From a virus: a stretch of DNA of 37,027 nt. Of this stretch, positions 1 to 37,027 are shown piece by piece (position 1 is the stretch's first letter; every line of letters starts with the position of its first letter). The stretch spans positions 1 to 37,027 of IMG/VR virus record IMGVR_UViG_3300032294_001488; one strand, 5' to 3'. The notes beneath the pieces were generated by a model. That model searched no databases, had not been told where the DNA came from, and saw only the letters and a program-made list of their open reading frames with translations. The position numbers were made by a program, and so were the translations under genes.

Positions 1-40
1 CATTGCCGTTCCCTCTCTGTATCAAACGATTACAATACAT

Positions 41-70
41 ATTATATATCAATATATATCATGTTTGCAA
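41..70 (-). promoter_or_regulatory. Sigma70-type promoter, copy 1
   Basis: Read on the reverse strand, TTGCAA (65-70) and TATAAT (41-46) are separated by 18 bp. A short leader with a GAGGGA ribosome site and an ATG at 3-1 follows. The same elements recur at 4860-4888 and, more diverged, at 3668-3697. It drives a gene beyond the left edge. Confidence 0.75.
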
Positions 71-100
71 GCTGATTCGGCATCAATTTCAAATATGAAA

Positions 101-128
101 CCGGCCGGATTCAATCGAATCCGGCCGG
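101..128 (-). terminator. Hairpin terminator after thyX
   Basis: A perfect 12-bp inverted repeat (CCGGCCGGATTC / GAATCCGGCCGG) with a 4-base loop lies just downstream of the thyX stop. The following bases on the reverse strand are only moderately T-rich (TTTCATATTT), so termination may be imperfect. A sibling hairpin is at 4940-4967. Confidence 0.6.
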
Positions 129-143
129 CATCGTGATGCATCA

Positions 144-860
144 TTATCGCTTCAATTTCCATTGCCATTCATCACACAAAATTTGCCATGATTCACCATA
201 TACCAACATGCATATTTCATTCACGGCCTCGGCATATTGCCGGATTTCACGTTGAGCATTCGGCTTCGTTCGCAATTGAACAAAATGCATCAATGCCAAT
301 TGTGATGGAGTCCAAAAAAATCGTGTGTATAAATTCAACGGCAAAATCATCCGGGCTTGTTCCTTGGCCACACCGGCATTTACCATTTGATCATACATGT
401 GTTTCAGTGATTCCACCGTGCCTTGCATCCATCCACGATAATAAGCACTATCCGGATGAATTTCATTCGTGGAACCTTGTTTGTTGGATTTGGATTGATG
501 ATATAAATCCGGTGGAATATAAAATTTATCATAAACCACATACCGGCCGCTGATTTCGTTCCATGGAGTATCCACATATGCATAAGGGCCGCCTACCACA
601 TGCTTATACCATTGTCTGGCCACAAATTCCGGTGTTTGTACACACAATGTAATCGGTGAATGCCGAAACGGTGAAGTTTCATTGTTTGATGCAAGCCATT
701 TGATCAATGGTGCATTCGGTTTGTCTGCATCCTCATTCCCAAATGATACACGTGCCGAACGGCCGATTTTGTCGCTTGGCGGCCTCACCATATGATCATC
801 AAGAATTACGAATCCGTGTTGGCCATCCACATCAATTTTGGTGCCGATTTTGTCGCTCAT
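144..860 (-). CDS. thyX: Flavin-dependent thymidylate synthase (ThyX), variant signature
   Basis: ThyX makes dTMP from dUMP using FAD, NADPH and methylenetetrahydrofolate, supplying thymidine for phage DNA synthesis. The 238-residue length suits the family. The diagnostic region is present as RQWYKHVVG, about ten inserted residues, then NEISGRYV. The core RHR of the usual RHRxxSxxExSxRY motif therefore appears as KHV with an insertion before NE. A second family motif, near ARMILPLNLYTRFFWT, is well conserved. The start is supported by AGGAAGGG upstream. The N-terminus carries a short duplication of SDKIG around an IDV/VILDDH stretch. Assignment to ThyX is firm; whether the variant motif is fully active cannot be seen from sequence. 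Confidence 0.9.
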   Translation of the reverse strand: MSDKIGTKIDVDGQHGFVILDDHMVRPPSDKIGRSARVSFGNEDADKPNAPLIKWLASNNETSPFRHSPITLCVQTPEFVARQWYKHVVGGPYAYVDTPWNEISGRYVVYDKFYIPPDLYHQSKSNKQGSTNEIHPDSAYYRGWMQGTVESLKHMYDQMVNAGVAKEQARMILPLNLYTRFFWTPSQLALMHFVQLRTKPNAQREIRQYAEAVNEICMLVYGESWQILCDEWQWKLKR

Positions 861-872
861 ACAATGCCCTTC

Positions 873-1115
873 CTATTCGATGTATGAATTATAAATGGTG
901 ATCATGAAATCAATTTCTTCCGGATTGATGCCGGCTTTTAGTAGTGATGAAAATTCCCATTTGGTTATGAATTTCATGATGATCGGATATTCGAATTTAT
1001 AAATCATCTTCATCAATTGATTGATGGAATCAATTTGGATGACTTTATAATCCATTTGATTTGCATGATGTATCACGGCCATATATGATGACTTATTTTT
1101 TGGTGATTGTGGCAT
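873..1115 (-). CDS. Small hypothetical protein
   Basis: An 80-residue protein of unknown function lies between the transglycosylase-like gene and thyX. It is soluble, rich in Met and Ile, with no clear motif; the C-terminal half (KWEFSSLLKAGINPEEIDFM) looks helical. Two adjacent ATGs follow AAAGGA; the second (1115) has the better spacing. It overlaps the end of the upstream gene by about 20 bases, suggesting coupled translation. Confidence 0.55.
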   Translation of the reverse strand: MPQSPKNKSSYMAVIHHANQMDYKVIQIDSINQLMKMIYKFEYPIIMKFITKWEFSSLLKAGINPEEIDFMITIYNSYIE

Positions 1116-1533
1116 CATTTATCCTTTCATAATTCATTCGTTCAATGGCCTTGCTCCAGCATGGCCGGGATGCATTCCAGTGCCATGAGCCGTGGCCATC
1201 ATCCCATAAATGTTCAAACATCAAATATTGAATTTCCGGTGGTGCTACCATACCGGATGGCCACCGATTCAAAAATTCTTTTGGCGTTAAACCGAGTTTT
1301 TGAGCAACTGGCCGGATCACCCAAAAATCATCAGTTGACCAAACGAAAAAATCATTGAATTGCCATGCACCACCATCCGTGGTGCCGTCTGAATTATCGT
1401 TCCATGCATCCCATTTCCCGGAACCTAATGTCTGTGTATCACCGGATTCACACATAGCCACGGCCACGGCTTCCGGCCGCACTTGTATACATTGACCTTG
1501 CAAACACAACCACATCAACGCTTCAATCAACAT
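1093..1533 (-). CDS. Lytic transglycosylase / lysozyme-like protein (Rpf/SLT type)
   Basis: A 146-residue protein has a hydrophobic N-terminus (MLIEALMWLCLQ) and then a compact wall-hydrolase-like core. CESG at about 28-31 supplies the likely catalytic Glu29, and DGGAWQF matches the GG.WQF element of resuscitation-promoting-factor/soluble-transglycosylase domains. The closing SWHW...CW segment also fits these small domains. Such enzymes cleave the glycan strand of peptidoglycan. The ATG at 1533 is chosen over 1593 because GAGGTG lies just upstream; it overlaps the end of the preceding HTH frame. It sits far from the endolysin cassette at 35250, so an accessory role is possible. Confidence 0.6.
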   Translation of the reverse strand: MLIEALMWLCLQGQCIQVRPEAVAVAMCESGDTQTLGSGKWDAWNDNSDGTTDGGAWQFNDFFVWSTDDFWVIRPVAQKLGLTPKEFLNRWPSGMVAPPEIQYLMFEHLWDDGHGSWHWNASRPCWSKAIERMNYERINDATITKK

Positions 1534-1651
1534 GATCCACCTCACGTTTGGCAGATGCCAAAATTTTCCTTGCATGTGATGATGATACATCAAGAAATGC
1601 CACGATTTCGGCCGGATTCATACCGGCCAATTTGCGAGCAATCGGCCGGTA
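1523..1651 (-). pseudogene. Downstream remnant of interrupted HTH protein
   Basis: This stretch continues the same reading frame as 1652..1843 after an in-frame TAA at 1652-1654. It reads IARKLAGMNPAEIVAFLDV and then a recognition-helix-like SSSHARKILASAKRE, ending at TGA 1523-1525. It looks like a second helix-turn-helix of one protein. An internal ATG at 1621 would give a free-standing 32-residue peptide by reinitiation. Either the gene is broken or the two halves are made separately. Confidence 0.45.
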
Positions 1652-1843
1652 TTATATCGGCAATGAACATACCGAATTTTGGTGCCGTACCGTGTGGGCT
1701 TTCCGTGGTGCCATACCGAGCATTTTTCTGTGCTTACATATGGTGGTATCGGAACATCCTAGCAATTCGGCGGCTAGGATGTTCGGCACCAATTCATCTT
1801 TCAAAATGCTCAATACTTCGGTGGTATATCTTATACGTGCCAT
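1652..1843 (-). CDS. HTH DNA-binding protein, N-terminal part (ends at in-frame TAA)
   Basis: This is a 63-residue frame with a helix-turn-helix: NILAAELLGC, then SDTTICKHRKMLGM as the probable recognition helix. Its start overlaps the end of the upstream gene by 13 bases, so it is probably translationally coupled; no strong ribosome site is visible. The TAA at 1652-1654 is followed in the same frame by another 42 codons that encode a second HTH-like segment, so the intact ancestor was probably about 105 residues. A local transcription regulator or small terminase-like DNA binder are both possible; the function is not identifiable. Confidence 0.5.
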   Translation of the reverse strand: MARIRYTTEVLSILKDELVPNILAAELLGCSDTTICKHRKMLGMAPRKAHTVRHQNSVCSLPI

Positions 1844-2112
1844 ATGATTTCGGAATCTTGCTTGATTACAATCATTTGCAAATGTTTTTGTGCCGCACTG
1901 CCTACGGCTTCAATCACACCACCCTTCAAACATGCAAACCCAAATACCGGATGGTAATAATACCGATCGGCATGAAGCCACATGATTGCACCCATTTCAG
2001 CCGATGCCACGGTATAACCAATTCGTTCCATGGCCACATCAAGCAATTTCAAATCAATATCATGCACATAAACGGCTAATCCAAATTGTGTTGGTTGTGT
2101 TGTGAAATGCAT
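1831..2112 (-). CDS. Hypothetical protein
   Basis: This 93-residue protein has alternating beta/alpha character and no family motif I recognise. It has a good ribosome site (AAGGCGGA) and starts immediately after the TAA of the upstream membrane gene. It overlaps the HTH frame downstream by 13 bases, so all three are one leftward unit. Confidence 0.6.
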   Translation of the reverse strand: MHFTTQPTQFGLAVYVHDIDLKLLDVAMERIGYTVASAEMGAIMWLHADRYYYHPVFGFACLKGGVIEAVGSAAQKHLQMIVIKQDSEIIWHV

Positions 2113-2298
2113 TTATTCCGCCTTTCTGAAAATTACGAACATCATGCCGAACAAAAATGCCATGCTCAAATAAGTCCATTGATTCAACGGAATCCCAGCA
2201 TTGAATAATGTGTTGATCGCTACAATGGTGGCTAATGGTGTGGCTAGCGCAATGCCAGCCACCACCATCAACACCACAATCAATTTGATTGCTTTCAT
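2113..2298 (-). CDS. Small two-helix membrane protein
   Basis: The 61-residue protein has two hydrophobic segments, about residues 4-28 (IKLIVVLMVVAGIALATPLA) and 39-57 (LNQWTYLSMAFLFGMMFVIF), with a charged C-terminal tail (RKAE). It is inner-membrane by prediction. It starts in a TAATG overlap with the upstream recombination-like gene and has GAAGGG as ribosome site. The role is unknown; it could be a host-takeover or superinfection-type peptide, but nothing in the sequence decides this. Confidence 0.6.
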   Translation of the reverse strand: MKAIKLIVVLMVVAGIALATPLATIVAINTLFNAGIPLNQWTYLSMAFLFGMMFVIFRKAE

Positions 2299-3059
2299 TA
2301 CATGCCCTTCATGTTGACTAATTCTGCCATGGCCGATTTGTATGCCGTGTTCATCGTTTGTGCCGTGTTCATGATTTCCGAATGCAATACATCCAAATCA
2401 TCATCCGGATAACTATCAATTGAATCCATTGCCGGTGCATCGGTGATGGCATCGGCGGCACCGGCCGTGGTTTGTTGTGATTCCTTATGATCGGAGATTT
2501 GTTGCATCATCCATTTGTAAAATGAACGCAATTCCGAAACACTCAATTGATTCACATGTGGCCGATCATATGGCCATGCCGGCCAAATACTCGGATCCAA
2601 ATTCAAATCTCGCATTTCCTTAATCAATTCATTCACGGATTCACGGCCCTTCCGTAAAATTTCCTTTTGTGCATCCATTTGCCGTGCCGCTTGTTCTTGT
2701 TCCAAATATTCGGCTTCACGTTTGGCCGCTTCTTCAACTTCCTCACGTGATGCAATCGCTTTGTCAACGTGATAGCCGAGGAACGCCAAAGCACGGCCGA
2801 TGGCCGATGATTCGGCATCCTCAAACGGATGTGTTTTTTGTGCACCGGTGGTGGCATCCAAACGAAATGAAGCAATGGCCGTTGCTACACGATCATCCTT
2901 CAATGTGATGGTAGCCCGGATATAACCAAACACGGTGGAGCCATCGAACAATACCGGATCCGTGGTTTGTACCGAACGAATATCCGATTTTGCGGCGGCA
3001 ATACGTTCGTTAATTTTGATGTAATTTGCGTACCGGTCTTTGGTTTGTGGATTACTCAT
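2298..3059 (-). CDS. Putative single-strand-annealing / ssDNA-binding recombination protein
   Basis: The 253-residue protein has an N-terminal beta-rich domain (about 35-105) ending in ESSAIGRALAFLGYHV. This resembles the AET(S/K)AIGRALA element I associate with phage Rad52/ERF-like annealing proteins. A Lys/Glu/Gln-rich coiled-coil (about 105-150) follows, then a Trp-containing segment and an acidic Asp-rich tail, as is common in phage ssDNA-binding proteins. It would act in replication-linked recombination. AAGGAAACAA precedes the ATG. The family call rests on one motif plus the domain pattern, so it is tentative; a generic structural or host-interaction protein cannot be excluded. Confidence 0.45.
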   Translation of the reverse strand: MSNPQTKDRYANYIKINERIAAAKSDIRSVQTTDPVLFDGSTVFGYIRATITLKDDRVATAIASFRLDATTGAQKTHPFEDAESSAIGRALAFLGYHVDKAIASREEVEEAAKREAEYLEQEQAARQMDAQKEILRKGRESVNELIKEMRDLNLDPSIWPAWPYDRPHVNQLSVSELRSFYKWMMQQISDHKESQQTTAGAADAITDAPAMDSIDSYPDDDLDVLHSEIMNTAQTMNTAYKSAMAELVNMKGM

Positions 3060-3258
3060 TTGTTTCCTTCTCCTTATTCACGTGCTTGAATTTGGTGATT
3101 TGTTGATCAATCATGTTGATACATAATCGGACTACATCACCCTTCGATGCATGGCCACCCATATCATTTTTGATTCGTTGCAATGCAATCAAATCGGCCG
3201 GATAAAACAAAATAGTCACCGGTGTGGGCTTTCCTTTGCCCTTTCGAACGTTTGCCAT
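3052..3258 (-). CDS. Small ribbon-helix-helix-like protein
   Basis: This 68-residue basic protein begins MANVRKGKGKPTPVTILFYP, a beta-strand-like segment, followed by two helices (DLIALQRIKNDMGG and SKGDVVRLCINMIDQQI). This is the strand-helix-helix order of RHH/CopG-type DNA binders. The ATG at 3258 follows GGAGGATTGATA. It overlaps the recombination-like gene by eight bases. It may be an autoregulator of the block or a ssDNA-metabolism partner. Confidence 0.5.
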   Translation of the reverse strand: MANVRKGKGKPTPVTILFYPADLIALQRIKNDMGGHASKGDVVRLCINMIDQQITKFKHVNKEKETNE

Positions 3259-3260
3259 TA

Positions 3261-3632
3261 TCAATCCTCCATATATTCATCAGGCCGTTCGCTATTCCAT
3301 CCACTATGGATGATTCGGCTTGATTCCACGGTGCCATCAATGCCAACAAGCGCATTTAAACCGCTTGATCGTTCCAACACCGAAACGGTGTGGTAGAAAT
3401 TTCTCACGGCCACATCTAATGCATGATAACGATGATCAGGAAGCCCACACAATTTGGCCACATCACGAACACGAGTGCCATGCTTTTTGGCCGTTTGCCA
3501 TTTGCCGCAACGGTACAATTCGCAACATGCACATTCAATTACATCGGCCAATGTGGATGTTTGGGGATTCAATCCGGAAATTTGCCAAATTTTGGCACGT
3601 GCCGGAATGATGATGATTTGTGGTTGAAACAT
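3261..3632 (-). CDS. Hypothetical protein (first gene of leftward unit)
   Basis: The 123-residue protein contains a CACCELYRCGKW segment (three Cys in seven residues) and later an HTH-like stretch (TRVRDVAKLCGLPDHRYHAL). The Cys cluster could bind metal, but no partner Cys pair completes a standard finger. It has a strong ribosome site (GAAGGAGAATC) and is the first gene after the promoter at 3668-3697, so it heads the unit that ends with thyX. The function is unknown; DNA binding is possible. Confidence 0.55.
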   Translation of the reverse strand: MFQPQIIIIPARAKIWQISGLNPQTSTLADVIECACCELYRCGKWQTAKKHGTRVRDVAKLCGLPDHRYHALDVAVRNFYHTVSVLERSSGLNALVGIDGTVESSRIIHSGWNSERPDEYMED

Positions 3633-3667
3633 GGTTGATTCTCCTTCTCCGAATCAATTACATTGCC

Positions 3668-3697
3668 ATTATATATCAATATATGTTATACATGCAA
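3668..3697 (-). promoter_or_regulatory. Sigma70-type promoter, diverged third copy
   Basis: On the reverse strand TTGCAT (3692-3697) and TATAAT (3668-3673) are 18 bp apart, with the same ATATATTGATA spacer end as the promoters at 41-70 and 4860-4888. A GC-rich inverted-repeat region with mismatches (about 3701-3730) sits just upstream, the likely terminator of the previous gene. It drives the 3632-to-144 unit. Confidence 0.7.
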
Positions 3698-3744
3698 ATT
3701 GCCGGCCGGATCCGATTGAACCCGGCACGGCACCGGCCATGGTA

Positions 3745-4236
3745 TCAATAATTCATCCGAATCAATTGCAACACTTCGATCAATACATCACGTTTGGCCA
3801 AACGGTGTTTGTTCACACGGCCGGTGGCCGTATACATCAATTCGTCTTCGATCCGGAATTGTTCTTTGATTTGGTCAACGGTGATGTAATTGCGCTTGTA
3901 TGCATGATACATGGCATCAATCACACCATTCATGGCCATTTCAAGTGCCGATGTATTGCGGCCGTTTCGGTAAATAGGATAGTTAATCAATTTGCCGGTA
4001 GCCAATTTGATCATGGTGGAATAATGATTTGCACCATCAATGAATGTGTATGGTTTGCCATACATCAATTTCAATTCCATTTTTGCGGCCTTGGCCAAAA
4101 TTTTTCCCATATCTTTCAATGGCCCTGATGGCATCGTGGAACGGTTTTTTGATGCCGGTTTGGCCACCGTGCCGAACATCGAATTGAGTGATTCCACCAC
4201 GTTCATTGATGGATGTGCATTTTGTGGATTCTTCAT
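3745..4236 (-). CDS. Hypothetical protein
   Basis: This is a 163-residue basic protein. The start at 4236 is chosen because AGGAAGGAAATGCC precedes that ATG; the longer frame would run through the upstream terminator hairpin. The middle holds KDMGKILAKAAKMELKLMYG and the C-terminal half is helical and charged (YITVDQIKEQFRIEDELMY, then a Lys/Arg/His cluster). No family is recognised. It is flanked by terminators and the promoter cassette, so it may be expressed as its own small unit. Confidence 0.55.
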   Translation of the reverse strand: MKNPQNAHPSMNVVESLNSMFGTVAKPASKNRSTMPSGPLKDMGKILAKAAKMELKLMYGKPYTFIDGANHYSTMIKLATGKLINYPIYRNGRNTSALEMAMNGVIDAMYHAYKRNYITVDQIKEQFRIEDELMYTATGRVNKHRLAKRDVLIEVLQLIRMNY

Positions 4237-4289
4237 GGCATTTCCTTCCTGTATGTATGATTCAATCGGCCACATGGTGAATGATGAAT

Positions 4290-4318
4290 GGTGGCCGGAT
4301 TTATCGGATCCGGCCACC
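4290..4318 (-). terminator. Hairpin between two leftward hypothetical genes
   Basis: A perfect 11-bp inverted repeat (GGTGGCCGGAT / ATCCGGCCACC) with a 7-base loop lies 12 bases after the stop of the 4331..4822 gene. No long T-run follows on the reverse strand, so it could be a weak terminator or an mRNA-stabilising stem. Confidence 0.5.
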
Positions 4319-4330
4319 GTTTCGGTTTGT

Positions 4331-4822
4331 TTATAATGGCTGGATCCAGTGTGACAAATCACCGATTACTTGGCCGATCACGGTTTCTTGAATCCGGCCG
4401 GCATCCGTGGTGTGCTTGAATGTGATGTGGATTTCGTTGCCGTTTAATTTGGCATCAACCAAATAAAACTTTTTGTATCGGCCATTGCTGGTGGCTTTCG
4501 TGATCATATCCCGGATTTGATACATATTGCCATAAACACGGCCGTTCTTCACTGCATGTGTGATTGATGCATTTTGGCCATTTACCACCACGGTGATTGA
4601 TTTCTTACCATCGGTGGTTTTTGGGGCTTCATATGGTGCATAAATTTCAACCATGAACTTCCAGCCATTTTCATCAATGATGGTGAGCATCCGGCCAACT
4701 TTGCCGATTGAAACATGTTTGATGCCGAATGCATCGGCCACATCTGATGGCTGATTCATTGCGGCGAATTCCATTTGGATTTGCTCACCGGTGGTGTGGT
4801 TTTTGATGTTTACCTTATCCAT
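4331..4822 (-). CDS. Hypothetical protein (driven by the duplicated promoter cassette)
   Basis: The 163-residue protein is predicted to be mostly beta-strand (alternating hydrophobic patches such as SITVVVNGQNASI and NEIHITFKH). No catalytic motif is recognised. The ATG at 4822 has GAGGGAACGGCA upstream and lies directly behind the promoter at 4860-4888. The same leader plus ATG is duplicated at positions 1-73, so a gene outside the window probably shares its regulation. Confidence 0.6.
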   Translation of the reverse strand: MDKVNIKNHTTGEQIQMEFAAMNQPSDVADAFGIKHVSIGKVGRMLTIIDENGWKFMVEIYAPYEAPKTTDGKKSITVVVNGQNASITHAVKNGRVYGNMYQIRDMITKATSNGRYKKFYLVDAKLNGNEIHITFKHTTDAGRIQETVIGQVIGDLSHWIQPL

Positions 4823-4859
4823 TGCCGTTCCCTCTCTGTATCAAACGATTACAATACAT

Positions 4860-4888
4860 ATTATATATCAAATATATCATGTTTGCAA
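4860..4888 (-). promoter_or_regulatory. Sigma70-type promoter, copy 2
   Basis: On the reverse strand TTGCAA (4883-4888) and TATAAT (4860-4865) are 17 bp apart, the ideal spacing. It drives the 4331..4822 gene. Copy 1 differs by one extra spacer base. Confidence 0.8.
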
Positions 4889-4939
4889 ACTGATTTCTGA
4901 TGAATATGAAGCAATATTCCGGCAATTTCAAATATGAAA

Positions 4940-4967
4940 CCGGCCGGATCCAATTGAATCCGGCCGG
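4940..4967 (-). terminator. Hairpin terminator, copy 2
   Basis: The arms CCGGCCGGATCC and GAATCCGGCCGG with a 4-base loop lie just after the stop of the 4986..5195 gene. The structure is near-identical to 101-128, with one weaker base pair. Confidence 0.55.
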
Positions 4968-4985
4968 CATCATGATGCATCGTTA

Positions 4986-5195
4986 TTATTTCAATTCATC
5001 GGCCATGGCTTTGAACAATCTCCGTTCGATTTTGGCCACCAACAATTTTTGTTCCACAATCAATTTGTCATATGCTCGAACGATGGCAAAATCATTCCGT
5101 GCTTCGGCTCGGATCCGGTTTGATTCAATCGTGTTCAATGTTTCCTTTGCGGCACGATATTCCATTTGTACCATTTTAACTTCGTTGCTCATCAT
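4986..5195 (-). CDS. Small helical coiled-coil protein
   Basis: The 69-residue, highly charged, apparently all-helical protein has heptad-like spacing (VKMVQMEYRAAKETLNTI, then IVEQKLLVAKIERRL). It is probably a small adaptor or DNA-metabolism helper; no family is recognised. AAGGAAACA precedes tandem ATGs. It overlaps the upstream membrane gene by 20 bases and ends the 5970-to-4986 unit, followed by a terminator. Confidence 0.55.
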   Translation of the reverse strand: MMSNEVKMVQMEYRAAKETLNTIESNRIRAEARNDFAIVRAYDKLIVEQKLLVAKIERRLFKAMADELK

Positions 5196-5376
5196 TGTTT
5201 CCTTGCTTGTTTATGGCTTCAATGGCATCGTTCCAACCTAACCAATATTGATCCATCATGCAACGATGATGCCAGTCAGCATACCGCTTTTTGGTTTCGT
5301 GGTGCCATGGTATGAGCACGGTACCAATTGAAGCCACCAACACCAACACGCCAAATAATAACATCCAAAAATCCAT
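5176..5376 (-). CDS. Small single-pass membrane protein
   Basis: The 66-residue protein has one N-terminal membrane helix (WMLLFGVLVLVASIGTVLI) and a hydrophilic Trp/His-rich tail. The ribosome site is AAAGGAGAA, and the start overlaps the upstream stop as TAATG. The arrangement of two consecutive small membrane proteins (with 5376..5480) suggests a joint membrane role, not identifiable. Confidence 0.6.
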   Translation of the reverse strand: MDFWMLLFGVLVLVASIGTVLIPWHHETKKRYADWHHRCMMDQYWLGWNDAIEAINKQGNNDEQRS

Positions 5377-5480
5377 TATATTTCTCCTTTGATTTTGGCC
5401 AAAATCAACGTGATAACGATGAACACACCGGTTGTGATCATGATGATTGAAAAATCACCGAATGCCGAATCCCAGTTCAT
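5376..5480 (-). CDS. Very small membrane peptide (34 aa)
   Basis: This short frame begins MNWDSAFGDF and continues with a hydrophobic helix (IIMITTGVFIVITLILA) and a basic end (KIKGEI). It is supported by an excellent ribosome site, AGGAGGAATGAA before the ATG at 5480, and by tight packing: the upstream gene stops at 5482 and its own TAA overlaps the next ATG as TAATG. It fills a gap of about 105 bases in an otherwise gapless operon. The function is unknown. Confidence 0.65.
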   Translation of the reverse strand: MNWDSAFGDFSIIMITTGVFIVITLILAKIKGEI

Positions 5481-5481
5481 T

Positions 5482-5676
5482 TCATTCCTCCTGTGCATTG
5501 CCATGTTCAGTGGCTCGAAATCTTCGGAGCCGATACAAATACCCTAATCGTTGCCAAACTTCCATTTCTTTTCGGAACACATCCAAACCGATTGAACGGA
5601 AATAATCCGGATTTTCACGGATCCATTTCAATTCTATTTCGGCTTGTTGTATTTCGATGTCTAATTCTGGCGGCAT
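5482..5676 (-). CDS. Small hypothetical protein
   Basis: The 64-residue, helical, Arg/Glu-rich protein (DIEIQQAEIELKWIRENPDY) ends just before the membrane peptide gene. It contains no recognised motif. It is the second gene of the 5970-to-4986 unit, tightly spaced behind 5677..5970. Confidence 0.5.
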   Translation of the reverse strand: MPPELDIEIQQAEIELKWIRENPDYFRSIGLDVFRKEMEVWQRLGYLYRLRRFRATEHGNAQEE

Positions 5677-5970
5677 TCATAATCCTTTGTACGAATCCTC
5701 AATGTTCCGAATGATGGCATATAAATTGATGATGGCCAGTGGCATTTTTTGTGGCTGAACAAATCGGCCAATTTGCATCCACGATCCATCAATGAATTTG
5801 TATGCACAATCATCATTGATGTTTGCCGATGGTGAAACCTGAACCACCACCGAAACACGAAGATTTTTGCTTCGAGCAATATCATTGATTGCCATGATGG
5901 CACGCTGTGTGGACTTGCCGGCATTATCAATGATTTCGTGTGTTCGGTGCAATTCGATCCGGTATGGCAT
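5677..5970 (-). CDS. Hypothetical protein, first gene of the divergent leftward unit
   Basis: This 97-residue protein of mixed alpha/beta pattern (YRIELHRTHEI, RVSVVVQVSP, PLAIINLYAI) has no recognised family. It is preceded by the strong ribosome site AAAGGAGGTG and by the promoter at 6000-6028. It is divergent from the replication operon, so it may be an early gene expressed alongside it. Confidence 0.6.
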   Translation of the reverse strand: MPYRIELHRTHEIIDNAGKSTQRAIMAINDIARSKNLRVSVVVQVSPSANINDDCAYKFIDGSWMQIGRFVQPQKMPLAIINLYAIIRNIEDSYKGL

Positions 5971-5999
5971 GATTCACCTCCTTTCTATACGATGATGGC

Positions 6000-6028
6000 A
6001 TGATAACACCATATTTATTTCTGGTCAA
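6000..6028 (-). promoter_or_regulatory. Leftward promoter in the divergent intergenic region
   Basis: On the reverse strand TTGACC (6023-6028) and TATCAT (6000-6005) are 17 bp apart, upstream of the AAAGGAGGTG site of the 5677..5970 gene. The intergenic region (5971-6098) must also hold the rightward replication promoter. The best forward candidate I see is TATGAT at 6062-6067 with only a poor -35 near 6038, so that one is weak. Confidence 0.65.
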
Positions 6029-6098
6029 CATCATATGTATACAATCATCGAATAAATGTGGTATGATGTATTTGGCGAATTCATAGAAAGGAACGTGT

Positions 6099-6218
6099 AT
6101 GATTCGTGATGTATTGATTGCATTTGGTGGATTTGTGGCCGGGATCGTGAGTGGTGCAGTTGTGTTAATGGTGGCCGTGGCCATTCGGAATGCCGGTGGT
6201 AGACGATGGCAAAAGTAG
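6099..6218 (+). CDS. Small membrane peptide (39 aa), first gene of rightward operon
   Basis: ATG at 6099 follows AGAAAGGAACGTGT. The peptide is one hydrophobic helix (FGGFVAGIVSGAVVLMVAVA) with a basic tail ending in RRWQK. Its stop (TAG 6216-6218) overlaps the start of the nuclease gene by 13 bases, so the two are probably coupled. The function is unknown; it may be membrane-tethered. The frame is too short for standard gene finding. Confidence 0.55.
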   Translation: MIRDVLIAFGGFVAGIVSGAVVLMVAVAIRNAGGRRWQK

Positions 6219-6709
6219 CGTGGAATGAATCGGCCATGCAACAACATTTGTTTGCATGGATTGACCAAACGGCACGAACGGCAAAATTTGCATGGATGAA
6301 GACCATATTTCATCCGGCAAATGGTGGCCACCGGCACATAGCAACGGCCGAACGGTTGAAGCGTGAAGGCGTAAGGCCCGGATGCCCTGATGTAATCGTT
6401 CCTATGCCGATTTTGAACGATGATGGCACCATCAAATATAATGGCATGGCCATTGAATTGAAGGTTTCGAGCAACAAACTCACACAACCACAAGCGGCAT
6501 TTTGCCAAATGTTGATCAAACAATCATGGTTTGTGATCGTGGTGCATGATTTTTTCGAAGTGGCGGCATGGCATATTTGCAAGCATTATGATGTTCCATA
6601 CACATTGAATGATTATTGCCGCAATCATGCCGATAAATGGTCTAGCGTGGTGAATGAATGGAGTGCATACGATTATGACAAAGGAACGAAAGGTGGATTT
6701 AATGGATAA
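6206..6709 (+). CDS. VRR-NUC domain nuclease
   Basis: This 167-residue single-domain nuclease of the PD-(D/E)XK superfamily, VRR-NUC type, is common in phage replication modules and related to the FAN1 nuclease domain. Visible signature: HPANGGHR, then AERLKREGVRPGCPDVIVP with the metal-binding Asp, then MAIELKV supplying the E-x-K pair, followed by LTQPQAAF as the QxxW-like helix. It probably cleaves branched or structured DNA during replication or recombination. It lies between the membrane peptide and an RHH protein in the rightward operon and overlaps both, consistent with coordinated early expression. Confidence 0.85.
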   Translation: MAKVAWNESAMQQHLFAWIDQTARTAKFAWMKTIFHPANGGHRHIATAERLKREGVRPGCPDVIVPMPILNDDGTIKYNGMAIELKVSSNKLTQPQAAFCQMLIKQSWFVIVVHDFFEVAAWHICKHYDVPYTLNDYCRNHADKWSSVVNEWSAYDYDKGTKGGFNG

Positions 6710-6905
6710 ACCACAACCGGTGGTGATCAACATCCGAATTGATGCCGAAACATTGAAACGGATTGATGAACAAACGGAAAAATTCCGTGAAATGATTCCA
6801 TACTTCAGCCGGAACCAAATGGTAAATTTGTTGCTCGTTAAGGGTCTTGATTTGCATGAACAAACCGGAGAAAGCAATCATGGGATATACACGGATCGGC
6901 AATAA
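6702..6905 (+). CDS. Ribbon-helix-helix DNA-binding protein
   Basis: The 67-residue protein has PVVINIRIDAETLKRIDEQTEKFREM, the strand-helix start of an RHH/CopG fold, followed by YFSRNQMVNLLLVKGLDL, the second helix. The ATG at 6702 is chosen for AAAGGTGG upstream and a natural 8-base overlap with the nuclease gene. Such proteins usually repress their own operon; this one sits directly before the replication initiator and could regulate it. Confidence 0.7.
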   Translation: MDKPQPVVINIRIDAETLKRIDEQTEKFREMIPYFSRNQMVNLLLVKGLDLHEQTGESNHGIYTDRQ

Positions 6906-7755
6906 ATTCATAGATGAAATTATGGCCACCGTTCCACCATCGGCCGTGCCGGTTTATTTGGTGATCGTTCGGCAAACGATAGGATGGAATCGGCCGGCCG
7001 ATGTTATATCCATCAGCCAATTTGTACGGCTGACTGGAATGGCACGGAACACGATCACCAAAGGCATTCAATCATTGATTGATGCCGGTGTGATTTCACG
7101 CCAAATCAAGACGGCAAACGGCAATGATTGCTATGAATATACCATTTCAAATTTTGAACATGGTAGTTCAAATTTTGAACATGGTGATTCAAATATTGAA
7201 CACGGTAGTGCAAATATTGAACACAATGATGCATCAAATATTGAACGTGGTGATTCAAATATTGAACGTGGTGGTGGTGCAAATTTTGAACCACCACCCC
7301 TTCAAAATTTGAACACACAAAATAAATATATAAAGAAAACAAAAAAGAAAACAAATAACGATACCACCACCGGTGCAAGCACCGATGGTGCTACCGTTCA
7401 ACCGATGGCACGTGATCCACGTTTGGATTCATGGCAAATCAAATGTTATCGTGAAATAGCACGATTAACACCACCATTTGCCGCAAGGGATGGTATTATC
7501 AATACGGTGACTGATGAAACCCGATGGCGTGAAGTGCTTCAATCATGGATCGCCAAAGGTTATCGGCCACAAAATATTGATGGCATGTTGAATTATTACA
7601 CACGATTTGCACCAGAGAAGGAAGTGCACCATGGAACACAATCACAACCAATTCAATCCGGATTCGGCACCACACACAAAGAACTCATCAACGGCCGATG
7701 GCAAGAAGTTTCCATTGACGAATATATCCGAAGACATGAAACGCTTCATGACTGA
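6880..7755 (+). CDS. Phage replication initiator (O-like, winged-helix N-terminus) with embedded iterons
   Basis: The N-terminal ~90 residues form a winged-helix typical of lambda O/DnaD-like replication proteins: VYLVIVRQTIGWNRPADVIS, then FVRLTGMARNTITKGIQSL. A low-complexity linker follows, made of repeated S-N-(F/I)-E-(H/R)-G-(D/S) heptads, then a Lys-rich tract. The C-terminal domain (about 190-290) includes RDGIINTVTDETRWREVLQSW and ends in HKELINGRWQEVSIDEYI. It would bind the iterons encoded in its own linker and recruit helicase through the DnaC-like partner downstream. The start at 6880 is supported by GGAGAAAGCAATC. The overlap with the loader gene is about 125 bases if that gene starts at 7631. 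Confidence 0.8.
   Translation: MGYTRIGNKFIDEIMATVPPSAVPVYLVIVRQTIGWNRPADVISISQFVRLTGMARNTITKGIQSLIDAGVISRQIKTANGNDCYEYTISNFEHGSSNFEHGDSNIEHGSANIEHNDASNIERGDSNIERGGGANFEPPPLQNLNTQNKYIKKTKKKTNNDTTTGASTDGATVQPMARDPRLDSWQIKCYREIARLTPPFAARDGIINTVTDETRWREVLQSWIAKGYRPQNIDGMLNYYTRFAPEKEVHHGTQSQPIQSGFGTTHKELINGRWQEVSIDEYIRRHETLHD
7146..7321 (+). repeat. Iteron array inside the initiator gene (candidate replication origin)
   Basis: Eight copies of a degenerate ~21-bp unit built on TTCAAATWTTGAACATGGTGA lie head to tail from 7146. Units 1-4 start at 7146, 7167, 7188 and 7209; the fifth carries three extra bases; the sixth starts at 7254 and the last two are more diverged. Each unit contains a near-palindromic TTCAAATWTTGAA core. 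A strongly A/T-rich, purine-asymmetric tract (about 7317-7358) follows directly, as expected for an unwinding element. This is the layout of the lambda origin inside gene O. Confidence 0.7.
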
Positions 7756-8566
7756 TTTGGATATGATCGGCATTACACATCCCCAAATGACAAACCGGGA
7801 GCGGTTTCAGGCCTCATCTGCGTACTGGCGTGAGCGGTATAATGCCATTCGTGCCGGCCGTGTTCAACGTGGTGTGATCCCACAACCTACCGGTGTTTGT
7901 GTTCAATGCAATGATGCCGGCTGGTATATGTACGGCCGGGAATTGACAAAATGTAATTGTGGCTATGCCGGCCAAAGCCCAGCACAAAAGCGGTTGAATC
8001 AAGAATTGCAAATTCTTTCGCATAAAACATTTGAAAATTTCGATTTGGAACGGCCATACACGGCCACCACCGATGCACCGGAATCATTTCAAAAGCAAAT
8101 GGTGAAGGTGGCATATCAAAAAGCCGTTTCATGGGCTAATCATCCGGCCGGATGGATTTACATTCACGGCACTCCGGGATGTGGTAAATCTCACATTGCG
8201 GCCGCAATAGCCAACACGTTATCATCGAACGGCCATGAGGTTATTTATCGTTCCATGCCGGCCATGGTGGATTATATGAGGGATGCCATGAAGAATGGCA
8301 CCATTGAAACGGTATACCAATTATTGACCAAAGCCGATGTGGTGATTTTCGATGATATAGGATCCGAATCCAAATCCGAATATGTTGATTCCGTGGTGTT
8401 TCGGTTGATCAATTGCCGTGTTGATTTGCCTACCGTGTTCACATCAAATCTTGATGTTCCTGAATTACGGTACAATCCACGGATCATTGATCGGTTGAAC
8501 AATTCCAAACGTGCTTGGATTGCTACCACATCATATCGTGAGATTTTGGCTCGAAATCAATCATGA
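7631..8566 (+). CDS. DnaC-like helicase loader (AAA+ ATPase)
   Basis: The 311-residue ATPase has Walker A GTPGCGKSH about residue 180 and Walker B VVIFDD about residue 240, then a sensor-like TVFTSNLDV and an arginine near the end, matching the DnaC/DnaI helicase-loader family. A Cys cluster CVQC...CNC at about 90-115 looks like a small zinc-binding motif. It would load the replicative helicase at the iteron origin together with the O-like protein. Start 7631 is chosen for the AGAAGGAAG site; ATGs at 7733 and 7748 would avoid most of the overlap but lack a ribosome site. Its stop overlaps the convergent tail gene by six bases. Confidence 0.85.
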   Translation: MEHNHNQFNPDSAPHTKNSSTADGKKFPLTNISEDMKRFMTDLDMIGITHPQMTNRERFQASSAYWRERYNAIRAGRVQRGVIPQPTGVCVQCNDAGWYMYGRELTKCNCGYAGQSPAQKRLNQELQILSHKTFENFDLERPYTATTDAPESFQKQMVKVAYQKAVSWANHPAGWIYIHGTPGCGKSHIAAAIANTLSSNGHEVIYRSMPAMVDYMRDAMKNGTIETVYQLLTKADVVIFDDIGSESKSEYVDSVVFRLINCRVDLPTVFTSNLDVPELRYNPRIIDRLNNSKRAWIATTSYREILARNQS

Positions 8567-8908
8567 TTCCGGTGCCGGTGAAATATCCGGAATGAATTTT
8601 TGTGGCTCTGGTGGATTTGGCCATGTGGTGGAATTCCATACCAAATTTGCCGGCAAATCCCGGAGATTTTGCCGGTATTGTTTCCACATGGCCAATTCTT
8701 GTGTAGTAATCGGTGCATCCGGCAACATAGTCCAGTCACATGCAAATAATAATGAATTCCGGTATTGCCGAACATTTTGCATGGCATCATCAATAGATGG
8801 TGATTCAATGATGATGGAATCCGGTGGAACATCGGTGAAATAATCACCATATTCATTCACATACAATGTTTGCAAATTGATGTGATCATAAATCAAATAA
8901 ATAATCAT
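8561..8908 (-). CDS. Phage tail assembly chaperone-like protein (APC type)
   Basis: The 115-residue protein has the pattern LLFACDWTMLPDAPITTQ, then WKQYRQNLRDLPANL and WPNPPEPQ, which is the core of the Phage_tail_APC-like family found at the end of tail-fibre operons. Such proteins are thought to assist fibre or tip-protein folding. It is the last gene of the leftward structural operon, starting in an ATGA overlap with the C1q-like tail protein that is its probable client. The ends of this gene and the helicase-loader gene overlap tail to tail. Confidence 0.7.
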   Translation of the reverse strand: MIIYLIYDHINLQTLYVNEYGDYFTDVPPDSIIIESPSIDDAMQNVRQYRNSLLFACDWTMLPDAPITTQELAMWKQYRQNLRDLPANLVWNSTTWPNPPEPQKFIPDISPAPES

Positions 8909-9399
8909 ACTTCGGCCTCATTCGTTAATTGAACAATATGCACAAATGGTGATTCACCGGCCACACCTTCGGCAATTACGTTGATGTTCGAATTTACAGA
9001 TGGTAATAATTGAATTTGTATGGAATCACTCCGATTGAAATATCTCATCACTGTTCCAACATGAATATTTGTGATTCCACCTAAAGCGTTACTAAATGAT
9101 GAAAATGGATGCACATTCACACCATTCACAAATAAATTCATTCGGAGCAAACCGGCCGTGGCCATGAATGCGCTACAATTTATCAAATAATATCCCGGTG
9201 CCGGTATGGTGATTGTAGTGCCTGACCATGTGATCCCTTGGCCTCTCACTCGTGATTGCCATGTAATCAACGTTCCGGCCGTGGTGATGGCCAGCACAGC
9301 CGTTCGCCGCAATGTTAGTGTTCCATCCGGTATTTCATCATTGATGTTTGCAACATCACGTTGCAAATTCACAATATCACGGATCATTCGATTATTCAC
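8905..9399 (-). CDS. Tail protein with C1q/TNF-like jelly-roll domain (candidate receptor binder)
   Basis: A short helical N-terminus (IRDIVNLQRDVANINDE) precedes a beta jelly-roll of about 130 residues with the C1q/TNF-like pattern GYYLINCSAFMATAGL, then RMNLFVNGVNV and a closing FVHIVQL strand. These domains form trimeric tips in phage fibres and commonly contact the cell surface. It uses a GTG start at 9399 with GAGGT upstream, overlapping the end of the tail-hub gene. The position at the tail tip followed by a chaperone supports an adsorption role, though the ligand cannot be told. Confidence 0.7.
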   Translation of the reverse strand: MNNRMIRDIVNLQRDVANINDEIPDGTLTLRRTAVLAITTAGTLITWQSRVRGQGITWSGTTITIPAPGYYLINCSAFMATAGLLRMNLFVNGVNVHPFSSFSNALGGITNIHVGTVMRYFNRSDSIQIQLLPSVNSNINVIAEGVAGESPFVHIVQLTNEAEV

Positions 9400-10498
9400 T
9401 AGTCAACCTCGCAGTTTCCACCGAATTGTTTGCATCCAAAGAAATTTCCACCACATCTAAGCGCATATCATACCGTTTACCTAAATAACGAACACGGAGA
9501 TAATCACCAATATCATAATGAATTCCTCGGATGGTGCCTTGTGTTTGTGTTAAATCACATGTGAATTCCACCGTGGTTCTTTTTTTGCGTAATTCGGCAC
9601 GTGCCGTATTTATGATTTGATTATTGCGAGCATTCGTATTTTCTACAAATCCTTCCTTATAACCATATAACGATTTGGCAATCACGGCCGCACTTTGAGC
9701 AATTCGAATAAATCGTGCTTGGCCGGTACCACGGCCGGCACCGATGATGGCCGATTTTTCATCAATGGAATTGATATTCAATACGGCATTTTGTATGTTT
9801 TTGGCCTCCGGTGATAATATCAACGATGAACGCCGATCCACACCGGCAAAATCAACATATGCATCAAAATTCCACGTTTCACCATTGCTAGAAATCAATC
9901 CCACAGACCACCGGCCTTGTTGCCATGATGCATCCATCAATTTTTTCATAATATCAAACACATTTTCACGTGTGGCCGCAATGTTCAACGAAGGCCCCAA
10001 AGCGGTAGGGCCGTTGATGGCAAGGGTTGGCGTAAGTATGCCGATTACATCACGGTTTGGATCAGTCATGCCAATACCGAAATTTGCGTTTATAACATCA
10101 TACATAATAGTTGTGACTGGGCCTGAATATATGGCACCAACACGAGTGACAAAATCTTGATAGCCGGCATAGAACGCATTTATTCGCCGAGTCATCAAAT
10201 GTTGAATTGATGGTGCCGTGATCGTGATGGCATCATCGGTGGTGTTCCATTGCAATGCAAAATATTCCGTGTGGCCATCAAGCCGATAATTTCCACCATT
10301 GATGGAACGCCAAATTTGAATCCTGTAATCTGGATTCGATGAATTTGCCAAATCTTCGTATTTGGTTCTTGGTAATACCAATTCACATGCACCGATTTCA
10401 CCATCAGCCCGAAGTGTATACCGGCATGATCGGAAATCACGTGGTATGGCTTGCGTTATGCCGGCATCATCACAAATTCGGATTTGGTATCGGATCAT
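9392..10498 (-). CDS. Gp37-like tail hub / baseplate protein
   Basis: The 368-residue protein matches the siphovirus Gp37-like family that follows the distal tail protein: an N-terminal LRADGEIGACELVLP with YRIQIWRSING (gp27-like hub barrel), a central domain with AATRENVFDIMKKLMDAS, and a C-terminal YDIGDYLRVRYLGKRY with DMRLDVVEISL. This protein usually closes the distal tail tube and anchors fibres. It starts in an ATGA overlap with the large distal tail protein and is followed by the C1q-like gene, consistent with tail-tip order. Confidence 0.8.
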   Translation of the reverse strand: MIRYQIRICDDAGITQAIPRDFRSCRYTLRADGEIGACELVLPRTKYEDLANSSNPDYRIQIWRSINGGNYRLDGHTEYFALQWNTTDDAITITAPSIQHLMTRRINAFYAGYQDFVTRVGAIYSGPVTTIMYDVINANFGIGMTDPNRDVIGILTPTLAINGPTALGPSLNIAATRENVFDIMKKLMDASWQQGRWSVGLISSNGETWNFDAYVDFAGVDRRSSLILSPEAKNIQNAVLNINSIDEKSAIIGAGRGTGQARFIRIAQSAAVIAKSLYGYKEGFVENTNARNNQIINTARAELRKKRTTVEFTCDLTQTQGTIRGIHYDIGDYLRVRYLGKRYDMRLDVVEISLDANNSVETARLTSE

Positions 10499-13209
10499 GA
10501 TTTATACACTCCATCAAATAACGTTTGAAACGTTTGAGGCCAATATACTTCAATGTTATATGTGGTATCACCAGTGTATGAATTGATAAGCAAACTCAAA
10601 TCCACATTTCCCGGCCGAAGTACAAAATCACTAAATGCACCGGCCACATTTACCACACGAATCAAATTCCCGGATTGCAATGAACGTACCGTTGAATATT
10701 TTGGTTTGATGGTGATAATATCACCGAACACAAAATCACGATCAATCACGGATGAGCCATCATAATCCATACGATCATTGAACATCATGATTTTATCATC
10801 ACGAACATTGAGAATGGCATTTACTTGATTTTGTGTACTAACATTTTGCATTCGAATTGTTGGATATGATTGCACCGTTGATGTATTGCGGCCATGAGTG
10901 ATCACGGCCGAATAATCGCTATCATTATCAATGGTACCAACATACAAATCTCCATTTGGCAATACAAATCCACAATATCTAAAATACGAACCATTAGCAA
11001 TCGGAATCCATGCCGATCCACTCAAAGCCGTTCCGTTCCAATATCCCAAGGATGGCAAATCGGTCTTAAATGGTGGTGTGGCAATAACGGATGTATTGAG
11101 GATTGAACGGCCAAAGCCGGCAAATATTCCATCCTTATATTTAAATATTGAATTCAATGGTGGAAATGTTGCCGCCGCTGTTTGATAATTTGCCGGCCAT
11201 TGCCGAATCACACCATTTGAAAAATAAGCCAAATTTATAAATGTTGTACCGAATGCACCACCAATAACTAATGTTCCATCATCATCCACATATAATTTGG
11301 TGACTAATCCATCCGGAATGCCGGTGCCTACGGTTGATGTAATACCGGATGATTGACCAATTTGTGCTACACGTGTGCATAATACCGTGCTTGCATTTGT
11401 GCGAATGAATGAACCACCAACATATAAAACATCAATTCGTGGATTATACACAATCGAATATACAATATTGTTGAATCCGTTATCCGTTGAAAATGCAGAC
11501 CACAAACCGGAATTTGATGCATATTTGGCTATTCGGAGTGCCGTTCCTGATGGTGCCGTGGTAAATTGACCAACAACATACAAATTATATTCATTTCCAA
11601 ATGATACAATAGCCATATCAAATACTATATTATTAAAATTTCCCACATTCACATATGCCAATCCATTATGGCCGGTGAAATAATTTCCCATGGTACCGGT
11701 GAAACTGCCGCCGATCCATGCCACTCCATTTGGCGCAAATTTGATGGTATTTACGGCACCATTCAACGTGCCACCGGGAACCGGTGAAAATGCATTTGTG
11801 GCCGGATTGTATATACAAATATATGGCAATGATGTTCCGCTTAATGTGGCCGTGAATGATCCACCGATCCACAACCGGCCGTCTGGTGCTTGTGCAATGG
11901 TATTAACTGATCCGTTTAATCCATCGGCAATTTCTTGCATGATGGTGGTAGCCGAATCCGTGCCGAATTGCGAAATTTTATATATTCGATTATAGACAAA
12001 TTGCGGCAATTCCAATTTTACGGCTTCATCATGGCCATAAAAATAGGGATCATGCATCAATATGGAAATATCCACATTCACCGATAATGTATCAGTCACC
12101 ATCACATTGAGGCCACCGGCAAATGATCCACTAAATGATAATGGAACGCCTACCGGATCCCGGCCATCCAAATGCTGAAATAAAAATTTTCGGTCTTGCC
12201 GGTATGGCACCAAATCACGGCTTAATAATGCCGTGAGCCGTTGAATTTTCCGTGATAAATCAATTTTGTCTAATCCGTGGATTTGGCCAATTAACGTGAT
12301 GGTTCTCACTGGATTGATTATATCTTGCAATGAACCTCCATCCTGAGAATTGAATGTAAGCGTTTGAACTTGTGGTTGATTTATGCCGGCTTCGGCAATA
12401 CCGATGATTTCCAAACCAAATTCATCTTGTAAATTGTAAATTTTGCCACCGGCCGCAGTCATGCCGGAACGTGTAGACATGGATCGGTGTGGTTGACCTT
12501 GCCAAGCAAATTCGAATATGCCGGTGGCATCGTCTATAAATCCATTTGTATCACCATCAAAATATGTGGTGGCACCGATGCCAAATGCTGGCATTCCGAT
12601 GTCTGCATCATCCACGGTGATTTTTTCAAATTGACAAGCATCAATATAAACATCACTACCGGCATAATCTGAACCGATCGGTTGTTTAGAAATGGCCACC
12701 GTGGCCACCGTTGATGTAATGGTTGAACGGCCTACCACTTCGATTCGTTGCCATTGACCTTCGATAATGTTGAATCGTTTAAACGCTATTGTGGTGCCGG
12801 ATGCCGCAATGTTTGCCGTATATTCACGGCCGTGGGATCCTTGTGCACCAAAAATATAAAAAGACCATGCATAATATGAGCCGGATTGAATGGATAAATT
12901 GTTATACCGTAAAGTGATAAAATCATAATTTGGAAAATTTCCGGTATATACCGAATTTGCACCAGACCACACATTTTCACCGGAAACAATATAACCACTA
13001 ATATCTGTGATGGTGGTATTGCTTCCGCTAAATCGGTGTGTGATTTGCCAATTTGCAAATGGTATGCCATATACATCATTGTACAATTCAAACGATGGAT
13101 TCATGATTTGATTGATTGCTTCTTGTGGCATCACAATTGATAATGCACCGGAACACGGATTGTAAAAACTGCCGGTTGATGCATCCGGAATATTATTCAA
13201 TGTTCGCAT
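10495..13209 (-). CDS. Distal tail protein with carbohydrate-binding-like and beta-propeller domains
   Basis: This 904-residue multidomain tail protein lies directly after the tape measure. Residues about 30-200 look like a jelly-roll (NPSFELYNDVYGIPFANW start), typical of carbohydrate-binding inserts. About 250-410 is the distal-tail (Dit) core, with a Dit-like IHGLDKIDLSRKIQRL. About 430-780 contains repeats such as VNTIAQAPDGRLWIGGSFT and VNTIKFAPNGVAWIGGSFT, a beta-propeller. The end (VLRPGNVDLSLLI) returns to a tail-type beta domain. It should form the ring at the tail tip and display adhesion modules. It starts in a TAATG overlap with the tape measure gene. Confidence 0.75.
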   Translation of the reverse strand: MRTLNNIPDASTGSFYNPCSGALSIVMPQEAINQIMNPSFELYNDVYGIPFANWQITHRFSGSNTTITDISGYIVSGENVWSGANSVYTGNFPNYDFITLRYNNLSIQSGSYYAWSFYIFGAQGSHGREYTANIAASGTTIAFKRFNIIEGQWQRIEVVGRSTITSTVATVAISKQPIGSDYAGSDVYIDACQFEKITVDDADIGMPAFGIGATTYFDGDTNGFIDDATGIFEFAWQGQPHRSMSTRSGMTAAGGKIYNLQDEFGLEIIGIAEAGINQPQVQTLTFNSQDGGSLQDIINPVRTITLIGQIHGLDKIDLSRKIQRLTALLSRDLVPYRQDRKFLFQHLDGRDPVGVPLSFSGSFAGGLNVMVTDTLSVNVDISILMHDPYFYGHDEAVKLELPQFVYNRIYKISQFGTDSATTIMQEIADGLNGSVNTIAQAPDGRLWIGGSFTATLSGTSLPYICIYNPATNAFSPVPGGTLNGAVNTIKFAPNGVAWIGGSFTGTMGNYFTGHNGLAYVNVGNFNNIVFDMAIVSFGNEYNLYVVGQFTTAPSGTALRIAKYASNSGLWSAFSTDNGFNNIVYSIVYNPRIDVLYVGGSFIRTNASTVLCTRVAQIGQSSGITSTVGTGIPDGLVTKLYVDDDGTLVIGGAFGTTFINLAYFSNGVIRQWPANYQTAAATFPPLNSIFKYKDGIFAGFGRSILNTSVIATPPFKTDLPSLGYWNGTALSGSAWIPIANGSYFRYCGFVLPNGDLYVGTIDNDSDYSAVITHGRNTSTVQSYPTIRMQNVSTQNQVNAILNVRDDKIMMFNDRMDYDGSSVIDRDFVFGDIITIKPKYSTVRSLQSGNLIRVVNVAGAFSDFVLRPGNVDLSLLINSYTGDTTYNIEVYWPQTFQTLFDGVYKS

Positions 13210-15722
13210 TAGATAGACCCCTTCATCAAATCATATGAACGCATAACCACAGTTGGTGAAGCCGTGGTGTTCACACCCAAATTATAATTATTCACCACCG
13301 ATTGATTCAAACCACCGGCCATTTGTGCAAATGGCAATCTTGCGGCCGAAACCAAATCATTTGATGATTTCAGCACATCATATGCCGATTTATCCATACC
13401 GATTGATAGGCCTTCACCTATCCATTTTCCCATTTTCATCATATCCTTTGATGGTGATCCAAAATCAAATCCCACATCAAATTTCTTTTTGACTTCATTG
13501 ATCATGTTTTCTACGGTCTTCATCACGCTTCCGATCATGGATGAAATGCCATTGATAAACCCTTGAATCAAATCAACACCATATTGTTTGGCCGCAGTCA
13601 AAATAGAATCAAATTCCGATTTCACATCACCGATAAATTCGGAAACGGCAACAATGGCCGATGATATGGCACCGGTGATGGATAAGACGATATTATCCCA
13701 CGTTTCGGCCACTAATGTTTCTAATGTGGCAAAAGCGTTTGTAGTGTCACCACGTAAATAATTCACCAAACCTTCAATGATGGCAGTCACAAACGGCAAT
13801 ACCGTTGAAATCACGGTACCTATTGCTTGTATCACCCAGTCAATGGTAGGCCATAATGCATTGAAATCATTTACCAAATCATTCCATGCCAACAATACCA
13901 ATTCGAGGCCCAGCGATACCACGGCACCTAATAAATTCACAATTGAATTGATGGCCTCAACCACCACCGGGCTTGCAAACGTGTTCACAATGGCATCAAC
14001 GATAGGCCCCAAGGAATCCAACATCACGCCTATGATTTCCGTGGCACGTTGAATGATCGGTTGAATCACCGTGGCCATATTGCTCAAAATATCAGTGACT
14101 GCAAATACAATTTGCATGACTGATGAAACAATCATGTTGAATGATTCACCGGTGAAAAATTCCACCAACAAATTTCCCACGGCCATGAAATTTGATTTAA
14201 TCATTTCGAACACCGGTTGTAATTGCCACATCAATTCATAATAAATCATCATCAATGTATCGGTGGTTTCACCAAGATTTTGAAAATATCCGATGACTTG
14301 TTTGATCGGCTCCGGCAATGCCGCAAATGATTCTTGATTTCCCATGAGTGCTTCGGCTAATGTGGTGGCCACTCCCACGGCTTCATTTACCATCAAAATA
14401 TATGGTGCCATGGCATCCCTCATAGGGCCGCCGATGATCAATTGAAATGCTTCTAACGAACCTTGCAAATTTGACATTGCAAAATTGTAGCCCTTATTTA
14501 CGGCTTCGGCTTGTTCCGTGACTCCGTTTGCTTTGGCCATTGATTCGGCAAATGCATCATATCCTTCTACTCCCATATCGGCCAAAGCAACCACGGTGTT
14601 CATGGCTTCGGCACCAAATATGGTTTGAAGATAATTGATTTTTTGTTCATCCGTTAAATCTTTTGTGGCTGTTTCCAACACTCCCACAATTTCTTGCATA
14701 TCCAACAATTCACCATTTGCGAAAAATGCATTTGATGTGAGATTGCTCATGGCTGATTCGATTTCCGAATCCTTCAAACCTTTTTGTGTTTTCAAATATG
14801 TTCGGATTTGGCCGTCTAACGTTTCGAAATCACTTCCTAATGGTTTGATGCCGGATTGTGCTAAAAAATCCATCATGGCACCGGTATCAGGAGCAATCAA
14901 CCCTAATTCTTGCATGGCTTCGAATGCCGGTTTGCTGGCTGGTTGAAGCCGTGTAAGCATGTTTTTGAGTGAATTTCCGGCCTCCGATGCCGAACCGAAT
15001 GCCGGTGAAATGGCACCCATGGTGGTGACTAAATCTTCATATGACAAACCAATTGCGTTAGCAACACCACCGGCTTCAGACATGCCGTCTGCCAAATCGG
15101 CCACATCCAAAGTTGATGCACCGGCTACCTTTGTCATTAAATCCATTGATGTAGCCATGAATTCGGTTTTTGTGGCAACATCGGCCGATACCGGCACAAA
15201 TTGCCCTAATTGTTTGGCTACAATCGTGGCCGTTTGTTCCAAACCAAGCCCGGCCGCCGAAGCAAAATTTAATGAATCCTTCAAACCACCGGCCGCAATT
15301 ACGGCCGGATCAATACCACCCTTCACCAATTCGGTAGCGGCATCCACGGTCTCCATGGTGGAAACCGGCAATTCCTTACCAAGTGTAATGAATAAACTTT
15401 CAAATTCTTTCACGGATTCGGCCGGGATAGAACCGGCCGCCGCAAACCGATTTACTGATGCTTCGAAATCACCGGCCAAGCCCGGTGCTTGTGCCACGAA
15501 TCCTACCAAGGCCGATCCGGCATTAAATAATTGCTCGGTGACTAAACCACCAACTTTTTCAAATGCACCACGTACCACGGAAGACCAATTTGAAAATGTT
15601 CCGGCCGTGGCCGTGGTATCACGAGCAAAATTCTGTGTGGCATTGTTGGCTTGATTCATCGAATTGATGTATGCATCAACGCCTTCGGCAATCAATTTAA
15701 TACCGGCTTCAGTCATGGCCAT
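13209..15722 (-). CDS. Tail tape measure protein (TP901 type)
   Basis: The 837-residue protein sets tail length and occupies the tube lumen. Residues about 60-420 match the PhageMin/TP901 core: AQAPGLAGDFEASVNRF, VDAATELVKGGIDPA, SYEDLVTTMGAISPAFGSASE. Strongly hydrophobic segments between about 500 and 650 (SLGLELVLLAWN, TVISTVLPFVTAIIEGLV) fit membrane insertion during DNA entry. The C-terminus has the INGISSMIGSVMKTVENMINEVKKKF and GSPSKDM pattern common in these proteins. It is relatively short for the family, predicting a modest tail length. GGAGATAATGCC precedes the ATG. Confidence 0.9.
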   Translation of the reverse strand: MAMTEAGIKLIAEGVDAYINSMNQANNATQNFARDTTATAGTFSNWSSVVRGAFEKVGGLVTEQLFNAGSALVGFVAQAPGLAGDFEASVNRFAAAGSIPAESVKEFESLFITLGKELPVSTMETVDAATELVKGGIDPAVIAAGGLKDSLNFASAAGLGLEQTATIVAKQLGQFVPVSADVATKTEFMATSMDLMTKVAGASTLDVADLADGMSEAGGVANAIGLSYEDLVTTMGAISPAFGSASEAGNSLKNMLTRLQPASKPAFEAMQELGLIAPDTGAMMDFLAQSGIKPLGSDFETLDGQIRTYLKTQKGLKDSEIESAMSNLTSNAFFANGELLDMQEIVGVLETATKDLTDEQKINYLQTIFGAEAMNTVVALADMGVEGYDAFAESMAKANGVTEQAEAVNKGYNFAMSNLQGSLEAFQLIIGGPMRDAMAPYILMVNEAVGVATTLAEALMGNQESFAALPEPIKQVIGYFQNLGETTDTLMMIYYELMWQLQPVFEMIKSNFMAVGNLLVEFFTGESFNMIVSSVMQIVFAVTDILSNMATVIQPIIQRATEIIGVMLDSLGPIVDAIVNTFASPVVVEAINSIVNLLGAVVSLGLELVLLAWNDLVNDFNALWPTIDWVIQAIGTVISTVLPFVTAIIEGLVNYLRGDTTNAFATLETLVAETWDNIVLSITGAISSAIVAVSEFIGDVKSEFDSILTAAKQYGVDLIQGFINGISSMIGSVMKTVENMINEVKKKFDVGFDFGSPSKDMMKMGKWIGEGLSIGMDKSAYDVLKSSNDLVSAARLPFAQMAGGLNQSVVNNYNLGVNTTASPTVVMRSYDLMKGSI

Positions 15723-15726
15723 GGCA

Positions 15727-16038
15727 TTATCTCCGTTTCTTCATATTTCGTTTCATATCCTTATTTTGTTCATGCACCTCAATTGCTTCAATTTTCCTGA
15801 TGGTTTCATAATGAGCAATTACGGCCGCTTGATCATCCGTGGATAATTCACAAAATTCAGTCCATGAATAATTAGCCCATCGTGCCGCCTCACGAAAATG
15901 GAGCATTCGATCATACCGAAATTTACCGTTCGGTGTTTGGTAATTCCAGATTGACTTTCCCCGGAATGTTGCTCCGAAACATTTCACGCCAAAAGGCCAC
16001 CTGCCTTTCTTGTGGCATGGATCGGCCGAATAATTCAA
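15727..16038 (-). CDS. Tail assembly chaperone, T frame (probably made by frameshift)
   Basis: This open frame overlaps the end of the upstream chaperone by about 115 bases in the +1 (equivalently -2) frame. Past the upstream stop it reads MLHFREAARWANYSWTEF, then STDDQAAVIAHYETIRKIEA, the typical T-domain that contacts the tape measure. The frame has no supported start: it opens with TTG without ribosome site, and the internal ATG at 15906 also lacks one. It is therefore best read as the C-terminal extension of a G-T fusion. Candidate slip points in the overlap are TTT-TGG (around 15991-15994) and TTT-CGG (15977-15979). Coordinates give the open frame, not a separate gene start. Confidence 0.65.
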   Translation of the reverse strand: MNYSADPCHKKGRWPFGVKCFGATFRGKSIWNYQTPNGKFRYDRMLHFREAARWANYSWTEFCELSTDDQAAVIAHYETIRKIEAIEVHEQNKDMKRNMKKRR

Positions 16039-16456
16039 ACATCAAAAATTTGAAATCATCATCAGCCGGAGCAAGAACCATCATCATCCAGAAAACTTTT
16101 GGATTATCATTCACCGGCAATCCGGCACGTTTGTATTGTTCCATCAATTCGTGAATGTTATCCGGTGCATTATCAGCAATGCCTAATGTGGCCATCAATT
16201 CGGCCAGTTTGATGCTTGCTAATGTGGAAACGCCAATATTCCAAATTTCCATTTGTTTAATGAAATCCGGATGTGTGGCATTTTCAACTTCTTGTTCATC
16301 ACCACTTGCAACAACAATTTTTTGCTTTGGTGGAACCGGCTTTTTATTCGCTAATTCTTCCTCGGCAATTTGGCGTGTTTGCAACATCATTTCATACCGT
16401 AGCCGATTGATTCGGATGGTGTGATTTGATACCGGCAATGTGATTTGAACACTCAT
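15923..16456 (-). CDS. Tail assembly chaperone, G frame
   Basis: The 177-residue protein is placed between tail tube and tape measure, the invariant position of the gpG-type chaperone. It is helical and soluble, with an N-terminal beta segment (SVQITLPVSNHTIRINRL) and a C-terminal half (FWMMMVLAPADDDFKFLMFELFG) similar to chaperones of HK97-like phages. It keeps tape measure soluble while the tube polymerises. GAGGAGCAAATT precedes the ATG. A structured 97-nt gap separates it from the tail-tube gene and may tune its level. It shifts frame into the T extension near its end. Confidence 0.75.
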   Translation of the reverse strand: MSVQITLPVSNHTIRINRLRYEMMLQTRQIAEEELANKKPVPPKQKIVVASGDEQEVENATHPDFIKQMEIWNIGVSTLASIKLAELMATLGIADNAPDNIHELMEQYKRAGLPVNDNPKVFWMMMVLAPADDDFKFLMFELFGRSMPQERQVAFWREMFRSNIPGKVNLELPNTER

Positions 16457-16553
16457 AATTTGCTCCTCATCATGTAAAAAAATGCTCCATAGTGCGGCTG
16501 GCAGGGCCGGAGCGAGACCTTTTCCCTACGTCTAGGTAGCCAACCGCAGTGAA
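16457..16553 (-). promoter_or_regulatory. Structured intergenic RNA / possible attenuator between tail tube and chaperone
   Basis: In the leftward transcript a 10-bp stem pairs 16539-16548 with 16493-16502, with a G-U wobble that would be a mismatch on the other strand. Inside it, 16530-16533/16515-16518 and 16524-16527/16503-16506 interleave as an H-type pseudoknot. A competing hairpin (16509-16513 with 16484-16488) is followed by A and seven U (16482-16476), as in an intrinsic terminator. The two folds exclude each other. It could lower chaperone expression relative to tube protein. Confidence 0.5.
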
Positions 16554-18077
16554 TCAAATCACGTTTGCCGATGCAGTCAACAACACACCATCGGCACCAC
16601 CTACGGCCGTGCCGGCCACACACAAATTATTTGCGGCAACATCATGTGATGCATAAACCGGAGCGGCCAAACGATGAACATTTGAAATGGTAGGCCAATT
16701 CAAAATACGAGGGCCACCACCATTTGCACCGATCCACGAATATCCACCATCAATCGTAGTGACCAATTGACCAATAGATGAGGCCACGAATGCCACCCAA
16801 ATGATTTCACGTGTGGCCGCTACCACATCATGAATTGCACCGGTACCGGCACCGGGAAAATCTACGGTAGTCCATGATGCACCAAAATCAATGGATTTGT
16901 ACAAATTGCCATTCAATGCACCAACATACCACAACCGATCATCCGCAATTTGAACGGCTCGCAAATTTGAGGCGGCCGGTGCCGTGCCGGTGATCCATGA
17001 AATACCACCATTTCGGCTATATCGGATCAATCCATTATGGCCAACTGCAACAATGATGCCGGCATCGTTGCCATGAATTCGGAGCAAAGTATCACTACCA
17101 CCATTATCCACCAAGGCCGGTGGCATCGTGACATCTTGCGTCTTATAAACGGCCGTTCCACCAACAAACCAAATTGCCGATGGTGATGCCACCCAAACAT
17201 CACGCATTGCTACCGGCAATGTGACTGATTGCCACGTGGTAGGAATGCCGGTGTCTGGATTGAGCACGGTATAAAACAAACTTGTTGCATCGGTGCCAAC
17301 AAACAAAATATTGTTCACAATATCAATGTATCGTGGCTCGGCCGTGGTACCAATTCCGGTGATGGTTGATGTGTTCCACGATACACCACCATTTGTTGAA
17401 TAAATAACCTGTGCCGGTGATGATGGTGAGGCCACATTTGCACGTGTAATGGCATAAATGAATTTTGATCCATCGTTAGCCGCTCCACACGCTTTGCAAT
17501 GAATGGCCGTGCCATATACCACGTCTAACACATCGGCCACAATATCCGTTGATGCTTCCTCACCAAATGACATTTCACCGGCCGGATAAATCACATCACC
17601 GGTGGCTTCAACCGAATCCGTTAATGCTTCATCACCTTCGGCCGATGTGCGAGTGCCTAAATCAACAGGCCCAGCCAAACGGAATCCGGAATAAATGTTC
17701 ACATATCCAGTCCATCCACGATTGAAGTCACTCAAATCTCGGCACTGGCCATGCAATTCATACAAATTGAATTCACAATTTTGGGTCTTCAATTGCCATG
17801 GAATGCCACCCATTTTCTCATGAAATGTGAGTGAAACGGTAGGCAATTCCGGTGGTGATGACTGCGTACCAACAAGCCGGTATTTACGTGCTCGGCGTGG
17901 ATCCGGTTGCCAAATCGGATCAATTGAGCCTACCGCTTGCGCCATGGAAGCACCTTCAATGTGGCCGTATTGCGTATCAAGCCCAAACATTTTTGGTTGT
18001 GAGCCAACACCTTCCGGTTGAATAAACAACCGTGTTTGCTGTTGTGTAAAAATTTCCGTTCGATCAATCGAAGCCAT
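16554..18077 (-). CDS. Major tail tube protein with C-terminal beta-propeller (Asp-box repeats)
   Basis: The 507-residue protein lies just upstream of the tail chaperone, where the major tail protein is expected. The N-terminal ~190 residues (TRLFIQPEGVG, YRLVGTQSSPPELPTVSLTF, GYVNIYSGFR) fit a tube domain. From about 200 on come repeats with Asp-box/BNR signatures: YSTNGGVSWN, YSRNGGISWI, KSIDFGASWT, TTIDGGYSWI. They form a sialidase- or sortilin-like propeller with no obvious catalytic set. The tube would thus be decorated along its length by a putative glycan-binding propeller. The ATG at 18077 is chosen over 18083 because AGGAGGAA gives correct spacing only for the second ATG. Confidence 0.7.
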   Translation of the reverse strand: MASIDRTEIFTQQQTRLFIQPEGVGSQPKMFGLDTQYGHIEGASMAQAVGSIDPIWQPDPRRARKYRLVGTQSSPPELPTVSLTFHEKMGGIPWQLKTQNCEFNLYELHGQCRDLSDFNRGWTGYVNIYSGFRLAGPVDLGTRTSAEGDEALTDSVEATGDVIYPAGEMSFGEEASTDIVADVLDVVYGTAIHCKACGAANDGSKFIYAITRANVASPSSPAQVIYSTNGGVSWNTSTITGIGTTAEPRYIDIVNNILFVGTDATSLFYTVLNPDTGIPTTWQSVTLPVAMRDVWVASPSAIWFVGGTAVYKTQDVTMPPALVDNGGSDTLLRIHGNDAGIIVAVGHNGLIRYSRNGGISWITGTAPAASNLRAVQIADDRLWYVGALNGNLYKSIDFGASWTTVDFPGAGTGAIHDVVAATREIIWVAFVASSIGQLVTTIDGGYSWIGANGGGPRILNWPTISNVHRLAAPVYASHDVAANNLCVAGTAVGGADGVLLTASANVI

Positions 18078-18089
18078 TTGCATTTCCTC

Positions 18090-19322
18090 CTATGCAATAA
18101 ATCCACGTAGCACACGAAGATTTTGTAATGTTCGCCAAGCATATACATGGCCACGTCTGCTACCAAACGGATTCACAATATCTGCCGGCACGGAATACAA
18201 TTCATTCGTACCACCAACTCTAGACAAATCCGATTGATAAGCAAATAATTCCTTATTTGCGGACTGGCAAGCACATACCGGCCTCGCTAAATTTGCCGCC
18301 GATAATTGAGCAATTGCCATATCAATTTGAGGATTTTCCCGGCCGGCCATATACCGGATTATTATACGATCAGGCGGTTTGCAATTGCTGAAGTTTACAA
18401 AACCAGACCATGTACCGTTAGTACTATCATATACCGATTGACCACCATACACAATCCCGGCCACACCATCACGAATGCCAACACGAGCAATTGCATATGA
18501 CAAACCGGCCGGATCCGGTGCATTTGTGAATGAGGCCCAAGACGGAGCCGGCAACGATTCCCATATTAGCACGGCTTGTGCCGTTTCAATCGTGGTGCCG
18601 TTTGGATCACAAAATCTTCGTGAAACATTGATGGTTGATGCAAACGGACTGCCGGCAGATGGTGGAATCAATAACGGATTCAATGCCGTGGTGTTTGGCG
18701 TGGTATACAAAATAGGCCGTACCAAATTGTATGTATCAATCAATATGGTGGCCGTGGTGCCGGCAATTGCCGCACTACGGATCGGAACCGGTGGAACATC
18801 CGGATATAATACATCATTCGCAACGAACGAAATATACAATTCTGATTCAATGGTACCGGCCGGAACCGTGGCCACCACACGTGCCGTTTCAAACAATCCA
18901 TCGTTATCAATATCTAAATACGTGATGGTTTGTGTATCTGGTGCCGTGATGTGTTCATAGCCAATTTGTGAGATGTGACCATCCGGCAATTGTAATGATT
19001 GCCAGTGGCCGAGCATATCGGTGGCCGTGTAATTCGTAAGTGTTTTATTTCCCATGGATGGCCATGGAATGGTAGCGGTTTTAAATGTAGGCCGTGCCGG
19101 GAATCCGGCATTTTGATTCCATTGTTCTTCGGCATATTCAATGGCTTTTCGAATATCATACCGGCCGGCTTGATCGGCATCTTGCCATGTATATTCGTAA
19201 ATGAGGCCATTACATGAACTGCGAATCGGCATCAATGAATTTGCACCGGCCGTGGCCAATTGCATAGAAAACCATGGATGAAATTGCATATATTGAAGCC
19301 ATTTGTTCAACGTCAAAGTCAT
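18090..19322 (-). CDS. Structural protein of unknown class (neck/tail region)
   Basis: The 410-residue protein starts at 19322 (AGGAGAGAAAC upstream); the longer frame overlaps the DUF1360-like gene and is not supported. N-terminal 120 residues are helical with RKAIEYAEEQWNQNAGF and then a beta-rich middle with DIDNDGLFE and an Ala/Pro-rich stretch. The C-terminal ~100 residues include RIIIRYMAGRENPQIDMAIAQ and several Cys. The gene order places it between capsid-linked genes and the tail tube, so it may be a head-tail connector or tail-terminator-related protein. I do not recognise a family. Confidence 0.6.
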   Translation of the reverse strand: MTLTLNKWLQYMQFHPWFSMQLATAGANSLMPIRSSCNGLIYEYTWQDADQAGRYDIRKAIEYAEEQWNQNAGFPARPTFKTATIPWPSMGNKTLTNYTATDMLGHWQSLQLPDGHISQIGYEHITAPDTQTITYLDIDNDGLFETARVVATVPAGTIESELYISFVANDVLYPDVPPVPIRSAAIAGTTATILIDTYNLVRPILYTTPNTTALNPLLIPPSAGSPFASTINVSRRFCDPNGTTIETAQAVLIWESLPAPSWASFTNAPDPAGLSYAIARVGIRDGVAGIVYGGQSVYDSTNGTWSGFVNFSNCKPPDRIIIRYMAGRENPQIDMAIAQLSAANLARPVCACQSANKELFAYQSDLSRVGGTNELYSVPADIVNPFGSRRGHVYAWRTLQNLRVLRGFIA

Positions 19323-19588
19323 GTTTCTCTCCTTATGGCTAATGTGACAAATCCGGCACCGGCCAAAATTCGCCACTCCATCAACGCAATTGCAATGATG
19401 ATGCTCACCCAAAATGAAATGCATACCGGACACATCACACCATGTGAAATCCAGTGATTGCTACCGAATTTTTGAACGATCCGGCCACGGAAATGAGCAA
19501 ACAAATCAAAAGGGCCATCCATCCAAGCCACATCCGTAGATATACGATATATTATCAGCCAAACACAAATTACAGAAATCCAGTCCAT
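19319..19588 (-). CDS. DUF1360-like small membrane protein
   Basis: The 89-residue protein has two membrane segments (SVICVWLIIYRISTDVA and ISFWVSIIIAIALMEW) around GPFDLFAHFRGR and GVMCPVCISFW. The R-x(n)-G-V-x-C-P-x-C-x-x-F-W arrangement matches the DUF1360 family of phage and sporulation-associated membrane proteins. The CPxC pair could be redox-active or metal-binding. GGAAGGAAAATAA precedes the ATG; it overlaps the glycosyltransferase-like gene upstream and the structural gene downstream, so all are coupled. Confidence 0.7.
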   Translation of the reverse strand: MDWISVICVWLIIYRISTDVAWMDGPFDLFAHFRGRIVQKFGSNHWISHGVMCPVCISFWVSIIIAIALMEWRILAGAGFVTLAIRRET

Positions 19589-20199
19589 TTATTTTCCTTC
19601 CGGTATGCAAACAATTTTTGATCATGATCCGATGGTGGTATATCGTGATGTGCATCATCAACCGGCTTTCCCATAACTGGATGATTATGATACAAAATAG
19701 CCCATGGATGTTTGAAGAATTTTTTTTGTTCCACGGCACGGTAGCAAATTTCTGTATCACCGAAATTATGCCGGTACCATATCGGCCAGCCACCAAGGGA
19801 ACGAATGAATTGCATGGTAGTCATGAAATGACAAGCATGCAATAAATAATGACCATCACCATTAAAACCAACAACACCGGCAAATTGATCGGCGGCCAGT
19901 GATTCATATGCATGATGCCACCACCGATGCACCGGCAATACATCATTTGCGACATTTGCCACGATGGCAGAATCAGGCAAATCCTTCGTTGCTAAATCCA
20001 TGGCTTGCCAGTAAGACAACCGTTCATTCACGGCAATCATTCCACGTGCTCCGGCCGATGTGGCCGCCCTAACCACATCGGCCGATTCTTGGCCACTTAC
20101 GGCAATCACGTTGATTTTCATGCCGGCCGTTTGAATCAATCGTGGAATCAATTCAACGGTGGTGTTCAATCGTTTATGGCACGGTAGAACGGCATACAT
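19570..20199 (-). CDS. Glycosyltransferase-like protein (GT-A fold)
   Basis: The 209-residue protein has a truncated GT-A look: YAVLPCHKRLNTTVELIPRLI at the N-terminus (nucleotide-binding strand-helix), then ARGMIAVNERLSYWQAMDLA and VANVANDVLPVHRWWHHA. NDV sits where a DXD-like metal site belongs. FGDTEICYRAVEQ near residue 150 resembles the ED.xxxxR acceptor segment. ATG at 20199 overlaps the stop of the upstream GT2 gene as TGATG, so the two transferases are translated together. It may act on virion proteins or host surface sugars. The call as a transferase is good, the substrate unknown. Confidence 0.65.
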   Translation of the reverse strand: MYAVLPCHKRLNTTVELIPRLIQTAGMKINVIAVSGQESADVVRAATSAGARGMIAVNERLSYWQAMDLATKDLPDSAIVANVANDVLPVHRWWHHAYESLAADQFAGVVGFNGDGHYLLHACHFMTTMQFIRSLGGWPIWYRHNFGDTEICYRAVEQKKFFKHPWAILYHNHPVMGKPVDDAHHDIPPSDHDQKLFAYRKENKWTGFL

Positions 20200-21287
20200 C
20201 AATTTGCTTTCTTTGGCCGGCCGGCACGGCTTACACGTTCGGTTTGTTCAATCGGTGATGTTTCAACGGTTTCCACAGCCACATCATTTGATGGCTCAAT
20301 GATTTCCGCAATTTCGGCCGGTGCCGGTGCCGTTTCATATTTGGTTTCAGGCATCACGATCCGAAATGGCAATTGCAACATATATGCCACATCCTCCGGT
20401 GGTACGGTGATATAACGAGCCGTGGAACTGCCACCGGCACGGTATACACGTTGACTTACCGGATGTTTGATGATGAATGAACCTTTTTGTGCACCGATAT
20501 ATTCGAGTGTTTGCATACCATCCATTGTTGGAACCTCCCCTAATGTAGCCACTACGGCCTTAATTGAATTCTTTGGCACCGATCCACAACAGCCCATTGT
20601 AATCCCTCCATGTTCATTCAAATATGGTTTGATAACACGATCCATCAATTCTTGACCACCGGCCACATCTGCATGATGCACTATGGAATGTTCCACACGA
20701 TACACAAATATAGGCCCACGGTAGTAATGGCCACAATGGCCGGCCATGGCCATTCGAAGATAAAAAGTCCAATCTTCCCAGCCCGGTGCTTCCTCATCAA
20801 AACCACCAACATCAATTGCTTTTTGCCGTGGAATCAATGCCGTGATAGGATGCAAATTGAATTTTGCATATTTCAATTGATCATAATCCGGTGGCCGTTG
20901 ATGTCTGGTGCCGGCATAATGGCTACTGTATGTATACGCTTTATCATGTGATGCATGGCCACGGAGTAATAATTCTATGGCCGGCCTCAACAAATAATCA
21001 TCGGCATCCAGAAACACCACAAATTCACCGGTGGCATGGTGCAAACCGGTATTTCGTGCCACTGCCGGCCGATTGCCTACCGGATTCGATTTATTGAAAT
21101 TTGGGCTTTTGATTACAATCACTCGTGGATCGGCATATGTTGGCAATTCGTTAGGGCCATCATTCACCACAATGATTTCAATGTTTTTGTATGTTTGCCA
21201 TAGACACGAAGCGACGGCCACACCAACATATTGATGATGTGAGCCGCCGCACGGTATAACAATTGTGACTAATGGATTCATAGACAT
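20199..21287 (-). CDS. Family 2 glycosyltransferase with phage-type C-terminal extension
   Basis: The 362-residue protein has a clear GT2 domain (about 1-215): VTIVIPCGGSHHQYVGVAVAS, IEIIVVNDGP, RNTGLHHATGEFVVFLDADDY with the DXD-like metal site, and GFDEEAPGWEDWTFYLRMAM with the catalytic ED. A second part (about 225-300) contains TLEYIGAQKGSFIIKHPVSQ and ARYITVPPEDVAYML, resembling a small beta domain of phage head-region proteins; the tail is acidic and ends RAGRPKKAN. It lies directly behind the capsid gene, so glycosylation of virion proteins is plausible. Start 21287 lies one base after the hairpin at 21289-21311, whose loop holds its ribosome site. Confidence 0.8.
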   Translation of the reverse strand: MSMNPLVTIVIPCGGSHHQYVGVAVASCLWQTYKNIEIIVVNDGPNELPTYADPRVIVIKSPNFNKSNPVGNRPAVARNTGLHHATGEFVVFLDADDYLLRPAIELLLRGHASHDKAYTYSSHYAGTRHQRPPDYDQLKYAKFNLHPITALIPRQKAIDVGGFDEEAPGWEDWTFYLRMAMAGHCGHYYRGPIFVYRVEHSIVHHADVAGGQELMDRVIKPYLNEHGGITMGCCGSVPKNSIKAVVATLGEVPTMDGMQTLEYIGAQKGSFIIKHPVSQRVYRAGGSSTARYITVPPEDVAYMLQLPFRIVMPETKYETAPAPAEIAEIIEPSNDVAVETVETSPIEQTERVSRAGRPKKAN

Positions 21288-21288
21288 T

Positions 21289-21311
21289 GTGCCGGATCGC
21301 TCCTCCGGCAC
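21289..21311 (-). promoter_or_regulatory. Hairpin sequestering the GT2 ribosome site
   Basis: A perfect 7-bp inverted repeat (GTGCCGG / CCGGCAC) with a 9-base loop holds AGGAG in the loop on the transcribed strand; the ATG at 21287 starts one base beyond the stem. It could limit translation of the glycosyltransferase relative to the abundant capsid protein just upstream, or act as a weak terminator. Confidence 0.5.
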
Positions 21312-21331
21312 TCCTTTCTATGGTTTACCGA

Positions 21332-22771
21332 TTAAGCCGGAAACGTTCCGGGGAATGACGTTGCACCACCATTCACGAAGAACGATGATTCACCCGGGAA
21401 TGGATCACGCTCATGAATGTATACCGAATACTGCACATTATCCAAACGTGCCGCCAAAAATGGAGTCAACAAAATCACACGCTTGCTAGTAGCCACTTGC
21501 ACTTGTTGGCACGTGCCGGCATTTGGAAGTTGTGTGAAGAAGTAGCGGCCATCACGTGAAATTCGGAAACGCATACCATTGCCGAACATTCCGTTGAAAC
21601 CATCGAAACCACCGGCCACACCAAATTGATTTGCATAATTGAAATAATCCATGTAAAGCAATTGACCCATAGCCGGATCCTTCAACGGCACCAAATACAA
21701 ATTGCTTTCGAAATTGCCGTTCTTGTAATCAACCTCAGCAATGGTATTATCAACAATCACACGTACCGGCTGGCCATCAATCAACAAATACGAACCTCGG
21801 CGCATATCATCACGGAGTGCCACTTGATCACGTGTATCAACGGTAGCGGTAATACTGCCACCGGGAGCGGCATTATAACAGCGATAAGTGTAGTATGCAC
21901 ATGGCCATACATCGGTAAGCGCAAGGAACAAACCGTAGCGCATTACAAAAGCCCATTCCACACCATTGAATGCAATATCACTGGCTAATTTTTGCCGTGA
22001 GCGATACATTTCTACAATGTTGCGAACGAACGTGCCGGCATTATTTTGCACAATGGCCGAATTTGCATCCAACACAAGTGAATCGGCGGCCGGACAAGCC
22101 AAACCGGTTTCAACATCCGTGTAGCCGGTGTTAATCAACAAATCCAAACCCTTAAATTCCTTATATCCGGTGCTCCCGGCCGTGTTGGCTGGATTGCCGG
22201 AAAAAATGAGTTTGGCATATCGTGTGGAAAATGAATTCATCATTTCCACCGATGCTTTGGCCACGGCAGACATGAACATCTGTTCCGGTGACAAAGGAAC
22301 CGCCTTTACCGGATCCTGTGTGCTAAATGGATCGTTCACCAAAGTCATATCCATCGGTTGACTTCGATTTGTGAATTTTCCAAGTTGCTTCACATCAACG
22401 GATTTTGAATTCATAATCATTTGGCCGAATTTGTAGTATTGATTACAAACTTTCAAATCCCCGGCCACCGGTGCATCATCACCACAACTTGCCGTGGCTT
22501 CCTCACCGGTTGATGCCGTTTGGCCGGTGATGATTTCAAATCCCGGCTCATCATAAATGGATGATTGAATGTGGCCGGCCGATTCCAAGAAACTTTCCAA
22601 ACCCTTTGGTGGAACATACGTGGTAACAACACGTGGATCAATACCATACGAATTGAACAATGCATTAGGCCCAGTTGGTGGAATGCCGGGATTCGTTGAA
22701 CTGGCCTTATACCGTTCGTTAATTTCCTTATCCAAACCCTTCATGTCTTCCGATGAAATGTTCTGAGGCAT
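21332..22771 (-). CDS. Major capsid protein
   Basis: The 479-residue protein is encoded directly after the scaffold gene. It has an acidic/polar N-terminal arm (KGLDKEINERYKAS), then VKQLGKFTNRSQPMD and many aromatic beta segments (YDAFAES-free, rich in Asn, Gly, Phe), as in HK97-fold capsids. Length and order (protease, scaffold, capsid) support the call; sequence similarity to any one family is not obvious by eye. The ATG at 22771 has AAGGAGATTTTGTG upstream. It is probably the most expressed gene of the operon. Which residues are trimmed by the protease cannot be judged. Confidence 0.75.
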   Translation of the reverse strand: MPQNISSEDMKGLDKEINERYKASSTNPGIPPTGPNALFNSYGIDPRVVTTYVPPKGLESFLESAGHIQSSIYDEPGFEIITGQTASTGEEATASCGDDAPVAGDLKVCNQYYKFGQMIMNSKSVDVKQLGKFTNRSQPMDMTLVNDPFSTQDPVKAVPLSPEQMFMSAVAKASVEMMNSFSTRYAKLIFSGNPANTAGSTGYKEFKGLDLLINTGYTDVETGLACPAADSLVLDANSAIVQNNAGTFVRNIVEMYRSRQKLASDIAFNGVEWAFVMRYGLFLALTDVWPCAYYTYRCYNAAPGGSITATVDTRDQVALRDDMRRGSYLLIDGQPVRVIVDNTIAEVDYKNGNFESNLYLVPLKDPAMGQLLYMDYFNYANQFGVAGGFDGFNGMFGNGMRFRISRDGRYFFTQLPNAGTCQQVQVATSKRVILLTPFLAARLDNVQYSVYIHERDPFPGESSFFVNGGATSFPGTFPA

Positions 22772-22786
22772 CACAAAATCTCCTTA

Positions 22787-23518
22787 TTAACGAATGAAAT
22801 TCATATCCATCAAAGCCATATATGCATCACGGTATTTGGGGTCTAATCCGGCCGGCAATTCGGCTTTATTTGGATGGACTTCCTTTTGTGTGATCACGTT
22901 ATTGCTTGCTTGTGATGGCCGGTAAGGCGTTCCGGAAACCGCTTCAATGGCTTCTAAGCGCACATTGATTTCCTTGATTGTCTTCACCATTTGGCTCAAT
23001 GCTTCAGTTTGGGCCTCGGCAATGGTGACTAATGATGATGCCGCTTTTTCGGTTTTCACATAATCACCACCACCATTCATGCCCTTCATGGATTCAACAA
23101 TTTTGGATGCAACAGCATCGGCAATGGCCATAATATCCGATTCGGAAAGAATTGATACATCATCATCATTTTCTTCCTCATCCATGCCGGTTTCCTCGGA
23201 TTCATCAACCATCATGGTTTCTTCATCCATGCCGGTTTCTGCTTTTGCATTTTTTTCCATGGAATCCGTGGCCGTGGTTTCCTCATCCATTGCTTTTGTG
23301 GTTTGTTCCACATCGTTTGGCATATCCGTTCCTTTCACGTGCCAATTTGATAGAATGGCCATAATTTCTTCGGCCGATGGTGCCGCCAAAGATTTGAATT
23401 TCATGCCGGCAATAATGGCTTGTTCATCAAATTCCTTAATGTTTGCAATCAACCGTTCAGCAACCGGCTGACCAACTAAATCCACCAAGGCTTTTTGTTT
23501 CACCGGATCAAGCAACAT
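22787..23518 (-). CDS. Capsid scaffold protein
   Basis: The 243-residue, highly acidic, helical protein has a central Glu/Asp/Met-rich region (repeats of the type TGMDEE between about 90 and 125) and a coiled-coil from about 165 to 205 (AQTEALSQMVKTIKEINVRLEAIEA). This composition, placed between protease and capsid genes, is typical of scaffolds that are degraded during head maturation. The ATG at 23518 is chosen because AAGGAGGATAGA precedes it; the longer frame at 23542 has no such site. Confidence 0.75.
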   Translation of the reverse strand: MLLDPVKQKALVDLVGQPVAERLIANIKEFDEQAIIAGMKFKSLAAPSAEEIMAILSNWHVKGTDMPNDVEQTTKAMDEETTATDSMEKNAKAETGMDEETMMVDESEETGMDEEENDDDVSILSESDIMAIADAVASKIVESMKGMNGGGDYVKTEKAASSLVTIAEAQTEALSQMVKTIKEINVRLEAIEAVSGTPYRPSQASNNVITQKEVHPNKAELPAGLDPKYRDAYMALMDMNFIR

Positions 23519-23567
23519 TCTATCCTCCTTAATCATAATCAATTATGAAATATGCTACAATACCCTA

Positions 23568-23606
23568 AGCCGTTCAATTCACCTTCTCTGATTGAACGGC
23601 TTTTTT
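23568..23606 (+). terminator. Intrinsic terminator oriented against the structural genes
   Basis: An 11-bp stem (AGCCGTTCAAT / ATTGAACGGCT) with a 12-base loop is followed on the + strand by TTTTTT (601-606 of the 23 kb block). On the transcribed minus strand the stem is preceded by A6 and lacks a T-run after it. It would end antisense transcripts arriving from the left, or form a stable stem upstream of the scaffold/capsid leader. Confidence 0.6.
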
Positions 23607-23609
23607 GTA

Positions 23610-23936
23610 TCATGATTTCGGCCGAACATTCACATAATTTAAAATTTCAGTTTTCACGGCACCACGGCCACCGCTTTGATTCCACACGAAATATAAACGG
23701 CCACGAATCAACCATAGCACACCGTGGCATGCTTGTTTGAACATGATTTGCACCCATGGAGCCGAACGGCTTGTTCTCATCCAAACACGAATCCCAAAAG
23801 GGCCATTTGGCACCAAACGGCTCATGCTCGTAGCATATTCCTTGCCTACGGCATCAATTTCATAACTTGTTAATGTGGCATCATACGTACCACCGGGAAT
23901 ATTTAAATATTCATCAGGCCCAAATATTGCGCTCAT
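23610..23936 (-). CDS. Hypothetical head-region protein
   Basis: The 108-residue beta-rich protein begins in a TAATG overlap with the prohead protease and ends before the hairpin at 23568-23606. It contains IPGGTYDATLTSYEIDAVGKE and FKQACHGVLWLIRGRLYFVW. Size and place fit a small head protein such as a decoration or fibre-related protein. I do not recognise a family. Confidence 0.55.
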   Translation of the reverse strand: MSAIFGPDEYLNIPGGTYDATLTSYEIDAVGKEYATSMSRLVPNGPFGIRVWMRTSRSAPWVQIMFKQACHGVLWLIRGRLYFVWNQSGGRGAVKTEILNYVNVRPKS

Positions 23937-25759
23937 TATTCACCTACCATAATTGCCGTGAGTGGATTTGCAGACATTCCCGGTGGTGTGATCGAACGTT
24001 CGAAAATGTTGATGTGATGATACACACCATCATTATCAGGCTCATTTGATTTATTGACAAATCCTATACTCATTTGCCATCCATGGCCACGTTTCATCAA
24101 TGCATCACCGATGGCATTATCATATATTAAACCGGATTCAATCAAAAATCGGCCGTTATCGGATAACGCTTGAAAATCTGTTGATCCGATTTCCATGCCG
24201 GGAACATGCCAAAATCGAAGTGGGCCAAAATTTCCGGATTCGGCCGATTTTTCCACGGCATTCCGAAGTGCTTTGGTTGAAATGATTTCCTTATCACGAT
24301 CACGAAACGCAGTGGCCGAAATGGCCACCCAGCGGTATTGTCCTTCACGTGATTTATAAACCATCATATTATTTGATGATTCTTTTTTATTTTTCCATTT
24401 TCCACCACGTGCTTCATACCATGCAGATGCATAATAATTCGCATACCGTGAGGGATAAACAGAATAGCGACGTTTGGCGGCATTCACGGCACGTTTCCAT
24501 AAATCCGGATTTGTTGGAACACTGGCCTTCATCGTGGCCATTTTTAATTGTCTTCCGATTTTGCGAGCCCATGATTTACCGGCATCACCACCCCACAATA
24601 AATGTGCTATATATCCATTTGTGGGATTTGCCGGATCACTCCAGCCCGGCCGTTTATCCACGGCATGTCTAGCAAAAAATGAATTCATCCGTTTGATGGT
24701 TGAATCACTAATCCGTTTGCCGTTGCTCAAATCACGTGCCCTTGCAATTCCTACGGCCGTACCACCACGGCCAAATTCGGAACGCAATTGCAAACCACGT
24801 GTGGCCGCCTCACGTACTCCGGCCGGTGGAACATGGCCGGTTGATTTGTATACCGATTTGGTGGTAGACAATTTGTCACGTGTACCACGTAATTTATTGA
24901 TTTGATTTTTGATTGATGTGGCTTTTGCACCATCGGATTCACGCTCTAATTGCCGTTCCAATTTTGCAATTTGGCCATCAATCTTTTTGATTTTGGCCGT
25001 GTTGGATTTTGCCGGTTTGGCCGGTTTATCATTTGCCGGTTTGGCCGGTTTTTTGGATCCACCACCACCCTTTTTCTTTTTGGCATCACGTTCGGCTTGT
25101 TTGGCATCACGTTCGGCTTGTTTGGCATCACGTTCGGCTTGTTTGGCATCACGTTCGGCACGTTTCACATTTGCCCTATCAATGGCTTGTTGTGCTTTAT
25201 CGGCATTGCCGGCACCGGCCGCAGACATCACATTTTTTCCTAGTGGTGATACATAAATTTTATCACCAACACGTTCCATCAAACCTTTATCCAACAATCG
25301 TTGAACACTGGGATCATTTGCGTCTTGTGCCGAATCGGTATCAAGCAATTCATAATCGGATGCATCAAATCCGATTTGATCCAAAACAGTCATGGCATTA
25401 TCACGTGTTTTTGTGGCACGTTCGGCGGCACGTTGAGCCTGTGTCTTTTTTGGTGTTCGTTTGGAACCACCACCACCGGATGATTGCCGGCCAACTTGTT
25501 CAATTGTACGGCTTACCTTATCCGATCCACCACCGGGCTTTTCGGAAAATTTGCCGGAATCATCCCGAACAAATTCACGTGGTGCTTTCATGGTGGCCGT
25601 GGTGCCGGCATATGAATCAATGGCCGATTTGAAGCCAACTTTTTTGGCCAATTTAAGAAATTTCCGTTTACCACCGGGAGTTTCCTTAGCCCAGCGTTTA
25701 GCGAAATCTTGATTTGTGGCAAAAGCCCATTTCCATTGCTGTTGTGATTGAAACGGCAT
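23936..25759 (-). CDS. HK97-type prohead protease fused to large N-terminal phage domains
   Basis: The last ~150 residues form the U35-type protease: FRDRDKEIISTKALRNA, GPLRFWHVPGMEIGSTDF with the catalytic His, GWQMSIGF with the Ser, and VYHHINIFERSITPPGMSANP. Upstream are a basic N-terminus (WKWAFATNQDFAKRWAKETPGG), a Lys/Ala tract with four 7-residue AERDAKQ-type repeats (about 200-230), an FGRGGTAVGIARARDL...LLWGGDAGKSWARKI domain and a PSRYANYYASAWYEARGG segment. These latter domains are usually separate phage proteins, so this looks like a polyprotein that may self-process in the head. AGGAGGCCGATC precedes the ATG. Length (607 aa) is about three times that of a usual protease. Confidence 0.8.
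   Translation of the reverse strand: MPFQSQQQWKWAFATNQDFAKRWAKETPGGKRKFLKLAKKVGFKSAIDSYAGTTATMKAPREFVRDDSGKFSEKPGGGSDKVSRTIEQVGRQSSGGGGSKRTPKKTQAQRAAERATKTRDNAMTVLDQIGFDASDYELLDTDSAQDANDPSVQRLLDKGLMERVGDKIYVSPLGKNVMSAAGAGNADKAQQAIDRANVKRAERDAKQAERDAKQAERDAKQAERDAKKKKGGGGSKKPAKPANDKPAKPAKSNTAKIKKIDGQIAKLERQLERESDGAKATSIKNQINKLRGTRDKLSTTKSVYKSTGHVPPAGVREAATRGLQLRSEFGRGGTAVGIARARDLSNGKRISDSTIKRMNSFFARHAVDKRPGWSDPANPTNGYIAHLLWGGDAGKSWARKIGRQLKMATMKASVPTNPDLWKRAVNAAKRRYSVYPSRYANYYASAWYEARGGKWKNKKESSNNMMVYKSREGQYRWVAISATAFRDRDKEIISTKALRNAVEKSAESGNFGPLRFWHVPGMEIGSTDFQALSDNGRFLIESGLIYDNAIGDALMKRGHGWQMSIGFVNKSNEPDNDGVYHHINIFERSITPPGMSANPLTAIMVGE
25079..25161 (-). repeat. 21-bp tandem repeat inside the protease gene
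   Basis: Four head-to-tail copies with 21-bp period (units beginning at about 25082, 25103, 25124 and 25145) encode four AERDAKQ-type heptads, a charged helical linker. The copies are almost identical, implying recent expansion by slippage or recombination. Confidence 0.8.
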
Positions 25760-25769
25760 GATCGGCCTC

Positions 25770-26252
25770 CTAATTTGGTTTAGTCAATTCGGCATTGATG
25801 GCACGTTGAACAATATCCCCTAATTCCTTATTCCATTTTTCTTCGGCGGCCGTAGTCCATTTTCTGGCCACAGTGCCGGGATGCCGTACCTGCTTACGGT
25901 ATACAATCGGCCCTTTGATGCCGCCCTTGTTGGATCCCAAATAGCCCGGCCGTGTTTTTGCTTTGTATGAGCCGAATCCTCCCCACTGAAACCGAAGCCG
26001 TTTGGCACGTTTGGGCCTAATTACATGTGGTTTGGTGCCTTGATCCAACATACTCCAAATTGCATCATCGGTGGAAATAATCCATTCGGCCGCCGAAATT
26101 TCCGTGGTTTTAAATGCCGGTTTGTGTTTCCACGTTTCGGTAGTGGTTTCGAAATCAACCACCACATCTTCGGCGGCATCGGCCATACCATTTCGAAGTG
26201 CACGTATCAATTTTTTGGGATCAATCAATTTGTCTGGTATTGAAACCTGCAT
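25770..26252 (-). CDS. HK97 gp10-like tail completion / neck protein
   Basis: The 160-residue protein has LIRALRNGMADAAEDVVVDFE then MLDQGTKPHVIRPK, ending in VRHPGTVARKW. The GTxPHxIxPK element followed by HPGT is diagnostic for HK97 gp10-like neck proteins that join head and tail. The ATG at 26252 is set directly after the TAA of the minor head gene (TAAAATG); the long frame to 26279 is not needed. It is unusual to see it upstream of the protease rather than after the capsid. Confidence 0.7.
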   Translation of the reverse strand: MQVSIPDKLIDPKKLIRALRNGMADAAEDVVVDFETTTETWKHKPAFKTTEISAAEWIISTDDAIWSMLDQGTKPHVIRPKRAKRLRFQWGGFGSYKAKTRPGYLGSNKGGIKGPIVYRKQVRHPGTVARKWTTAAEEKWNKELGDIVQRAINAELTKPN

Positions 26253-26253
26253 T

Positions 26254-26838
26254 TTAATTCCCAACTTGCACCTCACCATTTCTAATTCGGAACGGTGCCC
26301 AGCGACGTGCTCGCACTATGCATGTTTGGCATGAATCCGTTGCATGTCTAATCCAATAGCAGTCATAATCACCACGATCCCGGTCTATCACTTGTATATC
26401 CCATTTGCATTTGCAATTTCCTCGGCATTGCGTTCCTTGTGCCGGCATGGCCGGCAATGGCAGAAATTCGGTTTTTCCTGCCCAATACGGAACCTTAATG
26501 CCGTTTGCATATGATACGGCACGAGCCGCCTCACGCCGCCAAAATTTGCGCTCATTCATGACTTGAATATAAAAGCCATCAAAATAGGCCATTTGTGTTT
26601 TTAACACATACCGGAGAATATCCCTCAATTGTGGTGTTAATTCACTCACACCGGATCCAAGCAAACCGGATGCCGTATGATACCGAATAATTTCACGCTT
26701 AGCGTCTTCATACCATTTGGTGACTGCATCCGGATCAATCACGTTTCCATCATTATCCACACCATCACGGATCAATTTTGCCGAACGGTTTGCCATATAT
26801 GTAGCAAACCGAGCAATCAATTTTTCTAATTCGTTCAT
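26254..26838 (-). CDS. Minor head protein (SPP1 gp7 / Mu F-like) with Cys-rich C-terminus
   Basis: The 194-residue protein follows the portal, as minor head proteins do. The N-terminal ~110 residues are helical; the C-terminal end has AQGTQCRGNCKCKWDIQV and later DCYWIRHATDSCQTC followed by RARRWAPF. The CxxxCxC...C...CxxC arrangement resembles the metal-binding tail of phage head-morphogenesis proteins. It overlaps the portal stop as AAATGA. It is shorter than the usual 250-400 residue family members. Confidence 0.65.
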   Translation of the reverse strand: MNELEKLIARFATYMANRSAKLIRDGVDNDGNVIDPDAVTKWYEDAKREIIRYHTASGLLGSGVSELTPQLRDILRYVLKTQMAYFDGFYIQVMNERKFWRREAARAVSYANGIKVPYWAGKTEFLPLPAMPAQGTQCRGNCKCKWDIQVIDRDRGDYDCYWIRHATDSCQTCIVRARRWAPFRIRNGEVQVGN

Positions 26839-28424
26839 TTGGTCAACCTATCCAGCAATCGAATTGCACTAGCAAATTCTTCATCAATCAATGCATCAAT
26901 CACCATGGTATTTGGCTCAATGCCGGCCGGTGGTGTTCCATTATCAAACAGTGGTGCATCAATCATGTTGGCTTCAATGATTGTGGCTTGCTTCAATTTG
27001 ATGATGGCTTTTTCGGTTTCTTCCACGGTTGATGTGATTTGGCCATCGGCCGGAGTTTGGCCATTTGCCTCAATTTGAGCACGTTCAGCAATTTGGTTTG
27101 CTTGTGTGGCACTTTCGATATTTTCCGAATCTGTGACCACACCACCGGCCGTGGAATCAGTGGCCAGAAATTCACGTGGCAAATATCCTTCATCCACCAA
27201 CACATTCAATCCTTGCACCGATGAAATAACCTGTGATTCAATTAACGGTTTCAATGCCGAGGCCCACGCTTGCAACGTTTCAGCACGATCACGTTTATCT
27301 TTTTGATCCGATGGTGCCAAATAAAATGTGACTGCATCCGGCATCACATCATGTGTAATGGCCAAAGCAAATTGCTTTCGAAACGATGCCAAACCACGGC
27401 CTTCAGCGGCTTCCTGTAGCACCACACTTTGTGTTCCGGTGCCGAATCCTTGACCACTCAACGGTTGAATTTCACCAACAAACATTCCTAATGCATTTGC
27501 ATAACGCAAATATGCATCTCCACGTTCACTATCTGCGTTAAAACCATCCGGAATTTCTGCTAATGGTATCGTGGCAATACTCGGTGTTTCATTGCGGATC
27601 ATCGGAATGATGGTTGAGCCACGATATACCACAAATCCTTTTTGGTCTTGCATGGCCGCCGAAGAATTCAACGCTTGCCCTAATTGATCCGATGAAATCC
27701 CATTCACAATATGAATGGCTAAATTTCTGGCACCGGATATTTTTTCTCTCACAAATGTTTCAATGGCCGTTAATTTCAAAATGGTATTGAATGCCCTACG
27801 TGCCGCCGAATATCCCATACCATAATGTTGAGAACGTGCCGATGGAGTATCAGCAAACATCAACACGTCTTCGGCTCTCATCACGTGATGAAATCCTTTT
27901 AAATCAATATAAACTAATGGATATTTGGGATCACCGGTTCTATAACATCGGAGTGAATCCAAATGCATCAATCCGATAACCTTGCTACCGGCCGCCGATG
28001 ATGAACGGACTATTTCAATAAATGCACCATTATCCGTGGTGAGATAATCACGTACAATTTTTGACAAACCGGCCGTATAATTGCCATCAAAATTCAACAT
28101 CAATTCTTGTGCTTGTTTGATTCGTCGTGATGATTCGGTAGTGTCCTCAATTTCGAATCCCAAAGCCGTTTGTTTACTGATGGCAGTTGAAACGGCCGAA
28201 GCCCACATATCTTCAATCATCACGGATTCGGATAATATAGCATCGGCCGCTTTTGATCCATATGGTGGCAAACCATTTGCACCGGCCACACCCTGCAATA
28301 ATCCACCGGATCCGAGCCATTGTCCCCACGATGAAGGCCCCAAAACCACGGTGAAACCACCATCCGATTTCACGGCTTGATTATCATCCTTAGTCACTGA
28401 TCGTTTCATCACATCATCAGTCAT
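26835..28424 (-). CDS. Portal protein
   Basis: The 529-residue protein lies between TerL and the minor head protein. It has a Gly-rich start, then a central MHLDSLRCYRTGDPKYPLVYID, AEDVLMFADTPSARSQHYGMGYSAARRAF, and a helical crown (FRKQFALAITHDVMPDAVTFYL) with an Asn/Gln/Glu-rich C-terminus. This domain order and the conserved GxGYSAxRRA region fit HK97/SPP1-like portals. It forms the dodecameric ring through which TerL pumps DNA. AGAGGAAAATATT precedes the ATG. Confidence 0.85.
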   Translation of the reverse strand: MTDDVMKRSVTKDDNQAVKSDGGFTVVLGPSSWGQWLGSGGLLQGVAGANGLPPYGSKAADAILSESVMIEDMWASAVSTAISKQTALGFEIEDTTESSRRIKQAQELMLNFDGNYTAGLSKIVRDYLTTDNGAFIEIVRSSSAAGSKVIGLMHLDSLRCYRTGDPKYPLVYIDLKGFHHVMRAEDVLMFADTPSARSQHYGMGYSAARRAFNTILKLTAIETFVREKISGARNLAIHIVNGISSDQLGQALNSSAAMQDQKGFVVYRGSTIIPMIRNETPSIATIPLAEIPDGFNADSERGDAYLRYANALGMFVGEIQPLSGQGFGTGTQSVVLQEAAEGRGLASFRKQFALAITHDVMPDAVTFYLAPSDQKDKRDRAETLQAWASALKPLIESQVISSVQGLNVLVDEGYLPREFLATDSTAGGVVTDSENIESATQANQIAERAQIEANGQTPADGQITSTVEETEKAIIKLKQATIIEANMIDAPLFDNGTPPAGIEPNTMVIDALIDEEFASAIRLLDRLTK

Positions 28425-28491
28425 AATATTTTCCTCTCGGTGGCCGATGCCATATTATCCATGATAACAATTCCATTGTGTTCCACCACCA

Positions 28492-29832
28492 TCAATATAA
28501 ATTCAATCCTAATGATGCATGGCAAGCCATGCTTAATGCTACCACTGCATCAATTTTTTTACTACTATCACGCTTCACGATTCGCAGTTTGTGGCCGGAT
28601 TCATCCACTTTGGCGTTTGCATTCATAATGTGATTTCTCAATACATCATGATCACCATTGTGATACAAACGTCTTGAAATAATCAATTGCCGGAGTGCGG
28701 CATCTGCTTCCAATCTTCGTGATTGCTGATTGAATGGCTCACACCAAACCTTATCGGCCAAACGTTGAGCCAAATAATGCGCTTGATATGGATCATATGC
28801 AATTTGCACCACATTGTAATCATTCAAAATTTTTCGGATTTCGGATTCAATTTGGCCATAATCCAAAGGTGTTCCGTTTGGCTCCCATACTCGGCAAATC
28901 CGAACGGCTAATGTTTGATCCGATGATGCACCATATAACGATACGCCTACCAAAGCAAATGTATCTCCATTGATTGCGGCATCCATGCCTAACACAATCG
29001 GTTGATGTTTATTCACCGGTGGCAATTCAGTCAAACAATTATCCCACAATGAAATTGAACCGAGGAATGATTCTCCTTCATCATCATCAACCCATAGGCC
29101 CAAACGAAGCCGAGCATACCGTGTGCCGGTAAGCGAATCCAGTGATTCCAATTCCTTCCGGCCTTGCTCAGTCCAATTTGTTCCATCATGCAATACCGGA
29201 TTGTCTTCATGTCTGGTTTCATATAATTTCATTCGGCCGGCTTTGGCACGTTCCAAAATCCAGTGATTTGGTGTGGCCGGATTGCAATCACCACCAAGCA
29301 TCGGATATGGCACCACGGCACCACGGCCATTTGTTCGAGTGATCAATGTTTCCCATGCATCCCGGGATAATTCCTCCGCTTGTGATACATAGGCCATATC
29401 AAATTCACCACCAAGAACCTTGCTTGAATTATCCATGCCACCAATTCGAACGATTGAACCATTTGGATAAATCCACATTCTCGGACTAGTGCCGCCGATT
29501 TCCTGTGGTTGAACCGTGCCGAAATTGATGATTTTTTGCCAAGTCATAAGTGTGGTGGATGCTAAATCTTTGGCCACTTGCCGAATGATGATGCAATGTG
29601 CATTTGCATATGTTGAACACACCATGTGTAAGCGATACAATCCAGCAAATGTCTTACCGGTGCCGGCTGGACCTGCTAGCAACCATTCCGGATCGGTGGT
29701 GGTTTGGATTTGTGCTGGTGCATTGCGGAATGATGGAACCGGTTTGTTCCGTCTTCTGCGTTCTAATTCCAAACGTGCCAACAATGCCAATTTATCGGCC
29801 GAGTTGTGCAATGAAGTTTGTGAGTTCATCAT
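28492..29832 (-). CDS. terL: Terminase large subunit (TerL)
   Basis: The 446-residue ATPase/nuclease drives DNA packaging. Walker A is AGPAGTGKT (53-61), Walker B is FDMAYVSQAEEL with the catalytic Glu pair, and motif III-like LGGDCNPATPNHW follows. The C-terminal nuclease domain begins VLGMDAAINGDTFALVGV (first catalytic Asp), continues VVQIAYDPYQ (second) and has KKIDAVVALSMAC (third Asp). It overlaps the small subunit gene by 41 bases. Confidence 0.93.
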   Translation of the reverse strand: MMNSQTSLHNSADKLALLARLELERRRRNKPVPSFRNAPAQIQTTTDPEWLLAGPAGTGKTFAGLYRLHMVCSTYANAHCIIIRQVAKDLASTTLMTWQKIINFGTVQPQEIGGTSPRMWIYPNGSIVRIGGMDNSSKVLGGEFDMAYVSQAEELSRDAWETLITRTNGRGAVVPYPMLGGDCNPATPNHWILERAKAGRMKLYETRHEDNPVLHDGTNWTEQGRKELESLDSLTGTRYARLRLGLWVDDDEGESFLGSISLWDNCLTELPPVNKHQPIVLGMDAAINGDTFALVGVSLYGASSDQTLAVRICRVWEPNGTPLDYGQIESEIRKILNDYNVVQIAYDPYQAHYLAQRLADKVWCEPFNQQSRRLEADAALRQLIISRRLYHNGDHDVLRNHIMNANAKVDESGHKLRIVKRDSSKKIDAVVALSMACHASLGLNLY

Positions 29833-30217
29833 CTGATAATTCCATGATTTGTTCAGGTGTCATATTGACGCTGATTTGTTTGGTGGTTTGTGTGGCATCC
29901 AGTCCTAACAATTTGGCACGCCGATCCATGATTTTAATCATGGCATCAATTGCTTTGTATTCTCCGGAACGTGCTTTGCTCCAAATTCCTAATACCATAT
30001 CATCCAAACGGCTCAATTCGAGCACCACCATGGATCGGTGATGTTCCTTTGCTTCCTCATGATACGCTTTGATTTGCGTTTGAATATATTTGTGCACCGT
30101 GGCCGAACTGATGCCTAACTGTCTGCCGATTTTGTTGTAACTCACACCGGCTTTCCGCAATTCAAACGCTTTGGCCGATAATTCGGCACGTTCTTCATTT
30201 GTTTTTGGCTTTCCCAT
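29792..30217 (-). CDS. terS: Terminase small subunit (TerS)
   Basis: The 141-residue DNA-binding subunit selects phage DNA for packaging. The N-terminal HTH is clear: AFELRKAGVSYNKIGRQLG then ISSATVHKYIQTQI. A helical oligomerisation segment (HHRSMVVLELSRLDDMVLGIW) and a C-terminal TPEQIMELSDDELTNFI motif, common in TerS, follow. Start at 30217 has AGGAGATGAACAA; the longer frame to 30265 is rejected. The 134 bases before it (30218-30351) hold no gene; a small stem TAGGC/GCCTA is visible there and a pac-type site may lie nearby, but I see no distinctive signal. Confidence 0.8.
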   Translation of the reverse strand: MGKPKTNEERAELSAKAFELRKAGVSYNKIGRQLGISSATVHKYIQTQIKAYHEEAKEHHRSMVVLELSRLDDMVLGIWSKARSGEYKAIDAMIKIMDRRAKLLGLDATQTTKQISVNMTPEQIMELSDDELTNFIAQLGR

Positions 30218-30351
30218 TTGTTCATCTCCTATGTGTTCAACCACATAAATCAATGATATAAGCAACGAAGCACATAGGCTAGATGCCTACATGCCTCATT
30301 GTTGCCACGTGGTGAATTCAATTGATTTGATGGCAATGATTCATGTGGCCA

Positions 30352-30948
30352 TTAAACAGCAATCATTCCTCGTTTATCATCCCACGAACGAATCAAATAC
30401 ACGATCGGCACGGCAAGCAAAGTCATCCACAATTTCCCTACAATTTGGCCTTCGGCATAAATCAACGGCAAACCGGCCAAACCGAGGAAAATGAATGAAT
30501 CAATGATGAGGCCAACAATGTTTGATGCAATCACGGCAATAAACAAATTCCGTTTCTGCAATGGTGTGTATACAAACAAATCGAGTGATTCGGCCACGAA
30601 AAATGCCACACCACTTGCCAAAGCCAAACCGGGATCAAGAAACGCACTCAATCCGGCACCGATGGCCACGGCCGCCCAAGAATACCAAAAGCCCAAACGA
30701 CGTTGCACCAAATCACGAAGCGTTAGGGCCACACCAGCCCAAAGCACTCCACTCGGTACCATGCCATCACCGATGCCGAATGATGGCCACATCGGAATCA
30801 AACACGTGGGATTCGTTGGATCATCACCAACACAAATTTGTCCTACGTTTTTAATGAAATAATTTGCTAACACAATCGTTGCCGCAAATCCAATAAAAAA
30901 TAATGTACCTTCGAAAATTCGTTCCTGCTTCATGTTGGATCCATTCAT
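30352..30948 (-). CDS. VUT/YhhQ-family transporter (queuosine-precursor type)
   Basis: The 198-residue membrane protein has about six hydrophobic segments and the VUT-family core: PSGVLWAGVALTLRDLVQRR, FFVAESLDLFVYTPLQKRN and ASNIVGLIIDSFIFLGLAG. The family includes YhhQ, which imports preQ0/preQ1. The ATG at 30948 has AAGGAGCAAATAAC upstream; longer frame rejected. It is the last gene of the ParB-DpdA-QueC unit. It would raise the pool of 7-deazaguanine precursor in the infected cell, feeding DNA modification. Substrate is inferred from family and context. Confidence 0.8.
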   Translation of the reverse strand: MNGSNMKQERIFEGTLFFIGFAATIVLANYFIKNVGQICVGDDPTNPTCLIPMWPSFGIGDGMVPSGVLWAGVALTLRDLVQRRLGFWYSWAAVAIGAGLSAFLDPGLALASGVAFFVAESLDLFVYTPLQKRNLFIAVIASNIVGLIIDSFIFLGLAGLPLIYAEGQIVGKLWMTLLAVPIVYLIRSWDDKRGMIAV

Positions 30949-30949
30949 G

Positions 30950-31354
30950 TTATTTGCTCCTTCGCATTTGGTCATTAAACCATGTGTAATGCCTAAACAT
31001 TGATAAACCAATTAACGGTGTTTGTGCTGATGGCCATACACGTTTCACCATAAGTGAATATGATTTGCCGCCTAATGCAATCACCGATTCATTCAAAATG
31101 CCGAATCGAATTGCTTGTTGCTTAATTGTGTATGCTCCGATGGATCCCACATCACCCATTTTCAAGTCATACGGCTCAATCACGGTGTCTAATGTCATTA
31201 GCCCATATTTGGCACTGAGGATATAAATATTCTCACGTGGTGCCATAAATTGTGCATATTTCATCCCGGCCTTATGATACCGGCCAACATACATTTGTTC
31301 GGCCGTGGTAGCGTGTGATGCTTTTAAATGGCCACATGGAACAATAACGATCAT
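30950..31354 (-). CDS. DUF6884-like protein in 7-deazaguanine cluster
   Basis: The 134-residue protein starts IVIVPCGHLKASHATTAEQMY and contains ENIYILSAKYGLMTLDTVIEPYDLKM, the SAKYGL...I.PYD pattern of the DUF6884 / YaaA-related family. The conserved Cys in PCG and the Lys-Tyr-Gly segment are likely functional. It overlaps the queC stop as ATGA and is followed closely by the transporter gene. Its role in modification is unknown; a step acting on the 7-deazaguanine base or on modified DNA is possible. Confidence 0.6.
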   Translation of the reverse strand: MIVIVPCGHLKASHATTAEQMYVGRYHKAGMKYAQFMAPRENIYILSAKYGLMTLDTVIEPYDLKMGDVGSIGAYTIKQQAIRFGILNESVIALGGKSYSLMVKRVWPSAQTPLIGLSMFRHYTWFNDQMRRSK

Positions 31355-32049
31355 GAAACACCATCACTTTCATAATCCGTGGGATCCGGAATGTCTGCTA
31401 ATACAAATGCCTCCTTTCGTTCGGTGCATGTTCCACACGTGCCACAATGACGCTTACCGCCCTTATAACAACTCCACGTTTCGTGAAATGGAACGCCGAG
31501 CACATGGCCGGTAGCCACAATATCATGTTTCTTTTTGGCAATGAATGGTGTGTATAAATGCAAATCACGCTTTGCAAATCCATCGGTGGCATATCGTTGC
31601 ATCAAATCGAAAGCATTCACAAATTCCGGCCGGCAGTCAGGGTATATATAATGATCACCACCATGAACACCGGTGGCCACCACATTTGCTTTTCGTGCCA
31701 CGGCCACACCATATGCAATGGTGAGCATGATTGCATTCCGATTTGGCACCACGGTTGATTTCATGGATTCCGCTTCATAATGGCCATCTGGTACCGGTAT
31801 CGAATGATCGGTAAGTGATGAGCCGGTAAGCAATGCACCGATGGAAGTCACATCAACCAAATCAAATGTGGCATTAAGCCGGCTTGCCGTGAATTCGGCG
31901 AATTGCAATTCTCGTGAATGTCGCTGGCCATAATCAAACGCCAAAATGTGCAAATCGTAATTTGCATCCTTCAAATAATATGCGAGTGTCACGCTATCCA
32001 AACCACCGGAAACAATGGCCACCGCTAATTTTTTGGCTTTGGTTCTCAT
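31351..32049 (-). CDS. queC: 7-cyano-7-deazaguanine synthase (QueC)
   Basis: This 232-residue enzyme converts CDG to preQ0 using ammonia and ATP. The PP-loop SGGLDS (14-19) is intact, followed by HILAFDYGQRHSREL and TVVPNRNAIMLTIAYGVAVA; HGGDHYIYPDCRPEF contains the substrate site. The zinc site is complete: ETWSCYKGGKRHCGTCGTC then ERKEAF. AGGAGCAGAGA precedes the ATG. It lies between the DpdA-like gene and the DUF6884-like gene. No queD, queE or folE is visible in the window, so CDG must come from the host or from genes elsewhere in the phage. Confidence 0.93.
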   Translation of the reverse strand: MRTKAKKLAVAIVSGGLDSVTLAYYLKDANYDLHILAFDYGQRHSRELQFAEFTASRLNATFDLVDVTSIGALLTGSSLTDHSIPVPDGHYEAESMKSTVVPNRNAIMLTIAYGVAVARKANVVATGVHGGDHYIYPDCRPEFVNAFDLMQRYATDGFAKRDLHLYTPFIAKKKHDIVATGHVLGVPFHETWSCYKGGKRHCGTCGTCTERKEAFVLADIPDPTDYESDGVS

Positions 32050-32918
32050 TCTCTGCTCCTGTTGAATTGATAACCTATGCGAATTTCTTTGATGTTCGAA
32101 CCGGCTAAATATATATGTAGTCCGGCCTCATCATCATTCGTGTTTCCTATCATTGATATACTACCATGATATTGCTTAAACCATTGCTCCGCTTTGTGAT
32201 GTGCTTTGATGGCCAAAGCAATAGACATTTCACGTTTCAATTTCCCATTCGTGTTATTGTCTGAAAATTCCTCCGGATCAAACCCTAATGCTCGGATTTG
32301 TTTAGCATGTTTGTACAATGCTTGATAATTGTTCATACGAATTTGTTTGATATGGCCGGCATGGTCTAAAATAGGCATACTGCCGTAGCGAATTCCCATA
32401 GCCCACGTGGTTGAATCAACGCTATACCATGGTAAATTCCTCAACAATTCAAATGATGTGCATCCAAATCCGTGATACACAGTTCGGCCCTGTGCCATTT
32501 TAAAAGCACGGATCAACCATGGCATCAACAATTTTGGTTGTGTGGCATACGGCACCATTCCACCGAGTGCAATATATTTGTATCGTTCGATGTAATGTTC
32601 TAAATATTGCCATGGCTCACCAACATGGAACACCGGCAATGGATCAAGGCCAAAATCATGCAAACGTGATTGATTCACTTGCGTTTGTTCGGCACTACCG
32701 ATCACATCCAAATTACTATATGTAGTAATCAAATGTTTCCATCGTTTCACCCATTCGGCATATTCTCGGATATTGATAGTAACGCCTTGTGTGAATGCCG
32801 AATAAGCACCGGAATCAATAAATATTTGTGGTCTTACATCATCAAAATTTTCATGGATTATTTTGTCTAAATCCTGATTTTTGAAATAATGATAAGACAA
32901 CAATAATTTCAAATTCAT
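32046..32918 (-). CDS. dpdA: DpdA-like DNA guanine transglycosylase
   Basis: The 290-residue protein has a TGT-like TIM-barrel pattern. IDSGAYSAFTQG places Asp35 where the first catalytic Asp belongs; PVFHVGE (95-101) and YIALGGMV (115-122) match the substrate loop (GG of TGT), and HGFGCTS then WYSVDSTTW put Asp168 as the likely nucleophile. The CxCxxC zinc site of tRNA enzymes is absent, as in phage DpdA proteins. It is expected to exchange guanine in DNA for preQ0 or a derivative. It overlaps the ParB-like gene stop at its start and is followed by queC. Assignment to the phage DpdA group is strong; the final base is unknown. Confidence 0.85.
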   Translation of the reverse strand: MNLKLLLSYHYFKNQDLDKIIHENFDDVRPQIFIDSGAYSAFTQGVTINIREYAEWVKRWKHLITTYSNLDVIGSAEQTQVNQSRLHDFGLDPLPVFHVGEPWQYLEHYIERYKYIALGGMVPYATQPKLLMPWLIRAFKMAQGRTVYHGFGCTSFELLRNLPWYSVDSTTWAMGIRYGSMPILDHAGHIKQIRMNNYQALYKHAKQIRALGFDPEEFSDNNTNGKLKREMSIALAIKAHHKAEQWFKQYHGSISMIGNTNDDEAGLHIYLAGSNIKEIRIGYQFNRSRE

Positions 32919-33523
32919 TTTGGATCCAATTCATCAATTAAATCCAACAATGCCGAAATTTTCTCACTATCGGTTTGGCCATCAATATTTTTCATCATGG
33001 CATTCCATCGGTCTAAAATATTCGGTGCCAATTTGATTTTGATTTCCGGCCAAAATGCCGCCTCATCATAATCACCATATTCTTCATCTAATTCATCTAA
33101 ATCCGGTGTTCCATCGGTGTTATATAATCCGGCTTTTTTGGCCAAATCATCCAACATTTGAGCAACGGCCGGTGAATCTGTTGAAATTTCATTTAACAAT
33201 GAATCCAACATTTTTGCATCGGTTTCGGCTAATGATGTAATCGGATCGAACGTTGCTAATAACACATCGGCTTCATCATCCGAAACATCTAAAATAACGG
33301 CCGGGAATGGTACGCCAACAGTCATTCGCTCATGGCCATCAATCAATTTATATCCATGTGGTGTTTCATAAGCAATCACCGGTGCCGCAATGCCGATTTG
33401 TGACAAAACACCTCGCAATGCATCACGTTGCGCTTGTGGATGAACACGCCAATTTTTTGAATTCGGCATCACATCGGATGGATTCAAAATTTTCATTTCC
33501 TTGATTCGGTTTCGGATATTCAT
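32915..33523 (-). CDS. ParB-like nuclease-domain protein
   Basis: The 202-residue protein has a ParB/Srx fold at the N-terminus (20-95): NSKNWRVHPQAQRDALRGVL, IAAPVIAYETPHG and YKLIDGHERMTVG with the DGHxR catalytic/ATP motif. It is followed by DDEADVLLATFDPITSLAETD, the linker usually preceding a DNA methyltransferase, but the rest (acidic, DLDELDEEYGDYDE) has no methylase. It starts with AGGAGCATGGC and overlaps the DpdA-like gene. It may act as an ATP-dependent partner or regulator of modification, similar in place to ParB-like proteins of dpd clusters. Confidence 0.75.
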   Translation of the reverse strand: MNIRNRIKEMKILNPSDVMPNSKNWRVHPQAQRDALRGVLSQIGIAAPVIAYETPHGYKLIDGHERMTVGVPFPAVILDVSDDEADVLLATFDPITSLAETDAKMLDSLLNEISTDSPAVAQMLDDLAKKAGLYNTDGTPDLDELDEEYGDYDEAAFWPEIKIKLAPNILDRWNAMMKNIDGQTDSEKISALLDLIDELDPK

Positions 33524-33537
33524 GCCATGCTCCTATA

Positions 33538-34638
33538 TTATTGCCACGAAGTGGCCGATTCCCAGTTAATTGTATACCGCTTGCGTTTGGTGGCCAAATA
33601 TTCCATGATTTCTTGATAGGTGACTGGATCGGATTTAATCAATTTCGCCTTATCATGCCATCCATATTCTTCCAGCCATTGCACCAATTCACCACGATCA
33701 TAATAGGAACGGTAATAGCACGATGGAAAATTTTTTAATGAATGATACCGATGGCATGTGGCACGAGGAATGATTTTATACACATCATATGCCATGATGT
33801 ATATGGATTGCCACGAATCCCGGATTGCATTGATCCAGTCACATTTGATGTATGCTGGAATGGTATCACCATAAATAAAATAATGGTTGAACAATTCGGT
33901 TTTTTTGTAATATGTGGTAAATGTTCCATCCACTTTTTTTCCGGTAAGCAACGGCTTCGGAGGAACACCACGTTTCCTTTGGCCATGCAAACTATAATGG
34001 CCTAACCATGGATCAATTGATTCTAATTCGGTTTGTGTTATCCATTGATCCCGAATATGTGCATACATTTTTTTGTATGTTTCATTCATGTGTTTGGGAT
34101 CAAACCGGAGTATGTGGCCATCACTCAACCATTCATCAAATTGTTTTCTATCAATGGTATTCCACTGGCCTCTTTTTGTACTGCGTAATTTTTGAGCCGG
34201 AAGGCCGTGCCGTTTAATATGAGTGTATAATGTTGCGAGTGAAACGCCTAATTCTTCGGCCAAATCCCAAAGCATTACATGTGATGTGATGTGATCGAAC
34301 ACCGAAATATTCAACACGAGTGCCATGCACCGAACGGAATAATATGAACGTTTCAACCGTTTGGCAATTTGGGAATAAGACATAGTCATGGCATGTTTTT
34401 TCAAATATTCAATGTGGCCATTCGGCCATGAACGATTTGTTTGTATACCGAAATGCTTAGCCCATTTATAAATTACTCGTTTGTCACATTTCCAATATTT
34501 GGCCAATTGTGATGGATTCCGATTTTTCAATCCTTCTTCTAATGTTTCCTTGATGAGCCATGGCCGGTGATTTGCATTTTGTTGCAAACCATCGGCCATG
34601 TTCATTTGATTTGATGATTTTGGATCGTTCGAATTCAT
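33538..34638 (-). CDS. Multi-HTH DNA-binding protein
   Basis: The 366-residue basic protein has several helix-turn-helix units: NPSQLAKYWKCDKRVIYKWA (40-60), MSYSQIAKRLKRSYYSVRCM (85-105) and LAEELGVSLATLYTHIKRHG (125-150). It ends with an Arg/Lys/Tyr-rich half carrying DRGELVQWLEEYGWHD. It is upstream of the modification cluster and may be its regulator or a phage late-gene activator. GAGAAGGGC precedes the ATG. The function is inferred from fold only. Confidence 0.6.
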   Translation of the reverse strand: MNSNDPKSSNQMNMADGLQQNANHRPWLIKETLEEGLKNRNPSQLAKYWKCDKRVIYKWAKHFGIQTNRSWPNGHIEYLKKHAMTMSYSQIAKRLKRSYYSVRCMALVLNISVFDHITSHVMLWDLAEELGVSLATLYTHIKRHGLPAQKLRSTKRGQWNTIDRKQFDEWLSDGHILRFDPKHMNETYKKMYAHIRDQWITQTELESIDPWLGHYSLHGQRKRGVPPKPLLTGKKVDGTFTTYYKKTELFNHYFIYGDTIPAYIKCDWINAIRDSWQSIYIMAYDVYKIIPRATCHRYHSLKNFPSCYYRSYYDRGELVQWLEEYGWHDKAKLIKSDPVTYQEIMEYLATKRKRYTINWESATSWQ

Positions 34639-34673
34639 GCCCTTCTCTGCTTTCGTTCGATGAATGAATGATG

Positions 34674-35234
34674 TTATTCTATCATATATTTGCCGTTATT
34701 TTGTATATACCACGTGGCATATACATCGGATTTATCTTGATTCGTGGTGATGTAAGACCATTTCACATGCCATCCCAAATCATCCAATTTGGCGAGCCAG
34801 TCAATCAATTGTTTCGGATGAACGTTTGCATAATATTCACCGGGCTTCAAATCTGGTGCACCATCAGCAGAATGACTTCTCCGATTAGGCCCAGCACACG
34901 TTATCACCATCATGCATCCGGATGGATCGGCATAATCCAACATGGCATCTAATAACGGTGCCGGTGGTGTGTGCTCCAAAACTTCCGTGCTCACAATCAA
35001 TTTATATATTGATAATTCGGCTTGTTTGGCGGCCTCACGATCACGAATATCTACCACTTCATCCACACAAGGGCCGGCCACAATATCCACACCGGTATAT
35101 GGAACGTATTGAGCAAATGCCGCTCGTGCCGATCCGTTGATGTTAATACTACCAACTTCAAGTGTAGGCCCACTCAACCATTGCCGGTATGCTTCGGCCG
35201 TTCGTTTCAAAAATGCCATGGCTCCATCATGCAT
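34674..35234 (-). CDS. Class I SAM-dependent methyltransferase
   Basis: The 186-residue Rossmann protein has LEVGSININGSARAAF as motif I, YTGVDIVAGPCVDEVVDI as motif II, and KLIVSTEVLEHTPPAPLLDAML (motif IV/V with EVLEH). CMMVITCAGPNRRSHSADG follows. This small-molecule-type methyltransferase pattern occurs in many phages; the target is unknown. Given the nearby 7-deazaguanine cluster it could modify the inserted base, but sugar or lysis-related targets are equally open. GAAGGAATGAATC precedes the ATG. Confidence 0.7.
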   Translation of the reverse strand: MHDGAMAFLKRTAEAYRQWLSGPTLEVGSININGSARAAFAQYVPYTGVDIVAGPCVDEVVDIRDREAAKQAELSIYKLIVSTEVLEHTPPAPLLDAMLDYADPSGCMMVITCAGPNRRSHSADGAPDLKPGEYYANVHPKQLIDWLAKLDDLGWHVKWSYITTNQDKSDVYATWYIQNNGKYMIE

Positions 35235-35249
35235 GATTCATTCCTTCAT

Positions 35250-35807
35250 TTATGGCCGGCTAATACGCCACTGAACACCGGCAACAATCCAGTCAATTCG
35301 ATTGATGATGGCCGCTCCCGGACAGGCCGTGTCTGAAACACATTCCTTATGATATTTGATGGTGTTTCGGTTGATTTCCAAACCTCGCCACTTTGCCAAA
35401 CTTGCAATGGCACCGATTACTAATGATGTGGTGGCATCACTCCACGGATCATTTGAATAATTTCCAACAACTTCAATTCCCCACGTGGTTGAATTGCATT
35501 TTCTTGCATGTGTTCCGGGAAGATTCAACGGTGAGAATTGAAAAATTCCATCATGTGCCGGATTTGCGGCACCGGCACAAATAAACAAATGTGGACCTGA
35601 TGGCCATCCCTCATTTTGGTAGAAATTTTTCAAATTGCTTAATGAATTCATTCCTCTCCATGTGGAAATTGTGGGACTTACCGAGTGATGGATCACGATT
35701 GCTTGTGACCATTCGGCAATTGCTGGATTATGCCGCCGCAAGTGGGAATCAAATTGTTCTACCGTGCTCCACCGTGCCGGAGCATACAAAAAATTTGAAT
35801 TAGTCAT
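35250..35807 (-). CDS. Endolysin: N-acetylmuramoyl-L-alanine amidase (Amidase_2)
   Basis: The 185-residue enzyme cuts the amide bond between MurNAc and the peptide. The zinc ligands are visible: AIVIHHSVS with His40, IKYHKECVSD with the second His, and DTACPGAAI with the Cys. WGIEVVGNY and GTHARKCN are typical substrate-site segments. A short N-terminal extension but no separate binding domain is seen. It follows the holin-like gene. An AAAAGGG site precedes the ATG at 35807. Confidence 0.88.
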   Translation of the reverse strand: MTNSNFLYAPARWSTVEQFDSHLRRHNPAIAEWSQAIVIHHSVSPTISTWRGMNSLSNLKNFYQNEGWPSGPHLFICAGAANPAHDGIFQFSPLNLPGTHARKCNSTTWGIEVVGNYSNDPWSDATTSLVIGAIASLAKWRGLEINRNTIKYHKECVSDTACPGAAIINRIDWIVAGVQWRISRP

Positions 35808-35809
35808 GG

Positions 35810-36070
35810 TTATGCCCTTTTTTGTAATTCAGTCACACCGATTGCACCACCGGCCGCAAGAATGCCGGCCAAAATGCTTTGAGCAATCATTTGTGTGTTG
35901 AGGATGGTACCACCGGCCAAATCTACAAGGATTGCCGTGATAATGCCAAATGTGGTGGCCGTTAATGGCCGAACATATGCCGGCATGGATGGAACGGCAA
36001 TTTTCACCATATCCACCAAAATTTTCACAATGGTGATTATGGCTAATGTTTTTGTGGTGATGTCTTCCAT
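35810..36070 (-). CDS. Holin-like membrane protein
   Basis: The 86-residue protein has three likely membrane segments: LAIITIVKILVDMVKIAV, PLTATTFGIITAILVDLAGG and MIAQSILAGILAAGGAIGV, ending in a charged tail (TELQKRA). It lies directly before the amidase gene and after a coiled-coil membrane protein, the standard holin place. AAAGGAATTCAC precedes the ATG. It is the probable pore-former that times lysis. Confidence 0.7.
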   Translation of the reverse strand: MEDITTKTLAIITIVKILVDMVKIAVPSMPAYVRPLTATTFGIITAILVDLAGGTILNTQMIAQSILAGILAAGGAIGVTELQKRA

Positions 36071-36103
36071 GTGAATTCCTTTCCCATTATGAACACGTGC
36101 CGA

Positions 36104-36337
36104 TCATGTGAAATACGAAATTAACCAACTGCCTATAGCAATGGCACCCATGGCCATATACACATTTTTTTCAATCAATCTCAACCGTTCTTCAAATGAT
36201 TTCAATTGTTCATCATATCGTTTCAATTGTGAATTCGATTGTGTGATGAAACCATCAAATCTTGAATTCATGTGGTTGATATTCGCTTCCATCCGGATAA
36301 ACATTTCACGTAATTCACGAAATTCATTTGGATCCAT
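36104..36337 (-). CDS. Coiled-coil protein with C-terminal membrane anchor (XhlA-like lysis accessory)
   Basis: The 77-residue protein has a coiled-coil (ELREMFIRMEANINHMNSRF, then KRYDEQLKSFEERLRLIEKN) and one C-terminal membrane helix (VYMAMGAIAIGSWLISYF). This is the XhlA/haemolysin-like layout found beside holins. The ATG at 36337 is chosen because AAAGGAATCCGGTG precedes it; the longer frame to 36364 has no ribosome site. It may organise holin assembly at the membrane. Confidence 0.65.
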   Translation of the reverse strand: MDPNEFRELREMFIRMEANINHMNSRFDGFITQSNSQLKRYDEQLKSFEERLRLIEKNVYMAMGAIAIGSWLISYFT

Positions 36338-36389
36338 CACCGGATTCCTTTCATAATCCATCATGTTTGCATTTATATATTACTCGAAT

Positions 36390-36446
36390 ATGCATCATTC
36401 GTATATGATGCATGTGGCCATAAATCATCCACATTGCATGATGCAT
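36390..36446. promoter_or_regulatory. Repeated ATGATGCAT motif (operator-like)
   Basis: The largest intergenic gap (36338-36555, 218 bases) holds an inverted repeat ATGCATCAT / ATGATGCAT with a 6-base spacer (36390-36413). A third direct copy of ATGATGCAT follows at 36438-36446. The same nine-mer occurs near 136-144 and 4973. A + strand TTGCAT (36434-36439) and TATAAT (36455-36460) are only 15 bp apart, so a rightward promoter is weak. No clear leftward promoter is seen. Confidence 0.45.
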
Positions 36447-36485
36447 ATTTCATGTATAATGGATTTTGTAATTTAATAGCGTATG

Positions 36486-36521
36486 CAAATGCTCATGTGA
36501 TCCGGAACACATGAGCATTTG
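36486..36521. terminator. 14-bp perfect inverted repeat (terminator-like palindrome)
   Basis: Arms CAAATGCTCATGTG and CACATGAGCATTTG flank an 8-base loop containing TCCGGA. It lies downstream of the 36556..36780 gene. On neither strand is the following T-run long (best on the + strand: TATTTGTATT), so it could be a terminator, an mRNA end stem or a protein-binding palindrome. Confidence 0.55.
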
Positions 36522-36555
36522 TATTTGTATTGAATTGTGTGAAATTGCCGGTGGT

Positions 36556-36780
36556 TTATCGTTTGGTTTTTTGGGCCTCATATGCAATCAACATTTGCCG
36601 GTATTCTTCCAACATCCGGTCTAATTCGGCTTGTGCTTGTGCCACGGTGGCAAACCATCGTTGTGAATTTTCCACGAGGCCATTGTGTGTTCGATCCCAG
36701 TTTAAACGGATCATATCTTGCTCGGCCGTAATAGTCCATCTCATATTGTGGTATGAAGCACTTGTGATTCGTGTAGTCAT
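36556..36780 (-). CDS. Small hypothetical protein
   Basis: The 74-residue protein begins TTRITSASYHNMRWTITAEQ and ends in a helix FATVAQAQAELDRMLEEYRQ followed by a basic tail. The ATG at 36780 has AGGAGAATCATC upstream; the longer frame to 36852 overlaps the next gene and is rejected. It is followed by the palindrome at 36486. No family is recognised. Confidence 0.6.
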   Translation of the reverse strand: MTTRITSASYHNMRWTITAEQDMIRLNWDRTHNGLVENSQRWFATVAQAQAELDRMLEEYRQMLIAYEAQKTKR

Positions 36781-36841
36781 GATGATTCTCCTATCGGTGG
36801 CCGGCCATGTGATGTTTGGCCGGCCACCATTGATTGATGTA

Positions 36842-37027
36842 TTAACGAACAAAATTCACGGCTTTGATTGCATCCATGGTGGCCGATTTCAATGAATCTT
36901 TTTGCTCACGAAGCAAAGTCATCCATCCTTTGATATATTCAAAATGATTCGGTTGAATATCCGTGTTAAATCCCAAATCCATTCCTAAAATTGATGCACC
37001 GATTTCAGCCACCAATTCTTCATATGG
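36842..37027 (-). CDS. Partial ArdC-like antirestriction protein (C-terminal end)
   Basis: A frame open to the right edge ends at TAA 36842-36844. The 61 visible residues read YEELVAEIGASILGMDLGF, then NHFEYIKGWMTLLREQK, LKSATMDAIKAVNF. This is the C-terminal signature of ArdC/DUF1738-type proteins (EELVAE+GAAFL... then YI..W...L+.DK, A...A.KA), a zincin-like metallopeptidase region where the Glu of ELVAE is a likely ligand. The N-terminal ssDNA-binding domain and start lie outside the window. Confidence 0.65.
   Translation of the reverse strand, partial: PYEELVAEIGASILGMDLGFNTDIQPNHFEYIKGWMTLLREQKDSLKSATMDAIKAVNFVR

Follow-up and report, generated by a model that had tools for sequence, protein, structure and literature searches.

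Which modified base could a virus build into its DNA when QueC is its only recognizable preQ0 gene, and where would the precursor come from? This question is raised by five consecutive leftward genes at positions 30352–33523 of a viral contig of 37,027 nucleotides (IMGVR_UViG_3300032294_001488), which was analysed over its full length and is referred to here as the window. The genes encode a ParB-like protein, a DpdA-like protein, QueC, a DUF6884 protein and a VUT/YhhQ-family transporter (Table 1).

Organization of the locus

All five open reading frames were found on the minus strand in the overlapping or nearly touching arrangement described by the original prediction, which had been made from the sequence alone. 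Their junctions consist of 4-base overlaps between ParB and DpdA (32915–32918), DpdA and QueC (32046–32049) and QueC and DUF6884 (31351–31354), followed by a 1-base gap. The latter results from moving the start of the VUT gene to the ATG at 30948, one base after the DUF6884 stop and preceded just upstream by an AAGGAG Shine-Dalgarno sequence, which makes the gene a little shorter than the program-made ORF. The terminase genes come directly after the cassette, and the phrog_645 family at this boundary also follows the cassette in Mycobacterium phage Typha and in many viral loci. Matches of the large terminase were weak and mostly actinobacteriophage; a search of viral contigs with this single protein returned no relatives, and the structural protein encoded at 26835–28424 had no match when searched against phages. 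The GC content of the window is 44%.

Table 1 Features of the cassette and its neighbours in the window.
Feature	Position	Strand	Family or match
ParB-like gene, 202 aa, immediately upstream of dpdA	32915..33523	-	phrog_498, phrog_620
DpdA-like DNA-guanine transglycosylase (predicted activity), 290 aa	32046..32918	-	phrog_887, TGT fold
QueC, 7-cyano-7-deazaguanine synthase, 232 aa	31351..32049	-	PF06508, TIGR00364
DUF6884 / DpdC-like, 134 aa, predicted dPreQ0 -> dADG tailoring enzyme	30950..31354	-	PF21818
VUT/YhhQ (COG1738) transporter, 198 aa, predicted 7-deazaguanine-precursor uptake	30352..30948	-	PF02592
HTH protein, probable small terminase (outside cassette)	29792..30265	-	phrog_645
Large terminase (outside cassette)	28492..29832	-	TerL_nuclease PF20441, E 8e-17

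A probable DpdA-type transglycosylase and its ParB-like partner

The DpdA-like protein matched phrog_887, a queuine tRNA-ribosyltransferase family, with an E value of 1e-52. Its AlphaFold (AF2) model reached a pLDDT of 94.5, and all 21 PDB matches returned by Foldseek at E ≤ 0.001 were TGTs, in line with the fold anticipated for a structural check. The two Asp residues previously pointed out, D35 and D168, proved invariant among 75 homologues, as did a third, D71. D35 and D168 align with the DCGAF and SIDST segments of 7ui4, respectively, the former weakly; this bacterial DNA-guanine transglycosylase is the only significant solved relative of the DpdA-like profile (E 0.0016). The proposed lack of the zinc site of the tRNA enzyme was also borne out, since the protein contains a single Cys in 290 residues. 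For comparison with bacteria, a complete dpd island (QueC-QueE-QueD-FolE-DpdC-DpdB-DpdA) was used, in which the phage-DpdA profile found the DpdA with an E value of 1e-7 among the ORFs of that locus. Neither the curated DpdA profile NF041059 (13 bits, cut-off 200) nor the PADLOC DpdA profile (E 0.013, below threshold) recognized the phage protein; both describe the longer bacterial DpdA. Finding viral relatives required DpdA alignments rather than a single sequence, which returned none from the viral contigs. From sequence and model, the protein is likely a DpdA-type DNA-guanine transglycosylase with predicted activity on DNA, and we regard transglycosylase-based DNA modification by the cassette as very probable.

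The ParB-like protein is matched more weakly than the products of the other four genes (phrog_498, E 1e-9; phrog_620, E 3e-5), and it had no match to the Pfam ParB domain. It resembles, including in its C-terminal part, the proteins of the ParB genes adjoining dpdA in phages Typha and Finch. A ParB-like gene adjoining dpdA is a conserved partner, lying at most 300 bp away in 58 of 87 viral loci. An identity with DpdB was rejected, as there was no PADLOC DpdB match and hhalign of a four-sequence ParB alignment against authentic DpdB yielded a probability of 0.6%; the role of the protein may be similar to that of DpdB.

QueC and the supply of precursor

QueC matched PF06508 (E 7e-62) and passed the TIGR00364 equivalog cut-off (189 bits against 150.3). 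It contains SGGLDS, YGQRHSRE, VPNRN, YPDC, SCY and C-x7-C-x2-C-x2-C and thereby the full canonical signature (SGGxDS, YxQxHxxE, VPxRN, YPDC and the Cys zinc motif) defined in PMC13329287, with C-x7-C in place of the C-x8-C of the published zinc motif. The description of a complete enzyme with SGGLDS loop and full Cys zinc site was therefore correct. The prediction cited QueC as the maker of preQ0, but for this QueC alone is insufficient: profiles for FolE, QueD and QueE found no match in the whole 37-kb window, which has no terminal repeat and may be incomplete, so that the missing que genes could lie outside the contig. The window thus does not hold the complete phage preQ0 pathway of FolE, QueD, QueE and QueC (group 2 of Hutinet 2019), and with these three genes absent from it, the precursor has to come from the host or by import.

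The transporter matched PF02592 (Vut_1, E 5e-10) with 40.4 bits against a gathering score of 27.2, while the cut-off of the TIGR00697 equivalog was not reached. Among related loci, VUT genes occurred in 10 of 34 without QueD/E and in 4 of 133 with QueD/E (p = 2e-5). Since VUT is tied to the loss of QueD/QueE in these loci and FolE, QueD and QueE are absent here, the cassette is of the salvage type. QueC together with a transporter and without QueD/QueE is a recurrent combination in related loci, and this co-occurrence suggests that the precursor obtained is 7-carboxy-7-deazaguanine (CDG) rather than preQ0. No report of CDG import by the VUT/YhhQ family was found in the 7-deazaguanine literature examined.

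The DUF6884 protein and the final base

DUF6884 has been described as the domain of dpdC (PMC11888242). The protein of the window matched PF21818 (E 1e-19) and, covering positions 48–102 of 312, PADLOC DpdC (E 6e-5). The phage DUF6884 profile found the DpdC of the bacterial island (E 3.5e-6 among the ORFs of that locus), and hhalign of the two gave a probability of 67%. Common to both are C7, K11, A18, Y22, G24, S47, A48, G51 and Y62, of which C7, kept in authentic DpdC, does not vary among 15 phage DUF6884 proteins. At about 134 aa, the phage protein falls short of the about 310 aa of bacterial DpdC; it does not have the full-length architecture and is, judged from its sequence, a short relative of bacterial DpdC. 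In at least 13 viral loci besides the window, DUF6884 overlaps or abuts a dpdA or que gene, with 4-base overlaps recurring among them, and further loci combining DUF6884 with que genes (L187, L226, L227) emerged from an independent search for QueC. Mycobacteriophages commonly have DUF6884 genes standing on their own, accounting for 148 of the 170 phage matches, and such genes also occur on Rhodococcus and Streptomyces plasmids, so that the family is not confined to the 7-deazaguanine pathway.

DpdC catalyses the conversion of dPreQ0 to dADG (PMC12839542), and because the DUF6884 protein is related to this enzyme, dADG is the best-supported product and, in our estimate, somewhat favoured as the final base. 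The original prediction that the phage DNA carries preQ0 or a derivative held as far as a 7-deazaguanine DNA-modification cassette is concerned; it was too broad regarding the base, for which the kinship with DpdC points to dADG. An operon of the same kind could also end at dPreQ0, the base carried by phages Rosebush and CAjan (PMC6884629), with DUF6884 as a YaaA-like accessory protein, e.g. DNA-binding or stress-related, instead of a nitrile hydratase. The AF2 model of DUF6884 (pLDDT 96.3) would fit this role, as its best solved fold match is YaaA/DUF328 and not DpdC, and so would the wide occurrence of the family outside que cassettes. Nevertheless, the repeated 4-base overlaps with neighbours beside dpdA and queC and the retention of the invariant C7 in authentic DpdC speak against an accessory role, and we consider an end at dPreQ0 rather unlikely.

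It is highly improbable that the cassette acts on tRNA in host queuosine metabolism. Such a role might be suggested by the kinship of DpdA with TGTs and by the fact that QueC and VUT also belong to the genes for tRNA queuosine, but in CAjan, Rosebush and others it is DNA that DpdA-class proteins modify (PMC6884629). Moreover, the missing TGT zinc site and the profile matches to 7ui4 and bacterial DpdA argue for DNA as the substrate, and neither QueA nor QueG turned up in the window genes covered by the Pfam scan. Phage-borne anti-phage defence by QueC-like protein deazaguanylation, as in type IV CBASS (Cap9) or QatABCD, is more improbable still and such an identity was rejected on gene content and QueC motifs, for although a pairing of QueC-like and TGT-like proteins also occurs in type IV CBASS and QatC was weakly matched (E 1e-3), the full canonical QueC signature is retained, the best PADLOC match is QueC and not QatC, and CD-NTase, QatA, QatB and QatD were not found in the neighbouring genes searched.

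Proposed pathway

In our view, the five genes probably make up a 7-deazaguanine DNA-modification operon of the salvage type, carried by a tailed phage. What was observed directly is the order and families of the genes, the folds, the conserved residues and the conservation of the modules in relatives; from these we infer the enzymatic activities, product, imported substrate and protective role of the operon. An infected cell would obtain the 7-deazaguanine precursor by VUT import and/or as host-made CDG, which QueC would convert to preQ0. The DpdA-like transglycosylase, helped by the ParB-like protein, would then swap DNA guanine for preQ0, and the DpdC-like DUF6884 protein would hydrate the nitrile of dPreQ0 to 2'-deoxy-7-amido-7-deazaguanosine (dADG). 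The altered guanines would hide the phage DNA from host nucleases; in other phages with DpdA, it is established that the DNA is protected against restriction (PMC6884629). Only tentatively, we propose that a phage VUT beside a canonical QueC without QueD, QueE and FolE imports CDG itself, and that the phage completes preQ0, inserts it and, by means of a DpdC of one domain and 134 residues, hydrates it within the DNA to dADG. If true, three enzymes and a transporter would provide a route to fully tailored 7-deazaguanine DNA, and CDG would be a possible new substrate of the YhhQ transporter family.

The salvage-type operon suggests a way for a phage to have dADG while devoting very little of its own DNA to the purpose, and whether the precursor stems from the host or the environment becomes directly testable. 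The operon also offers a function for the DUF6884 genes that accompany que genes in many phage cassettes; their presence there may already have been discussed in further literature on DpdC or phage 7-deazaguanines.

Comparison with known systems

The general strategy is already known, while the five-gene combination is new among the loci compared, being absent from all of about 170 related loci. The DpdA/preQ0 systems of the tailed phages Rosebush and CAjan (Hutinet 2019, PMC6884629) share a DpdA-family transglycosylase, QueC and, in some, a YhhQ-family transporter; they encode FolE, QueD, QueE and QueC, whereas the window combines QueC alone with a DpdC-like protein and a transporter. Typha (MK494099, L002) shares the ParB-like gene, a DpdA with 41% identity and the position of the cassette directly before the phrog_645 gene and terminase. 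Its cassette contains QueD, QueE and FolE without QueC, DUF6884 and VUT and is thus the complementary half of the pathway. L012 (IMGVR_UViG_3300005672_000068) has the order ParB-DpdA-QueC-VUT-terminase and a DpdA with 49% identity; like the window it is without QueD, QueE and FolE, within its 6.4-kb fragment, but it differs in having no DUF6884. In L037 (IMGVR_UViG_3300033141_001736), ParB, DpdA, a divergent QueC-type gene, tailoring genes, VUT and phrog_645 follow one another in an otherwise similar cassette, where DUF6884 is replaced by a QueF-like protein and a myo-inositol-phosphate synthase. Apparent FolE matches in L015, L037 and L041 were all reassigned by a competing QueF profile; two of them are called QueF-like by Pfam, below its cut-off.

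Bacterial dpd islands (DpdA-B-C with restriction genes) share a DpdA homologue, a DpdC-related protein, a ParB-type partner and a nearby QueC. In contrast to these, the phage has a DpdA without the C-terminal Cys cluster, a DUF6884 protein that does not extend over the C-terminal part of DpdC and a ParB-like protein that is not recognized as DpdB, and a restriction operon is missing. Overall, phage DpdA cassettes are modular, with ParB and DpdA as a common core to which interchangeable supply genes (FolE-QueD-QueE or VUT) and tailoring genes (none, DUF6884, QueF-like or GAT-QueC) are added.

Cassette organisation and genomic setting

The five leftward genes of the cassette are consistent with a route in which QueC would convert 7-carboxy-7-deazaguanine (CDG) to preQ0, the DpdA-like protein would place preQ0 in DNA (dPreQ0), and the DUF6884 protein would turn it into 2'-deoxy-7-amido-7-deazaguanosine (dADG). 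As originally noted, the genes overlap or almost touch: the ParB-like/DpdA-like, DpdA-like/queC and queC/DUF6884 junctions are 4-base start/stop overlaps, followed most likely by one 1-base gap. Beyond the cassette, in the same direction, lie the gene for a phrog_645 HTH protein, which is probably the small terminase, and the large terminase gene. The window, an entire IMG/VR record of 37,027 bases, has no terminal repeats, and genes may therefore be missing from it.

Coordinates of features in the window and in compared loci
Locus	Position	Feature	Evidence and context
Window	144-860	ThyX-type thymidylate synthase	PF02511, E 2e-35
Window	20199-21311	Family 2 glycosyltransferase	PF00535, E 5e-18; amid structural genes
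Window	33523 down to 30352 (- strand)	ParB-like, DpdA-like, queC, DUF6884, VUT-family transporter	
Window	30948	Most likely transporter start	1 base past DUF6884 stop, AAGGAG site ahead; 198 aa vs 219 aa for mechanical ORF
Window	34674-35234	SAM-dependent methyltransferase-like gene	phrog_32762, E 3e-13; just upstream of HTH gene preceding cassette
L015	8016-8831	Methyltransferase	Within L015 cassette
L037 (IMGVR_UViG_3300033141_001736)	8599-9681	Myo-inositol-1-phosphate synthase	PF01658, E 4e-34; in DpdA cassette with QueF-like gene and VUT
L041 (IMGVR_UViG_3300009514_000133)	3313-8365	GAT-QueC fusion, then oxidoreductase-like gene; two related glycosyltransferase-looking genes, QueF-like gene, VUT	Beside ParB-DpdA
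L010 (Streptomyces phage Ponzi)	5356-6843	gp64, DUF6884 domain inside 495-aa protein	que genes absent nearby
L009 (Rhizobium phage RHph_N3_2)	5351-6555	226-aa DpdA-like protein, annotated hypothetical, overlapping VUT gene	que genes absent nearby

QueC and the DpdA-like protein

QueC proved complete, with every signature element described for canonical QueC (PMC13329287) found in the window sequence (SGGLDS, YGQRHSRE, VPNRN, YPDC, SCY and the Cys motif, the last spaced by x7 versus x8 in the published zinc motif). This signature, together with a score over the cut-off of the NCBIfam QueC equivalog, counts against the protein-modifying QatC branch; since the protein is also full-length (232 aa), the truncated Cap9 branch is disfavoured as well.

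The DpdA-like protein belongs to phrog_887/7068 (queuine tRNA-ribosyltransferase); it gave no Pfam family match and, as a single sequence, no PDB sequence match, and curated profiles for the longer bacterial DpdA matched only marginally (NF041059, E 0.034; PADLOC, E 0.013). A viral profile of 75 homologues searched against the PDB gave the DNA-guanine transglycosylase 7ui4 as its sole significant match (E 0.0016), with D168 aligned against the SIDST motif and D35 against DCGAF in a weaker segment. The TGT-like fold, one of the points on which the prediction was to be judged, was recovered in the AlphaFold model (pLDDT 94.5, pTM 0.91), whose top solved folds are TGTs. Nine residues are invariant among the 75 viral sequences, including D71 and both expected aspartates, D35 (DSG motif) and D168 (SVDS), which, going by these motifs, would be the TGT acid/base residue and nucleophile, respectively. 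Because the protein holds a single Cys, the zinc site of the tRNA enzymes is absent, as had been claimed; in a bacterial dpd island (L183), by contrast, DpdA retains a CGCGIC cluster.

DUF6884 as a candidate tailoring enzyme

DUF6884 is the Pfam domain of dpdC (PMC11888242), and DpdC (DUF328) hydrolyses dPreQ0 to dADG (PMC12839542). The PADLOC DpdC profile matches residues 11-67 of the window DUF6884 protein (E 6e-5), and the only good solved fold for its AlphaFold model (pLDDT 96.3) is E. coli YaaA/DUF328 (probability 0.98). A complete actinobacterial dpd island (QueC-QueE-QueD-FolE-DpdC-DpdB-DpdA) served as reference, in which PADLOC detects DpdC (E 9e-65) and DpdB (E 7e-141); among the ORFs of that locus, the DUF6884 profile found DpdC (E 3.5e-6) and the phage DpdA profile found DpdA (E 1e-7). 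Eleven residues are invariant across 15 phage DUF6884 proteins, nine of which, C7 and K11 among them, recur in the island DpdC. In nitrilases and QueF a Cys attacks the nitrile, and by analogy Cys attack on the dPreQ0 nitrile would be a natural mechanism for the DUF6884 step. Ponzi gp64, which has no que genes nearby, indicates that DUF6884 proteins function in other settings as well.

The DUF6884 position itself looks like a tailoring slot. L037 resembles the window in its ParB, DpdA, QueC-type gene, tailoring genes, VUT and phrog_645, but carries QueF-like and myo-inositol-phosphate synthase genes in place of DUF6884, and L041 contains GAT-QueC and a QueF-like gene; these swaps support a base-modifying role for DUF6884. 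L037 possibly produces an inositol-decorated 7-deazaguanine, and the L041 genes suggest a sugar-bearing one, the one glycosyltransferase-looking gene of the two that was scanned giving no Pfam match. ParB-VUT-QueF-QueC cassettes adjoining terminase genes were also seen in L193, L215 and L230, with DpdA not recognisable and a TCPxAGxCAQxCYARNG motif common to one gene each of L215 and L230; another insertion enzyme may replace DpdA there.

Distribution across loci

The comparison began with 104 viral loci containing DpdA relatives and grew to 167 once genome loci and additional viral ones were included. Of the 87 loci with sufficient flank, 58 have a ParB-like gene no more than 300 bp from dpdA. 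Phages Typha and Finch also carry one beside dpdA, and their ParB proteins resemble that of the window, C-terminal part included. In 13 loci (L018, L023, L054, L075, L083, L095, L099, L105, L107, L110, L115, L154 and L157) the DUF6884 gene is an immediate neighbour of dpdA or que genes and mostly overlaps them; 12 of these loci are independent of the DUF6884 query, L115 having been fetched with DUF6884 itself. By contrast, any tblastn match to DUF6884 occurs in 170 of 50,697 phage records, mycobacteriophages in the majority; given unequal search sensitivities, this comparison is a rough one. The QueC-query search recovered the DUF6884 cassette in additional contigs. About three DUF6884 changes are required on the DpdA tree, which probably reflects repeated gain or loss. 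Among the approximately 170 compared loci, only the window combines ParB, DpdA, QueC, DUF6884 and VUT without QueD/QueE.

Precursor supply and relation to known systems

Profile searches of the 37,027-base window found no FolE, QueD or QueE. Of the related loci, 34 have no QueD/QueE and 10 of these carry VUT, compared with 4 of the 133 that do have QueD/QueE (Fisher p 2e-5; when each flank is required to reach at least 3 kb, p 0.001), although these counts include near-identical contigs and the p values ignore shared ancestry. Nearest in gene content are L012, L013, L014 and L015, which hold ParB, DpdA and VUT in a single cassette, with or without QueC; canonical QueC with VUT and no QueD/QueE repeats in L012, L065, L193, L215 and L230, the last three retrieved using QueC. 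Delivery of preQ0 by VUT would make QueC superfluous; the most economical interpretations are that CDG comes from the host or is imported by these VUT proteins. E. coli YhhQ transports preQ0 and preQ1, and its Chlamydia relative transports queuine (PMC11130926), so substrate specificity does shift within the family.

In Campylobacter phages CP220/CPt10, dADG accounts for 100% of G, and in MED16 for about 0.13% (PMC8306585), while protection by other 7-deazaguanines is already known (PMC6884629). The window cassette would thus represent a variant of a known strategy rather than a new one.
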